A stretch of DNA of 64,000 bases from Herbiconiux solani NBRC 106740 (GTDB lineage: Bacteria; Actinomycetota; Actinomycetes; Actinomycetales; Microbacteriaceae), in contig NZ_BCST01000008.1 of the NCBI RefSeq assembly GCF_001571005.1, positions 62,001 through 126,000 on the forward strand, written 5' to 3'. Shown piece after piece: positions 1 to 64,000 of this stretch. Below the pieces are notes generated by a model. That model had not been told where the DNA came from and did not search any database. It worked only from the letters and a program-made list of their open reading frames with translations. Within the stretch, counting starts at the first letter, position 1. Every line of letters begins with the position of its first letter. The position numbers and the translations under genes are program-made.

Positions 1-8
1 TGGACCCC

Positions 9-866
9 ATGAGCACTTCCGCACCCAACACCGTTCAGACCCGCGCCGTGGTCGCCCGCAACCTCACCAAAATGTTCGGCTCCCCCGAGTCGCCCGTGCA
101 CGCCCTGAGAGGCGTCGACCTCGACGTCGCCGCAGGGTCGGTCACCGCCATCATGGGCCCGAGCGGATCCGGCAAGTCGACCCTGCTGCAGGTGCTCGCC
201 GGGCTCGACACCCCGACGTCGGGGCAGGTCTGGCTTGCCGAGCAGGAGATCACCGGCATGCGCGACGAACCGCTCACGCTGCTGCGACGGCAGCGGATGG
301 GGTTCGTCTTCCAGGCCTTCAACCTACTGCCGGCGCTGTCGGCCGAGGAGAACATCCGTTTGCCGTTCCTGCTCGCCGGGTCGCGGCCGAGCGCCGACGA
401 CGAAGCGTGGATCCGCGCCGTCGTCACGCGCCTCGGCCTCACCGAGCGCCTCAGCCACCGCCCGCACCAGCTCTCGGGCGGTCAGCAGCAGCGCGTCGCC
501 ATCGCCCGCGCCCTCGTCACCCGGCCCGACGTGATCTTCGCCGACGAGCCCTCGGGCGCGCTCGACAGTGCCTCGGGCGACGAGGTGCTGGGGCTGCTGC
601 GCTCGGCGTCGACCGAGTACGGGCAGACCGTCGTGCTGATCACGCACGACCCGCGGGCCGCGAGCGTGGCCGACCGCGTCATCCTGATGAGCGACGGCGC
701 CGTGATCGACGATTTCGCCGGCGGCACCGCCGAGCAGATCAGCGCTCGCGTGAGCGGGCGGATGAACGGGCACGGCGCCGCGCACATCGCCGGCATCGCG
801 GGGGTGCAGCCGAGCGGCAACACGACCGCACTCCCCACCTCGACCACCCCGGCGGTGGCCGAATGA
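9..866 (+). CDS. ABC transporter ATP-binding protein (MacB/LolD type)
   Basis: A 285-residue nucleotide-binding subunit that would power a FtsX-type permease. Visible motifs are Walker A GPSGSGKST (about residues 50-58), Q-loop region FVFQAFNLLP, signature LSGGQQQR (about 155-162) and Walker B VIFADEPSGALD, in the order and spacing of the LolD/MacB/FtsE class. The C-terminal 50 residues after the H-loop (LITHD) are low-complexity and probably dispensable. The stop overlaps the ATG of the permease gene (ATGA), so the two are translationally coupled. The start lies only eight bases into the window, so its promoter is not visible. Substrate unknown; drug or peptide efflux and envelope remodelling are both possible. 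Confidence 0.93.
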   Translation: MSTSAPNTVQTRAVVARNLTKMFGSPESPVHALRGVDLDVAAGSVTAIMGPSGSGKSTLLQVLAGLDTPTSGQVWLAEQEITGMRDEPLTLLRRQRMGFVFQAFNLLPALSAEENIRLPFLLAGSRPSADDEAWIRAVVTRLGLTERLSHRPHQLSGGQQQRVAIARALVTRPDVIFADEPSGALDSASGDEVLGLLRSASTEYGQTVVLITHDPRAASVADRVILMSDGAVIDDFAGGTAEQISARVSGRMNGHGAAHIAGIAGVQPSGNTTALPTSTTPAVAE

Positions 867-2263
867 GGCTCTGGGCACTGCGCGAGCTGCGCGAGACCGC
901 CGGGCGGTACGCCGCCGGCGTCGCGGTCGTGGCGGTGGTCGCCGCGTTCGCGGTGCTGCTGCTCGAGACGATCGAGGTCTTTATACGGATGCTGTCGACG
1001 ACCGGGATGCAGGATGCGGCTCCGGTGCGCGCGGCCCTGACCTCTGTCGGGCTCGCCTTCCTCGGGATCGCGGTGCTGACCGCCGCGATCGTCATCTCCG
1101 GCACCTTCGCCACCGTCTACGCCGGGCGCCGGCGCGACATCGCGCTGCTGCGGCTGGTGGGGGCTACCTCCACCCAGATCAAGCGGGCCTCGCGGATCGA
1201 CGGACTCGCCGTGGGCGCCGCGGGAGCGATCGCGGGAATCGCCGCGGGCATCCTCGTCTCGGTGGCGGCCATCGGCATCCTGAACGCCTCGTTCGGCGCG
1301 GGGCTCGAGTTCGCGTGGACACCGCAGCTCGTGATCGTGCCCGCCGTCGTCTGCCTCGCGGTCTCGACCCTGGCCGCCTCGAGCGGAGCCAAGATCGTGG
1401 CCCGCGTCTCCCCCGCCGAGGGCGCCCGCAGCGACGCCGGCAGCACCCAGCTGCCCGCCCCGGCCCAGCGTCGACGCGGGATCGCGGGGATCGTGCTCGC
1501 CGTCGTGGGCAGCGGCTTTCTCGCGCTCGGCGTGATCGCCGGGCTGGTGTCGCCGTTCGGGCTGCTGATCGCGTTCCCGGGCGGGGTGCTCTCGATCGTG
1601 GGCATCATCCTCGGGGCGCCTGCGTTCACCGCGCCGATCGTGGGCGGCGTGACCCGTCTGCTCGGCCGTCGCGGCTCCGATCTGCTGGCCGGCGCGAACC
1701 TGCGGGCGAACCCCGTGCGTACGGCGCGCACCGTGGTGTCGGTGCTGATCGGGGTGACGCTCGTGACGATGTTCACGGTCGCCGGCGAGATGTACCTCGC
1801 CCAGACCCGCGCCTACTTCGGCGACGCGATCGAGCTCGAGCAGGTGTCGCAGTTCATCACCGTGATGCTCATCGTGGTCTACGTGCTCACCGCGTTCTCG
1901 GTGCTCGTCGCCGCCATCGGGCTCGGCAGCAATCTCTCGCTCTCGGTGCTGCAACGGCAGCGCGAGATCGCGGTGCTGCGCTCGGTGGGGCTGACCGCGC
2001 GTCAGGCCCGGCGGATGGTGCTCGTCGAGAGCGTCGTCGTCGCCGGCATCGGTGCGGTGCTCGGCCTGCTGCTCGGCGTGCTCTACGGCTTCGTCGGAGC
2101 GAACTCGACCTTCGGCGTGCAGGGATTCAGCGGGCCGGTGCTGTCACCGTGGTTCGTGGTGGCGGTGCTCGGCGGAGCGGTCGGTTTCTCGGTGCTCGCG
2201 TCGATCCTGCCGGGCCGCCGCGCGAGCCGGGTGCACCCGGCGGAGGCTCTGCGGGACAGCTGA
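863..2263 (+). CDS. FtsX-family ABC permease
   Basis: Membrane partner of the preceding ATPase, 466 residues from the ATG that overlaps the ATPase stop. It begins MRLWALRELRE and has two FtsX-like halves, each with about four predicted membrane helices (first near residues 17-37, then about 60-90, 110-140, and a second set from about 220). The typical coupling-helix text RRRDIALLRLVGAT occurs in half one and QRQREIAVLRSVGLT in half two. There is no large periplasmic MacB domain, as in many actinobacterial duplicated FtsX permeases. The longer open frame that starts inside the ATPase gene is a shadow extension. Confidence 0.9.
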   Translation: MRLWALRELRETAGRYAAGVAVVAVVAAFAVLLLETIEVFIRMLSTTGMQDAAPVRAALTSVGLAFLGIAVLTAAIVISGTFATVYAGRRRDIALLRLVGATSTQIKRASRIDGLAVGAAGAIAGIAAGILVSVAAIGILNASFGAGLEFAWTPQLVIVPAVVCLAVSTLAASSGAKIVARVSPAEGARSDAGSTQLPAPAQRRRGIAGIVLAVVGSGFLALGVIAGLVSPFGLLIAFPGGVLSIVGIILGAPAFTAPIVGGVTRLLGRRGSDLLAGANLRANPVRTARTVVSVLIGVTLVTMFTVAGEMYLAQTRAYFGDAIELEQVSQFITVMLIVVYVLTAFSVLVAAIGLGSNLSLSVLQRQREIAVLRSVGLTARQARRMVLVESVVVAGIGAVLGLLLGVLYGFVGANSTFGVQGFSGPVLSPWFVVAVLGGAVGFSVLASILPGRRASRVHPAEALRDS

Positions 2264-2382
2264 GGGGCTTGCGCCTGGCAGGCGAGGGGCACCTCGAACA
2301 TCACGGTCGATCGGGCGTGATCACCCGCCGAAAATCCTCGTCGGCCAGCTCGAATAAACGAGCTTTGATCAGGCATAACTGA

Positions 2383-2388
2383 TAGAAT
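2383..2388 (+). promoter_or_regulatory. Candidate -10 box of a leaderless transcript
   Basis: TAGAAT sits six bases before the ATG of the DUF222/HNH gene, the geometry expected when transcription starts at the start codon itself. No Shine-Dalgarno sequence precedes that ATG. A TTGATC upstream is only 12 bases away, too close for a standard -35. Leaderless mRNAs are common in actinobacteria; this is inference from spacing. Confidence 0.5.
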
Positions 2389-2394
2389 CTCAGC

Positions 2395-3819
2395 ATGCAG
2401 ACATCCACTCGACTCCGCGAGATCGCCCACGATCTCCGCGGGGTCGTGTGCGGGGTCGGGTCCGAGTTGGCGAGGCTGACCGACGACGAGCTGCTCGATC
2501 TCATGGCCGCCCTCGAGACCGTCGGGCGCGTCGTCGAAGCGGGCCAGGTGCGGGTCGCCGGCGAGGTCGAGATCCGGTCGCGCAGCGAGCTCGGCGACGA
2601 GGGGCTGAGCCGGTCGCAGAACTTCACGAGCCCGGTCACGCTCGTCGCGAGCGTCACGGGCACGTCGGCGCGCGAGAGCAAGAAGCGGCTCGAGATCGGG
2701 CGCAGGCTCCGCGGCGCCGTGCTGCTGGGCGGGGGCGAAGGTCCGGCCCCGTTCCCTCTCGTCGCCCAGCGGCTCGACGAGGGGGTCCTCGCCGTCGCGA
2801 CCGCGTCGATCATCGTGACGCAGTGCGGCGGGCTCGCCGAGCGCGGGTGCTCACCCGACGTCGTGGCCAGTGCCGAGCAGACGCTCGTCGACGAGACCGT
2901 CAGGCATCGCCTGACGACGGATCAGGCGTCGAAGCTCGCCATCCACCTCCGCGAGGTGATCGACCCCGACGGGGCCGAGCCGAGGGATGAGGTGCACCGG
3001 CAGCAGCGCTCGCTCACCATCGCGCAGGCCGGCGACGGCATGATCCGCGGGCGATTCGCTCTCACGCCCGAGCAGGGCGGGGTGTGGCTGGCGAGCATCC
3101 AGGCGATGCAGAGCCCGCGCGTGCACGGCTCGCACAGCAGCGGCAGCGGCAGCGGCCCGAGGTTCGTCACCGAGGGCGAGTTCGCCGCACAGACCGTGAC
3201 CGCCGACACCCGCACACAGGCGCAGAAGAACGCCGACACCGTCACCGAACTCATCGCACGTGCCGCCGGCACCCCCGACATGCCCCGCATCAACGGCGCC
3301 TCCACCACCGTCAACGTGCACATCACCCTCGACGACCTCGAGTCGGGGCGCGGAGTCGGGTGGATCGACGGCGTCGACGAGCCCCTTCCCGCCTCCGCCG
3401 TGGCCCAGCTGCGCTGCCACTCCCCCATCGCCGCCACGCTGTTCGGTGACCGGGGCGAGGTGCTCTACCACGGCAAGGCGAAGCGGCTCTTCACGGGGGC
3501 CCAGAACCGGGCCCTCGCCGCCCGAGACGGCGGATGCGTGTGGCCCGACTGCGACAGACCCCCGTCGTTCTGCGAGACGCACCACGCCGAGGAATGGGTC
3601 TCCGACGATCATCCACCGGGTCGAACCGACATCGACAACGGTGTGCTGCTCTGCCACTTCCACCACTCGCACCTGCATAGATCGTCCTGGAGACTGACCA
3701 TGCGGGCAGGAGTGCCCCACCTCATCCCGCCGCGCTGGGTCGACACCGCGCAGACGCCGATCCCGACCACCCGCCGTCGCACCATCCAGCGCCCGGCCGT
3801 CCAGCGCCCGGCCGCCTGA
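2395..3819 (+). CDS. DUF222 and HNH endonuclease domain protein (13E12 family)
   Basis: A 474-residue protein with an N-terminal, mostly helical DUF222 region (about residues 20-330) and a C-terminal HNH module. The HNH core is visible as RALAARDGGCVWPDCDRP, then CETHHAEEW, then NGVLLCHFHHSHLH, with two Cys in the first block and the His/Asn catalytic residues. The family is expanded in Micrococcales genomes, often in many copies, and its biological role is not settled; a nuclease activity is expected from the HNH motif. It stands alone between unrelated genes, and its ATG has no ribosome-binding site. Confidence 0.9.
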   Translation: MQTSTRLREIAHDLRGVVCGVGSELARLTDDELLDLMAALETVGRVVEAGQVRVAGEVEIRSRSELGDEGLSRSQNFTSPVTLVASVTGTSARESKKRLEIGRRLRGAVLLGGGEGPAPFPLVAQRLDEGVLAVATASIIVTQCGGLAERGCSPDVVASAEQTLVDETVRHRLTTDQASKLAIHLREVIDPDGAEPRDEVHRQQRSLTIAQAGDGMIRGRFALTPEQGGVWLASIQAMQSPRVHGSHSSGSGSGPRFVTEGEFAAQTVTADTRTQAQKNADTVTELIARAAGTPDMPRINGASTTVNVHITLDDLESGRGVGWIDGVDEPLPASAVAQLRCHSPIAATLFGDRGEVLYHGKAKRLFTGAQNRALAARDGGCVWPDCDRPPSFCETHHAEEWVSDDHPPGRTDIDNGVLLCHFHHSHLHRSSWRLTMRAGVPHLIPPRWVDTAQTPIPTTRRRTIQRPAVQRPAA

Positions 3820-3920
3820 TCACGCGCGCCCGGAGCGCTGACCCGAGCTCGGCGAACCAGCCACGGTCATCCTCGAGGAACGCGAAGCGCGAAGCGCGTG
3901 GCAACCTCTCGCCAGGCCTC

Positions 3921-4946
3921 CTACGACAGCTCCTCCCGCAGCAACGCCGCACCCGCCCCGAGCGCGGCGAGCTTGCCGCGCGCGACGCTCCGCGGCAGCG
4001 GCGCCATGCCGCAGTTCGTCGAGGGGTAGAGCTTGTCGGCATCCACGAAAGGCAGCGCCTTCCGCAGGGTGTCGGCGACCTCTTCCGGCGTCTCGACGGT
4101 GGTGCTGGCCACGTCGATCGCCCCGACCATCACCTTCTTGCCCCGGATGAGCTCGATCAGGTCGATGGGCACGTGCGAGTGGTGCGACTCCAGCGAGACG
4201 ATGTCGATGTCCGAGGCCTGGATCTTCGGGAGGATCGCCTCGTACTGACGCCATTCCTCGCCCAGGGTCGCCTTCCAGTCGGTGTTCGCCTTGATGCCGT
4301 AGCCGTAGCAGACGTGCACCGCCGTCTCGATCGTGATGCCCTCGATCGCGCGCTCCAGAGCGGCGACCCCCCAGTCGTTGACCTCGTCGAAGAAGACGTT
4401 GAAGGAGGGCTCGTCGAACTGGATGATGTCGACCCCCGCATCCTGCAGCTCCCTGGCCTCCTGATTGAGGATGGTCGCGAACTCCCAGGCCAGCTTCTCG
4501 CGGCTCCCGTAGTGGGCGTCGTAGAGGGTGTCGACCATGGTCATCGGGCCCGGCAGCGCCCACTTGATGGGCTGGTCGGTCTGCGCGCGGAGGAACCGGG
4601 CGTCGTCGACGAAGACCGGATGTTCGCGGGTGACCGACCCGACGACGGTCGGCACCGAGGCGTCGTAGCGATTGCGGATCCTGACCGTCTCACGGTTATG
4701 GAAATCCACCCCGCTGAGGTGCTCGATGAAGGTCGTCACGAAGTGCTGGCGGGTCTGCTCGCCGTCGCTGACGATGTCGATGCCCGCCTCATGCTGGTCC
4801 GCGACCGAGAGGCGAAGAGCATCCCGCCGGCCCTCGGTCAGCTGCTCGCCATCCAGTTTCCAGGGCGACCAGAGCTTCTCGGGCTCGGCGAGCCAGGAGG
4901 GTTTGGGCAGGCTGCCGGCGGTCGAGGTGGGCAAGAACGTGGTCAC
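3921..4946 (-). CDS. mesD: Core (folate-independent) methionine synthase MesD
   Basis: Methylates homocysteine to methionine. The protein (341 residues from a GTG start, MTTFLPTSTAGSLPKP) corresponds to only the C-terminal catalytic barrel of MetE, with no N-terminal folate-binding half. Putative zinc ligands appear in HVCYGYG and in STNCGM, and DEPSF is the usual barrel motif. The GTG overlaps the stop of the upstream DUF1852 gene (GTGA). Known biology: MesD proteins of aerobic bacteria need a DUF1852 partner and oxygen instead of methylfolate or B12. The exact pairing here makes MesD the best call; classical MetE (about 750 residues) is excluded by length. Confidence 0.87.
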   Translation of the reverse strand: MTTFLPTSTAGSLPKPSWLAEPEKLWSPWKLDGEQLTEGRRDALRLSVADQHEAGIDIVSDGEQTRQHFVTTFIEHLSGVDFHNRETVRIRNRYDASVPTVVGSVTREHPVFVDDARFLRAQTDQPIKWALPGPMTMVDTLYDAHYGSREKLAWEFATILNQEARELQDAGVDIIQFDEPSFNVFFDEVNDWGVAALERAIEGITIETAVHVCYGYGIKANTDWKATLGEEWRQYEAILPKIQASDIDIVSLESHHSHVPIDLIELIRGKKVMVGAIDVASTTVETPEEVADTLRKALPFVDADKLYPSTNCGMAPLPRSVARGKLAALGAGAALLREELS

Positions 4947-5971
4947 GAGCGGCCTCCCTGCACGTCGACGGGCTGACGATGGACGCGGGACGACCACTCG
5001 TCGAGCGCGGCCTTGTGTGGATTGATGAAGTGCTCCTCGGCGAACTTGCCCTGCTCGGTCGCGAGCCGGCTGCGCTCCTCGCGGTCGTAGACGATCGACG
5101 TGGCGGTGAAGTCCGGGTTCGACAGGCTCGGCCGGTACGACGCCCCGGCCGGGGTCGTGGCGTTGTAGATCTCCGGCCGGTAGATCTTCTGGAAGGTCTC
5201 CATCGTGGCGACCGTGGCCGCCAGCTCGAGGTCGCTGTAGTCGGCGAGCAGGTCGCCGAGGTGGTAGAACGCCAGCGGAGCGGCGCTGTTCGGCGGCATG
5301 AAGAAGCGCACCTTCAGGCCCATCTTGGCGAAGTAGGCATCCGTCAGCGAGTACTCGCTCTGGCGGTACTCGACACCGAGAACCGGATGCGTGAGCTCGG
5401 TGCGATCGTAGGTCTTGCTGCTCGAGACGCTCAGGCAGATGACCGGGGGCTTGCTGAAGCGCTCGGCGTAGGCGTCGGAGGCCAGGAAGCTCGTGAACAG
5501 GTCGCCGTGCAGCACCCCGAAATCGTCCGGCAGGCCGGCGGTATCCGGCTTCGCGCTGTGGGCGGGGAGCACGATGCTGAAGTCGTAGTCGCGCACGTAC
5601 GACGAGAAGTTGTTGCCGACGATGCCCTGGGTGCGCTCGCCGGTGCGCCGATCGAGGATGGTGGTCTGCAGCACCTCGATCAGGGGGACGGCGTCGCGGA
5701 TGCCTTCGCCGTCGACGTCCACGCTCGCCGAGATGATGTCGAGTTCGACCGAGTAGCGCGGGGTCGTGTCATCCTCAGCGTCCGTCAGCTTGGCCAGACG
5801 GGCCAGCTCGTTGACGCGGTCGTCGATCATCGCGAACGTGTTGCGCAGGTTCTCCTGGCGCTTCTCGCCGCGGGCGAGGTTGGCGAAGTTCGTCGTGATG
5901 CGGGAGTTGGGAAGCGGGCGGTAGTCCTCGTCGAAACGAGTGCTGTCGATCGAGAAGTCCACGTTCGTCAT
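4943..5971 (-). CDS. mesX: DUF1852 protein MesX, partner of MesD
   Basis: A 342-residue soluble protein starting MTNVDFSIDSTRFDEDYRP, recognised as the DUF1852 family. In studied aerobes this family is required, with oxygen, for MesD activity and may generate the methyl donor; its chemistry is not established. It sits directly upstream of mesD with a four-base overlap, so the pair should be made in fixed ratio. The chosen ATG overlaps the stop of a 23-codon ORF upstream, implying a second translational coupling. The longer open frame further upstream reads non-conserved, Arg-rich text and was rejected as an extension. Confidence 0.85.
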   Translation of the reverse strand: MTNVDFSIDSTRFDEDYRPLPNSRITTNFANLARGEKRQENLRNTFAMIDDRVNELARLAKLTDAEDDTTPRYSVELDIISASVDVDGEGIRDAVPLIEVLQTTILDRRTGERTQGIVGNNFSSYVRDYDFSIVLPAHSAKPDTAGLPDDFGVLHGDLFTSFLASDAYAERFSKPPVICLSVSSSKTYDRTELTHPVLGVEYRQSEYSLTDAYFAKMGLKVRFFMPPNSAAPLAFYHLGDLLADYSDLELAATVATMETFQKIYRPEIYNATTPAGASYRPSLSNPDFTATSIVYDREERSRLATEQGKFAEEHFINPHKAALDEWSSRVHRQPVDVQGGRS

Positions 5972-6039
5972 CGACAGATCCCCGCCCTGGCGAGAACGGC
6001 GTCTCCGCCGACGAGATAGGGGTTCATGAGGCTGGTCAT
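5968..6039 (-). CDS. Possible 23-residue leader peptide ahead of mesX
   Basis: A short ORF reading MTSLMNPYLVGG then DAVLARAGICR. It has a strong ribosome-binding site (GAGGAG, nine bases before the ATG) that is better than the one in front of mesX itself. Its TGA overlaps the mesX ATG in the ATGA arrangement. It could be a coupled leader that feeds ribosomes to mesX, or a sensor peptide; the Cys-Arg ending resembles short leader peptides described upstream of actinobacterial sulfur genes, although that likeness is weak. Translation is inferred, not shown. Confidence 0.45.
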   Translation of the reverse strand: MTSLMNPYLVGGDAVLARAGICR

Positions 6040-6270
6040 GGCAGGGTGCTCCTCGAATTGGGGAGCCACGATGGCGCGTCTCCGCGGACAGGGATGTCGC
6101 AGGCGTGTCTCGGGTCGGGACGCGAGGCCTCGTCGTGCGCACTGCTCCCCAGGCTAGGGCAGCGTCGCGCGATCGGGCGCTGGATGACCTCGCGTTACGG
6201 AGTGTGGCAGGTCGGTGCGCGGCGGTCGGTGGGACGCAGGCCGGTGGGCTGCGGGTCAGTGCGCCGCAGG

Positions 6271-7167
6271 TCAGTGCGCGGCAGCCCCGGCCGGCTTCCG
6301 CCGGAAGACCCGCGTCAGCCCGAGCACGACACCCACCACGATCAGCCCCAGCACCAGCCCGAACACGGCCGAGATCGCCGTGTCGACGAGCCATTCCACC
6401 ACGGGGCCGCCCGCCTCGACGGCGTGCGTCGCCACGTGCAACAGGTCGTACGGGCCGGTCCAGAACGTCTCGGCGAGGTTCGCGATCACGAGGTGGCCAC
6501 CGACCCAGAGCATCGCGACGGTTCCGACGACGCTGATTACCCGGAACACGGCCGGCATCGACGCCACGATCCGCGCCCCCGTGCGACGCACCCGGCGCGC
6601 CGGGTTCTTCATCAGCTGCAGCCCGATGTCGTCGATCTTCACCAGCAGCGCCACCGCTCCGTACACGAGCACGGTCATCGCGAGCGCGATCACGGCGAGC
6701 GCGCCCAGCGTCATCCAGATGCCGAAATCGGCGTCGAGACTCGCGAGGGCGATCAGCATGATCTCGGTGGACAGGATGAGGTCGGTGCGGATGGCGCCGA
6801 ACACCAGCTTCCGCTCGTCACGGTCCTCCTCGGCCTCCCCGGCGCCGTGGTGGAAGCCGAACCATTCGAGCACCTTCTCAGCACCCTCGTAGCAGAGGTA
6901 GGTTCCGCCCACGATCAGCAGGAACGGCAGCACCCACGGCGCGAACGCCGTCAGCAGGAGGGCGATCGGGATGATGATCACGAACTTGTTGAACAGGCTC
7001 CCGAGGGCGATGTTGCGCACCACCGGCAGCTCGCGCGCCGGCGTGAGGCCCTGCACGTACTGCGGGGTCACGGCCGCGTCGTCGATCACGACGCCCGCGG
7101 TCTTCGCGCTGGCTTTCAAGGCGGCGGTCAGGATGTCGTCGACGACCGCGAGCAAACCGACAGACAT
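6271..7167 (-). CDS. DUF808 family inner-membrane protein
   Basis: A 298-residue integral membrane protein that opens MSVGLLAVVDDILTAALKAS, the hallmark start of the DUF808 (YedI-like) family, followed by KTAGVVIDDAAVTPQYV. Several hydrophobic segments are clear: about 70-105, 140-190 and 230-290, suggesting five to six helices. Function is unknown across the family. It is a single gene, on the same strand as the mesX-mesD unit but separated from it by about 230 bases, so probably transcribed independently. Confidence 0.88.
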   Translation of the reverse strand: MSVGLLAVVDDILTAALKASAKTAGVVIDDAAVTPQYVQGLTPARELPVVRNIALGSLFNKFVIIIPIALLLTAFAPWVLPFLLIVGGTYLCYEGAEKVLEWFGFHHGAGEAEEDRDERKLVFGAIRTDLILSTEIMLIALASLDADFGIWMTLGALAVIALAMTVLVYGAVALLVKIDDIGLQLMKNPARRVRRTGARIVASMPAVFRVISVVGTVAMLWVGGHLVIANLAETFWTGPYDLLHVATHAVEAGGPVVEWLVDTAISAVFGLVLGLIVVGVVLGLTRVFRRKPAGAAAH

Positions 7168-7268
7168 CCGTCATCCCCATTCCTAGAGCCTCGGCCGAAC
7201 CCCTCGGCGACCCTCAACGCTACCGTCTCCTCCGTCTCGGCGAGGGCGGACGCCTTAGGGTGAGGCTC

Positions 7269-8069
7269 ATGCGCACCGCCGGAGTGGATCTCGCCGCCGA
7301 GCCGAAGGGGACGGCGCTCGCGGTGATCACGTGGGGCGACGCAGCCACTGCGACCGCCACCGCCGGCAGCCGCACCGGCACTGCCACCCTCACCGAGCTC
7401 CACCTCGGGGTCGAAGACGCGCAGATCGTCGAGACCGCCCAGACCGTCGACAAGCTCGGCATCGACTGCGCGCTCGGCTGGCCGGACGCCTTCGTCGCCT
7501 TCGTCTCCGCCCACGCGGCCGGGCGACCCGAAGGCACCACGATCGACGGCGGAATGGCCTGGCGCCGTACCCTCGCCTACCGCGAGACCGACCGGCGCGC
7601 CCGTGAGCTCACCGGCCGGTGGCCGCTCAGCGTCTCCACCGACCGGCTCGGCCTCACCGCCATGCGCTGCGCCGGCCTGCTCGCGCGCCTCGGCGAGAGC
7701 GACCTCGACGTCGACCGCTCGGGCGCCGGCCTCGTGGCAGAGGTGTACCCGGGCGCGTCCCTCCGGCTCTGGGGACTCGACACCGCGGGCTACCGCACCG
7801 ACCCCGACAGCCGACGGCGGCTCCTCGCGCAGCTCGCCGCTGCGGCCCCGTGGCTCGATCTCGCGGGCCAGGACGAGCGGATGATCGCCTCCGGTGATGC
7901 CTTCGACGCCGTCGTCGCGGCACTTGCGACCCGAAGTGCCGCTCTCGGTCGCGCCACCGCTCCCGAGGAGGACGTGCTCGATCAGGCGCGCCGCGAGGGC
8001 TGGATCGCGTTGCCGACCGGCGCACTCATGGACCTTCCCGACGCGGGCGGCCGAACCACAGCATCCTGA
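7269..8069 (+). CDS. DUF429 domain protein
   Basis: A 266-residue soluble protein beginning MRTAGVDLAAEPKGTALAVI, with GIDCALGWPDAFV near residue 65 and AEVYPGASLRLWG near 160, the typical DUF429 landmarks. The fold resembles RNase H/actin-like domains; the Asp in GVDLA and the acidic residue in IDCALGWP may bind metal. Biological role is unknown. I chose the ATG at 7269 because AGGG lies eight bases before it and it gives the usual family start; a GTG three codons upstream is in frame. Confidence 0.82.
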   Translation: MRTAGVDLAAEPKGTALAVITWGDAATATATAGSRTGTATLTELHLGVEDAQIVETAQTVDKLGIDCALGWPDAFVAFVSAHAAGRPEGTTIDGGMAWRRTLAYRETDRRARELTGRWPLSVSTDRLGLTAMRCAGLLARLGESDLDVDRSGAGLVAEVYPGASLRLWGLDTAGYRTDPDSRRRLLAQLAAAAPWLDLAGQDERMIASGDAFDAVVAALATRSAALGRATAPEEDVLDQARREGWIALPTGALMDLPDAGGRTTAS

Positions 8070-8152
8070 TGCACCTCAGCTCCTAAGTAGCTAAGCTGTT
8101 TAGCGAAACCCGACGCAGAAGCACGCCGGCAAGAGCAGTCAGGAGCATCCCC

Positions 8153-9802
8153 GTGTCAGATCGCAGGCGCTGGATCGGCCTCGTCTTCATCAGCATCGCC
8201 GTCGCCCTGATCATCGTCGACTCGACGATCGTGAACGTGGCGATCCCGTCGATCATCGACGACCTCGGCATCTCCTCGACCCAGGTGCAGTGGGTGCAGG
8301 AGTCGTACACGCTCGTCTTCGCCGCCCTGCTGCTCGTGTTCGGCACCCTCGCCGACCGGTTCGGGCGCCGCCGCATGCTCGTGCTGGGCGTGATCGTGTT
8401 CGCCGGTGCGAGCATCCTGGCCGCCCTCGCCCCGACGGGCGATCTGCTGATCGGGGCCCGGGTGATCCAGGGCGTCGGCGGCGCCATGGTGCTCCCGACC
8501 ACGCTCTCGCTGATCAACGCGACCTTCCGTGGCCGCGATCGGGCGATCGCCTTCGCGGTCTGGGGCTCGACGATCGGCGGGATGACGGCGGTCGGCCCCC
8601 TGCTCGGCGGCTGGCTCACCACCTACTTCTCGTGGCGGTGGGCGTTCGGCATCAACATCCCGCTCGGCGTGATCATCGTCGTCGGGGTGCTGCTGTTCGT
8701 GCACGAGTCGCGTCAGGATGCGAAGGGCATCGCGCCGCAGCGCATCGACGTCGTCGGCGCCCTGCTCTCCGTGCTCACCAGCGCCACGCTCGTCTTCGGC
8801 CTGATCGAGGGCCGCACCTACGGCTGGTGGCTCACCGACACCCCACCCGCGATCGGCGGCTGGACCTGGCCGTTCGCCCTCTCCCCCATCCCGTTCGCCT
8901 TCGCGATCACCCTCCTCGCCGGGGTCGGCTTCGTGCTCTGGGGCCGGCGACGGATGCGGCGCGGACTGAGCACGATGCTCGCGTTCGACCTCTTCCGCAT
9001 CCCGAGCTTCCGCAACGGCAACCTCGCGGCCATGATCGTGTCGCTCGGCGAGTTCGGCATCATCCTGTCGCTCCCGCTGTGGCTGCAGAACGTGCTCGGT
9101 TTCGACGCCCTGCAGACCGGATTCATCCTGGTCGCCCTCGCGGTCGGCTCGTTCGTCGCCTCGGGATTCGCGGGCGCGTTCGGCAACCGCATCGCGCCGG
9201 TCGCGATCGTGCGCGTGGGTCTCGCCGCCGAGATCGTCGGCATCGCGGGCCTCGGCTTCGTGATCGCGCCCGACACAGTCTGGGGCGTGCTCATCCCGTT
9301 CCTCTTCGTCTACGGCTTCGGCGTCGGACTCGCGACCGCGCAGCTCACCGGCGTCGTGCTCAAGGATGTCCCGCTCGAGCAGAGCGGCCAGGCCTCGGGC
9401 ACCCAGAGCACCGCGCGGCAGGTGGGCTCGGCGCTCGGCATCGCGATCCTCGGCACGGTGCTCTTCACCACCGCGGGCGCACAGCTCGACTCGCGCCTCT
9501 CGGACGCCGGGGTGCCGGATGCGACGCGCGACCAGCTCGTCTCGCAGGTCGTCGACAGCTCGGGCGCCGCGATCGCGGGGCTCGAGGCCGACCCCTCGAC
9601 GGTCTCGGTGGCGGATGACGCGAAGATCGCCTTCTCGGAGGGCACCCGCTACTCGGCCTTCGCCGCGGCGGGGTTCCTCGTGGTGGGGTTCGCGGCCACG
9701 CTCTCGCTCGGCGGCCAGCCACCGCGTCGGCGTGGCGGGAGCGACGATCAGGGGGACGACGAGCTCGAGAACGGCGACCGGGAAGAGGAACGCACAGCCT
9801 AG
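8153..9802 (+). CDS. DHA2-family MFS drug-efflux permease
   Basis: A 549-residue major facilitator, GTG start (MSDRRRWIGLVFISIAVAL). It carries the DHA2 signature features: DSTIVNVAIPSI in helix 1, WVQESYTLVFAALLL in helix 2, GTLADRFGRRRML in loop 2-3, and GARVIQGVGGAMVLPTTLSL in helices 4-5. The hydrophobic pattern supports 14 membrane helices. Proton-driven export of toxic compounds is expected; the substrate is unknown. The last 40 residues are acidic and cytoplasmic. It converges on a TetR gene 23 bases away, whose operators lie on the far side of that regulator, so control by that TetR is not shown. Confidence 0.9.
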   Translation: MSDRRRWIGLVFISIAVALIIVDSTIVNVAIPSIIDDLGISSTQVQWVQESYTLVFAALLLVFGTLADRFGRRRMLVLGVIVFAGASILAALAPTGDLLIGARVIQGVGGAMVLPTTLSLINATFRGRDRAIAFAVWGSTIGGMTAVGPLLGGWLTTYFSWRWAFGINIPLGVIIVVGVLLFVHESRQDAKGIAPQRIDVVGALLSVLTSATLVFGLIEGRTYGWWLTDTPPAIGGWTWPFALSPIPFAFAITLLAGVGFVLWGRRRMRRGLSTMLAFDLFRIPSFRNGNLAAMIVSLGEFGIILSLPLWLQNVLGFDALQTGFILVALAVGSFVASGFAGAFGNRIAPVAIVRVGLAAEIVGIAGLGFVIAPDTVWGVLIPFLFVYGFGVGLATAQLTGVVLKDVPLEQSGQASGTQSTARQVGSALGIAILGTVLFTTAGAQLDSRLSDAGVPDATRDQLVSQVVDSSGAAIAGLEADPSTVSVADDAKIAFSEGTRYSAFAAAGFLVVGFAATLSLGGQPPRRRGGSDDQGDDELENGDREEERTA

Positions 9803-9825
9803 TCAGCCCCGGCGCGCGTCCCGCC

Positions 9826-10410
9826 CTACCGCAGCTCCGCCGCCGCGGCCCGCAACTCGTCGAAGGCCGCCCGGGTGTAGGTGACCAGCTCGGCCGGCGC
9901 ATCCGCATCCCGATCCGGATCGGACCATCGCGCGAACCCCGTCTTGAAGGCCAGAACACCGAGCTCGGCCGCCACGTGCGCCGCCGCCTCGCCCACCCCG
10001 CGCTCCTGCAGGGCCTCGACCATGGCGGCCGCCATGCCGATGCTCTTCATCGCGTTGCGGGTGCGCAGCTCCTCGTTCGCCTCGACGGCGGCGTGGATGC
10101 GCGGGCCGAGCTCCCGGTTGAACTCCGTCATCTCGCCCGACGCGCTGTCGAGACCGGCGGCCACCGCCTCTAGCGGGGTCGCCGAGGGCGGTGCCGAGGT
10201 GATGCCCTCGGCGAGCAATCGACTGAGCAGCTCCTGGCCGGCGGCGAGGATCTCGCGCTTGTCACTGAAGTGACGGAAGAAGGTGCTCCGCGTGAGCCCT
10301 GCCCGCTCGGCGATCTGCGCGACCGTCGTCTGGTCGAAGCCCTGCTCGGTGAACAGGTCGAGCGCGGCGACGACGAGTCGCTCGCGTCCGTCGGGCTTCC
10401 ATCGGGGCAT
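9826..10410 (-). CDS. TetR-family transcriptional regulator
   Basis: A 194-residue repressor with an N-terminal helix-turn-helix (TTVAQIAERAGLTRSTFFRHFSD, split here as residues about 26-48) and a helical ligand-binding C-terminal domain. It is divergently arranged with an NAD-binding oxidoreductase gene, and the 83-base gap between them holds two near-identical 22-base palindromes that are good candidates for its operators. It therefore likely represses its own gene and that neighbour. Inducer unknown. Confidence 0.92.
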   Translation of the reverse strand: MPRWKPDGRERLVVAALDLFTEQGFDQTTVAQIAERAGLTRSTFFRHFSDKREILAAGQELLSRLLAEGITSAPPSATPLEAVAAGLDSASGEMTEFNRELGPRIHAAVEANEELRTRNAMKSIGMAAAMVEALQERGVGEAAAHVAAELGVLAFKTGFARWSDPDRDADAPAELVTYTRAAFDELRAAAAELR

Positions 10411-10424
10411 GACCCCAGTCTACG

Positions 10425-10446
10425 TGATGCGACAGGTGTCCCATCA
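10425..10446. promoter_or_regulatory. Candidate TetR operator 1
   Basis: Imperfect palindrome with half-sites TGATGCGACA and TGTCCCATCA around a two-base centre (one mismatch between arms). It lies directly upstream of the TetR start codon. The same half-site recurs in a second palindrome 32 bases away, about three helical turns, which supports a real binding site. Confidence 0.7.
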
Positions 10447-10456
10447 GGGTGTACGG

Positions 10457-10478
10457 TGATGGGACATCAGTCGCATCA
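10457..10478. promoter_or_regulatory. Candidate TetR operator 2
   Basis: Second palindrome, half-sites TGATGGGACA and AGTCGCATCA around a two-base centre. It ends 15 bases before the ATG of the divergent oxidoreductase and just before its ribosome-binding site (GGAGG). Binding here would block that gene; together with operator 1 it could bind two repressor dimers on the same DNA face. Confidence 0.7.
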
Positions 10479-10493
10479 CCCTCGGAGGTCATC

Positions 10494-11375
10494 ATGCACG
10501 TCTTCATCACCGGAGCCACCGGGCTCATCGGCTCGGCGGTCACCGCCGAACTCCTCTCGGCGGGCCACACCGTCACGGCCCTCACCCGCTCAGACGCCTC
10601 CCGAGCCAAGGCCGTCGCGGCCGGCGCCGACACCGTCGACGGCGGGATCACGGATCTCGACACGCTGCGCGAAGTCGCCACGCGGGCCGACGGCGTCATC
10701 CACCTCGCCTTCGGCAACGACTTCAGCTCGCCCGAGGCGCTCATGCAGAACATCGCCGACGAGACAGCTGCACTCGATACCCTCGGCGACGCGCTGATCG
10801 GCACTGGCAAGCCGCTCGTCACCGTGAGCGGCACGCCCTGGGTCGAGGGCCGGCTGTCGACCGAGGAGGATCCGCTGCCCCTCGACGGCCCGGTCGGCGG
10901 GCGCGGGCAGACGGTCAACCGCGTCCTCGCGCTCAGCGAGCAGGGTGTGCGCTCGAACGCGATCCGTCTGCCGCGCACGGTGCACAACGAGGGCGACGGC
11001 GGCTTCGCCGGCCTGCTCACCCAGCGCGCCCGGCAGACCGGGGTCGCCGGCTACCCGGGCGACGGCACCCAGCGCTGGCCCGCGGTGCACGCGCTCGACG
11101 CGGCGGTGCTGTTCCGGCTGGCCCTCGAGCGCGGAGCGGCCGGCAGCGCCTGGCACGCCGTCGCCGACGAGGCCGACACGGTGGCCGACATCGCGGCCGT
11201 GATCGGGCGTCGGCTCGGGCTGCCGGTCGAGTCGCTCCCGACCGAGGACTTCGGCCCCATCGGCCCGGTCTTCGCCATGGACCAGCCCTCGTCGAGCGCC
11301 CGCACCCGAGCCGAGCTCGGCTGGGAGCCGACGCACCCCTCCCTCCTCGCCGACCTCGAGACCCTCCAGCCCTGA
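10494..11375 (+). CDS. NAD(P)-binding SDR-type oxidoreductase (extended/atypical)
   Basis: A 293-residue Rossmann-fold protein starting MHVFITGATGLIGSAVTAEL with the GxTGxxG nucleotide-binding loop of extended SDRs. The C-terminal half resembles the nucleoside-diphosphate-sugar epimerase-like group (WHAVADEADTVADIAAVIG, then RTRAELGWEPTHPSLLADLE). The canonical YxxxK is not obvious, so the reaction is open. The ATG was chosen for the GGAGG eight bases upstream; an earlier in-frame GTG would place the start inside the operator region. Likely repressed by the divergent TetR protein. Confidence 0.85.
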   Translation: MHVFITGATGLIGSAVTAELLSAGHTVTALTRSDASRAKAVAAGADTVDGGITDLDTLREVATRADGVIHLAFGNDFSSPEALMQNIADETAALDTLGDALIGTGKPLVTVSGTPWVEGRLSTEEDPLPLDGPVGGRGQTVNRVLALSEQGVRSNAIRLPRTVHNEGDGGFAGLLTQRARQTGVAGYPGDGTQRWPAVHALDAAVLFRLALERGAAGSAWHAVADEADTVADIAAVIGRRLGLPVESLPTEDFGPIGPVFAMDQPSSSARTRAELGWEPTHPSLLADLETLQP

Positions 11376-11397
11376 GGGCCATCCCCCACCCCAACCT

Positions 11398-11512
11398 CGC
11401 CGAGAAGTCACCTTTACGTCCAAAAGGCGGGATTTGGACGTAAAAGTGACTTCTCGGCGGAGGGGTGGGGGTGGGGCGCCCGGGATTTGGACGTAAAGGT
11501 GACTTCTCGGCG
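11398..11512. repeat. Three copies of a 27-base repeat, one inverted
   Basis: Copies lie at 11398-11424 (inverted), 11433-11459 and 11486-11512. The core in plus orientation is TTTGGACGTAAA followed by AGTGACTTCTCGGCG or GGTGACTTCTCGGCG. The first and third copies are exact reverse complements; the second differs at one base. Copies one and two can form a long hairpin with an eight-base loop between two convergent genes and could act as a transcription end. The two direct copies are each followed by similar G-rich text. It looks like a dispersed repetitive element, but only this locus is visible. Confidence 0.85.
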
Positions 11513-11576
11513 GAGGGGTGGGGTGCCCGGGCGGGCGGGGCGCGAGGGGCGGCGCGCAGGCGGGCGGAAGCCCGGG

Positions 11577-12416
11577 CTACGCGCCCGTTCGACGCTCGAT
11601 CTCGCTGCGGAAGGCCTTCGCACCCGCCCGCACCGTGTCGGCGATGTGCTGCTTGTGCGCATCCGTCAGCCGATAGTCCGGCGCCACCACGGTGAGCGCG
11701 CCCACCGAGATGCCGCTCGTGTGCACGCTGGCGGCACTCGCCCACACACCGCGGTCGACCTCACCCGCGCTCTCGGCGTACCCGGTGTCGCGCAGCTTCT
11801 CGAGGTCGTGCTCGAGCTTCTTACGAGCCGGCTTCGCCAGCGCCGAGCCGAGCCGGTTGAAGTACTGGGTCAGCTTCGCCGGGGGCAGCTCGCTCAGCAG
11901 CAGCTTCGCCGCGGCACCGCCGTACAGCGGCATCAGCGCGCCGGGCTGGAACGAGATCGAGATCGGATGATCCGACTCCGCGATCGCGAGACACACCGCC
12001 GAGTCGTTGACCCGCCGGAGGTAGAGCGCGGTCTCCCCCGTCTCCTCGGCCATGTGGTTGAGGATGGGCTGCACCTGCGCCCGGAAGTCGATCATCGACT
12101 CCGCCGCCCGTGACAGCCGCAGGATCTGCGGCGAGAGCACGAACCGGCCCTTCTCGCGCTCCTCGATCAGGTCGAGCTCGCGCAGCAGCGAGATGTAGCG
12201 GTAGGCGCTCGGCACCGAGATGTCGTGCTTCTCGAGCACGTTGTCGACCGTCAGCTCCGGCGTGTTCTCGCTGAACTCCAGCAGGATCTGCAGGGCGCGA
12301 CGCGCGCTGTCGACCCCCTTCGTGCGCTGGGGCTCGGCGACCACGACCTGGTCGTCGGGCGTCTCATCTGCGGAAAGACTCACGTCCGGCTCGGCATTCT
12401 CATCGGAGGCATTCAT
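11577..12416 (-). CDS. IclR-family regulator next to the BMP-type importer
   Basis: A 279-residue regulator: 30 variable residues, then an N-terminal winged helix (SARRALQILLEFSE, DISVPSAYRYISLLRELDLI) and a GAF-like IclR effector domain (TGETALYLRRVNDSAVCLAI through SVGALTVVAPDYRLT). It is the last gene on the minus strand, 45 bases after the permease genes, and may be co-transcribed with them. Its position next to the vitamin B6 degradation genes makes it the leading candidate regulator of both importer and pathway; this is inference. Confidence 0.9.
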   Translation of the reverse strand: MNASDENAEPDVSLSADETPDDQVVVAEPQRTKGVDSARRALQILLEFSENTPELTVDNVLEKHDISVPSAYRYISLLRELDLIEEREKGRFVLSPQILRLSRAAESMIDFRAQVQPILNHMAEETGETALYLRRVNDSAVCLAIAESDHPISISFQPGALMPLYGGAAAKLLLSELPPAKLTQYFNRLGSALAKPARKKLEHDLEKLRDTGYAESAGEVDRGVWASAASVHTSGISVGALTVVAPDYRLTDAHKQHIADTVRAGAKAFRSEIERRTGA

Positions 12417-12461
12417 AGGAGGTCCCCCCGATTGTAAGCGTGGCGTGCACGACAGGCGTCG

Positions 12462-13397
12462 TCATCGGGCTCCGCGCGTGTAGGCCGAGCCGAGGGCCGG
12501 CGGAACCACGGAACTCCGTGCGAACAGGATGAGCATCACGATCACGATGAGGAACGGCAGCATCTTGATCAGGTCGGCCGGGATCGTGAAGCCGATCACC
12601 TGCAGCGCCGGGCCGATCGCCACCGCGAGCCCGTAGATCAGCGAGGTGATCATCACGATGATGATCCGGCCGCGCGAGAGCATCGTGATCACGATGGCGA
12701 TGAAGCCGAGTCCGTTCGTGAGCAGCGGGCTGAATGTCGCCGTGGTGATGAGCGACAGGTACGCCCCGCCGAGGCCGGCGAGCCCGCCGCCCAGCAGCAC
12801 CGCGATCGACCGTGTCCTCATCACGCTGCCGCCCGCCGCATCCAGCGACGACGGCTTCTGGCCGGCCGACCGGGTCGAGAGCCCCCAGTTCGTGCGCGCC
12901 AGGGCGAAGGCGAGCACGAGCGCGATCAGCAGGGCCACCCAGAAGATGCCCGACTGCTGGAAGATCGCCGGCCCGACGACGGGGATGTCACCGAGCCCCG
13001 GGATGGCGAGCTTCGGCGCCTGGCCCAGGCTCGCGGGCGACTTCGTGTAGTTCTGCAGGTAGAGCACACTCGTGATGCCCTCGCCGATCAGGGTGATCGC
13101 GAGGCCGATGACGATCTGGTTGAGGCCGAGCCAGACGTTGAGCACCAGCATGGCGAGGTTCGCGACCACGCCGCCGACCACGCCCGCGAGCATCCCTATC
13201 CAGAAGTTCCCGGTGCTCAGGGTGACCACGAAGCCCGCGTACGCGCCGACGAGCATCACACCCTCGATGCCGAGGTTGAGCACGCCCGCCTGCTCGCCGA
13301 TGGTCTCTCCGACCGAGGCGAGCATGAGGGGCATCGCCTGGGCGATGACGGTGGTGATGAACACCGTGATGAAGGCTGCAGAGAGCATGTCGCTCAT
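12462..13397 (-). CDS. ABC permease of BMP-type importer, subunit 2
   Basis: A 311-residue membrane protein (MSDMLSAAFITVFITTVIAQ) of the BPD_transp_2 family, which pairs with BMP-type lipoproteins for nucleosides and related compounds. Typical text is GEQAGVLNLGIEGVMLVGAY and GLGFIAIVITMLSR. Eight or more hydrophobic helices are visible. The ATG overlaps the stop of the first permease (ATGA). It is the last transporter gene in a lipoprotein, ATPase, permease, permease order. Confidence 0.9.
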   Translation of the reverse strand: MSDMLSAAFITVFITTVIAQAMPLMLASVGETIGEQAGVLNLGIEGVMLVGAYAGFVVTLSTGNFWIGMLAGVVGGVVANLAMLVLNVWLGLNQIVIGLAITLIGEGITSVLYLQNYTKSPASLGQAPKLAIPGLGDIPVVGPAIFQQSGIFWVALLIALVLAFALARTNWGLSTRSAGQKPSSLDAAGGSVMRTRSIAVLLGGGLAGLGGAYLSLITTATFSPLLTNGLGFIAIVITMLSRGRIIIVMITSLIYGLAVAIGPALQVIGFTIPADLIKMLPFLIVIVMLILFARSSVVPPALGSAYTRGAR

Positions 13398-14506
13398 GCC
13401 GAGGTCCTCTCTGATTCCTTGCGGAAGGGCTGGAGCACGGTGCGCCGGAGGCCGGCCGGCAGATAGCTCTGTCCGAGCTGGCGCCGGTTGCCCAGGTATT
13501 CCGTGATGGTCATGAACAGCAGGATGAGGCCGACGATCACGAGCAGGAAGTCGACGTTCAGCCCGGCCTGCTGCGAGGCGAGGGTGCCACCGGTCGCGAG
13601 CACCGCGTAGAAGGCCACGAACGGGATCGCCGCCACGGGACGGAAGCGCGCGAGGAAGACCAGGGGCATCACGGCGTCGCCGTAGCGCGGATCCCAGTCG
13701 GCCCGCTGGTAGGCGAACTGGCCGAGGATGTCGACCGAGCCGGCGAGCGCGATCAGTCCGCTCGAGAGGGCGAACAGCAGGATCACCATCCAGGTCGAGT
13801 TGAGCCCCACGTGCCGGGCCGCCTTCGGGCTGGCGCCGAAGATGTCGACGCGCAGGCCGAACGAGGTGCGGCTGAGCACGTACTGCGCCACGATCGCGAG
13901 CGCGATGGCAACGACGAACCCGATGTGGATCTCGGTCCCTGGGATGAACGGAAGCAGGTAGTCGTCGCCGATCACCGGGGTCTGCGGCGTCGAGACCGCG
14001 GGGTCTTTGAAGATGCCCTTGATCAGGAGGTTCACCACGCCGACCGCGATGAACGACATGACGAGCGAGGTGATGATCTCGTTCGTGCCGTAGCGCGCCT
14101 TGAGGATGGCCGGGATGAGCGACCACACCGCCCCGACGAGCACGGCGACCACGAAGATCACGATGGTCGCGAGGAAGGCCGGCAGCACGTCGAACAGGAT
14201 CGGCCCGAGCCCGGAGGCGGTGACCGCCCCGAGCAGGTACTGCCCGTTGTAGCCGAGGTTCCAGAGCTGCCCGCGGAAGGCGACGATCAGGCCGATCGCC
14301 ACGATCAGGAGCGGCGCCATGAGCGACAGGCTCCGCTGCCAGTTCGTGCCGGTGATGCCGTACTTCCACACCCCCGCGAAGAACTCGAGCGGGCTGCTGC
14401 CGATGGCGAGCATGATCAGGCCCGAGACGATGAGCGCCAGGAGCACCGGCACCACCGATCGGACGAATCCCTGCGCGAACCGCTGGGCTGTACTGGTCTC
14501 GTTCAT
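13394..14506 (-). CDS. ABC permease of BMP-type importer, subunit 1
   Basis: A 370-residue integral membrane protein of the same family as its neighbour. Landmark text: GLIVAFRGQLWNLGYNGQYL and YGTNEIITSLVMSFIAVGVV, both characteristic of the first permease of NupP/YufP-type systems. About ten helices. It shares one base with the end of the upstream ATPase gene (TGATG-type junction) and four bases with the next permease, so the unit is tightly coupled. Confidence 0.9.
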   Translation of the reverse strand: MNETSTAQRFAQGFVRSVVPVLLALIVSGLIMLAIGSSPLEFFAGVWKYGITGTNWQRSLSLMAPLLIVAIGLIVAFRGQLWNLGYNGQYLLGAVTASGLGPILFDVLPAFLATIVIFVVAVLVGAVWSLIPAILKARYGTNEIITSLVMSFIAVGVVNLLIKGIFKDPAVSTPQTPVIGDDYLLPFIPGTEIHIGFVVAIALAIVAQYVLSRTSFGLRVDIFGASPKAARHVGLNSTWMVILLFALSSGLIALAGSVDILGQFAYQRADWDPRYGDAVMPLVFLARFRPVAAIPFVAFYAVLATGGTLASQQAGLNVDFLLVIVGLILLFMTITEYLGNRRQLGQSYLPAGLRRTVLQPFRKESERTSA

Positions 14507-16101
14507 CAGTCGGTGCCTTCGATCGCGCCGGTCATGTAATGGCCCACTTTCTCCGCGGTGCCCACTCCGTCGTTCACGACTCCGCCGACGAGGCTGCCGC
14601 GCGAGATGACCTCGATGCGGTGCGAGAGCTCGATCAGCTCGTCGAGGTCGGTGGAGAGCAGGAGCACGGAACCGCCGCGGGCGGCGAAGTCGATCAGGAT
14701 CTCGCGCACGAGGTGCACGGTCTTGAGGTCGAGTCCGTAGGTCGGCTTGTTGACGACGACGAGCTTGGCGCCGTTCGTGAGCTCACGGGCGAGCAGGATC
14801 TTCTGGATGTTGCCGCCCGAGAGCGTGCCCGCCCGCGTCTCGGGCGAGGGGGTGCGGATGCCGTACTCCTGGATGAGACGGTCGGCCTCGGTGTCGACGG
14901 CCTTCGGCTGGATGCGCCCCGACTTCCAGAACGGGCGCTGCCCGATCCGCTTGATCACGAGGTTGAGCGCGACCGACATCGAGCCGACCGTGCCCTCGTG
15001 CAAGCGGTCGTCGGTGACGTACCGCACGCCGAGCTGCTGACGGCTGCGGACTCCGGACTTCGTGATGTCCTCGCCGTCGAAGAACACGGTTCCGGATGCC
15101 ACCGGCCGCTGGCCGGCGACGACCTCGGAGAGCGCGCCCTGGCCGTGACCGTCGATGCCGGCGATGCCGAGGATCTCGCCCTCGTGGACCGTGAGGGTGA
15201 CGCCGTCGGCCTCGATGTCGCGGCCGAGGCCGCGGCTCGAGACGTCGCGGAGCTCCAGCCGCACCGGGCGGTCGTCGAAGTCGATGGCCCGCACCTCGCG
15301 GGTCGCCTCGGCGGCCCCGGCCAGGTCGGAGGCCTCGTCGCCCACGGCGGCCAGGTCGTCGCCGAACATGGCCGCGAGGATCGCGTCCTGCGCCTCGGCC
15401 TCGGAGTACGCGGCGAGCTGCTCGACCCCGATGTGGCCGACGTTGCGGCCGCCGCGGAGGATGGTGACGCAGTCGCCCATCGCGTACGCCTCGCGGAGCT
15501 TGTGGGTGATGAGCACCACGGCCAGGCCCTGGGCCTTGACCCGGGCGATGCTCTCGCCGAGATGCTCGATGGCCTGCGGGGTGAGCATGGAGGTCGGCTC
15601 GTCGAGCACGAGCAGCCGGCTGCCCTTCCACATCGCCTTCGCGATCTCGACCTGCTGCTGCTGGCCGAGGCCGAGGTCCGAGGCGAGCGCGTGCGGATCG
15701 ATCTCCACCCCGAGCAGGTCGGCGAGCTCGCCGAGCCGCTGCTCAGCACGCTTGGTGTTCTGCAGCATCGAGGATTCGCCGAGCATCAGGTTCTCGAGCA
15801 CCGTGAACGCGGGGACGAGCGTGGAGTGCTGGTGCACGACGCCGATACCGTAGTCGACGGCGACCTTGGGCGAGGTGATGTCGACGACCTTGCCGTCGAA
15901 GGCCACGGTGCCGGAGTCGGGCTGCTGCATCCCGGCGAGGATGCTGATGAGGGTCGACTTGCCCGCCCCGTTCTCGCCGAGCAGGCAGTGCACCTGCCCG
16001 CTGACGATGTCGAGCGACACGTGGTCGTTGGCGATGACGCCGGGGAACGCCTTCGTGATGTCTCTCAGCGAGATGACCTCACTCGTGGCCGTTGTCGTCA
16101 C
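14506..16101 (-). CDS. ABC ATPase with two nucleotide-binding domains (BMP-type importer)
   Basis: A 531-residue protein with tandem ATPase modules, as in sugar and nucleoside importers. Module one has Walker A GENGAGKST (about residues 43-51) and a degenerate signature region LGLGQQQQVEIAKAM; module two has GIDGHGQG in place of a canonical Walker A and signature LSGGNIQKILLAREL. The degenerate second site is usual for this group. It lies between the lipoprotein gene and the permeases and drives uptake. Confidence 0.92.
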   Translation of the reverse strand: MTTTATSEVISLRDITKAFPGVIANDHVSLDIVSGQVHCLLGENGAGKSTLISILAGMQQPDSGTVAFDGKVVDITSPKVAVDYGIGVVHQHSTLVPAFTVLENLMLGESSMLQNTKRAEQRLGELADLLGVEIDPHALASDLGLGQQQQVEIAKAMWKGSRLLVLDEPTSMLTPQAIEHLGESIARVKAQGLAVVLITHKLREAYAMGDCVTILRGGRNVGHIGVEQLAAYSEAEAQDAILAAMFGDDLAAVGDEASDLAGAAEATREVRAIDFDDRPVRLELRDVSSRGLGRDIEADGVTLTVHEGEILGIAGIDGHGQGALSEVVAGQRPVASGTVFFDGEDITKSGVRSRQQLGVRYVTDDRLHEGTVGSMSVALNLVIKRIGQRPFWKSGRIQPKAVDTEADRLIQEYGIRTPSPETRAGTLSGGNIQKILLARELTNGAKLVVVNKPTYGLDLKTVHLVREILIDFAARGGSVLLLSTDLDELIELSHRIEVISRGSLVGGVVNDGVGTAEKVGHYMTGAIEGTD

Positions 16102-16189
16102 AGATTGCTCCTTGGAGGGCGAGAGGGAGAGGGGGCCGAGGCCGGGACGACGGTGTCGCCGCCGGCCCCGGCCCCTCAGGGGCGTTGGG

Positions 16190-17290
16190 TCAGGCGCCCT
16201 TGGCGGCGATCACCGCGGCGACCTCGGCCGCCGAGGTCGCGATCGTCGGAACGATCGAACCGTCGATGATGCCCTTCGAGGCCGTGTCGACCGCCGTCTT
16301 GATGGCGTCGGTCATGCTGTCGGTCTCCTGCAGGTACATTCCGCCGTTCTCGACGTCGACCGGGTAGGTCTTCGTTCCGAAGGTGCCGGCGTCGACGTCC
16401 TTGATCGCCTGCACGTAGGCCGGCTCGTAGTTCCAGCGCACCGAGGTGAGCAGCTTGCTCGGGTCGCTGAGACCCGGGGTCACGTCGCCGATGTCGGCGA
16501 TGTACTTGACGCCGGAGGCGCCGTCGATGGCCTGCAGGTACCCGCGCGTCGCGCCGTCACCCATGCCGAAGACGACGTCGGCGCCCGAGGCGATGATCTG
16601 CTCCGTGGCGGTCTTGCCACCCGCGGCGTCGGCGTAGGCCGCCGGGCCGACCGAAGTGTAGAGCACCTGGATGGTGGGGTCGACGCTGTAGACGCCCTCG
16701 GCGAAGCCGGACGACATGGCGAACCAGTTCGCGTTGTCGGCCGAGACGACGATGCCGACCTTCTTCGAGGTCGTCGACATCGCGGCGGCGATGCCGGCGA
16801 GGTAGCCGCCCTCCTGGCCCTCGGGCTTGGCGGCGGCGATCTGGCCGGGCACGTTCTCGTCTTCACCGGCATCCTGGATCAGGATCGGCACCTTCTTGGC
16901 GGCGGCGGCGCTGGCGGCCCCCACGTTGTAGCCGGAGGCGTGCGCCACGATGAACTGCGCTCCCCCGTCGGCCACCTGGGTCAGCACGGTCTCGATGTTG
17001 TCGTAGCCGGCGTCGGGGACGACGGTGACCTCGATGCCGAGCTCCTTGGCGGCTTCGTTGGCGCCTTCGATGCCTGCCTGGTTGTAGCCGTAGTCCGACT
17101 CGTTCTCGGGAGCGACGAGCGCGAACTGGGTGACCGTGGTGCCGGACGAGGAGGTGGCGTCGCCGCCACCGGAGTCGTCTCCGCGGCCGGAGGAACAGGC
17201 CGCGAGGGACAGTGCGAGTGCTCCTGAGACAGTGATGACTGCCACACGGGTTGCAGTACGGCGGCGGGCGCCGTGGGTGAGTCTGGTCAT
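16190..17290 (-). CDS. BMP-family substrate-binding lipoprotein
   Basis: A 366-residue extracytoplasmic receptor with a lipoprotein signal (Arg-rich start, hydrophobic core, lipobox LAAC with Cys32) followed by a Gly/Ser/Asp linker. The mature part shows BMP/PnrA family text: YNQAGIEGANEAAKELG, GGQFIVAHASGYN-like segment, and IVVSADNANWFAMSSGF. Known family ligands are nucleosides and similar small molecules. It heads the importer operon, 88 bases before the ATPase gene. Its position beside a B6 catabolic locus suggests pyridoxine, pyridoxal or a related heterocycle, which is inference. Confidence 0.92.
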   Translation of the reverse strand: MTRLTHGARRRTATRVAVITVSGALALSLAACSSGRGDDSGGGDATSSSGTTVTQFALVAPENESDYGYNQAGIEGANEAAKELGIEVTVVPDAGYDNIETVLTQVADGGAQFIVAHASGYNVGAASAAAAKKVPILIQDAGEDENVPGQIAAAKPEGQEGGYLAGIAAAMSTTSKKVGIVVSADNANWFAMSSGFAEGVYSVDPTIQVLYTSVGPAAYADAAGGKTATEQIIASGADVVFGMGDGATRGYLQAIDGASGVKYIADIGDVTPGLSDPSKLLTSVRWNYEPAYVQAIKDVDAGTFGTKTYPVDVENGGMYLQETDSMTDAIKTAVDTASKGIIDGSIVPTIATSAAEVAAVIAAKGA

Positions 17291-17376
17291 TGCCGAGATC
17301 TTCCTCTTAGGGTGATGGGCCCCCGGGCTGGTGTGCTGCAGTGGTGCGTTCTATTACATTGTGCAGGGGTAGCGAT

Positions 17377-17405
17377 ACGATATGAGAAGAATCGACGTAT
17401 GCCAA
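17377..17405 (-). promoter_or_regulatory. Candidate sigma70-type promoter of the importer operon
   Basis: Read on the minus strand: TTGGCA, 17 bases, then TATCGT. It lies about 90 bases upstream of the lipoprotein ATG. A motif shared with two other B6-locus promoters lies just downstream (17349-17365). Confidence 0.5.
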
Positions 17406-17472
17406 GCCTGAAATTCAGTTGTTACACGTCCGAAACACGCTCCATCGACGATGATCGGAGGAGGTTCTCTTT

Positions 17473-17955
17473 ATGAATCGATCGACCCGGACGGCGCTCG
17501 TCGTCGCGCTCGCACTCACCCTCACGTCCTGCTCGGCGCAGGCATCCGCCCCGGCGCCCGGCCCGGTAGCCGACCCGTCGTCGCCACCGGCATCGGCATC
17601 GGCCCCGGCATCCACGCCCGCATCCCCGCCCGCACTGTCGGAACAAGATGCCGCGGCGCTCGCCACGCTGGCCCAGGTGGCCGGCCCCACCTCGAACGTC
17701 GACCCCGCCGCCATCACCAGCACCGAGTGCTGGCTGCCGTCGGAGCACCTCGTCGACGACCCGTCGGTCAGCGCCACCACCTGGCGGGTGCTCTGCCGCG
17801 CGCACTACACCGACGCCAGCGGGGAGCGCTATCAGGACGCGACCTGCGTCGGCGACTTCGCCGCCGAGCCGATGCTCGACCACTGCTACCGCTGGGCGTA
17901 CTACACCGGCATGCCGATGTTCGAGGATTTCCCGGCGGTTGTTTCGGGATCGTAA
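17473..17955 (+). CDS. Small hypothetical lipoprotein
   Basis: A 160-residue protein with a lipoprotein signal: basic start, hydrophobic stretch and lipobox LTSC with Cys20. A Pro/Ala/Ser-rich linker (about 21-55) leads to a compact domain with Cys residues in TSTECWLP, WRVLCRAHY, YQDATCVG and LDHCYRWA, suggesting two disulfides. No family was recognised. It sits alone between the importer and the lactonase genes, with GGAGG 12 bases before its ATG. Confidence 0.75.
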   Translation: MNRSTRTALVVALALTLTSCSAQASAPAPGPVADPSSPPASASAPASTPASPPALSEQDAAALATLAQVAGPTSNVDPAAITSTECWLPSEHLVDDPSVSATTWRVLCRAHYTDASGERYQDATCVGDFAAEPMLDHCYRWAYYTGMPMFEDFPAVVSGS

Positions 17956-17971
17956 ACAAGCTCGGCATCGC

Positions 17972-17999
17972 TTGACACTGCCGAAGCCATTCTCATAAC
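17972..17999 (+). promoter_or_regulatory. Candidate promoter of the lactonase-dehydrogenase-oxidase operon
   Basis: TTGACA (17972-17977), 16 bases, then CATAAC (17994-17999), about 50 bases before the lactonase ATG. The -35 is a perfect consensus. The -10 overlaps ATTCTCATAACGTGATCA, which resembles a motif upstream of the two other B6-locus operons. Confidence 0.6.
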
Positions 18000-18048
18000 G
18001 TGATCAGCAATTAACGCTGGATGATAAATAACGGAAGTGAGCCAGGCC

Positions 18049-18807
18049 ATGACGGATCCGAAGGTGCATCTGCTGGATGGCGGGACGCTGGTGATCGACG
18101 AGTCGGATGTGCACTGGCACATCAACGCGGGCAACCCGGTCCGGTTCCCGGTCTACAGCGTACTGATCGAGCATCCTGACGCCCTGATCCTCTACGACAC
18201 GGGCTTCGACCTCGACCACGTGAACGCGGTGCTGCCGTTCGAGCTGCCCCTGCAGACCCCGGAGCAGACCATCCCGGCGCAGCTGGCCGCCTGCGGGTTC
18301 ACGCCGGACGACGTCGACATCGTCGTGAACTCGCACTTCCACTTCGACCACGTCGGCGGCAACAAGTACCTGAAGAAGGCCGTCACCCTCGTGCACAAGG
18401 AGGAGCTGCGGCACGCGAAGGTGCCGGAGCCGTTCGAGCGACTCGGCTACTCCGACCTCTCGTTCGACCACGCCGACGTGACCTACAAGCCGATCTCGGG
18501 CGACTACGAGATCGTGCCCGGCGTGTGGCTGTTCGAGACCCCCGGCCACACCATCGGTCACTACTCCCTGCTGGTCGAGCTCGAGAACGAGCCCAGCATG
18601 CTGTTCTGCGGCGACGCCGCGTACACCCGCACCACCCTCGAGAAGGAGTGGATCGCCGGGTTCCACCTCGACCCCACCAAGTCGGTCGAGGCGATCCGTC
18701 GCCTCAACTACCTGGCCCGCACCAAGAACGCCGACATCTACCCCTCGCACGAACTCGCGTCGTTCGAGAACTGGAAGCTCGCACCCGAGTTCTACGGAGG
18801 AAACTGA
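18049..18807 (+). CDS. 4-pyridoxolactonase (metallo-beta-lactamase fold)
   Basis: Hydrolyses 4-pyridoxolactone to 4-pyridoxate, the third step of vitamin B6 degradation pathway I. The 252-residue protein has the dinuclear zinc motif HFHFDH (about residues 96-101), a later His in GHTIGHYS and the bridging Asp in CGDAAYT. Long stretches match my memory of the M. loti lactonase: a KVxLLDGG start, the segment RFPVYSxLIEH and the block PFExLGYSDLSF. The ATG at 18049 gives that family start and has GGAAGTGAG seven bases before it; a GTG four codons upstream is in frame. Quorum-quenching lactonases are relatives, but the neighbours favour pyridoxolactone. Confidence 0.88.
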   Translation: MTDPKVHLLDGGTLVIDESDVHWHINAGNPVRFPVYSVLIEHPDALILYDTGFDLDHVNAVLPFELPLQTPEQTIPAQLAACGFTPDDVDIVVNSHFHFDHVGGNKYLKKAVTLVHKEELRHAKVPEPFERLGYSDLSFDHADVTYKPISGDYEIVPGVWLFETPGHTIGHYSLLVELENEPSMLFCGDAAYTRTTLEKEWIAGFHLDPTKSVEAIRRLNYLARTKNADIYPSHELASFENWKLAPEFYGGN

Positions 18808-18808
18808 C

Positions 18809-19543
18809 ATGCCCGAAACCACCAAGCGCGTCGCCCTGATCACCGGAGCGGCCCAGGGCATCGGCGCCGCGATCGCCGACGAGCTCGCCGCCGAGGGGAT
18901 GACCGTGGTCGTCGCCGACGTGAACCAGGCCGGGGCCGAGGCCGTCGCGGCCCGCAACGACGGCGTGGCGAAGGTGCTCGACGTGAGCGACCCCGAGCGC
19001 GTGGCCGCCGTGATCGACGAGATCGTCGCCGAGTTCGGCCGCATCGACGTGCTGGTGAACAACGCCGCCCTCGTGCCGCTGACCCCATGGGCCGACATCA
19101 CGTTCGAGGAGTGGCGGAAGGTGATGTCGGTGAACCTCGACGGCATCTACCTGGTCACCCACGCCGTGACCCCGGTCATGGGCGAGGCCGGCTACGGCCG
19201 CATCGTCAACATCGCCTCGAACACCTTCGTGGCCGGCACGCCCGACTGCGCCCACTACGTCGCCACCAAGGGCGCCTCGATCGGTCTGGTCCGCGGTCTC
19301 GCGGGCGAGCTCGGCAAGCTCGGCATCACCATCAACGCGGTCGCCCCCGGCATCATCGCGAGCGAGGGCGTGCTCGGCGGCCCGCACGAGGCGGGCTTCG
19401 AATTCGTCGTGCCGATGCAGGCCTTCGACCGCCGCGGGCTGCCGCAGGACGTGGCTCCGGCCGTGGCCTTCCTGGCCTCGGAGAAGGCGGGCTGGATCAC
19501 CGGGCAGACGCTGGTCGTCGACGCCGGCCACACCCGCAACTGA
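18809..19543 (+). CDS. Pyridoxal 4-dehydrogenase (SDR)
   Basis: NAD-dependent oxidation of pyridoxal, as its hemiacetal, to 4-pyridoxolactone. A classical 244-residue SDR with TGAAQGIG (residues 12-19), NNA at 84-86 and catalytic Ser137, Tyr150 and Lys154. The segments VPLTPWADI, NIASNTFVAGTP and WITGQTLVVDAG closely match my memory of M. loti pyridoxal 4-dehydrogenase. It starts one base after the lactonase stop, with GGAGG eight bases before the ATG inside the end of that gene. Its product is the substrate of the lactonase, so the two-gene order fits metabolic sense. Confidence 0.87.
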   Translation: MPETTKRVALITGAAQGIGAAIADELAAEGMTVVVADVNQAGAEAVAARNDGVAKVLDVSDPERVAAVIDEIVAEFGRIDVLVNNAALVPLTPWADITFEEWRKVMSVNLDGIYLVTHAVTPVMGEAGYGRIVNIASNTFVAGTPDCAHYVATKGASIGLVRGLAGELGKLGITINAVAPGIIASEGVLGGPHEAGFEFVVPMQAFDRRGLPQDVAPAVAFLASEKAGWITGQTLVVDAGHTRN

Positions 19544-19553
19544 CGCGCGCGCC

Positions 19554-21116
19554 ATGGGATCCGACCTTCTGATCATCGGCGCCGGTTCTGCCGGAAGCGT
19601 CGTCGCCAACCGGCTGAGTGCGGATCCCTCCCGCACCGTGACCGTGCTCGAGGCGGGCACGCGCGTGACCGACCCCGAGATGCGGCGGCCCGAGCTGTGG
19701 CCGTTCATCCACGGCCGCTCCTACGACTGGGCCTACCGCACGACTCCGCAGGCCGGGCTCGCCGGGCGCTCGCTCGAGTGGGCGCGCGGCAAGGGACCGG
19801 GCGGCTCGAGCCTGGTGCACGCGATGGCGCACATGCGCGGCACCCGCGCCGACTTCGCCCGCTGGGTCGAGGCGACCGGCGACGAGCGGTGGGGGTGGGA
19901 TGCTCTGCTGCCCGCGTTCATCCGGTCCGAGTCGTTCTCGGGAGGGGCTGACGCCGTGCACGGCGACTCCGGTCCGCTTCCGGTGCTCCTCCCCGGGCCG
20001 GAGCTCTCGAGCCCGCTCGTACTCGACTACCTCGACGCGTGGCAGGCGCTCGGCGTGCCCCGCATCCGCGATCACAGCCAGGGCGAGATGCTCGGGGCCA
20101 CCCCGAACTCGCTGACCATCCGCGACGGCAAGCGGGTCACGGTCTCCGACGTCTATCTCGACCCGGTGCTCGACCGGCCGAACCTCTCCGTGCTGACCGG
20201 CGTCACCGTGCACCGGCTGGTGATCACGGATGGCCGCGTCACCGGCGTCGCCGTGACCCGCGACGGGCAGGACGAGGTGATCGAGGCCGACGAGATCATC
20301 CTCTGCGGCGGCTCGATCGGCGACCCGCTGCTGCTCATGCGCTCGGGCGTCGGCGACCCCGCGGTGCTCGCCGCGGCCGGCGTCGAGACGGTGCTCGAGT
20401 CGCGCGGGGTCGGTCAGAACCTGCACGACCACCTGCTCGGCGCCGGCAACGTCTACACGTCCCGGCAACCGGTGCCGCCGACCCGGCTGCAGCTCTCCGA
20501 GTCGATGACCTATCTCTCCCGGCACGGCCTGGGAACGACGGATGGCCCGGCCGACATCGTGGTGGGCTGCGTCGTGGGCCCGAGCGCGTCGGAGGCCCTG
20601 GCCGCGGAGGCGGCATCCGCTGTCCCCGGCGAGGCCTACACACTGCTGTTCGGAGTAACCAACCCGACGAGCCGTGGATCGCTGCGCATCTCGGGGCCGG
20701 ACATCGGCGACGAGCCGGTGATCGACCCGAACTACCTCGACACCGAGCACGACCGGGCGATGTTCCGGCTCGCGCTCGAGCACGCTCGGCTCGTGGGCGG
20801 GTCGGCCGGGCTCGACCGGTGGCGCGGGGCTGAGGTGCTGCCGGGTGACGCCGTGCCGACCGGCGGGACGGATGCCGAGACTGATTCAGCGGCCGACGCG
20901 TTCATCGCGCGGGCCGCGATCACGCACCACCACCCCGTCGGAACGCTGCGGATGGGCCGCTCGGACGACGCTCCGGTCTCGGCCGACCTGCGCTTCCGCG
21001 GCCTCGACGGGCTCCGGGTGGTCGACGCCTCGGTGATCCCGGCGATCACGGCCGGCCCGGTGCACGCTGCGGTCCTGGCCATCGCCGAGTCGTTCGCGAG
21101 CACGTACTCCTCTTAA
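19554..21116 (+). CDS. GMC-family FAD oxidoreductase, probable pyridoxine 4-oxidase
   Basis: Probable oxidation of pyridoxine to pyridoxal. The 520-residue protein has the FAD motif IIGAGSAGSVVANRL near the start, the GMC signature GPGGSSLVHAMAHMRG and the C-terminal active-site block THHHPVGTLRMG. The H-x-H pair there agrees with the two active-site His residues reported for M. loti pyridoxine 4-oxidase. A second catalytic position reads GPVHAAV. It follows the dehydrogenase by ten bases. A related flavoprotein step, oxidation of 4-pyridoxate, lacks another candidate here, so that activity cannot be excluded. Confidence 0.8.
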   Translation: MGSDLLIIGAGSAGSVVANRLSADPSRTVTVLEAGTRVTDPEMRRPELWPFIHGRSYDWAYRTTPQAGLAGRSLEWARGKGPGGSSLVHAMAHMRGTRADFARWVEATGDERWGWDALLPAFIRSESFSGGADAVHGDSGPLPVLLPGPELSSPLVLDYLDAWQALGVPRIRDHSQGEMLGATPNSLTIRDGKRVTVSDVYLDPVLDRPNLSVLTGVTVHRLVITDGRVTGVAVTRDGQDEVIEADEIILCGGSIGDPLLLMRSGVGDPAVLAAAGVETVLESRGVGQNLHDHLLGAGNVYTSRQPVPPTRLQLSESMTYLSRHGLGTTDGPADIVVGCVVGPSASEALAAEAASAVPGEAYTLLFGVTNPTSRGSLRISGPDIGDEPVIDPNYLDTEHDRAMFRLALEHARLVGGSAGLDRWRGAEVLPGDAVPTGGTDAETDSAADAFIARAAITHHHPVGTLRMGRSDDAPVSADLRFRGLDGLRVVDASVIPAITAGPVHAAVLAIAESFASTYSS

Positions 21117-21131
21117 TAGCCCCTCAACCGC

Positions 21132-21168
21132 CTCGAGCTCGCACCCCCAGAAGGAGTGCGAGCTCGAG
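21132..21168. terminator. Hairpin between the two convergent B6 operons
   Basis: Perfect 13-base stem (CTCGAGCTCGCAC pairing with GTGCGAGCTCGAG) and an 11-base loop, between the oxidase stop and the end of the convergent PEBP gene. No long T run follows on either side, so it may be a bidirectional or Rho-assisted terminator. Confidence 0.75.
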
Positions 21169-21185
21169 ACAGTTAGGAGGAGCGA

Positions 21186-21644
21186 TCAGTCGTTGCTGAA
21201 CAGTCCCACGGTGCGCGCCTGCTCGATGATGGAGTCGGCGTAGCGGGCGAGGAACTCCTCGCGGGTCGGCTCCCCCTCCACCGGGGTCTTCAGGGCGTAG
21301 AGGAAGAAGTAGTAGTGGTGGATGCCGTGGCCGGCCGGGGGCTGCGGGCCGTAGTACGATTCGGCTCCGCCGCCGTTCGGGCCCATCCGCACGCCGGGCG
21401 CCGACAGGTCGAGGGTGGTCGCGTCGGCGGGGATGCCGTAGACGACCCAGTGCGTGAAGCCCTGCGCGAGCGGGGCGTCCGGGTCGTTGAGGATGAGCGC
21501 GTACTCGACGGTTCCCTCCGGCGGGCCGGAGATCTCGATGGCGGGGGTCTCGTTGCCGCCGTCGGCGCTGAACCGGTCGGGGATGCGCTCGAGGTTCGCG
21601 AAGTCGGGGCTCGAGACGGTGAGATTGTCGATGAACAGGGCCAT
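21186..21644 (-). CDS. YbhB/YbcL-type PEBP family protein
   Basis: A 152-residue protein of the phosphatidylethanolamine-binding family. Landmarks are RFSADGGNETPAIEISGPP, YALILNDPDAPLAQGFTHWV and GPQPPAGHGIHHYYFFLYAL, the usual ligand-pocket text with the conserved DPD and GIHxY. I chose the internal ATG because AAAGGAACC precedes it and it gives the family start; the longer frame is basic nonsense. It is the last gene of the minus-strand B6 operon, 52 bases after the amidohydrolase. A role in the pathway is not known. Confidence 0.87.
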   Translation of the reverse strand: MALFIDNLTVSSPDFANLERIPDRFSADGGNETPAIEISGPPEGTVEYALILNDPDAPLAQGFTHWVVYGIPADATTLDLSAPGVRMGPNGGGAESYYGPQPPAGHGIHHYYFFLYALKTPVEGEPTREEFLARYADSIIEQARTVGLFSND

Positions 21645-21696
21645 GGATGGTTCCTTTCGATGGGGGTTCAGGTGCTGCGGCGGTGCGGGCCGGACG

Positions 21697-22536
21697 TCAG
21701 CTGCGGAGTGCGCGGCCGATCTCCTCGGCCACCCGCTCCGGGAATTCTTCGGGGATGTAGTGGTCGGCCTCCTCGACGTCGACCCAACGGTCGTCCGGTC
21801 GGTCGAGCATCGCACTCCGCCACGAGGATTCGCTGACGATCGAGCTCAGCCTCCCCCGCAGGTGCGTCATCCGCATCGGCACGGCGAGGAATTCGTCGCG
21901 GTACGGCGTGCGGAATCCCTCGATCAGCTGCGACATCGCGATCGGCGAGGCCCGAGGCACCCAGCGCCCGTCGTCCTGCTGCCGGTAGCCCCAGCGCGCT
22001 CGGCGCTCGACGGCACCGGGCAGGATGCGCGTGTACCGGTCGCGCAGGTACGCCTCGATCTCGGCCTGGTCGGCGAACTCGCGGAAGCCCGCGGCGACCC
22101 GCACGTCGAGCTCGTCGAGCACGGCCGCTTCGACGAACGGGGTGTAGTCGACCACCACCGCTCCGCTCACGCGGTCGGGGTGACGGGATGCCGCGAGCCA
22201 GGCGTTGCGCCCGCCGAGCGAGTGCCCCGCCACCAGCGCCTGACCGAGGCCCAGGGCGTCGAGCACGGTGACGACGTCCGTGACGAAGTCGTCACCGGTG
22301 TACCCGGTCTCGGGCTTGTCGCTCCGGCCGTGACCGCGCTGGTCGAGCGCGATCACCGTCGCCTCCCCCTCGAGAAGGTCGCCGACCGGCTCCCACACGG
22401 CGTGGTTCGCCGACGTGCCGTGCAAGAGCACGACCGCGGGGCCGGAGCCCCGCATCCGGAACGCCACGTCGACCGCGGCGCCCCGGGTGCGGGTCAGGCC
22501 CTCGCCGATGCTCTCGAGGGAGACGGCGCCGGACAT
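21697..22536 (-). CDS. (E)-2-(acetamidomethylene)succinate hydrolase (alpha/beta hydrolase)
   Basis: Last dedicated step of the pathway: cleaves the ring-opening product to succinate semialdehyde, acetate, ammonia and CO2. A 279-residue alpha/beta hydrolase with the oxyanion motif LLHGTSANHAVWEP, nucleophile elbow GHSLGGRN (Ser near residue 109) and C-terminal His in EADHYIPEE. The runs DQRGHGxSDKPETGY and DYTPFVE match my memory of the M. loti enzyme. Its ATG shares one base with the stop of the FHMPC dehydrogenase gene. Generic esterase is the alternative; context makes it unlikely. Confidence 0.85.
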   Translation of the reverse strand: MSGAVSLESIGEGLTRTRGAAVDVAFRMRGSGPAVVLLHGTSANHAVWEPVGDLLEGEATVIALDQRGHGRSDKPETGYTGDDFVTDVVTVLDALGLGQALVAGHSLGGRNAWLAASRHPDRVSGAVVVDYTPFVEAAVLDELDVRVAAGFREFADQAEIEAYLRDRYTRILPGAVERRARWGYRQQDDGRWVPRASPIAMSQLIEGFRTPYRDEFLAVPMRMTHLRGRLSSIVSESSWRSAMLDRPDDRWVDVEEADHYIPEEFPERVAEEIGRALRS

Positions 22537-23471
22537 CAGACGTTCGGGATGGTGGAGAGCGTCTTCCGCGCCGCGATGAGACCGGTGATGATCTCCTTGC
22601 GCTTCGCGTCGACGTCGCCCTCGCCGTACTCGTACATGCCGCCGTTCGACTTGAAGCCGAGCTGGCCGGCGGCGATCTTGTCCTTGATGAACTGCGGGGT
22701 GTCGGTGCTGACGTCGAGATCCTTGTTCAGGTAGCTCGAGACGGCCTGGTAGATGTCGAGTCCGGCCATGTCGAGAAGGCGCGTGGGGCCGACGACGGAG
22801 AGCTTGTAGCCGATGCCCCACTTGACGCAGGCGTCGAGGCCTTCGGGGGTGACGATGCCCTCTTCGAGCAGCGCCATGCACTCGCGGAGGATCGCGTAGA
22901 GCACGCGGTTCTCGACGAAGCCGGGGATCTCCTTCTCGAGCACGGGCACGTAGTTGAACGCCTTGACGATCTCGGTGAGCTTGCCCACCAGGGCCTCGTC
23001 GGTGGCCTTGCCCGGGATGATCTCGATCATCGGGATCAGGTGCGGCGGGTTCGACCAGTGCATGCCGATCAGGCGGCCGGGCAGCGTCATGGTCTCGGCC
23101 ATGGTGCTGATCGGGATGCCGGAGGTGTTGGTGGCGATGATGACGTCGTCCCCGATGCGCGCCTCGAGGTCGGCGAAGACCTTCTGCTTGAGCTCGAGCT
23201 TCTCGGGCACGGCCTCGATGATCAGCTCCGTGTCGGCGACGGCCGCATCCAGGTCGGTGCCGAAGGTCACCGAGCCGCCGGGGGCCGAGGGCGACTCGAC
23301 GGCCTCGAGCACGCCCTGCACCACGCCGTAGGCGGCTTCGGCGCGGGCGATCGCGTCTTCGGAGATGTCGTAGAGGCGCACGGTGGCGCCGGCGCGGGCG
23401 AGCACCGCGGCGATGCCGGGGCCCATGGTGCCCGAGCCGATGACGGTGGCGATGGTGGGGAGACTGCTCAT
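22536..23471 (-). CDS. FHMPC dehydrogenase (3-hydroxyacyl-CoA dehydrogenase fold)
   Basis: Probable NAD-dependent oxidation of 5-formyl-3-hydroxy-2-methylpyridine-4-carboxylate to the 4,5-dicarboxylate. A 311-residue protein with Rossmann motif IGSGTMGPGIAAVLARAG, then NTSGIPISTMAE, and the 3-HADH-like HWSNPPHLIPMIEIIPG and GFVENRVLYAILREC. In pathway I of M. loti this step is carried out by exactly this enzyme family, with no CoA substrate. It lies between the decarboxylase and hydrolase genes. A true fatty-acid dehydrogenase is possible but would be out of place. Confidence 0.83.
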   Translation of the reverse strand: MSSLPTIATVIGSGTMGPGIAAVLARAGATVRLYDISEDAIARAEAAYGVVQGVLEAVESPSAPGGSVTFGTDLDAAVADTELIIEAVPEKLELKQKVFADLEARIGDDVIIATNTSGIPISTMAETMTLPGRLIGMHWSNPPHLIPMIEIIPGKATDEALVGKLTEIVKAFNYVPVLEKEIPGFVENRVLYAILRECMALLEEGIVTPEGLDACVKWGIGYKLSVVGPTRLLDMAGLDIYQAVSSYLNKDLDVSTDTPQFIKDKIAAGQLGFKSNGGMYEYGEGDVDAKRKEIITGLIAARKTLSTIPNV

Positions 23472-23554
23472 CAGGGGTGCTCTCTTTCGCGGGTGGAAAC
23501 GGGTGATGGTGGGGTCGTGGATGGGGCGGGGCCGGGCGAGCCGGCCCGTCGGAC

Positions 23555-24334
23555 TCAGATGCCCGGCGGCAGCGCGATCGGCGAGATGCCCATGCCGAAC
23601 GCCGACTCGACGCGGTCCAGGCGCCGGTTGAAATAGGTCCAGAAGTTGTGCTGGGCCTTGGGCGGGTAGATGCGGTCGAACTTCTCCTTGGTCTCCAGCG
23701 CATCGGGTTCGATGGGCGGGAATCCGGAGGCCTTCAGGTCGACCTGGAAGCGGGCGGCCTTCTCGAGGAAGATGCCGGTCAGGGTGACCTCCGCCACCGT
23801 GCTGCCGACGAACGCGACTCCGTGGTTGGCCAGCAGAAGCGCCTGGGCGTTTCCGAGCGCCTTGGCCGCGGCGACGCCGAGCGGCACCGTGGTGATGATG
23901 TGGCTCGTCTCGGCGAAGCGCGGAACACCCTCGTAGGCGAACCAGACACCGTGGTTGTTGTACGGCTTGAGGCTCTCCTCCGAGGCGCCGAGCACCGTGG
24001 AGTAGTGCGCATGCGAGTGGCCGACGAAGTTCACGTCGGGGCGCGCCTTCATGATCTCCGCGTGCAGCGGCCACTCGAGGTGGCGGAGGCCGGTGCCCTC
24101 GAGCACGGTGCCGTCGAAGTCGATCAGGATGAAGTCGTCGCCCTCGACCTCGCTGAGTGCGAGGTTGCCGCGCTTCAGCCACAGGCCGCGGCCGAACGGG
24201 TCGCGGAACGAGAGGTGGCCCATCGACATGTCGCCGTGGCCCTCCAGCTCGAGGATGCGGTGCGCCCGCGCCACGTCGGTGAGGATGCTCGCGATGGAGG
24301 CGTCTTCGAGGTACTGGGAGTGGGTGTAGGTCAC
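23555..24334 (-). CDS. HMPDC decarboxylase (class II aldolase family)
   Basis: Probable decarboxylation of 3-hydroxy-2-methylpyridine-4,5-dicarboxylate to the 5-carboxylate. A 259-residue aldolase/epimerase-fold protein with metal ligands in GHSHAHYS and ANHGVAF, and the usual GHGDMSMGHLSFRDP near the start. The M. loti pathway decarboxylase belongs to this family. The GTG at 24334 gives a natural start (MTYTHSQYLEDASIASIL) with GGAGC upstream. It precedes the FHMPC dehydrogenase gene by about 80 bases. Confidence 0.83.
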   Translation of the reverse strand: MTYTHSQYLEDASIASILTDVARAHRILELEGHGDMSMGHLSFRDPFGRGLWLKRGNLALSEVEGDDFILIDFDGTVLEGTGLRHLEWPLHAEIMKARPDVNFVGHSHAHYSTVLGASEESLKPYNNHGVWFAYEGVPRFAETSHIITTVPLGVAAAKALGNAQALLLANHGVAFVGSTVAEVTLTGIFLEKAARFQVDLKASGFPPIEPDALETKEKFDRIYPPKAQHNFWTYFNRRLDRVESAFGMGISPIALPPGI

Positions 24335-24378
24335 GGATGCTCCTTATATATGCAGCAGGTCGGGTGCGTCGGGTCGGG

Positions 24379-24966
24379 TCAGGCGTTCAAGCGGGCGATC
24401 ACGTCGGCGGCGGTCATCCCACCGACGCGGGCGTTGACACGCCCGCCGGTCGCCACCGCGGCGATGATCACGATCTCGTCGGGCCGCGGTGCATCCGGCA
24501 GGGCGAGCGTGATCGCGTCGTAGTGCGACCGCACGTACACCTCATCCTTGTACGCCAGCGGCAGATCGATGGTCGCCCCGGCCGGAGCGACCTTGGTGGC
24601 CGACGAGATCCAGGCCTCGCCGCCGCCGACGGCCGCGCGGAAGGCGTCGCCGAAGACCGTGGTCACGCAGGCGACGATGTGCTCCTGCTCGCCGTTGAGG
24701 CCGACCATGCCGCCCTTGCCGTAGCTCTCGACCGGGCGACCGCCGAGCAGGGCCGCGGCACGCTCGCCGAGCTCGGTGCCGAGGCTCGCGCTCGCGTCGG
24801 TCAGCGGGGAGAGGTCGTCGACCCAGCGGCCGGCGAACGGGTTCTCGAACACCACGGCGACCGCGGCCTTCACGAGCGGCTGCTCGGGGGCGGGGCCGAG
24901 CTCGTGCACGGTCTCCTGCACGAAGGAGTGCCAGGCGCGGACCTTGTAGATGGAGTCGATGCTCAT
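24379..24966 (-). CDS. DUF1185 (AA_synth) family protein in the B6 operon
   Basis: A 195-residue soluble protein annotated in databases as amino acid synthesis family (DUF1185). Visible text: VRAWHSFVQETVHELGP, VVFENPFAGRWVDDLSP, YGKGGMVGLNGEQEHIVAC and ALPDAPRPDEIVIIAAVATGG. No catalytic motif is evident and the family's reaction is unknown. The ATG overlaps the stop of the ring-opening oxygenase gene (ATGA), tying it to that enzyme; it might act on a ring-derived intermediate or assist it. Confidence 0.85.
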   Translation of the reverse strand: MSIDSIYKVRAWHSFVQETVHELGPAPEQPLVKAAVAVVFENPFAGRWVDDLSPLTDASASLGTELGERAAALLGGRPVESYGKGGMVGLNGEQEHIVACVTTVFGDAFRAAVGGGEAWISSATKVAPAGATIDLPLAYKDEVYVRSHYDAITLALPDAPRPDEIVIIAAVATGGRVNARVGGMTAADVIARLNA

Positions 24967-26111
24967 GCTGCGTGTACCTCGTGTCGGTTCGGGTCGGTCG
25001 GGTTGTAGAGGGCGGTCTGCACGCTGTCGCCCGTGAACTGGTTGCCCTTGGCCATCTCGCGGGTGTCGGCGTACCACTGCGACTTGTCCTGCGCGAGGTC
25101 GGTGTAGGGGCGCTCCAGGCGCTCCCACTCCCGGAGCGCGGCGGGCAGGTCCTCCCCCGCGTCGAGCGCCGCGGTCGCGGCGACGGCCAGAGTCCAGGCG
25201 TTCTGCATCGCGGTGCCGGCGCCCTGCGCGAGCGCGGGGCACATCGCGTGGGCGGAGTCGCCGATGACAGCGACGTGGCCGTCGGTCCAGTGCTCGAGGC
25301 GGGTCGTCTGGTAGCCGTAGTAGCGGCCCTGGATCCCCGCCGCATCCTGAAGCACCGGGGCGAGCTGGGGGAAGACGGAGGTCCAGAGCTCGAGATCGAT
25401 CGGCACGCGCGAGCCGTCGGCGTCGGCCGAGGGCGACATCAACGCGATGTAGAGCTCCTCGTCGTTGGCCGGCGTGTAGAGCACGCGGAGCACGCGGGGG
25501 TCGAGGTTCCAGAAGTCGATGACGTTGTCCCACTCGGTGTCGGGCTCGAGCGCCTGCAGTTCGGCCTTGCGGCGCGGGACGAGGAAGCGGGTGATGCCGT
25601 CGCGCGAGCGCTCGCGCTTCATCGGGATGCCGAGCGAGTCGCGCACGGCCGAGCTCACGCCGTCGGCGCCGATCACGAGGTCGGCCTCGGCCGAGCTGCC
25701 GTCGGCGAAGGTGACGGTGCCGTCGGGCGTCGCGCCGGTGACCTCGGAGTTCGCGATGATCTCGACGCCGGACTCACGGGCCGCGGTGAGCAGCGTGTCG
25801 TGCAGGTGCGGGCGCGTCATCGTGCGCCAGCGGATGCCGTCGAGGGTCTCCTGCGACTGGATGACGTTGTTCATCCGGGTCTCGTACGCCGGCGGGGTCA
25901 TCGACCGCGCCTGCAGGTCGGGCGTGGCGCCGATCTTGTCGAGCACCTGGAGGCTGTTGTTCCAGAGCACGATGCCCGCACCCTCGGCGCGGAGCTCGGC
26001 GGCACGTTCGTGCACCCGCACGCTCCACCCCATCTGAGCGAGGGCGCTGGCGGCGGTGAGTCCCGCGAAGCCACCGCCCGAGATCTCGGCACGGCGTCGG
26101 CTGTCGGTCAT
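24963..26111 (-). CDS. 2-methyl-3-hydroxypyridine-5-carboxylate (MHPC) oxygenase
   Basis: FAD enzyme that hydroxylates and opens the pyridine ring of HMPC to give (E)-2-(acetamidomethylene)succinate, using NAD(P)H and O2. The 382-residue protein has GGGFAGLTAA near residue 12, the GADGV region and C-terminal FAD motif GDSAHAMCPALAQGAG. The N-terminal blocks RRAExxGGGFAGLTAA and ELRAxGAGIxLW, plus PIDLExW and KGNxFT, match my memory of the crystallised M. loti MHPCO, making this the most diagnostic gene of the locus. It follows the M20 gene by 76 bases. Confidence 0.93.
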   Translation of the reverse strand: MTDSRRRAEISGGGFAGLTAASALAQMGWSVRVHERAAELRAEGAGIVLWNNSLQVLDKIGATPDLQARSMTPPAYETRMNNVIQSQETLDGIRWRTMTRPHLHDTLLTAARESGVEIIANSEVTGATPDGTVTFADGSSAEADLVIGADGVSSAVRDSLGIPMKRERSRDGITRFLVPRRKAELQALEPDTEWDNVIDFWNLDPRVLRVLYTPANDEELYIALMSPSADADGSRVPIDLELWTSVFPQLAPVLQDAAGIQGRYYGYQTTRLEHWTDGHVAVIGDSAHAMCPALAQGAGTAMQNAWTLAVAATAALDAGEDLPAALREWERLERPYTDLAQDKSQWYADTREMAKGNQFTGDSVQTALYNPTDPNRHEVHAA

Positions 26112-26187
26112 GTGTCGGTCCTGTCTGTCGTTCTCACTGGTGGGGCTGGTCTGAAGGGTCTGCGGGGGTATGTCTTCGGTCGGCTGG

Positions 26188-27387
26188 CTACGAATCGGCC
26201 GGTGAGAGGTCGGCGGCGGCGATCCGGATGACCGAGAGGCCGATGACCTCCGCGGTCGCGCGGGCGTTCTCCTTGCCGGCGGGGCCCGCGAACTCCCCGG
26301 CGCCCGGCTCGGTGTGGTAGCGCCAGCCCTCCGGGCGGCCGACGCCGACGATCGCCGAGCGCACCACCTGGGTGACGTTGCCGAAGTCGGTGGCGAAGCC
26401 GAGCGGGGGCGGGTCGGCGATGAAGTCGCGGCCGGCTGCGGCGAAGGCGTCGCCCACGAGGGCGGTGATGCCGGCATCCGGTCGCACCTCGGCGATCGCG
26501 GCCGAGCTGGTCCAGCGGGCCTCGAGGTGAGTTGCGCTTTCGCTGGCGCCGTCTCTGGCGCTGGCGCCGTCGCCCTCGAGCAGCCCGTGCAGCTGCTCGG
26601 CCAGCCCGTCGAGGTCGGCCTCGCTGTCGGCGAAGAGCAGGAAGCTCGCCTCGAAGGTCATGCCCGCCGACTCCTCGACGTCGCCGTCGACGGTCACCGA
26701 CTCGATGATCAGCCGCGCGGGGTCGAGGATCTCGGCGATGCGCGACACAGCGGCGAGTGCGGCCAGCGGGGTCGAGACCACGTCGCGGCGGAGGGTGCGG
26801 ATGCCGACGACCTTCGCGGTCTCCCGGCGCATCCAGAGCGAGGTCGGCCAGACGGTGTCGATGAACTCCGGATGCGGGTAGAGGGCGACGTCGATGTCGT
26901 CCCAGACCCCGCGGGCCGCGGTGAGCGCCTTGCCGCTGCCGAGCTCGCGGGTGAGCGGTGAGTGGATCTCGTCGGCCGGGCATCCGACGATCACGACCGT
27001 GCCCGCGAGCTGATCGCGCACGGCGGCCAGCGCGAGGGCGGCACCGATGACGCCGCCGGCCTGCGGGCCGTGGCCGCAGGAGTGCACCGGGTCGACGAGG
27101 CCCTCGGCGGTGATCGAGGCCGGGGCGTCGTAGACGGCGACGACGCCGACCGTGTTGCCGGGGCGGCCGAAGTCGAGCTCGGCCCGGAAGGCGGTGGGCA
27201 TGCCGGCGATGCCCTCGGTGACCTCGTAGCCGGCGGCGCGCAGCTGCCCGACGAGGAAGGCCGAACCCTCGACCTCCCGGTGCGCCAGCTCGGGATGCGT
27301 GGTGATGAAATCGACGATCGCGTCGATCGACGGGGTGGCCTCGGACACCGCTTCGCGGAACGCCTGGTCGACCGGATCAACCGCCAT
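26188..27387 (-). CDS. M20-family amidohydrolase heading the B6 operon
   Basis: A 399-residue zinc hydrolase of the M20/AbgB-like group. Landmarks: DFITTHPELAHREVEGSAFL, the metal-binding DPVHSCGHGPQAGG, GCPADEIHSP and a C-terminal FATDFGNVTQVV then YHTEPGAGEFAG. These enzymes cleave amide bonds of N-acyl or aminobenzoyl-glutamate-type substrates. It is first in the minus-strand operon. No known B6 pathway step needs it; it could release B6 from a conjugate, or process an N-acetylated intermediate. Both are inference. Confidence 0.88.
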   Translation of the reverse strand: MAVDPVDQAFREAVSEATPSIDAIVDFITTHPELAHREVEGSAFLVGQLRAAGYEVTEGIAGMPTAFRAELDFGRPGNTVGVVAVYDAPASITAEGLVDPVHSCGHGPQAGGVIGAALALAAVRDQLAGTVVIVGCPADEIHSPLTRELGSGKALTAARGVWDDIDVALYPHPEFIDTVWPTSLWMRRETAKVVGIRTLRRDVVSTPLAALAAVSRIAEILDPARLIIESVTVDGDVEESAGMTFEASFLLFADSEADLDGLAEQLHGLLEGDGASARDGASESATHLEARWTSSAAIAEVRPDAGITALVGDAFAAAGRDFIADPPPLGFATDFGNVTQVVRSAIVGVGRPEGWRYHTEPGAGEFAGPAGKENARATAEVIGLSVIRIAAADLSPADS

Positions 27388-27409
27388 GTCGTGCCCCCAT
27401 CGATTCAGA

Positions 27410-27464
27410 ATTCTCACATTGTGGATTGGAATGTCATCATATGACGCAAGTGAAATGAATTCTG
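27410..27464. promoter_or_regulatory. Candidate regulatory region of the minus-strand B6 operon
   Basis: Upstream of the M20 gene. Contains ATTCTCACATTGTGGAT (27410-27426), similar to sites at 17349-17365 and 17989-18006; a TCATATGA palindrome (27437-27444); and an inverted pair CAGAATTC (27406-27413) and GAATTCTG (27457-27464). Any of these could be an IclR operator. The relatively AT-rich gap also must hold the promoter, which I could not place securely. Confidence 0.4.
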
Positions 27465-27501
27465 TCTGGTTTGACGATCTGTAACAAGCCCTTAACACGA
27501 A

Positions 27502-27525
27502 GAGGAGCGCCTTGCGGCGCTCCTC
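27502..27525 (-). terminator. Terminator of the ALDH operon
   Basis: Ten-base perfect stem (GAGGAGCGCC with GGCGCTCCTC) and four-base loop, 37 bases after the end of the aldehyde dehydrogenase gene. On the minus strand it is followed by TTCGTGTT, a weak T-rich tract. It separates the second catabolic operon from the promoter of the B6 operon. Confidence 0.8.
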
Positions 27526-27561
27526 GGACGTGCACGACCCGCGCGGTGGCGGGCCTCTCCC

Positions 27562-29031
27562 TTACGCTGTCAGCGCGATGTACTTCTCCTCGAGGAACTC
27601 GAGGATCCCCTCGCTCGAACCCTCGCGCCCCAATCCGCTCTGCTTGACGCCGCCGAACGGGGCCGCCGGGTCGCTCACCACTCCCCGGTTGACCGCGACC
27701 ATCCCGGCTTCCAGACGCCGGGCCACGGCCACCGCCTCGCGCTCCTCGCCGAACACGTAGGCCATCAGGCCGAAGATCGTGTCGTTCGCCATCCGGATCG
27801 CTTCGTCGACGTCGTCGTACCGCACCACGGCGGTGACCGGCCCGAAGATCTCGTTCGCGTTGATCTCCGACCCGTGCCGCACCCCGGCGACCAGGGTGGC
27901 GTCGTAGAACGCGCCCGTCTCCGAACTCGTCCCGCCCTGCACGACGATCGCACCGTCCCGCACCGCGGAGTCGACGAGGGCGGCGACCTTGTCCCGCTCC
28001 TTGACCGAGACGAGCGCGCCCAGCTGGTTGGCGTGATCGAGCCCGGGCCCCACCCGCAGCCGGCCCAGCTCCTCCGCCATCCGGGCGACGAACGCGTCGT
28101 GCACGTCGGAGTGCACGTAGAAGCGGTTCGCCGCCGTGCACGCCGATCCACCGTTGCGCATCTTCGCCAGCAGCGACTCGCGCACGGTCACGTCGAGGTC
28201 GGCACCCGGGAGCACGATCACCGGCGCGTTGCCGCCCAGTTCCATCGAGGCGCTCACCACCGTGTCGGCGCAGGCGTGCAGCAATTCGCGGCCGACCTCG
28301 GTCGATCCGGTGAACGAGAGCTTCCGCACGGCCGGGTGCGCGAGCATCTCGGCGACGATGGGCCCGGTGGGCACCGGGGTGACCAGGTTGACGACGCCCT
28401 TCGGGAAGCCGACCCGGTGCAGCACGTCGACGACGTAGGCCGCGGTCAGCGGCGTCTCCCGCGCCGGTTTGAGGATGACGGAGCACCCCGCGGCGAGCGC
28501 CGGCGCGAGTTTGCGCGTGGCCATCGCGGCCGGGAAGTTCCACGGCGTGATGAGCAAGGACACGCCGATGGGCTGGCGGTCGACGACGATCCGCTTGTCG
28601 CCGGCCGGTGACAGACGGTACTCGCCGGGGATGCGCACGGCCTCCTCGGCGAACCAGCGGAAGAACTCCTTCGCGTAATTCGCCTCGCCGATCGCGTCGG
28701 CGTAGGACTTGCCGTTCTCGCGGATCATGATCTCCGCGAACAGCTCGACCTCCTCGGTGAGCACGTCGTAGGCGGCGCGCAGCAGTTCGCTGCGCTGCCG
28801 CGGCGGGGTCGCGGCCCAGGACTCCTGGGCGGCCGACGCGGCCTCGACGGCCTCGAGGCAGTCCTCTCGGCTCGCGGCCGCGAAGGAGGCGATCGTCGAC
28901 CCGTCCGCGGGGTCGATCACCGGGAAGGAGGCGTCCTCCGACCCCCGCCGCCAGCGGCCGTCGATGAACAGGTCGGCGATCAGCGGCGCGGATGCCGGGG
29001 GGACGGTGGATGAGGATGTCGCGGTGGTCAT
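27562..29031 (-). CDS. Aldehyde dehydrogenase, GabD-like (succinate semialdehyde type)
   Basis: NAD(P)-dependent oxidation of an aldehyde to an acid. The 489-residue protein has TPWNFPAAMATRKLAPALAA, FTGSTEVGREL, general base Glu264 in ELGGNAP and catalytic Cys298 in GGSACTAANRFYVH. The overall text is closest to the succinate semialdehyde dehydrogenase group. That aldehyde is the end product of the B6 pathway next door and also a common product of HpcH/HpaI aldolases encoded upstream, so it may serve both. ATG overlaps the Fe-ADH stop (ATGA). Confidence 0.88.
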   Translation of the reverse strand: MTTATSSSTVPPASAPLIADLFIDGRWRRGSEDASFPVIDPADGSTIASFAAASREDCLEAVEAASAAQESWAATPPRQRSELLRAAYDVLTEEVELFAEIMIRENGKSYADAIGEANYAKEFFRWFAEEAVRIPGEYRLSPAGDKRIVVDRQPIGVSLLITPWNFPAAMATRKLAPALAAGCSVILKPARETPLTAAYVVDVLHRVGFPKGVVNLVTPVPTGPIVAEMLAHPAVRKLSFTGSTEVGRELLHACADTVVSASMELGGNAPVIVLPGADLDVTVRESLLAKMRNGGSACTAANRFYVHSDVHDAFVARMAEELGRLRVGPGLDHANQLGALVSVKERDKVAALVDSAVRDGAIVVQGGTSSETGAFYDATLVAGVRHGSEINANEIFGPVTAVVRYDDVDEAIRMANDTIFGLMAYVFGEEREAVAVARRLEAGMVAVNRGVVSDPAAPFGGVKQSGLGREGSSEGILEFLEEKYIALTA

Positions 29032-30323
29032 GGTCGTGCTGCTCCAGCGGGTCGGCGGCCGCGGACGGCCGAGGCGGCGATGAGGGACCGGTCGCCGGCG
29101 TGGGCGGCCTCGAGGATGGTGAGGATGGTCGACGGCTCCGAGCCGACGGGCGAGATGTCGACGAGCCGTTTCGAGAGCAGCGCGAGCTCCGCGATCCGGG
29201 GCAGGTCCTCGCGCGCGACGCCGATCTCGGCGAGACCGACCGGGATGCCGATGGCGCGGCACAGTCGCGCCACGCGATCGACGGCATCCTGGGCGGCCAC
29301 CCACGGATCGGTGGAGGAGCCCCCGAGCGCTACGTCGATGGCGGCGAGCTTCTCGGGGATCACCGGCACGCAGGCCTGCAGCACGTACGGGATCATCAGC
29401 CCCGTGCCCAGCCCGTGCGGGGTCTTGGTGATCGCTCCGATCGGGTACTGCAGGGCGTGCGAGAGGTGGGTGCCGGTCGGCCCGAACGACATCCCCGCCA
29501 GCAGGCTCCCGTAGGCGACCTCGGCGCGGGCCTCCCGGTCGCTCCCGTCGGCCACCGCCCTGGCGAGGTTGGGGGCGATCCGCCGCACGGCTTCGAGGGC
29601 CAGCTGCCGGGCGAACACGTTGCTCCCGGTGAACACGGGTAGCGTCGCCGACCAGTCGAGCGGCAGCTCGGCGGCGGTGTACGACTCGAGGGCGTGCACG
29701 AGGGCGTCGATCCCGGCGTAGGCCGTGACGGAGGCGGGGGCGCCCATCGTCAGTTCCGGATCGACGACGGCGGCGACCGGGATGAGGTGGTGGCTCGAGA
29801 TCCCGATCTTCATCTCGCGGTCCGGGTCCGAGATCACGGCGACGGGGGTCACCTCCGACCCGGTTCCGGCGGTCGTCGGCACCGCCACGATCGGCAGCAC
29901 GGGGCCTGGGACGTTGTTCTCGCCGTAGTACGCGCTGAGGGGGCCGCCATGGGCGACCAGCAGCGCGATCAGCTTGGCCGCATCCAGTGAGCTGCCCCCG
30001 CCGTAGGCGAGGATCACGTCGGGCGAGTACGCGGCCGCGACGGTCCCGGATGCGGTGAGCGAGTCGACGGGCAGCTCCGGGAGCACGTCGGTGTGCACCT
30101 CGACGGACAGGCCGGCCGCGCGCAGCCGATCCACGGTGCGGAGGAATTCGGGCGAGCCCGCGAGGAACGGATCGACCACGGCGAAGACGCGGGTGCCGTG
30201 CTCGGCCAAGATGAGCGGCAACTGGTCGCGGACGCCGAAGCCGAAGTGGATGCGGGAGGGCAGCCGCAGCGTGCCGGTCCCGGTGAGGGCGGAACCCGCG
30301 GTGGGGTGCGTGGTCCTAGGCAC
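29028..30323 (-). CDS. Iron-containing alcohol dehydrogenase
   Basis: A 431-residue group III alcohol dehydrogenase. Seen: PDVILAYGGGSSLDAAKLIAL (NAD region), VPTTAGTGSEVTPVAVISD and metal-binding His residues in YAGIDALVHALESY, THLSHALQYPIG and KTPHGLGTGLMIPYVL. Substrate cannot be read from sequence; reduction of a semialdehyde or oxidation of a hydroxyacid are both plausible. The start is taken as the GTG at 30323, which lies within the last eight bases of the SDR gene; the long N-terminal frame before it is the shadow of that SDR. Confidence 0.85.
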   Translation of the reverse strand: MPRTTHPTAGSALTGTGTLRLPSRIHFGFGVRDQLPLILAEHGTRVFAVVDPFLAGSPEFLRTVDRLRAAGLSVEVHTDVLPELPVDSLTASGTVAAAYSPDVILAYGGGSSLDAAKLIALLVAHGGPLSAYYGENNVPGPVLPIVAVPTTAGTGSEVTPVAVISDPDREMKIGISSHHLIPVAAVVDPELTMGAPASVTAYAGIDALVHALESYTAAELPLDWSATLPVFTGSNVFARQLALEAVRRIAPNLARAVADGSDREARAEVAYGSLLAGMSFGPTGTHLSHALQYPIGAITKTPHGLGTGLMIPYVLQACVPVIPEKLAAIDVALGGSSTDPWVAAQDAVDRVARLCRAIGIPVGLAEIGVAREDLPRIAELALLSKRLVDISPVGSEPSTILTILEAAHAGDRSLIAASAVRGRRPAGAARP

Positions 30324-31089
30324 TGAAGCCCCCGTCCACCGGCAGGGCCACACCGGTGATGTGACCGGCCCAGTCGCTGAGCAGCCAGGCCGCGGCCTCG
30401 CCCACCTCGGCGCCGGTCCCGGCCTTGCGGAGCGGGGTCGCCGCGATCCGCGCCTCCACGCCACCCGGCAGGTTGATCCGCGTCTGCTCGAGCATCGGGG
30501 TCTCGGTCGGCCCGGGGGCGAGCACGTTGACCCGCACGCCGAGGGGGCCGTTGTCGTGGGCCGCGGTGCGGGTCAGTCCGATCACCGCATGCTTCGTGGC
30601 CTGGTAGGCGCCCATCCCTGAGCTGCCGCGCAGCCCGCCGATGCTGCTGACGTTCACGATCGATCCCGCGCCGGCCGCCCGCATCACGCGGAGCTCCTCG
30701 CGGAGGCAGAGCCAGACGCCCTTGACGTTCACCGACAGGATGCGGTCGAAGTCCTCCTCGGACACCTCGTCGAGCCGGCCGCCCTGGGTGAGCCCGGCGT
30801 TGTTGAAGGCGCCGTCGAGCCGTCCGAAGCGCTCGACCGTCGCATCCACGACCCGCGCGACGTCGGCGCCCACGCTGATGTCGCCGGTCGCGTGATGCGC
30901 ATCGAACCCCGCGGCGGTGAGCTCGTCGGCGACCGCGCGGAGCGGCCCCTCCGTGCGCGCCACGAGCATCACGGATGCGCCGTGCTCGGCGAAGACGCGG
31001 GCGGCGTCGGCGCCGATCCCCGCGCTCGCACCCATCACGAGGACGACCTTGCCCTGCAGCATCCGGGTGTCTCTGGTGTTCTCAGTCAT
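30316..31089 (-). CDS. Short-chain dehydrogenase/reductase
   Basis: A 257-residue classical SDR: MGASAGIGADAARVF (NAD loop), FNNAGLTQGG, catalytic Ser in VNVSSIGGL, YQATKHAVIGL with Tyr and Lys, and the C-terminal GVALPVDGGFSA. Second-strand text favouring NADPH or NAD is ambiguous (LVARTEG suggests NADPH). It is in the middle of the second catabolic operon, 8 bases overlapping the Fe-ADH and 40 bases after the aldolase gene. Substrate unknown. Confidence 0.88.
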   Translation of the reverse strand: MTENTRDTRMLQGKVVLVMGASAGIGADAARVFAEHGASVMLVARTEGPLRAVADELTAAGFDAHHATGDISVGADVARVVDATVERFGRLDGAFNNAGLTQGGRLDEVSEEDFDRILSVNVKGVWLCLREELRVMRAAGAGSIVNVSSIGGLRGSSGMGAYQATKHAVIGLTRTAAHDNGPLGVRVNVLAPGPTETPMLEQTRINLPGGVEARIAATPLRKAGTGAEVGEAAAWLLSDWAGHITGVALPVDGGFSA

Positions 31090-31129
31090 CGTGTTCCTCT
31101 CGCACGAACCGTGCTCGTCGTGATCTCGA

Positions 31130-31960
31130 TCATCGTCCTCCTCCGTGGGGCACGTCGACGGGGTCGACCGTGCCGTAGCGGATGGTGCGCCCCGCCGTCA
31201 GGGCGGCCGCCGCGGCGGCGCCGAGGAGGCTGGCGTCATTGCTCATCATGGTGAAGCGGTAGCCCGCGTCGACCGCCGCCTGCACCGACGCCGCCGACGC
31301 ACCACCGGCGTTGCCGATGGGCACGCCGACCGCGACCGTGTCGCGGATGGCGGCGTCGATCAGGGCGACGATCTCGGGATCCGACTCGGCGCGGCCCTCG
31401 CTGGTGGAGAGGTCGGCGGCGCCGATCAGGAGGGCGTCCACTCCGTCGACCGCGGCGATCGCGCCGGCGTCCCGGGCGGCGGCGGCGCTCTCGATCTGCG
31501 CGATCAGCACCACCTCCTCCTGGCCGTAGCGGAGGTACTCCTCGCGGCCGAGCGCTCCCCAGGCCCCCGCCCGGCTGGTGCCGCCGACCCCGCGCGTGCC
31601 CTTCGGCGCGAACCGCACGGCCGCGGCGGCCGCCTCGGCCTCGGCCACGGTGTCGACGTGGGGCAGCATGATGCCTTCGGCGCCGGCGTCCAGCACCCGC
31701 TGCACGATCCCGCCGTCGAGCGCCGGGATCCGCACGATCGGGGACACGCCCGCGTAGAGCGCCACACCGATCTGGCGGTAGGCCGTCTCGATGCTCATCG
31801 CCGAGTGCTCGAGGTCGATGACCACGAAGTCGAAACCGGCGAGGGCCACGAGCTCCATGCTCTCCATCGCGGGGAGCTTGACCCACGTGCCGATCGCGGG
31901 CCCGTCGGGGTTCGCGAGGGCCGCTCTGAACAGGCTCTTCGGCCTGGGCAAGGTGGTCAC
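31130..31960 (-). CDS. HpcH/HpaI family aldolase
   Basis: Class II pyruvate-type aldolase, 276 residues. Expected active-site residues are present: His in VVIDLEHSAMSIE, Arg in VRIPALDG, metal Glu in LIAQIESAAAARD and Asp in LLIGAADLS. Family members cleave 4-hydroxy-2-oxo-acids to pyruvate (or oxaloacetate) plus an aldehyde such as succinate semialdehyde, which would feed the ALDH in the same operon. GTG start overlaps the cupin stop (GTGA). Confidence 0.87.
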   Translation of the reverse strand: MTTLPRPKSLFRAALANPDGPAIGTWVKLPAMESMELVALAGFDFVVIDLEHSAMSIETAYRQIGVALYAGVSPIVRIPALDGGIVQRVLDAGAEGIMLPHVDTVAEAEAAAAAVRFAPKGTRGVGGTSRAGAWGALGREEYLRYGQEEVVLIAQIESAAAARDAGAIAAVDGVDALLIGAADLSTSEGRAESDPEIVALIDAAIRDTVAVGVPIGNAGGASAASVQAAVDAGYRFTMMSNDASLLGAAAAAALTAGRTIRYGTVDPVDVPHGGGR

Positions 31961-32871
31961 TTCGACGGGTAGTCGTCGGCGTTCAGCACCCAGCCGGAGG
32001 CCGAGAAGTCCTCCCGCGGGGGCGAGAAGATGTCCAGCAGCTGCTGGTGCTCCCCCACGCCCTGCGTCGTGTGCACGGTGGGCGGCGGGATGATGCAGAT
32101 CGACGGTGTCCCGATCTCGCCGTGCTCGTCCGGCCGCCACTGAGCGGAGTCGGGCCCCCACGGGTAGCGGATGTGGTGCACGAACCTCCCCTTGACCCCG
32201 AACGAGATCTGCTCGAAGTCGTCGTGGTGGTGCGGGGAGAGCTTGTGTGCGTTCCGCGGTTCGGGCTCCTCGGCGAGGAAGTTCACCATCAGCGTGGTGG
32301 TGCGGAAGATCCGGCCGAAACGGCCCTCGGCGATCGGGGTGTCGGCGAGCGGGTAGACCCGCAGAGCGAACCCGCCCACCGGGTCAGGCCAGGGCACGAG
32401 CGGAGCGGCACGGAGGTCGGGCTCGGCGTAGGCCGCGGCATTCGACGCGGCGTCGCGCAGGTCGGCCGACAGCGTGGAGAAGACCCGGATCACGGGCCCG
32501 TCGCCGAGCACCTCGATCGTGCTGTCCCCCGGGGGCACGACGACGAACGCCTCCTCGTCGACCTCGACGGTGCGGCCGCCGGCCGTCACCCGGAGGGGCG
32601 CGCTCTCCGAGTACATCAGCACCGCGTACTCGTCGGGCTGCCCGGTGCGGTCGAGCAGGTCGCCCGCCCTGGCCTCGGAGTAGGCGATGACCAGGTTCGC
32701 GGCCCGCGCGATCCAGGTGCGGCTGCCGGCCGGCGAGGTCCAGGTGGCCTCGACGTCGCGGAAGGCGATCCACTGCGAGGGCTTGATCGGCGTGGAGGGG
32801 TCGATCGCGGTCACCGGCGCGGGGGCGGTGGCGAGCTGCGACCGGATGTCGTCTTTGGCATACATCGTCAT
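31957..32871 (-). CDS. Cupin-fold protein of unknown role
   Basis: A 304-residue protein with a C-terminal cupin domain: metal-ligand-like text HKLSPHHHDDFEQISFGVKG and the second motif ICIIPPPTVHTTQGVGEHQQ. The N-terminal half has a weaker cupin-like pattern (FVVVPPGDSTIEVLGDG), so it may be a bicupin. Reaction unknown; a dioxygenase, isomerase or sugar-acid role are options. I chose the first of two adjacent ATGs because AGGA stands at good distance. It follows the BKACE gene by 64 bases. Confidence 0.8.
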   Translation of the reverse strand: MTMYAKDDIRSQLATAPAPVTAIDPSTPIKPSQWIAFRDVEATWTSPAGSRTWIARAANLVIAYSEARAGDLLDRTGQPDEYAVLMYSESAPLRVTAGGRTVEVDEEAFVVVPPGDSTIEVLGDGPVIRVFSTLSADLRDAASNAAAYAEPDLRAAPLVPWPDPVGGFALRVYPLADTPIAEGRFGRIFRTTTLMVNFLAEEPEPRNAHKLSPHHHDDFEQISFGVKGRFVHHIRYPWGPDSAQWRPDEHGEIGTPSICIIPPPTVHTTQGVGEHQQLLDIFSPPREDFSASGWVLNADDYPSK

Positions 32872-32935
32872 GATCTCGTTCCTTGTCTGTCCTGGGTCCG
32901 TCCTGCATCCGGCCTGCGTCGGGCCGGCGGGAAGC

Positions 32936-33868
32936 TCAGAGGGTGACCTTGTCGCCGCCCTTGAGGGCGAGCATCCGGCGGGCGTCGGCGGGGGTCGCGA
33001 TCGTCTTGCCGAGGTCTTCGACGACCGCGCGGATCTTGCGAACCTGCTGGGCGTTGCTCGTGGCGAGCTCGCCCTTGCCGATCCAGAGGCTGTCCTCCAG
33101 CCCCACCCGCACGTTTCCGCCGAGCCACGCGCTGTGCGTGCCGAACTGCATCTGCGAACGGCCCGCTGCGAAGGCGGAGAAGTAGTAGTCGTCACCGAAG
33201 AGCTTGTCGGCGATCGCGACCATGTGCGTGAGGTTCTCGTGGTCGGCTCCGATGCCGCCGAGGATGCCGAACACGCCCTGGATGAGGAACGGCGGCTGGA
33301 TCAGCCCGCGCTCCACGAAGTGCGCGAGCGTGTAGAGGTGCCCGATGTCGTAGCACTCGAACTCGAACCGGGTGCCGAGCTCCTCGCCGAGCTCCCGGAG
33401 GGTGTACTCGATGCGGTCGAAGGAGTTGATGAAAGGGTGCGAGTAGGTGTTCTGCACGTACTCCTTCTCCCAGTCGTACTTCCAGTCGGTGACCTTGTCG
33501 GCGATTCCGGAGTACACGAAGTTCATCGAGCCCATGTTGAGCGAGGCCAGCTCGGGCGCGAAGCGCAGCGCGCCTGCGAGCCGCTCCGGCATCGTCATGG
33601 CCGACGATCCGCCCGTGGTGATGTTGATCACCACGTCGGTCTGCTCCAGGATGCGCGGCACGATCTGCTCGTAGACCTCGGCCTGCCAGGCCGGTCGGCC
33701 GTCGGGGTGACGGGCGTGCAGGTGGATGATCGCCGAACCGGCCTCGACGGCCTCGAGCGCCGACCGGACCACCTGGTCGGCGGAGAGCGGCAGATACTCG
33801 CTCTGCGACGGCACGTTCACCGAACCGGTGACGGCCGTCGAGATGATCACCTTCTCGGCGCTGCGCAT
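32936..33868 (-). CDS. Beta-keto acid cleavage enzyme (BKACE, DUF849)
   Basis: Condenses a beta-keto acid with acetyl-CoA and splits it into acetoacetate and a new acyl-CoA. The 310-residue protein has the zinc-binding IHLHARHPDG (His49 and His51), the INITTGGSSAMT loop and a Glu in VRVGLEDSLWIGKGELA that usually completes the metal site. DUF849 members act on many different keto acids, so the substrate is open. It shares one base with the upstream DUF6282 gene. The AtoDA-type CoA-transferase and thiolase downstream in the window would consume the acetoacetate. Confidence 0.88.
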   Translation of the reverse strand: MRSAEKVIISTAVTGSVNVPSQSEYLPLSADQVVRSALEAVEAGSAIIHLHARHPDGRPAWQAEVYEQIVPRILEQTDVVINITTGGSSAMTMPERLAGALRFAPELASLNMGSMNFVYSGIADKVTDWKYDWEKEYVQNTYSHPFINSFDRIEYTLRELGEELGTRFEFECYDIGHLYTLAHFVERGLIQPPFLIQGVFGILGGIGADHENLTHMVAIADKLFGDDYYFSAFAAGRSQMQFGTHSAWLGGNVRVGLEDSLWIGKGELATSNAQQVRKIRAVVEDLGKTIATPADARRMLALKGGDKVTL

Positions 33869-34788
33869 CAGTTGCTCTCCTCGAGGCCGAGCAGGAATGC
33901 GGTGTTGCGGCAGATCATCTGGCGCACGTCCTTCTCGGAGATGCCGTGGTCGAGCAGCTGCTGCACGACGTAGATGTAGCCGTCCACCGGGAGCGGGTTG
34001 GTCTTCTGGCCGAGGTCGGAGTCGATCACCGTGCGCTCGGGGCCGACCTTGCGGATCCAGTCGACCAGCTGCGAGATCGGGAATCCCGGGGCCGGGACGG
34101 CGGGGTGGTACATCGACATCTCGTGCTCGACGAACGCCCCGTAGCCGAGCATCTCCTCGACGTCGCCCTCGGAGGCGTTGACGATGAAGTCGGGGTGGTG
34201 CAGCAGCAGCCGGCGCACGCCGTTCTCCTGCGCAGTGGTGAACAGGGCCTTCATCGACTCCGCGTCGAGGTGCCCACCGGAGAGCATGATCCCGGCCTCG
34301 GCCACGAGCTGGGTGACCCGTACGGTCTCCGGCGAGACGACGCCGGGGCTCGCCCAGACCGACTCCTCCTTCTCCTCGAGATTCGATCCCGCGGTCGGGA
34401 AGCCGTCGTCGTGGCTGTGGGCACGGATGTGCTGTCCCGCCGACACGGTCGGGCCCCATACGGCACGGCCGCCCATCTGGATGGCGACGGCCACCGCCGA
34501 CGGGTTGACGCCGCCCACCTCGGAGTTGAGCGCGACCCCACCGTAGACCGGGGTCGGTGCATCCTTCAGCAGTTCCTTCATGGCCAGCAGGTCCATCACC
34601 GTGTTGTGGTGGTGCGACTTGATCAGGATCGCCCGCATCCCGATGCGCGCGGCGTCGTAGGAGGCCTCGACGTGATCGAGACGGCGCGGGAACGGGCTGG
34701 GGCCTGAGTGCACGTGCAGATCGACCGCCCCTTCCAGGACTTTGAGCAGGGCGGGCGATGGTGTGGTCATGTCGTCGGCGACGAGCAT
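33868..34788 (-). CDS. DUF6282 amidohydrolase-like protein
   Basis: A 306-residue protein of a TIM-barrel hydrolase group. Metal-ligand-like residues: DLHVHSGPSPFPRR near the start (HxH), IKSHHHNTVMD, LLLHHPDF and VIDSDLGQKTNP near the C terminus, in amidohydrolase order. It is the first gene of the second catabolic operon; AAGGAGG seven bases before the ATG is a strong start. No reaction is known for the family, so it may perform the first hydrolysis of the pathway. Confidence 0.82.
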   Translation of the reverse strand: MLVADDMTTPSPALLKVLEGAVDLHVHSGPSPFPRRLDHVEASYDAARIGMRAILIKSHHHNTVMDLLAMKELLKDAPTPVYGGVALNSEVGGVNPSAVAVAIQMGGRAVWGPTVSAGQHIRAHSHDDGFPTAGSNLEEKEESVWASPGVVSPETVRVTQLVAEAGIMLSGGHLDAESMKALFTTAQENGVRRLLLHHPDFIVNASEGDVEEMLGYGAFVEHEMSMYHPAVPAPGFPISQLVDWIRKVGPERTVIDSDLGQKTNPLPVDGYIYVVQQLLDHGISEKDVRQMICRNTAFLLGLEESN

Positions 34789-34804
34789 CCGAGAACCTCC
34801 TTGT

Positions 34805-34843
34805 GTTCGGATTGCGGACTTTTGGTTCAGATTACGGACTTTT
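34805..34843. promoter_or_regulatory. Direct repeat, candidate IclR operator
   Basis: Two 19-base copies, GTTCGGATTGCGGACTTTT (34805-34823) and GTTCAGATTACGGACTTTT (34825-34843), differ at two positions and are spaced by 20 bases, about two helical turns. They lie between the DUF6282 gene and the divergent IclR gene, and the second copy abuts a TATAAT (34843-34848) on the plus strand. This is a good place for the IclR protein to act on both promoters. Confidence 0.6.
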
Positions 34844-34994
34844 ATAATGGCTGTCCAGCCCGATCGCAGCCATCTCGCCGGTTTGTTGAATCCCGAATGT
34901 GTTCGAGATGCGAAATTGGTAATTGCATTATGAACATTTGCTTGCTTTACTGATCCAGGTACGCAGACACAGACCCTCGACGAGGAGGTGAGAG

Positions 34995-35771
34995 ATGACC
35001 GGCACGGCCACGGAACCCGGCGACGACCAGACGGTCATCGCCCTGCCCGACACCGAGCGCGGCGCGATCCAGTCGATCGAGCGCGCGGCCATGGTGCTGG
35101 CGCTGTTCGATCAGCACACGCGCACGCTCTCTCCGGCACTCGTCTCCGAGCGACTGGGGCTCAACCGCACGACGGCGCACCGCTATCTGCAGTCGCTCCA
35201 GGCGTCCGGCTTCCTGAACGCTTCCTACGGCCCGGGACCGCTGGTCGACCAGCTCTCCGGACTCGTCTCGAGCCGGCAGCAGATCCTCGCGCTGGCGCCG
35301 ACGATGCTGCGCGAGCTCTCCGACCGCACAGGCCTCACGGCCGTACTCAGCTTCCTCGGCCGCTCCGGCGCCGTCGTCGGGCACGTCGAGGAGGCCAACG
35401 CGGGCACGATCGTGCTGACCGTGCGGGTGGGCACGGTCCTCGAGCTCAAGGCGGCCCAGTCGCGCGCCCTGCTCGCCTTCCAGTCCGACCCCTCCGTCAT
35501 CAGCCGCCTCCACTCGAGCCTCTCCCCGGAGGAGGCCCGCAGGGAGAACCTCGAGCTGGCCCTCGTCCGGCGCGACCGGGTGGCCTGGGCCGACCTGGGA
35601 CGCGTCGGGCTCGCATCCGTCGCCGTGCCGGTCTTCGGCTCCGACGACGTGCAGGCGGCGATGGCGGTGCTGGGCACGACGACGATGCTCCCTCCCTCCG
35701 AGCGATCGGCAGACCGCGTGACGATGCTGAGAGAAGCCGCTGAGCAGCTCAGCGCGATGGTGAACGGATGA
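34995..35771 (+). CDS. IclR-family regulator divergent from the BKACE operon
   Basis: A 258-residue regulator: N-terminal winged helix (SIERAAMVLALFDQHTRTLS, LNRTTAHRYLQSLQAS) and a GAF-like effector domain (LTAVLSFLGRSGAVVGHVEE onward). GAGGAGGTGAGAG precedes the ATG. It is divergent from the DUF6282 gene and immediately upstream of a PotB-like permease gene, so it likely controls both the second catabolic operon and this importer. A direct repeat lies between them. Confidence 0.9.
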   Translation: MTGTATEPGDDQTVIALPDTERGAIQSIERAAMVLALFDQHTRTLSPALVSERLGLNRTTAHRYLQSLQASGFLNASYGPGPLVDQLSGLVSSRQQILALAPTMLRELSDRTGLTAVLSFLGRSGAVVGHVEEANAGTIVLTVRVGTVLELKAAQSRALLAFQSDPSVISRLHSSLSPEEARRENLELALVRRDRVAWADLGRVGLASVAVPVFGSDDVQAAMAVLGTTTMLPPSERSADRVTMLREAAEQLSAMVNG

Positions 35772-35778
35772 CCACGAC

Positions 35779-36651
35779 ATGACAACCACGACCCGAACCC
35801 GACGGGCTCCCCGCGCGAGCTGGCTCCTCCTGGTGCCGGCGCTCGCCCTCCTCGCCGTCATCCTGCTCGTCCCCCTCGGGCAGAGCCTGCTGCGGAGCAT
35901 CGGCACGCCCCAGTTCACGCTGGAGCACTACGCCGGCCTCTTCACCGACGGAGTGACGATGACCGTGCTCGGGCGTACCGCCCTCACCGCGGTGATCGTC
36001 ACCATCGTCGCGTTCCTCCTCGGCTATCCCTACGCCTACCTGATGACCCGCGTCGGTCCGCGACTGCGCGGCGTGCTTCTCGTGATCGTGCTGATCCCGT
36101 TCTGGACCTCGGTCATGGCCCGCAACTACGCCTGGATCGTGCTGCTGCAGCGCGGCGGCCCGGTGCAGAGCGTCTTCGAGTTCTTCGGGGCCGGTGACGT
36201 GGTCTTCCAGGGCAGCGTCGTCGGCGTCACGATCGCGATGAGCCAGGTGCTGCTGCCCTTCATGGTGCTGCCGCTGTTCAGCTCGCTCGGCGGGATCGAC
36301 CGCAAGCTGCTGCTGGCCGCGCGGGGCCTCGGCTCGTCGCCGCTGGTCGCGTTCTGGAAGATCTACTGGCCGCTGTCCCGCGGAGGCGTCGTCTCCGGGC
36401 TGATCCTCGTGTTCACGCTGAGCCTCGGCTTCTACGTCACACCGGCGCTGCTCGGTTCGCCCCAGCAGTCCTTGATCGCCCAGCTGCTCGCCCAGCGCAC
36501 CACGCAGCTGCTCGACTTCGCCGGAGCCGGCGCCCTGGGCATCCTGGTGCTCGTCATCACCCTCGCCCTGGTCGCCTGGGCCAACCGCTTCGGCGGCACC
36601 ATCTCGGCGATCGGCGTCGCCAGCACCTCACAGCAGAAGGAGTCGCGATGA
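35779..36651 (+). CDS. ABC permease, spermidine/putrescine type (PotB-like)
   Basis: A 290-residue inner-membrane subunit with six predicted helices and the typical coupling loop AARGLGSSPLVAFWKIYWPLSRGGVVSG (EAA loop, split over residues about 187-214). It follows the IclR gene by seven bases and shares four bases with the next permease (ATGA). The substrate is likely a small cation or organic acid imported for the neighbouring pathway; polyamine is not shown. Confidence 0.9.
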   Translation: MTTTTRTRRAPRASWLLLVPALALLAVILLVPLGQSLLRSIGTPQFTLEHYAGLFTDGVTMTVLGRTALTAVIVTIVAFLLGYPYAYLMTRVGPRLRGVLLVIVLIPFWTSVMARNYAWIVLLQRGGPVQSVFEFFGAGDVVFQGSVVGVTIAMSQVLLPFMVLPLFSSLGGIDRKLLLAARGLGSSPLVAFWKIYWPLSRGGVVSGLILVFTLSLGFYVTPALLGSPQQSLIAQLLAQRTTQLLDFAGAGALGILVLVITLALVAWANRFGGTISAIGVASTSQQKESR

Positions 36652-37484
36652 GCACCGCCGTGAAGGGCACGACCCGCCGGCCGACCCGTCGTCAGCGCGG
36701 GGTCGATCCGATCCCGCGGTGGCTGATCGTCATCGGCGCCGCCGTGGCGCTCTACTTCATCCTCCCGACGCTGATCGTCATCCCGCTCAGCTTCAGCTCG
36801 GCCTCGGCGTTCGAGTTCCCGCCGAAAGACTTCTCGCTCCGCTGGTACGAGAACTTCTTCACCGACCCGATCTGGCTGAAGTCCCTCGGCAACTCGTTCC
36901 TCGTGGCGATCCTCGCGGCGCTGATCGCGACGATCGTGGGCACGGCGGCCGCGGTCGGGCTCAACCGGCTGACCGGGCGGCTGGCCGGGTTCCTGCGCAC
37001 GCTGCTGATGATCTCGATGGTCACCCCGGCGATCGTGGTCGCCGTCGCGGTGTACATCTCGTTCCTCCAGTGGCACCTGACGGGCAGCCTCCTCGGCTAC
37101 GTGCTGGCCCATGCGGCACTGGGTGTGCCGTTCGTGCTCGTCTCGGTGACCACGGCCCTCGGCGGTTTCGATGCGACGCTGCTCCGGGCGTCGTCGTCGC
37201 TCGGCGCCTCGCCGCTGCACTCGTTCATCCGCGTGACCATGCCGCTGATCAGCCGAGGCGTGATCACGGGCGCCATCTTCGCCTTCGTCACCTCGTTCGA
37301 CGAGGTCGTGATCGCGCTGTTCCTGCGCTCGCCCACGTTCCAGACGCTGCCCGTGCAGATGTACAACAGCGTGACGTTCGAGCTCGACCCCACCATCTCC
37401 GCCTCGTCGAGCCTCGTCGTCGTCGTGGTGACCATCATCTTCCTCGTGCCGCTGCTCATCGGCAGCCGTAAGAAGACCCGTTAG
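36648..37484 (+). CDS. ABC permease, spermidine/putrescine type (PotC-like)
   Basis: A 278-residue membrane protein with six predicted helices (about 20-40, 80-105, 115-140, 150-170, 205-225, 245-270) and the coupling loop RASSSLGASPLHSFIRVTMPL. Start ATG overlaps the preceding gene. It completes the channel of the Pot-like importer with its partner and precedes the ATPase gene by nine bases. Confidence 0.9.
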   Translation: MSTAVKGTTRRPTRRQRGVDPIPRWLIVIGAAVALYFILPTLIVIPLSFSSASAFEFPPKDFSLRWYENFFTDPIWLKSLGNSFLVAILAALIATIVGTAAAVGLNRLTGRLAGFLRTLLMISMVTPAIVVAVAVYISFLQWHLTGSLLGYVLAHAALGVPFVLVSVTTALGGFDATLLRASSSLGASPLHSFIRVTMPLISRGVITGAIFAFVTSFDEVVIALFLRSPTFQTLPVQMYNSVTFELDPTISASSSLVVVVVTIIFLVPLLIGSRKKTR

Positions 37485-37493
37485 GAGACCGCC

Positions 37494-38648
37494 TTGACCA
37501 TTTCCAGCAAAGAAGCACCCGCCGGCCCCGCCACCCCCGTGGCGTCGGCCCCGGCGTCCGGTCGGCAGGGCACCCAGATCCGTCTCGCGGACGTGACGAA
37601 GGACTACGGTCTGGCCGCACCCGCCGTCGACGCCATCTCCCTGACGATCGAGCCGGGAGAGTTCATGACGCTGCTGGGCCCGAGCGGCTCGGGCAAGACC
37701 ACGACGCTCAACCTGATCGCCGGTTTCGAGACGCTCACGGCCGGCACGATCGCGTTGAACGGCTCCGACGTGGGCACCCTGCCGCCGCACAAGCGCAACC
37801 TGGGCATGCTGTTCCAGAACTACGCCCTGTTCCCGCACCTCACGGTCGCGCAGAACGTCGCCTACCCACTGCGCGAGCGCAAGGTCGGGAAGGCCGAGAT
37901 CGCCCGGCGGGTCGCGGAGGTGCTCGATCTCGTGCAGCTGCCCGGCCGCGACGGCAACTACCCCTCGCAACTCTCCGGCGGCCAGCAGCAGCGAGTCGCC
38001 CTCGCCCGGGCGATCGTCTTCAACCCCGCCGCCCTGCTGCTGGACGAGCCGCTCGGCGCGCTGGACCGCAACCTCCGCGGTGCACTGCAGATGGAGATCC
38101 GCCGCATCCACCGCGAGGTCGGATCCACCTTCGTGTTCGTCACGCACGACCAGGAGGAGGCGATGAACCTCTCCGACCGGATCGCCCTGTTCAACAGCGG
38201 CCACATCGAGCAGGTGGGCACGCCCGAGGAGCTCTACCGGCGTCCCGACACCCTCTTCACCGCCCGCTTCCTCGGCGACTCCAACGTCTTCGATCTGGGC
38301 AGCGGCAGCTTCGGCTCGACGGCCAGCTGGGAAGGCAACTCGTGGGCGGTCGACCCGGCCACGATCTCCGGGCACTCCGGCGTCTCCTCGCACGCGGCCA
38401 TCGTGGTCCGTCCGGAGGACGTGCGGATCGTGTCCGATCCCACCGCCGTCCCCGCCGGAGCGAACTCGGTCGGCGCCGCCGTCCGCGACGTCGAGTACAT
38501 GGGCTCCTACCGCACCGTGATGCTCGACGTCGGGCAGGCAGGCCGGCTCGGCCGTGCCCGGGTCGACGCCCTCGACTCCGCCTTCTCGATCGGCGACCGG
38601 GTCACCGCGTGGTGGCGACCCGAACGCCAGCGCATCGTCGCCGCCTGA
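37494..38648 (+). CDS. ABC ATPase, PotA-like
   Basis: A 384-residue importer ATPase with Walker A GPSGSGKTT (about residues 62-70), signature LSGGQQQRVALARAI and Walker B LLLDEPLGALD, followed by a TOBE domain (about 280-384, VVRPEDVRI, GAAVRDVEYMGSYRTVMLDV). The start is a rare TTG (MTISSKEAPAG) preceded by TAGGAG within the stop of the permease gene. The TOBE domain marks it as a regulated sugar/polyamine-type ATPase. Confidence 0.9.
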   Translation: MTISSKEAPAGPATPVASAPASGRQGTQIRLADVTKDYGLAAPAVDAISLTIEPGEFMTLLGPSGSGKTTTLNLIAGFETLTAGTIALNGSDVGTLPPHKRNLGMLFQNYALFPHLTVAQNVAYPLRERKVGKAEIARRVAEVLDLVQLPGRDGNYPSQLSGGQQQRVALARAIVFNPAALLLDEPLGALDRNLRGALQMEIRRIHREVGSTFVFVTHDQEEAMNLSDRIALFNSGHIEQVGTPEELYRRPDTLFTARFLGDSNVFDLGSGSFGSTASWEGNSWAVDPATISGHSGVSSHAAIVVRPEDVRIVSDPTAVPAGANSVGAAVRDVEYMGSYRTVMLDVGQAGRLGRARVDALDSAFSIGDRVTAWWRPERQRIVAA

Positions 38649-38748
38649 CCCGGGCGCGCGCATCCTCTCCCTTCCCCGTTCCATCGACCCGTCACCCTCA
38701 CCCACCAGAGCGCCCGGCCCGCCGGATCGCCAACCGAAGGAATCGACA

Positions 38749-39834
38749 ATGATGTCCAGATCCAGAACCGTCACCATCGGCCTCAGCCTGATCGCCGTCA
38801 CCGGAGTGCTCTCCGGCTGCGCGGGCGGCACGTCGGACGCCGGCAGCACCGGCTCCGCTGGCGGAGCAGACGCTCCGGCCACGATCACCTTCGTCGGCTA
38901 CGGCGGAGGCGGCCAGGACGCCCAGATCGAGGCCTGGCAGACGCCCTACACCGAAGCCCACCCGAACGTCACCTTCGTGAACACCTCGCCCCCGGACGTC
39001 GCGCAGGTCAAGGCGCAGGTCGACAGCGGCGCCGTGCAGTGGGACGTGATGGCGACAGCGCCCTACGCGGCGCAGCAGAACTGCGACACCCTCTTCGAGC
39101 CCCTCGACCTCAGCGCGATCGACCAGACCGACCTGGTTGAGGGCACGGTCGGCGAGTGCTACCTCGGCAACTGGATCAACGCGACCCCCATCGCCTACCG
39201 CACCGATGCCTTCCCCGCCGGGCAGGGTCCGAAGACCGTCGCCGACTTCTTCGACAAGGAGAAGTTCCCGGGCCAGCGCGGAATCGTCACGAACCTGCAG
39301 AACGGCATCCTCGAGTACCCGCTGCTGGCCGACGGGGTCGCTCCGGACGCCCTCTACCCGCTCGACGTCGACCGCTCGCTCGACAAGCTCGACAGCATCC
39401 GCGACGTCACGACCTTCGCGCCCAACGTCGGCGCGCTCCAGCAGGCCGTCGAGGCGAACCAGGTCGACATGTTCCTGCTCCCCGACTCCCGCCTGGTGCC
39501 GCTGCTCAAAGGCGGGATGGACATCACGATCGTCTGGGACGAGACGGTCGCCTCACTGAACGCCTTCGCGATCCCGAAGGGCGCTCCGAACAAGGATGCT
39601 GCGGTCGCCTTCATCTCCAGCGTCGTCGAGCCCGAGCAGGTCGCAAAGATCTCCGAGCTGCTCGGGGTGGCGCCGGTGAACACCGCCGCGAAGCCCCAGC
39701 TGGACGAGTTCACCAAGCAGGTCGAGGTCTACGGCCCCGCCAACACCGGAGGAACCGTGCTGCAGGACGTCGACTGGTACGCCGACAACTTCAACGACGT
39801 GTCGACCAAGCTCACCACCTGGTTGGCCGGATGA
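38749..39834 (+). CDS. Substrate-binding lipoprotein of the Pot-like importer
   Basis: A 361-residue PotD/PotF-like extracytoplasmic receptor. Lipobox LSGC with Cys24 follows a basic and hydrophobic signal; a Gly/Ser linker leads to TITFVGYGGGGQDAQIEAW. Later text VQWDVMATAPY, TVADFFDKEKFPGQRG and FAIPKGAPNKDAAVAFISSV is typical of the family. AAGGA precedes two adjacent ATGs; the first is used. It is the last gene of the importer operon, 65 bases before the second IclR regulator. Confidence 0.9.
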   Translation: MMSRSRTVTIGLSLIAVTGVLSGCAGGTSDAGSTGSAGGADAPATITFVGYGGGGQDAQIEAWQTPYTEAHPNVTFVNTSPPDVAQVKAQVDSGAVQWDVMATAPYAAQQNCDTLFEPLDLSAIDQTDLVEGTVGECYLGNWINATPIAYRTDAFPAGQGPKTVADFFDKEKFPGQRGIVTNLQNGILEYPLLADGVAPDALYPLDVDRSLDKLDSIRDVTTFAPNVGALQQAVEANQVDMFLLPDSRLVPLLKGGMDITIVWDETVASLNAFAIPKGAPNKDAAVAFISSVVEPEQVAKISELLGVAPVNTAAKPQLDEFTKQVEVYGPANTGGTVLQDVDWYADNFNDVSTKLTTWLAG

Positions 39835-39899
39835 CCGTCGGGCTCGCGCTCGCGCCCCGCCACCCGGGCCGTGTTCCCCTTCTGAACTACGCTTCAGGC

Positions 39900-40691
39900 A
39901 TGGTGAACACCGAAGGCACAGGCGAGGCGTCCGGTTCCGACATCCAGGCGGTGGCCCGGGTCGGTCAGATCTGCTCCCTCTTCGGCCCGTACACGAACGA
40001 GCTGACGGCGGCAGACGTGGCCGAGCGCCTTCACCTGAACCGCACCACGGCGTACCGCTACTGCGCGTCGCTGGTCGCGGCCGGAATCCTCGAGCGCGGG
40101 CCCCGGCGGGGCGCCTTCGTCCTCGGCGGGCTCATGCTCCAGCTCGGCATCCACGCCCTCAGCCGCCGCCAGGTGATCGAGATCGCGCCTCCCCACCTCG
40201 CCGAGCTCGGCGCCTCCGTCAGGATGACCGCCGTGCTCAGCCTGTGGGGAGCGCGCGGCCCGGTGGTCGCGCTGGTCGAAGAGGACAAGAGCCGCACCGC
40301 GGTCGTCACCGTCCGGGCGGGTTCTCAGCTGGATGCCACAGCCGCCCAGACCCGCGTCTTCCTCGCCCATCTCGCCGACGAGCGGGCGATGGGCTGGCTG
40401 ACCGAGGGGGCGACGACCGCACAGCGGGCCGAGCTCGAGGCAGCCGTCTACACCGCCCGCCGGGCCGGCTACTGCATCGCCTCGCAGTCGGGCGGGGTCT
40501 TCTCCGCCGCCGCACCGGTCTTCGACGAGTTCGGCATCGCTGCGACCGTCGGGCTGCTCGGCGCCGACCCCCGCGCCGACCTCGGCCCCGGCTCCCCCAT
40601 CATCTCCGAGCTCCTGAAGACCACGTCGGCCCTCAGCAGCGAACTCCGCGGTACCCGAGAGGGACGACAGAATGAGAACTCCGACCTATGA
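39900..40691 (+). CDS. IclR-family regulator upstream of the cyclase gene
   Basis: A 263-residue regulator with a winged-helix N terminus (DVAERLHLNRTTAYRYCASL) and a GAF-like effector domain (VRMTAVLSLWGARGPVVALV onward). Its 3' end overlaps the start of the cyclase gene by 20 bases, which couples the two. The ligand is unknown. It is one of three IclR proteins within 8 kb, each beside a different gene group, implying stepwise control. Confidence 0.88.
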   Translation: MVNTEGTGEASGSDIQAVARVGQICSLFGPYTNELTAADVAERLHLNRTTAYRYCASLVAAGILERGPRRGAFVLGGLMLQLGIHALSRRQVIEIAPPHLAELGASVRMTAVLSLWGARGPVVALVEEDKSRTAVVTVRAGSQLDATAAQTRVFLAHLADERAMGWLTEGATTAQRAELEAAVYTARRAGYCIASQSGGVFSAAAPVFDEFGIAATVGLLGADPRADLGPGSPIISELLKTTSALSSELRGTREGRQNENSDL

Positions 40692-41652
40692 CGAGCTCGC
40701 CTCGGCCGTGCCTCCGGGCTCGAGCTGGGACGTCTTCGGCCGTCAGGACCAGCTCGGCACGATCAACTTCCTGACCCCCGACCGGGTCGCCGCCGCCGCG
40801 CGACTGGTGCGCACCGGGAAGCGGTTCGGGCTCGATCATCCCGTCACTGCGTTCGAGCCGTATCCCACGGGCACCCGGCGCGCGCTCCGGCACGAGGTGT
40901 TCTCCAACAACGAGTGGCATCGCGACGACTTCGTCGACTCCTTCTACCTGCAGTCCTCCTCGCAGATCGACGCCCTGCGGCACATCGGGCACCCGGAGCA
41001 CGGCTTCTACAACGGACTGGCCCCCGATGCCAACGGTCCCGGCACCACGACCCTCGGCGTGCACAACTGGGCACGCGCCGGGATCGCCGGCCGCGGGGTG
41101 CTCCTCGACCTCCCGCGCTTCTTCGAGCGCAACGGGCGGGAGTACGACCCCACCCGCACGATCGTCGTGGATGCCCGGATGCTCGACGACCTGGCCGAGA
41201 GCCAGGGCGTGACCTGGAACGGCGGCGACATGCTCCTGCTGCGCACCGGCTGGGCGGAGCAGTACCTCGTCAAGACGCCCGAGCAGCGACTCGAGACACC
41301 GTGGAGGCGGTCGCCGGGACTCGCCCAGCGCGAGGAGATCCTGCGCTGGCTGTGGGACCACGAGATCGCGCTCGTGGCGGCCGACAACCTCGCGGTCGAG
41401 GCCGATCCCGTGATCGACAGCGACTTCCGGACCCCGGGCGAGCGGCCGCCCGAGAAGGGTGTCGACCACAGCGGGATGCTCCACCGGCCGCTGATCGCCC
41501 TGCTCGGGATGGCCCTCGGCGAACTCTGGAAGCTGGACGACCTCGCCGCGGACTGCGCCGACGACGGGATCTACGAGTTCCTGCTCACCTGCAAGCCGCT
41601 CAACCTGATCGGCGGGGTCGGCTCACCGCCGAACGCGATCGCCCTCAAGTGA
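40672..41652 (+). CDS. Cyclase-family protein (kynurenine-formamidase-like) with altered metal motif
   Basis: A 326-residue protein of the cyclase/formamidase superfamily by overall text: DQLGTINFLTPDRV, GRGVLLDLPRFFE, GGDMLLLRTGWAEQYL and VAADNLAVEADP. The family's metal-binding His-x-Gly-Thr-His-x-Asp motif appears here as SSSQIDALRH, keeping the Asp and last His but losing the first two His. It may use a different active site or be non-hydrolytic. It overlaps the IclR gene at its start and the convergent IclR gene by 30 bases at its end. Confidence 0.83.
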   Translation: MRTPTYDELASAVPPGSSWDVFGRQDQLGTINFLTPDRVAAAARLVRTGKRFGLDHPVTAFEPYPTGTRRALRHEVFSNNEWHRDDFVDSFYLQSSSQIDALRHIGHPEHGFYNGLAPDANGPGTTTLGVHNWARAGIAGRGVLLDLPRFFERNGREYDPTRTIVVDARMLDDLAESQGVTWNGGDMLLLRTGWAEQYLVKTPEQRLETPWRRSPGLAQREEILRWLWDHEIALVAADNLAVEADPVIDSDFRTPGERPPEKGVDHSGMLHRPLIALLGMALGELWKLDDLAADCADDGIYEFLLTCKPLNLIGGVGSPPNAIALK

Positions 41653-42432
41653 CCGCAGCGCCGTCCCGACCGCGTGCGCCTGCTCCAGCAGGAGCCGGCC
41701 CAGCTCGGGGCGGCGATCCGGGCGGAACCGGGACTCGATCCCGGTGAGGCTGAGCGCCCAGGCCGGGCGGCCTGCCGCGTCGAACACCGCGGCCCCCATT
41801 CCCCAGCTGCCCTCGAGGATCAGCGCCGGATTGACGGCGTACCCGTTCTCGCGGGTGGTGGCGATGCGTTCGCGCACCGCACCTTCGGCGTGCTCGGCCC
41901 CCCAGCGCTCGTCGAGGCGGGCCTGACCCAGGTACTCGTCGATCTCGACCTCGGGGAGGTAGGAGAGGATCGCCAGCCCGGCGGAGGCGACCCCGAGCGG
42001 GAAGCGGACTCCTTCGTAGAGCACGAAGGAACGCACCGGGAAGCTGCCCTCCTCCCGCAGCAGACAGACGGTCTCGGCGCCGCGGCGGGCGGAGAAGAAG
42101 GCGCTCTCCCCCGTCTCGCGGGCGAGCAGGCGGACGCTCTCGCGAGCCGCATCCGTGATGTCGTAGCGGTCGGCGGCGAGCGACCCGAGCAGGTACAGCT
42201 CGGGGCCGAGGAACCAGCGACCCCGGGCGCGGTCGTGGTCCAGGAAGCCCTCGGCGGCGAGCGACCCGAGGAGACGGTGGGTGGTCGGGCGGGTGAAGCC
42301 GGTCGCGTGGGCGACCGCGGCCGCGGTCACGCCCTCGGGGTAGCCGGAGACCACCCTCAGCACCTGACCCACCCGGGAGACGAGTTGTGCTCCCCGCATC
42401 GGATCCGCCGTCTGGTGGCTCGAGTTGTCCAT
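41623..42432 (-). CDS. IclR-family regulator divergent from CoA-transferase genes
   Basis: A 269-residue regulator, winged-helix text AVAHATGFTRPTTHRLLGSL and effector domain GESAFFSARRGAETVCLLRE onward. It is divergent from the CoA-transferase-thiolase operon across a 154-base gap that carries a clear promoter for that operon, so it likely regulates it. The 3' end overlaps the cyclase gene by 30 bases on the opposite strand. Confidence 0.9.
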   Translation of the reverse strand: MDNSSHQTADPMRGAQLVSRVGQVLRVVSGYPEGVTAAAVAHATGFTRPTTHRLLGSLAAEGFLDHDRARGRWFLGPELYLLGSLAADRYDITDAARESVRLLARETGESAFFSARRGAETVCLLREEGSFPVRSFVLYEGVRFPLGVASAGLAILSYLPEVEIDEYLGQARLDERWGAEHAEGAVRERIATTRENGYAVNPALILEGSWGMGAAVFDAAGRPAWALSLTGIESRFRPDRRPELGRLLLEQAHAVGTALRSLEGDRVRR

Positions 42433-42499
42433 ATGGTGAGCATAGTCTCGACCCGAGTCCAGACTGCGATCGGTGCCCGTGGGGCGATTGCCGTACGGA

Positions 42500-42528
42500 T
42501 TGACGCTGATTCAGGGCGCCCGTAGCAT
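42500..42528 (+). promoter_or_regulatory. Candidate promoter of the CoA-transferase/thiolase operon
   Basis: TTGACG (42500-42505), 17 bases, TAGCAT (42523-42528), 58 bases before the ATG of subunit A. Good sigma70-like spacing. It sits between that operon and the divergent IclR gene. Confidence 0.6.
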
Positions 42529-42586
42529 CCGAATCGGGGCCGATCTCTGACCACGAAGTGGACACCGGCCGCACGAAGGAGTGCTG

Positions 42587-43285
42587 ATGACGAAGATCTG
42601 GACGGGCGCCGCGGCGGCGCTGCGCGAGGTGATGAGCGACGGAGCAGTGATCGCCGTGGGTGGCTTCGGTCTGTCGGGGAACCCCACCGACCTGATCGAG
42701 GCGGTGCGCGACTCCGGCGCGACCGGGCTCACGATCGTCTCGAACAACATGGGCGTCGACGGCAAGGGCCTCGGGTTGCTGCTGGAGAACCGGCAGGTCA
42801 GCAAGGTCATCGCCTCCTACGTCGGGGAGAACCGGCTCTTCGCCCAGCAGTTCCTCGACGGCGAGCTGGAGGTCGAGTTCACCCCGCAGGGCACGCTCGC
42901 CGAGCGCCTGCGCGCGGGCGGAGCAGGCATCGCCGGCTTCTACACCAAGACCGGGGTGGGTACGCCGGTGGCCGAGGGCAAGCCGCACGCGGAGTTCGAC
43001 GGCGAGACGTTCGTGCTCGAACGCGGCATCGTGGCCGACGTCGCCCTCGTCCACGCCTGGCGGGCCGACCATGAGGGCAATCTCGTCTACCGCCACACGG
43101 CACGCAACTTCAATCCATTGGTCGCGACCGCCGGCCGGGTCACGATCGCCGAGGCCGAGCAGGTGGTCGACGACTGGCTCGACCCGAACGCCGTCGTCAC
43201 CCCCGGCATCTTCGTGCAGCGCCTCGTCGAGGCGCGCCCGCGCGTGAAGGACATCGAACAGCGAACCGTACGGAGGGCGTCATGA
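42587..43285 (+). CDS. 3-oxoacid/acetoacetate CoA-transferase subunit A
   Basis: A 232-residue AtoD/ScoA-like subunit: [54 protein letters not shown] and [20 protein letters not shown] are diagnostic. It moves CoA between acids with subunit B; acetoacetate from the BKACE step is the natural substrate here. AAGGAG lies five bases before the ATG. Stop and next start overlap by four bases (ATGA). Confidence 0.9.
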
Positions 43286-43968
43286 GCTGGACCCGCGACG
43301 AGATGGCGGCGATCGCCGCCTCGGAACTCCGCGACGGCGAGTACGTCAACCTGGGGATCGGGATCCCCACGCTGGTGGCCAACCATCTCCCGCCGGGGGT
43401 CAGCGTGACCCTGCAGAGCGAGAACGGACTGCTCGGCATGGGCCCGTTCCCGCTCGAGGGCGAGGAGGACGCCGACCTGATCAACGCCGGGAAGCAGACG
43501 GTCACCCTCCAGGACGGGGGCAGCTACTTCGACTCGGCCACCTCGTTCGGGATGATCCGCGGCGGCCATGTCGCGAAGGCCATCCTCGGCGCCCTGCAGG
43601 TCGCGGGGAACGGCGACCTCGCGAATTGGACCATCCCGGGCAAGCTCGTGAAGGGCATGGGCGGGGCGATGGACCTCGTCGCCGGAACGCCGCGGGTGAT
43701 CGTGATCACCGACCACGTGGCCAAGGACGGCACGCCGAAGATCGTCGCCGAGTGCGACCTGCCGCTCACCGGGGCCGGCGTGGTCGACCGCATCATCACC
43801 GATCTCGCGGTCTTCGACGTGCAGGGCGGCGCGCTCGTCCTCCGCGCCGTGGCCCCGGGCGTCGAGGTCGACGAGGTGCGGGGGAAGACGGGGGCGGCGT
43901 TCACGGTGGCACTGGACGACGCTGCGGCATCCGGGGAGAACGCCTCGCTCGGGAAGGCGGCGCGGTGA
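43282..43968 (+). CDS. 3-oxoacid/acetoacetate CoA-transferase subunit B
   Basis: A 228-residue AtoA/ScoB-like catalytic subunit. The CoA-thioester-forming Glu is Glu47 in [11 protein letters not shown]; other family text is [34 protein letters not shown] and [16 protein letters not shown]. It overlaps both subunit A (ATGA) and the thiolase gene (GTGA), so the three proteins are made together. Confidence 0.92.
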
Positions 43969-45137
43969 GCGCGGTGATCGTGGGCTACGCCCGCACCCCG
44001 TTCATGCGGTTCGGCGGTCGGTTCGCGTCGATCCCGGCCACCGAGCTGGGCGCGGCCGCGATCCGGGCGGCGCTCTCGCGCTCCGGCGTCCCGGCCGAGG
44101 AGGTCGACTTCGTGTACGGCGGGCAGGTGCTGCAGGCCGGAGCCGGCCAGAACCCGGCGCGGCAGTCCGCCGTCGGCGCCGGCATCCCTCTGACGGTGCC
44201 GGCCCTCACCCTGAACGCGGTGTGCCTGTCGGGAATGGAGGCCGTCGTCGCGGGGGCGCGGCTCATCGACGCCGGAGACGCCGAGATCGTGGTCGCCGTC
44301 GGCCAGGAGTCGATGTCGCTCGCGCCGCACGCGTGGCCGGGGTCGCGCGCCGGCGCGCGCTACGGCGCGATCGAGCTGCTGGACACAATGGAGCACGACG
44401 GCCTGACGGATGCGTTCGAGCGGCGGTCGATGGGAGCGTCGACCGAGGAGCGCAACGACGCCCTCGCCCTGACCAGGGTCGACCAGGATGCGTGGGCCGC
44501 CTCCTCGCACGCCCGCCTGGCCGCCTCGGTCGACGTCCAGTCGGGCGAGATCGAGCCGTTCACGATCGACGGCCGCCGCGGCTCGACGACGGTCGCGGCC
44601 GACGACGGGCTCCGGGCCGACACCACGGTGGAGTCGCTCGGCTCACTGCGGGCGGCCTTCGGCGGCTCGGGCACGATCACCGCGGGCAACTCCTCGCAGA
44701 TCACCGACGGCGCCGCCGCTCTCGTGCTGATGAGCGAGGAAGCGGCGGCCGCTCGCGGGATCACCGGGCTGGCGCGCATCCTCTCCCACGCCTTCGTGGC
44801 AGGGCCGGACGTCTCGCTGCACGCCCAGCCGGCAAGGGCGATCCGCGCCGCGCTCGCGAAGACGGCGCACGACGAGTCCGCGCTCCACGCGGTCGAGATC
44901 AACGAGGCGTTCGCGGCGGTCGCCGTGCACTCCACCCGCGAGCTCGGGATCGACGAGTCGATCGTCAACACCCACGGCGGCGCGATCGCGCTCGGCCACC
45001 CGATCGGGGCGTCCGGGGCGCGGATCGTCGGGCATCTCGCCCGGAGGCTCGCCGACGGCGGGGCCGGCGCACTCGGCGCTGCCGGGATCTGCGGAGGCGG
45101 CGGGCAGGGCGCGGCTGTGGTCCTCCAGGCCATGTGA
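43965..45137 (+). CDS. Acetyl-CoA acetyltransferase (thiolase)
   Basis: A 390-residue thiolase with acyl-accepting Cys87 in [22 protein letters not shown], the [17 protein letters not shown] motif and the C-terminal CGGGGQG containing the second catalytic Cys. In this operon it would split acetoacetyl-CoA into two acetyl-CoA. The GTG start overlaps the CoA-transferase stop; the longer open frame upstream is a shadow of that gene. Confidence 0.92.
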
Positions 45138-45240
45138 GAGGGAGGGCCAGATCGGCCGCCGAGGGAAATAGCTGTAGTTACAGGCGTATGCTCGGAGGTG
45201 ATCGCCCGCCATCCAGACGGGCCCGCTCGAAAGGCCCACC

Positions 45241-46023
45241 GTGAACCGCTTCACCGACCGCGTCGTCCTCATCACCGGCGGGGGGTCCGGCCTCGGCCGC
45301 GCCACCGCCGTCCGCCTCGCCTCCGAGGGCGCGAAGCTCTCCCTCGTCGACGTCTCCGAGGCCGGCCTCGCCGCGACCGTCGAGGCCGTCACCGCCGCCG
45401 CCCCCGAGGCCGAGGTGCTCACCCTCATCGCCGACGTGTCGAAGGAGGAGGACGTCGACCGCTACGTCGCCGACACCGTCGCCCGCTTCGGCCGCATCGA
45501 CGGCTTCTTCAACAACGCCGGCATCGAAGGCCGCCAGAACCTCACCGAGGACTTCTCGGCCGCCGAGTTCGACAAGGTCGTCGCCATCAACCTGCGCGGG
45601 GTCTTCCTGGGCCTCGAGAAGGTGCTCAAGGTCATGCACGAGCAGGGCTCGGGCATGGTCGTGAACACCGCCAGCGTCGGCGGCATCCGCGGCGTCGGCA
45701 ACCAGTCCGGCTACGCCGCCGCCAAGCACGGCGTCGTGGGGCTCACCCGCAACTCGGCCGTGGAGTACGGCCAGTTCGGCATCCGTATCAACGCGATCGC
45801 CCCCGGCGCCATCTGGACCCCGATGGTCGAGAACTCGATGAAGCAGCTCGACCCCGAGAACCCCCGCGCCGCCGCGGAGCAGTTCATCCAGGCCAACCCC
45901 ACCAAGCGCTACGGCGAGGCGCCCGAGATCGCCGCGGTCGTGGCGTTCCTGCTCAGCGACGACGCGAGCTACATCAACGCGGCCGTCGTGCCGATCGACG
46001 GCGGGCAGTCCTACAAGTACTGA
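45241..46023 (+). CDS. Short-chain dehydrogenase (glucose/3-hydroxyacyl-type SDR)
   Basis: A 260-residue classical SDR: TGGGSGLGRATAVRL, acidic SLVDVSE after strand two (NAD preference), FNNAGIEG, Ser in NTASVGG, YAAAKHGVVGL and a C-terminal AAVVPIDGGQSYKY. GTG start, about 100 bases after the thiolase. A 3-hydroxybutyrate or related substrate is conceivable from the neighbourhood, but not determined. It may have its own promoter, because the gap ahead of it holds GGAGGTGATC and an AT-richer patch. Confidence 0.87.
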   Translation: MNRFTDRVVLITGGGSGLGRATAVRLASEGAKLSLVDVSEAGLAATVEAVTAAAPEAEVLTLIADVSKEEDVDRYVADTVARFGRIDGFFNNAGIEGRQNLTEDFSAAEFDKVVAINLRGVFLGLEKVLKVMHEQGSGMVVNTASVGGIRGVGNQSGYAAAKHGVVGLTRNSAVEYGQFGIRINAIAPGAIWTPMVENSMKQLDPENPRAAAEQFIQANPTKRYGEAPEIAAVVAFLLSDDASYINAAVVPIDGGQSYKY

Positions 46024-46033
46024 CCCGCGGCGA

Positions 46034-47755
46034 TCAGCCGATCCCGAACACGGTGCCGTTCGAGAAGCCGACGAGGTAACCGCCCGCGAAGTCCCAGTGC
46101 TCGTCGTAGGCGATCGGGATGCTCCAGAGGGGCGCCCCGGTCGCCGCGTCGACAGCGGTGCCGGCGCCCTTCGGCGCCGAGTCGACGGGGACGGGCTTCT
46201 GGCCCTTGTAGCTCCAGAGCCCGCCGGTGCCCATGCCGCCGGTGAGCTGGTAGGAGAGCTGGAGACCGCGCGCGCCCTTCCACGGACTGACGCGCTGGCT
46301 GACGTCGACCGACGAGCCCGTGGCCTGATCGAACCCGCACCGTCCGGTGTCGTCGTCGTAGGAGACGACCAGCCCGTCGGAGGTCACAAAGAACGACGAG
46401 GTCGACACGAAGGTACCCGACGTCGTGCTCGTGGTCGCGCACGCGGAACCGTCGGCCTTCCACCTGGTCGCTCCCGTACGGCCGTCGATGAGCTCGAGTT
46501 GTGTCCCGGGTCCGACGAGGAGCACGTCGGAGACGAGTGGGAAGCCCGAATTCGGGTCGGCGCCGGTGCGGTTCACGGGTGCGATGCGGTAGCCGGAGTC
46601 CAGCGTACGATTCCAGATCTCATTGCCGGCGTCGTCGATCCCCGCGACGGACCGGAAGATGTCGCCGTCGAGCATGTCGGAGCCACGCACCGTGAAACCG
46701 TCGTAGTAGAAATAGCGACGGTCGGTGGTGTCCGCGACCATCACCGCCCCGGTGTCCACGTCGAAGACGTCGAGAACACTGCGGCGACTGTCGACTGTTC
46801 GAGTCACCTGGAGGATCGAGCTGTCATTCTCGATCGCCGCGGCCGTCACGCGCTCACCCTGAAGCGGCACGGTCCAGAGGGGGCTGCCGAGATCGCGCGG
46901 GTCAGACCGCATGACGACCCAGTTCGTCGTCGGCTGGCCCGCCGGGTCGAGCTGCCGCGCGACGAACGAGACGTCGCCGGAGACGCCGGGCACCGGGTCG
47001 AGCCTGTCGATCTCCAGGCCCGCGGGCGTCGAGATGTCGCCGAGCGTGGCTCCTGTCGCGAGATCGAGCACCTCGCTGGGACCCGCCGTCGAGCCGCTGT
47101 ACGTATACAGATCCCTCACCATCACCCGTCCCGAGGTACCGAGCAGGGTCGCGGTGGTCTGCGCGTTGTAATCGAACGCCCAGGTCCAGTCCCGGCTCCA
47201 CACCGTGGCACCGGTGCTCGTGTCGATCAAGGTCAAGGAGTAGCGGCTCTCGTCGAGGTTGCAGTCATAGGCGGAGTCCTCCGGCGGGCGGGTAGGCCCG
47301 GTCTGCACGAGCGCGTAGCCGTCGGACACGTCGACCACGCTCGGGTACTCGCACATGTCACCGATGCCCGGGAGCGTCAGCGACCACTTCGGGGTGGTCG
47401 CGGGCTGCGTGAGCACGTCGTGGGGGGTGATCGGGTCGCCGGTGACGACGAGCGGATGCGGCGTCGCCGTCGGTGCAGGCGCGGTCGGCTTCGGCGTCTC
47501 GACCGGCGGCGGGGCGGCGGTCACCGTCTCCGTGACGGCGGGAGCAGGCGCCGGGGCACCGAACAGGTCGGTCCCCGTCAGCGCCACGGCGACACCGGCC
47601 GAACCGATGCCGGCGGCGAGCGCGGCGATCACCGAGATGACCGCGATGCGGAGATGCCGCTTGTGGTCGCGCCGGGGCGCGTCGGCGACGGTGGACACGA
47701 GCATGCTGCGGATGGCAGCGCTTCGCGACTCGTCGAATCGGGGCTGGTCGTTCAT
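46034..47755 (-). CDS. Membrane-anchored beta-propeller protein, possible sigma partner
   Basis: A 573-residue protein: about 37 cytoplasmic residues, one membrane helix (about residues 38-62, AVISVIAALAAGIGSAGVAVAL), a Pro/Ala/Thr-rich linker, then an extracytoplasmic domain with PQQ-like propeller repeats (DTSTGATVWSRDW, DGRTGATRWKADG, DAATGAPLWSIPI). Four Cys residues could form two disulfides. Its ATG overlaps the stop of the sigma-like gene (ATGA), so the pair forms a unit. The short cytoplasmic tail may sequester that protein, but no zinc anti-sigma motif is seen. Confidence 0.75.
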   Translation of the reverse strand: MNDQPRFDESRSAAIRSMLVSTVADAPRRDHKRHLRIAVISVIAALAAGIGSAGVAVALTGTDLFGAPAPAPAVTETVTAAPPPVETPKPTAPAPTATPHPLVVTGDPITPHDVLTQPATTPKWSLTLPGIGDMCEYPSVVDVSDGYALVQTGPTRPPEDSAYDCNLDESRYSLTLIDTSTGATVWSRDWTWAFDYNAQTTATLLGTSGRVMVRDLYTYSGSTAGPSEVLDLATGATLGDISTPAGLEIDRLDPVPGVSGDVSFVARQLDPAGQPTTNWVVMRSDPRDLGSPLWTVPLQGERVTAAAIENDSSILQVTRTVDSRRSVLDVFDVDTGAVMVADTTDRRYFYYDGFTVRGSDMLDGDIFRSVAGIDDAGNEIWNRTLDSGYRIAPVNRTGADPNSGFPLVSDVLLVGPGTQLELIDGRTGATRWKADGSACATTSTTSGTFVSTSSFFVTSDGLVVSYDDDTGRCGFDQATGSSVDVSQRVSPWKGARGLQLSYQLTGGMGTGGLWSYKGQKPVPVDSAPKGAGTAVDAATGAPLWSIPIAYDEHWDFAGGYLVGFSNGTVFGIG

Positions 47756-48219
47756 CGGGCACCTCCGGCGTCGAGATCGGGTTCGTCGGCGATGCCGGGG
47801 CCGGGGGCCGGCGGTGCGACGGCGTCGAGGTCCCGCTTCGGGTCGGGTTCGACGTACTGGCCCTCGAGTGCGGGGCCGGGGGTGACGGTCCGGGTAGGAG
47901 CGACAGGCTCGGGCAGTCGTTCGAGCAGTGGGGCGTACTTCTTCGCGAGCTTTCCGCGACTGCGGACGACGTCGCGCACGGAGCCCGAGAGCCACGAACG
48001 GAGCGACCCGTCCACGACCTTGACCGCCGAGCGGCGGCGCCAGGCCTCGAGGAAGACCATCGCGGTCACGTCCTCGGCCTGGCGCGCATCCGTCACCGCT
48101 GTCAGTACCTGCGCGAACACGTCGTCGCGGTGCCGGTCCCAGACGCGCGCGAACGCGTCGGAGTCCCCCGATCGAGCCGACGGCCAGTCGGTCTCGTCAC
48201 TGTGTGGATCAGTCCCCAT
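47752..48219 (-). CDS. Minimal sigma-factor-like protein (region 2 only)
   Basis: A 155-residue protein. Residues about 18-95 read like sigma region 2 (DSDAFARVWDRHRDDVFAQV, QAEDVTAMVFLEAWRRRSAV), the core-polymerase and -10 binding part of an ECF factor. No region 4 helix-turn-helix follows; instead there is a Pro/Asp/Ala-rich tail. It is coupled to the membrane beta-propeller gene. It may still act on its own, need a partner for -35 recognition, or be a regulator of polymerase. Confidence 0.7.
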   Translation of the reverse strand: MGTDPHSDETDWPSARSGDSDAFARVWDRHRDDVFAQVLTAVTDARQAEDVTAMVFLEAWRRRSAVKVVDGSLRSWLSGSVRDVVRSRGKLAKKYAPLLERLPEPVAPTRTVTPGPALEGQYVEPDPKRDLDAVAPPAPGPGIADEPDLDAGGAR

Positions 48220-48320
48220 ACCCCTTAGTGTCCGATGCCCGCGATCGGTTCCACGACATCTGTCGCCCCGGCGCGGCCCGAAACCTTGCGGGCGCGGGGC
48301 GGCGGGCGGAGACTCGGGTC

Positions 48321-48533
48321 ATGGACCCGATCGTTCTGCTCGCCGCCGCCGCGCTGCCCCTGGGCATCGTGATCGCGACGACGGTGCACGCGCTCGTGAA
48401 GCGCGCCCGGGCCACACCCCCGCACGACGACCGCCTCCGCGTGGGCTCCGAGCCCGAGATCTCGGCCGGCGACGCCTACCGCCGCGCCCGCGGCAAGTCG
48501 GCCTGGATGACGCCCGGCGGCGGCGGACTCTGA
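48321..48533 (+). CDS. Small single-helix membrane protein
   Basis: A 70-residue hypothetical: MDPIVLLAAAALPLGIVIAT is one membrane helix, then a basic, polar cytoplasmic part (HALVKRARATPPHDDRLRVG). No family recognised. It ends seven bases before the DHFR-like gene and may be co-expressed with it. A weak GGCGGG upstream is the only candidate ribosome-binding site. Confidence 0.6.
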   Translation: MDPIVLLAAAALPLGIVIATTVHALVKRARATPPHDDRLRVGSEPEISAGDAYRRARGKSAWMTPGGGGL

Positions 48534-48540
48534 GCGACCC

Positions 48541-49140
48541 ATGCGCGAGCTGACCTACTTCGTGGCGACGACCCTCGACGGCTTCATCGCCGGGCCCGAG
48601 GGCGGTGACCCGAGCGACACCAGCCCTGGCGGCTTCTTCCTCACCCAGGGCGACCACTCCGAGCCGCTGTTCAGTGCCTACCCCGAGACCCTTCCGGGCG
48701 TCGTGCGCGAGCACCTCGGACTCGACGCCGAGAATCGGGTGTTCGACACGGTGCTGATGGGCCGAAGCACCTGGGAGATCGGCAACGCGGTCGGCCTCAC
48801 CGACCCGTACCCGCGCCTGGCCACCTACGTCTTCTCGCGGTCGCTGGCGAGCCTTGACCCGAGCCCGGATGCACGGCTCGTCTTCACCGCCGACGACCCG
48901 GTCGCCACCGTCCGCGCCCTCAAGGCAGAACCCGGTCTCGGTATCTGGCTGTGCGGCGGCGGCACCCTCGCCGAGTCCCTCTGGCCCGAGATCGACCGCC
49001 TGGTCGTCAAGGTGAACCCGGTCGTGATCGGCGACGGCATCCGGCTCGTCGAGGGCCCGTTCGGTGTGCGCGGACTCACCCTCACCGACCACCAGGCCTA
49101 CGACAGCGGGGTCGTCGTCCTCACCTATAGCACGTCCTGA
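48541..49140 (+). CDS. RibD C-terminal/DHFR-like reductase family protein
   Basis: A 199-residue protein of the dihydrofolate-reductase-like group: MRELTYFVATTLDGFIAGPE, TVLMGRSTWEIG, IWLCGGGTLAESLWPEID and KVNPVVIGDGIRLVEG. The NADPH-type GGG loop is present. Members reduce a variety of substrates and most have unknown function; it is unlikely to be the essential DHFR or the riboflavin enzyme. Single gene, with a HspR-type site downstream that belongs to the next gene. Confidence 0.85.
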   Translation: MRELTYFVATTLDGFIAGPEGGDPSDTSPGGFFLTQGDHSEPLFSAYPETLPGVVREHLGLDAENRVFDTVLMGRSTWEIGNAVGLTDPYPRLATYVFSRSLASLDPSPDARLVFTADDPVATVRALKAEPGLGIWLCGGGTLAESLWPEIDRLVVKVNPVVIGDGIRLVEGPFGVRGLTLTDHQAYDSGVVVLTYSTS

Positions 49141-49174
49141 CCATCGGGAATAAGTACGGCCCTCTGGCGTTGAA

Positions 49175-49195
49175 CTTGAGCGTAAGGCACTCAAG
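49175..49195. promoter_or_regulatory. HAIR element (HspR operator) upstream of the Clp gene
   Basis: CTTGAGC, seven bases, ACTCAAG: the consensus CTTGAGT-N7-ACTCAAG of HspR-binding sites in actinobacteria, with one mismatch. It is extended by AA/TT on each side and lies 21 bases before the GTG. It predicts repression by HspR and induction by heat shock. Confidence 0.85.
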
Positions 49196-49216
49196 TTTTT
49201 CAAACCAGGAGGTTTC

Positions 49217-51901
<2,685 letters not shown>

Positions 51902-51920
51902 TCCACTCGTAGAACGGCAG

Positions 51921-51953
51921 AAGGGCCGGACACCCCTGAGGTGTCCGGCCCTT
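51921..51953 (+). terminator. Rho-independent terminator after the Clp gene
   Basis: Fourteen-base stem (AAGGGCCGGACACC pairing with GGTGTCCGGCCCTT) with a five-base loop, ending in a T run (CCCTTTTCG), 20 bases after the stop codon. Confidence 0.9.
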
Positions 51954-52010
51954 TTCGCTGCCCGCCGCCGGCCGACTGAGACTGCTCGGGCGGGTCGGGG
52001 GGGCAGGGGG

Positions 52011-52235
52011 TCAGGAGCTTGCGCTGCGGCGCGGGCGGCCGAAGGCGAACCAGCCGATCGAGCCGATCAGCGGGATGATGATGACCACCAGGATCCAGAT
52101 CACCCGCTCGGTCGCGGTGAGTCGATCGGCGCGCACGATGCTCACGAGAGCCGCGATCCAGAGCACCACGGAGGCCAGGATGAGCAGGAGCACGATCACG
52201 TGCCCGAAGTTGAATTCGCCGAACATGGTTCCCAC
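52011..52235 (-). CDS. PLDc_N-type small membrane protein
   Basis: A 74-residue protein with two hydrophobic helices: VIVLLLILASVVLWIAALVS (about 12-32) and VIWILVVIIIPLIGSIGWFA (about 45-65), ending in the FGRPRR tail. This is the phospholipase D N-terminal-like domain found alone in many actinobacteria; function unknown. Start could be MGTMFG or the Met three codons later. Convergent with the Clp terminator region. Confidence 0.8.
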   Translation of the reverse strand: MGTMFGEFNFGHVIVLLLILASVVLWIAALVSIVRADRLTATERVIWILVVIIIPLIGSIGWFAFGRPRRSASS

Positions 52236-52318
52236 CGTCTCATGCCGGAGGGCGATCCGCCAGCGGAAACCGGCTGCCTCTCGTGACCGTCCCGGGAGAC
52301 AGCGGTAGATTGGGCGGC

Positions 52319-53020
52319 ATGACGACGCGCGAACGGGAACTGGTCGAGACCTTCGTGGAGCTCGCCGACACCCTCGTCGTCGGCTACGACGTGATCGACC
52401 TGCTGCAGCGGCTCGTGGAGCGGAGCGTGTACTTCGTTCAGGCGACCGACGGCGGCATCCTGTTGCCCGACGCGCAGGGCGCGCTCGAGGTGGTGGCCTC
52501 GACCAGCGAGCGCAGCCGCCTGATCGGTCTCCTCCAGCTCGACGCCGGCGAGGGCCCGTGCATGGACGCGTACCTCACCGGGGCGGTCGTCAGCGTCGCC
52601 GACATCAGCGAGACGGCCGCCCGGTGGCCTCGTTTCGCGGCCGAATCGGCCTCGCTCGAGTACCGCTCGATGCACGCGATCCCGATGCGGCTCCGCGACG
52701 AGACGATCGGGTCGCTCAACCTTTTCAGCGACCACCCCGGCACCCTCCCCGCGGAGGATGCGGCGGCCCTCCGCGCCCTCGCCGACGTCGCGACCATCGG
52801 CATCCTGCACGAGCGCGCGTTCCGCGAGGCCGACACGGCCCGCGAGCAGTTGCAGCACGCTCTCGACAGCCGGGTGATCATCGAGCAGGCCAAGGGCGTG
52901 ATCGCCCACACCGAGGGCGTGAGCGTCGACGACGCCTTCGAGATCCTGCGCGATCGGGCCCGGCGGAGCGGCCGGAAGCTCTCGCTCGTGGCGCGCGAAG
53001 CGGTCGAGTTCCGCCGCTAG
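52319..53020 (+). CDS. GAF-ANTAR transcription antitermination regulator
   Basis: A 233-residue protein with an N-terminal GAF sensor domain (about 15-160; text DAGEGPCMDAYLTGAVVSVA) and a C-terminal ANTAR RNA-binding domain (about 175-233; VIIEQAKGVIAHTEGVSVDD, RRSGRKLSLVAREAV). ANTAR proteins bind paired RNA hairpins and prevent termination. The ATG was chosen over an upstream GTG because it gives the family start. Ligand and target RNA are not visible; no cognate hairpin pair was found upstream of neighbours. Confidence 0.88.
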   Translation: MTTRERELVETFVELADTLVVGYDVIDLLQRLVERSVYFVQATDGGILLPDAQGALEVVASTSERSRLIGLLQLDAGEGPCMDAYLTGAVVSVADISETAARWPRFAAESASLEYRSMHAIPMRLRDETIGSLNLFSDHPGTLPAEDAAALRALADVATIGILHERAFREADTAREQLQHALDSRVIIEQAKGVIAHTEGVSVDDAFEILRDRARRSGRKLSLVAREAVEFRR

Positions 53021-53062
53021 GGCGCCCACCCCGTTCCCGATCCGCCGTCCTAGGCTGAGGAC

Positions 53063-54004
53063 ATGGCGAAGATGTGGGTTGCGAAGGATTTCGGCGGGCT
53101 CGACGTGTTCGAGGAGGTGCACGTCGACGTGCCGGCGCCCGGCCCCGGCGAGGTGACCATCGGCATCCGTGCCGCCGGCATGAACCCGGCCGACTACAAG
53201 CACGTCGCGAACGGCTCGGACCGCTCGCTCCTGCCGGTGCCGATCGGCTACGAGTGCGCGGGCGTCGTGACGGCCGTGGGCCCGGACACCCGGATCGGAT
53301 CGGGCCCGGTGGAGGTGGGCGACGAGGTGCTCGCCTTCCGGATCTCGGGCGGGTACGCCACCGAGCGCACGGTCGCGGCGAAGGACGTCTTCGCGAAGCC
53401 CGGGTCGCTGTCGTTCGAGCAGGCCGCGAGCCTTCTGCTGGTGTCGACCACGGCCGCCGAGATGCTCGACGTGACCGGGGTCAGGGCGGGCGACATCGTG
53501 CTGCTGCACGGGGCATCCGGATCGGTCGGGGTCGCCGTGCTGCAGCTCGCGGCCGCGATCGGCGCGCGGGTGATCGGCACCTGCGCCGAGCAGAACTCCG
53601 ACCTGGTCAGGCGTTTCGGCGGCGAGCCGGTCGTGTACGGGCCCGGTCTCGAGGAGCGCGTGCGGGCGCTGGCGCCCGAGGGCGTCGACGCGGCGCTCGA
53701 TGCGGTCGGTACGGATGAGGCGATCGACGTGTCGCTCGCCCTGGTCGCCGACCCCGCGCGGATCGTCACGATCGCCGCCATGGCCCGGGCCGCCGAACGG
53801 CACGAGGGCTTCCGAGTGATTGCGGGGGCGATGCCGGCGAGCGCCGCCTTCCGCGACGAGACCCGGCCACGGCTGATCGAGGCGGCGGGGCGCGGCGAAC
53901 TCGTGATCCCGATCGCGCAGACCTTCCCGCTGTCGAAGGCGCGCGAGGCGCTCGAGGTGCTGGCGGGTCAGCACCCGGGTGGGAAGCTCGTGCTGGTTCC
54001 CTGA
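53063..54004 (+). CDS. Quinone oxidoreductase-like MDR protein
   Basis: A 313-residue zinc-free medium-chain dehydrogenase: AAGMNPADYKHVANG, PIGYECAGVVTAVGP near residue 70, NADPH loop LLHGASGSVGVAVLQLAAA, and YGPGLEERVRALAPEGVDA. NADPH-dependent reduction of quinones or enones is the family activity. Single gene, 43 bases after the ANTAR gene; could be co-transcribed. Substrate unknown. Confidence 0.88.
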   Translation: MAKMWVAKDFGGLDVFEEVHVDVPAPGPGEVTIGIRAAGMNPADYKHVANGSDRSLLPVPIGYECAGVVTAVGPDTRIGSGPVEVGDEVLAFRISGGYATERTVAAKDVFAKPGSLSFEQAASLLLVSTTAAEMLDVTGVRAGDIVLLHGASGSVGVAVLQLAAAIGARVIGTCAEQNSDLVRRFGGEPVVYGPGLEERVRALAPEGVDAALDAVGTDEAIDVSLALVADPARIVTIAAMARAAERHEGFRVIAGAMPASAAFRDETRPRLIEAAGRGELVIPIAQTFPLSKAREALEVLAGQHPGGKLVLVP

Positions 54005-54015
54005 GCCTGAAGCCG

Positions 54016-54591
54016 CTAGACGGCGGCGCGACGGATGGCGTGGGCCGAGAAGGCCCCACCGACCGCGGCCGCGCCGGGCACGGTCCACCACAGCCAGTGC
54101 ACGGTGCCGGGGCTCTGCATCGTGACGAGCGCGGCGACGGCCGTGGCGGCGAGGGCCATCGCGAGACCGACGCCGGTGGCGCTCCGGCGCGTGTCGAGGG
54201 TGCGCAGCCCGGCGTACCAGGCGATCAGGCCGGCGGCCGCCGCGGTGAAGCCGAGCGCGGCGCCGACGAGGGTGCTGGTGAGGGCCGCGAACATCCAGAA
54301 GCTCAGGTCGGGCCAACTGAGCACGACGATGACGGTCTGAGTGGTGAGGATGCTCGCGAGCATCGTCGCCAACCCGCCTTCGAGCGCGAACCGGAGCGGG
54401 GAGGTGGCGGTGCCGGCGCCCGTGCCGGTGCTGGTGGCAGCGACGGCTGCGGCCGGACGGACCGCGGAGGCACCGGCCGAAAGGGCGGTGGAGGCGCCGG
54501 CCGAATGGGCGAGCGGGCCGGCCGCTGAGCGCTCGACGACCTCCGGTGTGCCCCGGTCGTCTGCGCCGTCAGCGCGTGCTGCGCCCTCCAT
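54016..54591 (-). CDS. Hypothetical four-helix membrane protein
   Basis: A 191-residue protein with an Ala/Gly/Thr-rich N-terminal third (about 1-65) and about four membrane helices (text LATMLASILTTQTVIVVLSW, LTSTLVGAALGFTAAAAGLI, GVGLAMALAATAVAALVTMQ and TVPGAAAVGGAFSAHAIRRA). No family recognised. The Met was chosen for the first in-frame ATG that leaves a reasonable length. Convergent with the MDR gene, 11 bases apart. Confidence 0.6.
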   Translation of the reverse strand: MEGAARADGADDRGTPEVVERSAAGPLAHSAGASTALSAGASAVRPAAAVAATSTGTGAGTATSPLRFALEGGLATMLASILTTQTVIVVLSWPDLSFWMFAALTSTLVGAALGFTAAAAGLIAWYAGLRTLDTRRSATGVGLAMALAATAVAALVTMQSPGTVHWLWWTVPGAAAVGGAFSAHAIRRAAV

Positions 54592-54682
54592 GGGTCGAGT
54601 ATGCCAGGGGCCGTTCGCCTGTCGTCGCGACGACTGTCGCAATCCACGTCACGCCGCCGGACGCGAGCCGACGGAACGGGGA

Positions 54683-55153
54683 TCAGGCGCGAGCGGGCGT
54701 CGGAACCCGGGAGGCCGGGCGGGCGAGCTCGCGGGCCGCGATGACGGCCGCGGCCACGCCCGCGAGCACGGCCGGAACGAGATCGAGCGGCCAGCTGGGC
54801 CAGAGGGCCGGCCGCACCGCGATCACGAGCAGCCCGATGGCCGACCCGAGCAGCGCGACCGCGAGTCCGATCAGGAGGGCCGCCGCCCACGGTGACCGCG
54901 GCATCCTGAACCGTCGCACCAGCACCCAGGTCACGACGCCCGCGACCGCGAAGACCACCCCGACGACCAAGCCGCCCACGCCCGCGTCGAGCACGACCAC
55001 CCGGCCCTCGTCGGTCATCCAGCCGTGGCGGACGAGCACCTCGCCGAGGGCGACCCCGAAGCCGGCGACCGCGGCGACGATGGTCGTGGCGACCACGAAG
55101 GCGGAGGTGATGCCGGCGGTCGCGCTTCCCGCATCCTGTCGATACGTCGTCAC
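54683..55153 (-). CDS. Hypothetical membrane protein
   Basis: A 156-residue protein with four to five hydrophobic stretches: about 15-37, 52-80, 88-110 and 120-143 (AGITSAFVVATTIVAAVAGF, LVVGVVFAVAGVVTWVLVRR, ALLIGLAVALLGSAIGLLVI). No domain recognised. It reads towards the preceding hypothetical membrane gene with a 91-base gap and may be its partner. The start has GAGGGGCGC upstream, a fair ribosome-binding site. Confidence 0.65.
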   Translation of the reverse strand: MTTYRQDAGSATAGITSAFVVATTIVAAVAGFGVALGEVLVRHGWMTDEGRVVVLDAGVGGLVVGVVFAVAGVVTWVLVRRFRMPRSPWAAALLIGLAVALLGSAIGLLVIAVRPALWPSWPLDLVPAVLAGVAAAVIAARELARPASRVPTPARA

Positions 55154-55294
55154 AGAGCGCCCCTCTCTTGTCGTCGTTCGGCGGGATTCCAGGCGTCTTC
55201 GAGCGCCTCATCCGGGCGTCGGCATCATGTTACCCGCGGCGGCGTAACACTGGCCCGATGCGTCCGGGCATCGGCTACAGTCGTCGCAACCCCC

Positions 55295-55365
55295 GGCGCC
55301 TTGGCGGAGTGGTTACGCAGCGGTCTGCAAAACCGTCTACACGGGTTCGAATCCCGTAGGTGCCT
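55295..55365 (+). tRNA. tRNA-Cys (anticodon GCA)
   Basis: Seventy-one bases fold into a cloverleaf: acceptor GGCGCCT pairs with AGGTGCC (one G-U), the D arm has GCGGAGTGGTTACGC, the anticodon loop CTGCAAA gives GCA, and the T arm is ACGGGTTCGAATCCCGT. No CCA is encoded; a discriminator T follows. It stands directly upstream of the TOBE/HTH gene. Confidence 0.93.
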
Positions 55366-55399
55366 CAATTTCCGCACTAGCGGCTCTAGACTCGATTCC

Positions 55400-55804
55400 G
55401 TGACGCAGATACGGGTAAAGGATGCCGCAGTCTTTCTCGGCGTGAGCGACGACACGGTGCGGCGCTGGGTCGACGCGGGCCTGATCGCCAGCGCGAAGGA
55501 CGACGCCGGTCGCACGGTCGTCGACGGCCTCGACCTGGCGCAGCTGGCGCGGAAGAACGCGGTGCTCCCCGCCGACCCCAGCGAGATCGGCCGCAGCGCG
55601 CGCAACCGCTTCGTCGGGCTGGTGACCGAGATCACGCTCGACCGGGTGATGGCCCAGGTCGAGCTGCAGTGCGGCCCGCACCGCGTGGTCTCGCTGATGT
55701 CGAGCGAGGCCGTGCGCGAGCTCGGTCTCGAACCGGGCTCGGTGGCGATCGCGGTGGTCAAGGCCACGACCGTGATGATCGAGACCCCCCGGGGCGACGC
55801 GTGA
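55400..55804 (+). CDS. HTH-TOBE molybdate-related regulator
   Basis: A 134-residue protein with a MerR/excisionase-like helix-turn-helix at the N terminus (VKDAAVFLGVSDDTVRRWVD, residues about 5-24) and a single TOBE (Mop) domain (about 68-130; RSARNRFVGLVTEITLD, GLEPGSVAIAVVKATTVMIE) that binds molybdate in relatives. It overlaps the modA gene by four bases (GTGA), so it is probably the molybdate-responsive regulator of this operon. The GTG start gives the HTH directly; the longer frame crosses the tRNA. Confidence 0.88.
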   Translation: MTQIRVKDAAVFLGVSDDTVRRWVDAGLIASAKDDAGRTVVDGLDLAQLARKNAVLPADPSEIGRSARNRFVGLVTEITLDRVMAQVELQCGPHRVVSLMSSEAVRELGLEPGSVAIAVVKATTVMIETPRGDA

Positions 55805-56682
55805 ACGGCATCCGGATGCACGGTCGCCGCGCGGAGACAGCGCGGCGGGGTGCCCTGCTGGTCGCGATCGCAGCGACGGCCGCACTGCTCGCGGGCTGCG
55901 CCGGCGGCGCATCCGGGAGCCCGGCGGATCCGGCGGACGCCCCCGGCACCGCGACGAGCCCCGGCACCGCCGCACCCGACACCTCGACCCTCGACGGGTC
56001 GGTCACGGTCTTCGCCGCGGCGTCGCTCAAGGGCACTTTCACCGAGCTCGCCACCCGCTTCGAGGCCGAGCATCCGGGAGTCGACGTCGAGCTGAACTTC
56101 GCCGGCTCCAGCGACCTCGTCACCCAGATCACCGAGGGCGCTCCCGCCGACGTCTTCGCCTCGGCCGACGAGAAGAACATGACCACGCTCACCGACGCCG
56201 GCCTGATCGACCCCGCGGCCCCGGTCGACTTCGCGACCAACGTGCTCGAGATCGCCGTGCCGCCGGGCAACCCGGCCGGGATCACCTCGTTCGCCGACCT
56301 GGCGAACCCCGCGGCCAAAGTCGTCGTCTGCGCCCCGCAGGTGCCCTGCGGTGCCGCGACCGCCTCCGTCGAGCAGACGACGGGCGTCGACATCCCCGCC
56401 GTCAGCGAGGAGTCGTCGGTCACCGACGTGCTCGGCAAGGTCACGAGCGGCGAAGCGGATGCGGGCCTGGTCTACGTCACCGACATCGCCGCCGCCGGCG
56501 ACGCCGTGCAGGGCATCGCATTCCCCGAATCCGCGAACGCCGTCAACACGTACCCCGTCGCCGTGGTCGACCACGCCGGACGTCTCGACGGCGCTACCGC
56601 CGTCGCGCGCGCCTTCGTCGATTTCGTCGCCGGAGCCTCGGGTCGCGCCGTCCTCTCCCCCGCCGGCTTCGGCGCTCCCTGA
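55801..56682 (+). CDS. modA: Molybdate-binding lipoprotein ModA
   Basis: A 293-residue periplasmic-type receptor. Lipobox LAGC with Cys33, an Ala/Thr/Pro-rich linker, then ModA text: [59 protein letters not shown] and [13 protein letters not shown]. It captures molybdate or tungstate for modBC. GTG start overlaps the regulator's stop; an ATG five codons later is the alternative. Confidence 0.92.
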
Positions 56683-56755
56683 TCCCGCGCCGGATCCGAC
56701 CCGACCCAGCCGGCCCGACCAGACCCACCCCGAAGCCGCCGACGAAAGGAGTGAC

Positions 56756-57613
56756 GTGTCCTACCGCTCCCTCCCCCGCTGGCTGATCGTCGTCGCCATC
56801 GTGGGCGCCGCGTTCGTCGTGCTCCCGCTGGCCGGCATGGTGCTGCGGGTGGACTGGGCGAACTTCCTCCCCCTCATCACCTCCGAGTCCTCCCTCGACG
56901 CCCTCGGCCTCAGCCTCCGCACCTCGCTCGCCGCCACGGCGCTCTGCATCGTGCTCGGCGTGCCGATGGCGCTCGTGCTCGCCCGCACCCGGTTCTGGGG
57001 ACAGAAGGTGCTGCGCTCGCTCGTGCTGCTGCCCCTGGTGCTCCCGCCCGTCGTCGGCGGCCTGGCCCTGCTCTCGACCTTCGGCCGCCGCGGGCTCCTC
57101 GGCCAGACCTTCGACGCCTTCGGCATCCAGCTCGCCTTCTCGACCACGGCCGTCGTGCTCGCGCAGACCTTCGTGGCGCTGCCCTTCCTCGTGCTGAGCC
57201 TCGAGGGGGCGCTCCGCACCGTCGGCACCCGCTACGAAGCGGTCGGCGCGACCCTCGGCGCCTCGCCGAGCACGGTGCTGCGCCGCATCACGCTCCCCCT
57301 CGTGCTCCCCGCGCTCCTCTCCGGCGCGGTGCTCTCGTTCGCCCGCGCGCTCGGCGAGTTCGGCGCGACGCTCACCTTCGCCGGCAGCCTGCAGGGCACC
57401 ACCCGCACCCTCCCCCTCGAGATCTACCTCCAGCGCGAGACCGATCCGGATGCCGCGGTCGCCCTCTCCCTCGTGCTCGTGGTCGTCGCGATCGTCGTCG
57501 TCGCGGTGGCGCACCAGGCGGGCGAGGCCTCCCCTCTCCGTCGCGGCCGTCGGCTCGTGCCGGATGCGCAGGACTCAGCCGACATCCGGCCGGTCGAACG
57601 GCGGCAGTCGTGA
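56756..57613 (+). CDS. modB: Molybdate ABC permease ModB
   Basis: A 285-residue membrane subunit with about six helices and the coupling loop [21 protein letters not shown]. Family text: [20 protein letters not shown] and [22 protein letters not shown] start with AAAGGAG at good distance; the longer upstream frame is a shadow of modA. Overlaps modC by four bases (GTGA). Confidence 0.92.
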
Positions 57614-58770
57614 GTCTGCAGTTCCGGGCGAGGATGCCCGACCGCGGCTTCGACGTCGCGCTCGACGTCGCCGAGGGCGAGACGCTCGCCGTGCTCGGCC
57701 CGAATGGCGCGGGCAAGTCGACCCTCCTCGCCCTGCTCGCCGGACTCCTCCGCCCGGCCGAAGGGCGCGCCGATCTCGACGGCACCGTGCTGTTCGATGT
57801 GCCGCCGGCCTCGCGCCGCGGCACCGTGCTGCCGCCGCACCGCCGGGGCGTCTCGCTGCTCGCCCAGGAGGCTCTCCTCTTCCCCCACCTCACCGCGCTC
57901 GAGAACGTCGCTTTCGGCCCCCGCTCGCGGCGGGGCGGCGACCGGAGCGCCGACCCCCACACGCTCGCGCGCACCTGGCTCGACGAGGTCGACGCCTCCG
58001 GGCTTGCTGGCCGTCGCCCGCACGAGCTCTCCGGCGGCCAGGCCCAGCGCATCGCCGTCGCCCGCGCCCTCGCCTCCGAGCCACGCCTGCTGCTGCTCGA
58101 CGAACCGATGGCGGCCCTGGATGCGGCGGTCGCCCCCGCCCTCCGCCGCACCCTCCGTCGGGTGCTCGCCGGCCGCACGGCGATCATCGTCACCCACGAC
58201 ATCCTCGACGCGTTCACCCTGGCCGACCGGGTCGTCGTGATGGACGGCGGCCGGATCGTCGACTCCGGCCCCACCCGAACCGTGCTCGACCGCCCGACCA
58301 GCCCGTTCCACGCCGGGCTCGCCGGCCTCAACCTGCTCGTCGGCACGGTCGCCGCGAGCACCCCCGGCGGCGGCGAGGTGGACGTCGAGCTGGACGTCGA
58401 GCTGGGCGTCGAGCTGGGCGTCGAGGCTGCCGGAACCCGGGTGCGCGCCCGAGCCGACGCGCCGCTCGAACCGGGCCGACCGGCCGCCGTCGCCATCCGC
58501 CCGTCCCACATCACCGTGACCGTGACCCCGCCCGCCACCGACACCACCACCACCACCACCGCTGCCACCGCCACCGCCACCGAGCCGGGTCACACCGTGC
58601 TCGAGGCGCACGTGCTCGACCTCGAACAGCGCGGAGACGTCGTCCGCCTCCGCACCGAGCACCTGGCGGCCGACCTCACGCCCGGCGAGGCCGCCGCCCT
58701 CGACCTCACCGAGGGCCAGCGCGTCTGGTGCCGCTTCGCCCAGGCCGACGCCCTCGCCTACCCGCGCTGA
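57610..58770 (+). CDS. modC: Molybdate ABC ATPase ModC
   Basis: A 386-residue ATPase: Walker [10 protein letters not shown] (about residues 32-40), signature [15 protein letters not shown], Walker [15 protein letters not shown]. The C-terminal region has a TOBE/Mop domain ([14 protein letters not shown] and following). Within it are two unusual simple repeats: a 12-base tandem at 58381-58425 that encodes DVEL/GVEL repeats, and an ACC-rich run near 58541-58567. The end overlaps the convergent CDP-alcohol gene by 13 bases. Confidence 0.9.
58381..58425 (+). repeat. 12-base tandem repeat within modC
   Basis: Three and three-quarter units of a 12-base sequence, two of GACGTCGAGCTG and then GGCGTCGAGCTG twice (the last truncated). 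It encodes the repeated tetrapeptide DVEL then GVEL in the linker before the TOBE domain. Copy-number change here would keep the frame. Confidence 0.85.
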
Positions 58771-59312
58771 GCCGGAACTGCCCGCCGCGGCCCACGCAGC
58801 GTGACCACCGTGTACTCGAGGTTCGCGATCGCGTGCAGCACGCATCCGGCCCCCACCACCGTCAGCGCGGCGGTCGACAGCACGACGTCGTCGGGCCAGA
58901 ACGAGGCGACCAGCAGCAGCAACGGGAAGCCGACCATCAGCAGCACCGTGCGCACCTTGCCGATCCAGCGCACCGACACGATCCCGGGCTTCCGCACGAG
59001 GATCGTGATGCCCAGCACCAGATCGGCGACGAGCAGCACGAGCGCCATCCACAGCGGCACGATCCCCGCCAGCACCAGCGTCGCGCAGACCACGAACTGG
59101 CTCACCCGGTCGGCGATCGGATCGAGCTTCCTGCCCAGATCGGTGATCAGGTCGAAGCGGCGCGCGATGAAGCCGTCGGCCCAGTCGGTGACGCCCAGCA
59201 CGATCAGCACGACGAGGCCGAGCAGCGGACTCCGGAAGACCAGGAGCACCACCACGAACAGCGGCGTCAGGATCAGCAGCCGGCCGAAGGAGATCGCGTT
59301 GGGGAGGTTCAC
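58758..59312 (-). CDS. CDP-alcohol phosphatidyltransferase
   Basis: A 184-residue integral membrane enzyme with the invariant DG(x)2AR(x)8G(x)3D(x)3D motif, visible as DWADGFIARR followed by GRKLDPIADR. It transfers a phosphatidyl group from CDP-diacylglycerol to an alcohol, as in phosphatidylglycerol-phosphate or inositol-phosphate synthesis; the acceptor cannot be read. GTG start (MNLPNAISFGRLLILTPL) overlaps the stop of a small upstream gene (GTGA). Confidence 0.9.
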   Translation of the reverse strand: MNLPNAISFGRLLILTPLFVVVLLVFRSPLLGLVVLIVLGVTDWADGFIARRFDLITDLGRKLDPIADRVSQFVVCATLVLAGIVPLWMALVLLVADLVLGITILVRKPGIVSVRWIGKVRTVLLMVGFPLLLLVASFWPDDVVLSTAALTVVGAGCVLHAIANLEYTVVTLRGPRRAVPAQRG

Positions 59313-59524
59313 GAGTCGGGAAGGGCCTCGGAGGTGATGATCGTGCCCGTCCACCCGGGCTGCCGGGCGACGAGTTCGGTGAGCTCGGCGTTGATGTACA
59401 GGGTGCCGCCGTCGGCGCCCGCGGTGTGGAAGTAGGAGTCGTTGAAGACGCTGTCGCTGAGCACGACCTTCACGTTCGGATAGGTCTGGATGATGCGCGC
59501 GATGGCGCGTTCCGGATCCGGCAC
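59309..59524 (-). CDS. Small hypothetical protein upstream of the phosphatidyltransferase
   Basis: A 71-residue protein, MPDPERAIARIIQTYPNVKV onward. No membrane helix or domain is recognised. Its stop overlaps the phosphatidyltransferase start (GTGA), so it is translated together with that enzyme; a subunit or chaperone role is only a guess. Confidence 0.6.
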   Translation of the reverse strand: MPDPERAIARIIQTYPNVKVVLSDSVFNDSYFHTAGADGGTLYINAELTELVARQPGWTGTIITSEALPDS

Positions 59525-59578
59525 GTCGACTCCCTTCGATAACCTTGGTTCAGCTTAGTTCTAGGGGGTAACCATCAC

Positions 59579-59911
59579 ATGGAGTTCACGACGGAAACGA
59601 TCGGCGACGACGTCGCCGTCATCCGCGGTGACGGCCGGCTGAACATGGTGTCGGCGCAGCCTCTGCGCGACACCGTGAAGCGAGCGATCGACGCAGGCCG
59701 GCACCGCATCGTGGTCGAGTTGAGCCGCGTGCCGTTCATGGATTCGTCCGGCCTCGGCGCCCTGATCAGCTGCCTCAAGTCGGCGCGCGAGACCGGCGGC
59801 GACCTGCGGATCGTCGCTCCCTCGACCCAGGTCTCGATGGTGCTGAAGCTGTCGAACGTCGACAAGATCCTCACCCCGTACCCCTCGATCGAGGAGGCCT
59901 CCCGTGACTGA
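59579..59911 (+). CDS. STAS-domain anti-sigma factor antagonist
   Basis: A 110-residue SpoIIAA/RsbV-like protein. It has VVELSRVPFMDSSGLGALIS with the phosphorylatable Ser in DSSGLG. Dephosphorylated, such proteins free a sigma factor by binding its anti-sigma kinase. AGGGGG lies eight to nine bases upstream of the ATG. It overlaps the anti-sigma gene by eight bases, the usual order. Confidence 0.9.
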   Translation: MEFTTETIGDDVAVIRGDGRLNMVSAQPLRDTVKRAIDAGRHRIVVELSRVPFMDSSGLGALISCLKSARETGGDLRIVAPSTQVSMVLKLSNVDKILTPYPSIEEASRD

Positions 59912-60323
59912 GGAGCGCAAGAACCTGGTCTTCTCCTCGCCGCCCGACGACGTGGATGCGGTGCACGAGTTCCTGGAATCGGTCTGGACCGCGAACCCCG
60001 AGGTGAGCGAGTACGACCGGATGGCGTTCGAGACGGCGCTGATCGAGCTGGCCTCCAACGTCATCCAGCACGCCTCGGGCGAGGGCGGGGTCACCTGCGT
60101 GCTCTCGGTCACGGCCGATGAGACGGGTCTCGTGGCCTCGCTCGCCGACACGGCCGACGCGGGGGGCATCGTGCTGATGAACCGCGAGATGCCCGACGAG
60201 CTGTCCGAGTCCGGTCGCGGGATCGCCCTCATCCAGGCCCTCGTCGACGACCTGCGCTACGAGCGGGTCGACGAGCGGAACGTCTGGACCATCTCGCGCG
60301 CCCGCGAGGCACAGGCCGAGTAA
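59904..60323 (+). CDS. Anti-sigma factor kinase, RsbW/SpoIIAB-like
   Basis: A 139-residue HATPase with N-box FETALIELASNVIQHASGEG and G1-like LADTADAGG, and the later SGRGIALIQALVDDL. It would bind a sigma factor and phosphorylate the STAS partner encoded just upstream. No sigma gene of the SigB/F type follows, so its target is elsewhere. GTG/ATG choice: the ATG overlaps the STAS gene end and gives a normal length. Confidence 0.88.
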   Translation: MTEERKNLVFSSPPDDVDAVHEFLESVWTANPEVSEYDRMAFETALIELASNVIQHASGEGGVTCVLSVTADETGLVASLADTADAGGIVLMNREMPDELSESGRGIALIQALVDDLRYERVDERNVWTISRAREAQAE

Positions 60324-60392
60324 TCGGGCGCTAGCGGCTCAGCGGCTCGGCTGCTCAGCGGCTAGACCCTCAGCAGCTCGCGACCCGGCGGG

Positions 60393-61679
<1,287 letters not shown>

Positions 61680-61682
61680 GCC

Positions 61683-62189
61683 CTAAGCGTAACCGCCGCC
61701 CGCCCCCGTGCGGGGGTCGAGGCGGAAGATGCGGAGCGTCCGGCCCGACGCCCGCTCGTAGCCGCGGTAGCCGGGCCACTGCTGTTCGATGAAGGCCCAG
61801 ACCGCTTCTCGCTCGTCGTCGTCGACGAGGTGGGCCCGCACCGGGACGGGGCGGCCGTGCACGACGACCTCGGCATCCGGATGCGCGATCAGGTTCGCGC
61901 TCCAGGCCGGGTGTGCGGCGCCGGCGAAGTTGCTGCCGGTCACGAGCATCCGGCCATCCGGTTCGGGCACGTACATCAGCTCGGTCTCGCGGGCTAGGCC
62001 CGACTTCGCCCCGGTCGTGCGCAGCACGAGCGACGGGACGAGCAGTCCGCTCAGCTGCACGCGGCCGCGCGTCAGGAACCGGATCGCCCGCTCGAGCGGG
62101 GGCATGATCGTCGGGCCGACGCGCCGGAAGAAGCGGGTTCGGGAGAACCGGGCGACGGCGACCCGGATGCCGCGGACGAGAGAGGCCAT
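61683..62189 (-). CDS. Deazaflavin (F420)-dependent nitroreductase family protein
   Basis: A 168-residue DDN-family protein. Landmarks: LRTTGAKSGLARETELMYVP, LVTGSNFAGAAHPAWSANLI and EVVVHGRPVPVRAHLVDD. Actinobacterial homologues use F420H2 to reduce nitro compounds, quinones or other substrates. Convergence and order suggest an independent gene; its stop lies just past the phosphatase start on the same strand. Substrate unknown. Confidence 0.88.
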   Translation of the reverse strand: MASLVRGIRVAVARFSRTRFFRRVGPTIMPPLERAIRFLTRGRVQLSGLLVPSLVLRTTGAKSGLARETELMYVPEPDGRMLVTGSNFAGAAHPAWSANLIAHPDAEVVVHGRPVPVRAHLVDDDEREAVWAFIEQQWPGYRGYERASGRTLRIFRLDPRTGAGGGYA

Positions 62190-62257
62190 GCCTCCATCAT
62201 GCGCCCGCGGTCATCCGGGTGCGCCGGCCCGACGTGAACCAGGCCGGCGTGCGCCGA

Positions 62258-63268
62258 TCAGTACCAGTTGACCGACTGCGAGTGCGACCAGGCCGAGCAG
62301 GGCGTGCCGTAGCCGCGCTTGATGTAGTCCAGGCCCCACTGGATCTGGGTGACCGCGTTGCTCTGCCAGTCGTCGGCGACGGTGCCCATCTTGCTGCCGG
62401 GGAGGGCCTGCGGGATGCCGTAGGCACCGCTCGAGGCGTTCTCGGCCTGGTAGTTCCAGCCCGACTCCTTCGACCAGAGCGAGCTCAGGCACTGGAACTG
62501 GTCGCTGCCCCAGCCGTACTGGTTCGAGGCCATGTCGGCGGCGACGTCGCGGGCGCCGTCCGGGGTGTTGGCCCGGGCGAGACGGTCGGCGGCGGCCTGA
62601 GCCGCGGCGGCGGCATCGGCGGCAGCCTGCGCGGCGGCCTCGGCGGCGGCCTTGTCGACGGCGGCGGCCTGCAGGGTGGCCTGCGTGGTCGCGGCGGCGG
62701 CCGAGTTGGTGAGCGTCTGCACGGTCGTGGTGTCGAGGTACGGGTAGTTCGCGAGCGAGGCGACCGAGGCGATCAGCGGGGTCGTGTCGACCTTGCCGTT
62801 GACCGAGGCGAGCACCTGGTTGGCCGAGCTCACGGTCTGGGCGGCGCGGGTCTCGGCGCGATCCTTCGTGCGCTCGAGCAGCTCGTTCGGCGACTCCTCC
62901 GGGGCCGCGACCGAGATGGTCGTGCTGATGCTCGACGCGTTCGTGGTGCCGACCGAGGTCTCGGCGTTGGCGATGGCGGGGTGCACGACCGAGGCCGCGG
63001 TGACCAGGACCGCGGCGGCGGCGACCGACCCGATGGGGCCGAGCACGTGGGCCGCGCGGCGCAGGCGGTGCCGGCGGTCGTGCTGGCGGATCGCCTTGCG
63101 GCTGTCGAACGAGGAGGGTCGGCGGGCCGCGATGATCGCGTTCTCGCCGGTGTCCGTGGAGAGGAACTGCACCGGGGCGTCCGGAGCGCCGATGCCGGAG
63201 CCGGCGGTCGGGGCGAGGGAGGTGGTGCGTTTCTTCGATGAGGGTGAGGCGGGCGTTGCGTTGGGCAT
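62258..63268 (-). CDS. Secreted transglycosylase-like protein
   Basis: A 336-residue extracytoplasmic protein: a basic start, a signal-like hydrophobic helix (about 83-104, VLGPIGSVAAAAVLVTAASV), an Ala-rich coiled segment (about 195-245) and a C-terminal lysozyme-like domain reading SLWSKESGWNYQAENASSGA then YGIPQALPGSKMGTVADDWQ, with the catalytic-type Glu in SKESGW. It resembles the aggregation-promoting-factor/transglycosylase group that acts on peptidoglycan. An earlier in-frame TTG extends it slightly. Confidence 0.82.
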   Translation of the reverse strand: MPNATPASPSSKKRTTSLAPTAGSGIGAPDAPVQFLSTDTGENAIIAARRPSSFDSRKAIRQHDRRHRLRRAAHVLGPIGSVAAAAVLVTAASVVHPAIANAETSVGTTNASSISTTISVAAPEESPNELLERTKDRAETRAAQTVSSANQVLASVNGKVDTTPLIASVASLANYPYLDTTTVQTLTNSAAAATTQATLQAAAVDKAAAEAAAQAAADAAAAAQAAADRLARANTPDGARDVAADMASNQYGWGSDQFQCLSSLWSKESGWNYQAENASSGAYGIPQALPGSKMGTVADDWQSNAVTQIQWGLDYIKRGYGTPCSAWSHSQSVNWY

Positions 63269-63730
63269 GGTTTCCAATGGTTCGGCCAATGGGTGCGGGC
63301 GCGCGCGAGCGGTCGGCTGCACTCCGGCCGCGGAAACGGGCGCGCTGCAAAAGGGCGGCGCACGCGCGGGGGAACAGGGGCTGAGGGGGGTCGGCGCCCT
63401 GCCGCGGCGATTGGCGGTGACGGTCGATGTCGGGTTGTTCCAGAAGCCGTCTCGGCTCCGGCGTGACGCTCGCACCGGGGGCCGGATGATCGGGTTGGCC
63501 GGCGGGCAAACGATTGAAGCAACAAGTATCGACGCTCTTCCTGAAAGAAATCTCCATGCGCCGTAATGCGTCACCTGTCGCTCAGCCGCGCGAAGCCGCC
63601 ATCGGGCTCGGCACGACCGGCCGGAGCAGGTGGGAAAGCGCCCGCAGGACTGTGCACGGGGGCCGGATCGGCGCACGATGGAGAGCACGGTGAAACCACC
63701 GCCCTCGCCCCTGCGACGAACGGATACATC
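63269..63730. other. Intergenic stretch with no recognisable gene
   Basis: About 460 bases between the transglycosylase-like gene (minus strand) and the small YtxH-like gene (plus strand). I see several short GC-rich arms but no clear riboswitch signature or promoter. Upstream of cell-wall hydrolases a c-di-AMP (ydaO) riboswitch would be plausible, but its hallmark text was not found. Confidence 0.5.
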
Positions 63731-63955
63731 ATGAACAAGATCCTCCTGCTCCTGGCCTTCGGCGCCGGCTACGTCCTCGGCACCCGCGCGGGCCGCCGTC
63801 GGTACGAGCAGATCCGCGCCAAGGCCAAGGACTTCTGGAACGACGAGCACGTCCAGTCGGCCGTGCACTCCGCCGGCGAGGCCGTCGAGTCGGCCGCGGG
63901 CAAGGCCGCCGACAAAGCGGGCGACCTCATCGGCAAGGTACGCTCGGCGAACTGA
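63731..63955 (+). CDS. YtxH-like small membrane protein
   Basis: A 74-residue protein with an N-terminal glycine-rich helix, MNKILLLLAFGAGYVLGTRA then GRRRYEQIRAKAKDFWNDE, and an Ala-rich amphipathic C-terminal half. This is the usual actinobacterial YtxH-like layout; function unknown. Start chosen at the first ATG with the membrane helix immediately after. Confidence 0.78.
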   Translation: MNKILLLLAFGAGYVLGTRAGRRRYEQIRAKAKDFWNDEHVQSAVHSAGEAVESAAGKAADKAGDLIGKVRSAN

Positions 63956-63987
63956 CGCTATCCCCCGATCCCCCGAGGAGTCCCGAC

Positions 63988-64000
63988 GTGGCGAAGAAGA
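63988..64000 (+). CDS. Start of a gene cut by the window end
   Basis: GTG followed by GCG AAG AAG, with CGAGGAG about eight bases upstream, reads MAKK. Too short to identify; listed only because the start signal is strong. Confidence 0.4.

Follow-up and report, generated by a model that had tools for sequence, protein, structure and literature searches.

A predicted vitamin B6 utilisation locus of the pathway I type in Herbiconiux solani

Introduction

Can an actinobacterium degrade vitamin B6 by pathway I, and which protein would oxidise 4-pyridoxate there? Pathway I was worked out in Mesorhizobium loti, and in rhizobia the conversion of 4-pyridoxate to HMPDC takes two enzymes, a GMC-type 4-pyridoxate dehydrogenase and FHMPC dehydrogenase. 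All genes of the pathway were called identified, and the enzymes characterised, in the excerpted text of a 2013 paper (PMC3538738). The locus described here lies in a 64,000-nucleotide stretch of Herbiconiux solani NBRC 106740 (the window). Taken as a whole, the pathway very probably makes this a vitamin B6 utilisation locus of the pathway I type, and by homology it is a lineage-specific variant. A second, deeply separate version of pathway I would show which genes stay linked to it, supply independent enzymes and isolate one absent step, the oxidation of 4-pyridoxate.

Predicted enzymes from pyridoxine to 4-pyridoxate

The catabolic genes form two convergent runs, and the open reading frames named in the initial annotation are present. 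Its claim of a near-complete pathway I is right by homology: when each protein was searched against characterised enzymes, six of them (lactonase, SDR, GMC oxidase, FHMPC dehydrogenase, MHPC oxygenase and hydrolase) found as best PDB match a B6 enzyme of the same step. We take the matched entries, for which the listings give molecule names, to be M. loti enzymes; for the MHPC oxygenase entry this origin is backed by 94-99% identity to Mesorhizobium genomes. The gene order differs from the order of reactions that had been claimed for the set. Throughout, the substrates of the enzymes are predictions read from observed homology, synteny and conserved residues. The forward-strand run encodes the predicted upper pathway (in brackets, the score of the next distinct PDB protein and the NCBIfam equivalog cut-off):

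18037/18049..18807, + strand, predicted 4-pyridoxolactonase (step 3); PDB 3aj3, 259.8 bits (next 121.6); NF047925, 426.5 (cut-off 325)
18809..19543, + strand, predicted pyridoxal 4-dehydrogenase, SDR type (step 2); PDB 3ndr, 242.4 bits (next 190.6); NF047923, 381.7 (cut-off 325)
19554..21116, + strand, predicted pyridoxine 4-oxidase, GMC family (step 1); PDB 4ha6, 552 bits (next 259.5)

The lactonase probably starts at the ATG at 18049. Microbacterium luteolum also belongs to the Microbacteriaceae. The parallel first drawn with Microbacterium proves loose: compared by description, and as far as the excerpted source goes, pyridoxine 4-oxidase is known in M. luteolum too, whereas the pyridoxal 4-dehydrogenase cloned from it is an aldo-keto reductase by title and the window enzyme is an SDR (PMC2642769).

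Predicted enzymes from 4-pyridoxate onward

The reverse-strand run carries the predicted lower pathway:

21697..22536, - strand, predicted (E)-2-(acetamidomethylene)succinate hydrolase, alpha/beta hydrolase (step 8); PDB 3kxp, 184.9 bits (next 64.8)
22536..23471, - strand, predicted FHMPC 5-dehydrogenase, 3-hydroxyacyl-CoA dehydrogenase family, HAD-type (step 5; proposed also for step 4); PDB 4om8, 291 bits (next 144.8)
23555..24334, - strand, probable HMPDC decarboxylase, divergent, class II aldolase family (step 6); PF00596, 112.5 bits
24963..26111, - strand, predicted MHPC oxygenase (MHPCO), FAD monooxygenase, ring opening (step 7); PDB 3alj, 401 bits (next 99.7)

The matches of the MHPC oxygenase and the lactonase, singled out from the start as the strongest, are strong indeed (401 versus 99.7 bits and 259.8 versus 121.6 bits). 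NCBIfam lists no dedicated model for the GMC oxidase, the MHPC oxygenase, the hydrolase or the decarboxylase. In 22 aligned rows, the residues S106, D258 and H259 of the hydrolase and H138, E150 and N188 of the FHMPC dehydrogenase are invariant. The name of the latter agrees with its best PDB match, but its score of 385.6 falls below the equivalog cut-off of 500 of NF042925 (FHMPC_DH), which the rhizobial enzyme exceeds with 564. At A87 and N115 the residues of the actinobacterial rows match those of the 3-hydroxybutyryl-CoA dehydrogenase 3mog; in the rhizobial rows these positions are occupied by N and D (the window aligned with 13 of the 28 actinobacterial and 8 of the 30 rhizobial-type loci).

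The decarboxylase falls in the class II aldolase family, but not close to the M. loti enzyme. It shares 31% identity with the rhizobial enzyme, and Mlr6791 (2z7b) ranks only fifth among its PDB matches with 61 bits, and again fifth with 74 bits when a seven-sequence profile is used. E87, H91, H106, H108 and H171 do not vary across the 22 aligned rows, which come from both groups. By sequence, the protein is a remote relative within the class II aldolases and falls outside the M. loti type.

The recurrence of these genes was counted on fetched stretches, 30 actinobacterial and 30 rhizobial-type, of which 28 and 29, respectively, hold the FHMPC dehydrogenase. The MHPC oxygenase, a DUF1185 gene, the decarboxylase and the FHMPC dehydrogenase occur together in 28 other actinobacterial loci, so the set is not a chance neighbourhood. 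In the rhizobial-type loci, DUF1185 and PEBP genes likewise accompany the MHPC oxygenase, the hydrolase, the FHMPC dehydrogenase and the pyridoxine oxidase. Among 398 genomes of the host family, 25 encode the MHPC oxygenase. A search of a plasmid collection gave no match at E<=1e-60.

Could the locus act on something other than vitamin B6? In 39 of 80 loci an MHPC oxygenase relative of 40-52% identity occurs without FHMPC dehydrogenase, decarboxylase or DUF1185, which indicates that the family serves other substrates; together with the divergent decarboxylase and the missed FHMPC_DH cut-off, this would fit the degradation of a related 3-hydroxypyridine or a pathway II intermediate by enzymes of shifted specificity. 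Against it, the lactonase and the SDR lie above their equivalog cut-offs, and the window oxygenase is 54-55% identical to the Mesorhizobium enzyme and adjoins its clade. In the quick tree behind this placement (100 rows, without eight duplicate loci; 28 of its 96 inner branches are drawn open), the actinobacterial group adjoins the rhizobial group, with many weakly supported forks. We consider such a shift of substrate very improbable and keep to vitamin B6.

Compared with pathway I of M. loti MAFF303099, the window locus shares close homologues of the pyridoxine oxidase, SDR, lactonase, FHMPC dehydrogenase, MHPC oxygenase and hydrolase, and DUF1185 and PEBP genes are present on both sides. 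It differs in having no GMC-type 4-pyridoxate dehydrogenase, in a decarboxylase for which the M. loti enzyme is not the nearest relative, in its gene order, in the position of the lactonase and SDR genes beside those of the lower pathway, and in an IclR regulator and a small lipoprotein-like gene on the window side.

The 4-pyridoxate oxidation step

The step absent from the pathway, left unnamed in the initial annotation, is that of 4-pyridoxic acid dehydrogenase. As reference we used the gene at 13166-14803 of the Mesorhizobium locus L077, presumably the 4-pyridoxate dehydrogenase, a name given also for its place beside the FHMPC dehydrogenase; NCBIfam calls the protein choline dehydrogenase-like only. 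Such a GMC gene adjoins the FHMPC dehydrogenase in all 29 rhizobial-type loci with that enzyme and is found in none of the fetched stretches of the 28 actinobacterial loci with it. In a search of the window genome for a GMC-type 4-pyridoxate dehydrogenase, no full-length match exceeded 39%, the value of the pyridoxine oxidase itself. We rejected the single GMC protein of the locus as 4-pyridoxate dehydrogenase, since it is 53.7% identical to the first GMC protein of L077 and 36% to the second.

Do the upper and lower halves then belong together? An enzyme recognisable as joining them is lacking, which would suit a partial pathway in which pyridoxine is turned into 4-pyridoxate and excreted while the lower genes serve another purpose. 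However, in L065, L066, L067 and L102 the upper and lower genes form one run on one strand, with no gap above about 210 bases all the way from lactonase to PEBP, and we give the partial pathway only a slim chance. Our favoured candidate for the step, put forward tentatively and with some doubt, is the FHMPC dehydrogenase, which may carry out both NAD-dependent oxidations, of the alcohol and of the aldehyde. In favour of this double role are its invariant H138, E150 and N188 and the agreement of A87 and N115 in the actinobacterial rows with 3mog.

There is about an even chance that pathway I runs here with another protein at this step, namely the pyridoxine oxidase, doubling for it where present, a zinc-type alcohol dehydrogenase or an unlinked dehydrogenase. 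The 36% identity between the window GMC protein and the presumed 4-pyridoxate dehydrogenase speaks for the first. However, no GMC match at E<=0.001 was found in a 98% complete, pathway-bearing genome (G557, locus L066), so that the step there, if it runs, is done otherwise, and GMC enzymes do not account for it in general. For the second, a zinc-type alcohol dehydrogenase adjoins the cluster in L066 and L067, where it is Pfam-confirmed, and related ORFs that cluster with it occur in L065 and L102. Against it, when 799 unlabelled ORFs from 29 actinobacterial loci were clustered, this family turned up in only five loci, and it may stand in for the pyridoxine oxidase instead; other dehydrogenase families are not among the most widespread ORF clusters listed from the same set. 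The loci L065-L067 and L102 belong to a clade without pyridoxine oxidase, as does G557, and in that clade the zinc-type enzyme could perform the 4-pyridoxate step. Its occurrence in that clade lowers our confidence in the double role of the FHMPC dehydrogenase. An unlinked dehydrogenase is possible in any genome, which also counts against the double role.

Conserved companion genes

Besides the enzymes, four smaller or accessory genes accompany the locus:

24379..24966, - strand, AA_synth/DUF1185 (PF06684) protein beside the MHPC oxygenase; PF06684, 216.2 bits (Pfam gathering score 27)
21186..21644, - strand, PEBP/YbhB-family protein, regular companion, between the convergent runs; PF01161, 113 bits
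26188..27387, - strand, M20-family hydrolase, optional member; PF01546, 39.8 bits
17473..17955, + strand, small lipoprotein-like protein with four invariant Cys, recurring with the locus

The regular presence of DUF1185 and PEBP genes points to a further part of pathway I. DUF1185 is found in 30 of 30 loci of one group and 29 of 30 of the other, including all 28 actinobacterial and all 29 rhizobial-type loci with FHMPC dehydrogenase. Its gap to the MHPC oxygenase is -10 to +18 bases in six actinobacterial loci, and the window protein is 63% identical to the Mesorhizobium copy beside that oxygenase. Across the 398 genomes of the host family, PF06684 occurs in 24 of the 25 that bear the oxygenase and in 20 of the 373 others, two counts combined on the understanding that both refer to the same genomes; those 20 show that the family has no fixed link to B6. 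PEBP is present in all 30 rhizobial-type loci and in 27 of the 30 actinobacterial ones, and in Mesorhizobium both companions lie between the oxygenase and the decarboxylase.

In trigonelline degradation, too, the open-chain product is an N-acylaminomethylene succinate, from which succinic semialdehyde is formed, while the oxygenase and its substrate differ from those of the MHPC pathway. The tgn system of Acinetobacter baylyi, compared by description, likewise has a DUF1185 protein, TgnF, to which the excerpted source ascribes a stimulating effect on the oxidation of succinic semialdehyde there; for another, HcdD, the same excerpt reports no measurable effect on the pathway to which it belongs (PMC7913881). 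We propose that the window DUF1185 protein acts on the ring-opening product or on an intermediate of its hydrolysis.

The range first assigned to the locus extends to 27387 and thus closes with the M20 gene, which recurs in just 12 of the 30 related actinobacterial loci and in 0 of 30 rhizobial-type loci. Structure search gave three peptidase-type matches for this protein, and its best PDB match is HmrA with 65 bits. The lipoprotein-like gene occurs in 20 of 30 actinobacterial loci, with its four Cys invariant in 19 aligned rows; no Pfam match was found, and a fold search with its model (pLDDT 82.6) gave no match at E<=0.001.

Predicted importer and probable regulator

Next to the lipoprotein-like gene lie genes for a predicted ABC importer and a probable regulator:

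11577..12416, - strand, IclR-family protein, probable regulator of the cluster; PF01614, 76.5 bits
12462..13397, - strand, ABC permease 2, BMP-type importer; PF02653
13394..14506, - strand, ABC permease 1, BMP-type importer; PF02653
14506..16101, - strand, ABC ATPase, BMP-type importer; PF00005
16190..17290, - strand, BMP/PnrA-like solute-binding protein, proposed B6 vitamer receptor; PF02608, 77.4 bits

The BMP-type importer, the IclR regulator, DUF1185 and PEBP had all gone unnamed in the initial annotation. The receptor gene recurs in 20 of 30 actinobacterial (46-90% identity) and 27 of 30 rhizobial-type loci (38-42%) and is absent from the fetched stretch of the other 10 actinobacterial ones. 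Both permeases are present in L065-L067 and L102, and most other fetched stretches end short of the permease genes. A homologue of the ATPase (48%) lies near the Mesorhizobium cluster L077. An IclR homologue stands beside catabolic genes in six of 30 actinobacterial loci (L058, L065-L067, L102 and L103).

We propose that the importer carries B6 vitamers. A limited literature search returned no report of B6 cargo for the BMP-type ABC class, and the assignment, if true, would be new. Set beside it by description, and as far as the excerpts of both sources go, an Actinobacillus ABC transporter with a binding protein imports the active form of B6 (PMC8427247), and an ECF transporter with pyridoxine affinity is on record (PMC6253932).

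Proposed pathway

Based on these assignments, pyridoxine would enter through the BMP-type importer (12462-17290) and be oxidised to pyridoxal by the GMC oxidase; the SDR would convert pyridoxal to 4-pyridoxolactone, which the lactonase would open to 4-pyridoxic acid. The 5-hydroxymethyl group of the latter would be oxidised to the carboxylate of HMPDC, both oxidations being catalysed by the FHMPC dehydrogenase, and the aldolase-family enzyme would decarboxylate HMPDC to MHPC. The MHPC oxygenase would then open the ring to (E)-2-(acetamidomethylene)succinate, which the alpha/beta hydrolase would split into succinic semialdehyde, acetate, ammonia and CO2. DUF1185 probably assists with ring opening or the reaction that directly follows it; hydrolysis of the enamine or imine that deacetylation leaves behind would be one such role.

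A bolder combined model, which we think rather unlikely to hold in all its parts, describes actinobacterial pathway I as shortened: a four-electron conversion of 4-pyridoxate to HMPDC by one NAD enzyme of the 3-hydroxyacyl-CoA dehydrogenase family would replace the flavoprotein, DUF1185 would be a hitherto overlooked enzyme that acts on the enamine or imine from N-acylaminomethylene succinates and is common to trigonelline breakdown, and the BMP-type ABC system would be the B6 importer.

Genes beyond the cluster

The genes at 27562-31951 (an SSADH-like ALDH, an iron ADH, an SDR and an HpaI aldolase) were rejected as cluster members because they seldom recur: of 28 fetched loci, none has the iron ADH or the HpaI gene, two have 33-44% matches to the SDR, and one has a 48% match to the ALDH. 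The ALDH could oxidise succinic semialdehyde.

Gene organization of the probable B6 degradation locus

The two convergent gene runs that the initial annotation had read as a near-complete pathway I of vitamin B6 breakdown are present in the window as described. The runs and the genes preceding them are arranged as follows:

11577-17290, BMP-type ABC importer and IclR regulator
17473-17955, small lipoprotein-like gene
18037-18807, plus strand, lactonase
18809-19543, plus strand, SDR (pyridoxal dehydrogenase)
19554-21116, plus strand, GMC oxidase (pyridoxine oxidase)
from 27387 downward, minus strand, M20 hydrolase, MHPC oxygenase (MHPCO), DUF1185, class II aldolase, HAD-type dehydrogenase (FHMPC dehydrogenase), alpha/beta hydrolase and PEBP

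The lipoprotein-like protein (17473-17955) has four invariant cysteines and matched no known family or fold. The adjoining stretch 27562-39834 has the appearance of a catabolic locus in its own right in the H. solani strain; it carries an SSADH-like ALDH, an iron ADH, an SDR, an HpaI aldolase, a BKACE enzyme, DUF6282, an IclR regulator and an ABC importer.

Probable identities of the encoded enzymes

In a search against all PDB sequences, six proteins (lactonase, MHPCO, hydrolase, FHMPC dehydrogenase, pyridoxine oxidase and pyridoxal dehydrogenase) matched best to the B6 enzyme known for their presumed step, which in each case outscored the next distinct protein. For the aldolase-family protein, the M. 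loti decarboxylase Mlr6791 came fifth, and it kept that rank when a profile of seven sequences served as query. Despite this rank, E87, H91, H106, H108 and H171 are invariant across the actinobacterial and rhizobial groups; we take them to be metal-binding or catalytic positions. The lactonase and SDR exceed their NCBIfam equivalog cut-offs, and the window FHMPC dehydrogenase falls below its cut-off, whereas the Mesorhizobium enzyme lies above it. Shared proteins are 41-63% identical to those of the Mesorhizobium comanense reference locus (L077), except for the decarboxylase (31%).

Gene content of actinobacterial and rhizobial-type loci

Two sets of loci were sampled: regions surrounding MHPCO that spanned at most 20 kb, and the best 80 of 470 candidates, each taken with flanks of up to 10 kb. 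Among these best 80 of 470, 30 are rhizobial-type, defined by an MHPCO at least 75% matching the M. comanense copy; 39 have an MHPCO relative of 40-52% and lack FHMPC dehydrogenase, decarboxylase and DUF1185 alike; 8 duplicated Microbacteriaceae loci already sampled and were left out; and 3 further actinobacteria (L101-L103) were kept. The gene counts cover these 30 rhizobial-type loci together with 30 from actinobacteria (L042-L068, L101-L103), excluding the window and L069 (MHPCO 42%). The contig of L068 (4.7 kb) breaks off within MHPCO, and L101 has MHPCO, PEBP and DUF1185 paralogues, at about 40%, without the other pathway enzymes.

MHPCO, hydrolase, DUF1185 and PEBP occur in all 30 rhizobial-type loci, followed by FHMPC dehydrogenase, the M. 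loti-type decarboxylase and 4-pyridoxate dehydrogenase (29/30 each), pyridoxine oxidase (28/30) and the BMP receptor (27/30); within the fetched stretch the lactonase was found in 0/30 and the SDR had just two matches (33-34%). The actinobacterial loci carry DUF1185 (29/30), MHPCO (29/30 by the coverage rule), FHMPC dehydrogenase and the window-type decarboxylase (28/30 each), hydrolase and PEBP (27/30 each), SDR (24/30), lactonase (23/30), BMP receptor and lipoprotein-like gene (20/30 each), pyridoxine oxidase (19/30), M20 (12/30) and IclR (6/30). In both groups, some genes are missing from the counts because a contig stops or the fetched region does not reach further. Eight of 29 actinobacterial loci share, within the region fetched, an ORF family that looks amidohydrolase-like by eye (including L052:14247-14960).

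Four actinobacterial loci (L065, L066, L067 and L102) hold the lactonase, SDR, MHPCO, DUF1185, decarboxylase, FHMPC dehydrogenase, hydrolase, PEBP, IclR and importer on a single strand, in that order. The Mesorhizobium order differs, running hydrolase, MHPCO, DUF1185, PEBP, decarboxylase, 4-pyridoxate dehydrogenase, FHMPC dehydrogenase; DUF1185 and PEBP of M. loti would presumably be mlr6789 and mlr6790. L077 has two GMC genes. The one nearer to the window oxidase was labeled pyridoxine oxidase. The other, which is flanked by decarboxylase and FHMPC dehydrogenase and which NCBIfam calls choline dehydrogenase-like only, was labeled 4-pyridoxate dehydrogenase from its place and from the presumed GMC flavoprotein nature of the M. 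loti enzyme.

Distribution of MHPC oxygenase

At E<=1e-60 and with the window genome included, MHPCO was found in 8/16 genomes of the genus, 25/398 of the family and 2/396 of the phylum sample, the second of these being a 43% match. In a quick tree built from 100 MHPCO sequences, the rhizobial-type sequences grouped together with support 100, as did those of Microbacteriaceae with Georgenia with support 93. The two groups join at support 83, which is short of the threshold of 95 that the tree itself sets. In three loci among the best 80 of 470 (L118, L125 and L127, from Micromonospora, Actinoplanes and Nocardioides), a 44-46% MHPCO relative is accompanied by a PEBP-like gene (39-42%) as well as by an ALDH and genes for an ABC importer; they perhaps encode another pyridine pathway, possibly pathway II.

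Arthrobacter Cr-7 is an actinobacterium. Two B6 breakdown routes are on record, of which pathway II is known from this strain (PMC3538738, in part). Microbacterium luteolum has a pyridoxine oxidase and a pyridoxal dehydrogenase of the aldo-keto reductase type (PMC2642769, in part). No publication describing the present locus was found by title or abstract in the open-licence literature, which does not prove that none exists.

Oxidation of 4-pyridoxate

The GMC 4-pyridoxate dehydrogenase of rhizobia was found in 0/30 actinobacterial loci within the fetched stretches, and the L077 enzyme as query gave no full-length match above 39% in 12 genomes. Members of the GMC family (PF00732, E<=0.001) occur in 10 of these 12 but neither in G557, the genome of L066 (98% complete), nor in G608 (77%). 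A GMC enzyme is thereby excluded in G557, within its completeness, and in that genome only. G456 has a single GMC protein, 39% to the rhizobial and window queries alike; Glaciibacter superstes has three weak matches and Georgenia one.

In the clade without pyridoxine oxidase (L065, L066, L067 and L102, G557 included), a zinc-type alcohol dehydrogenase could replace pyridoxine oxidase, 4-pyridoxate dehydrogenase or both. It adjoins the B6 cluster together with a glyoxalase-like gene in two loci, and related ORFs occur in L065 and L102:

L066:5519-7080, glyoxalase-like gene and zinc-type dehydrogenase
L067:12331-14368, glyoxalase-like gene and zinc-type dehydrogenase

L042 has a more distant member of the zinc-type dehydrogenase family, and none turned up in the remaining 24 of the 29 actinobacterial loci. 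We tentatively favor, at somewhat less than even confidence, a double role in which FHMPC dehydrogenase may perform both oxidations in the actinobacterial loci, because it belongs to an alcohol-oxidising family, its key residues are kept, and A87 and N115 match 3mog. At these two positions of the alignment the actinobacterial rows are the same as 3mog and the rhizobial rows differ. The zinc-type dehydrogenase beside the cluster counts against this double role. The M. loti enzyme was reportedly named an NAD-dependent dismutase in 2009.

Association of DUF1185 with the pathway

DUF1185 (PF06684) occurs in 24/25 MHPCO-bearing genomes of the family sample, the remaining one being truncated, versus 20/373 without MHPCO. 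The trigonelline and B6 pathways both pass via an N-acylaminomethylene succinate. Structures of PF06684 have a chorismate-mutase-like fold, with a link to amino-acid metabolism drawn from gene neighbourhood only (PMC2954203, in part). According to passages of PMC7913881, the member HcdD of a coumarin-degrading Pseudomonas is co-induced and attempts to show its effect failed, and TgnF of trigonelline breakdown is cited as an HcdD homologue stimulating succinic semialdehyde oxidation. L067 has a second DUF1185 gene, located after the glyoxalase-like gene and the zinc-type dehydrogenase. Planosporangium (L101:4115-6885) carries two adjacent DUF1185 paralogues along with an ORF resembling alpha/beta hydrolases, and adjacent pairs also occur in several Microbacteriaceae.
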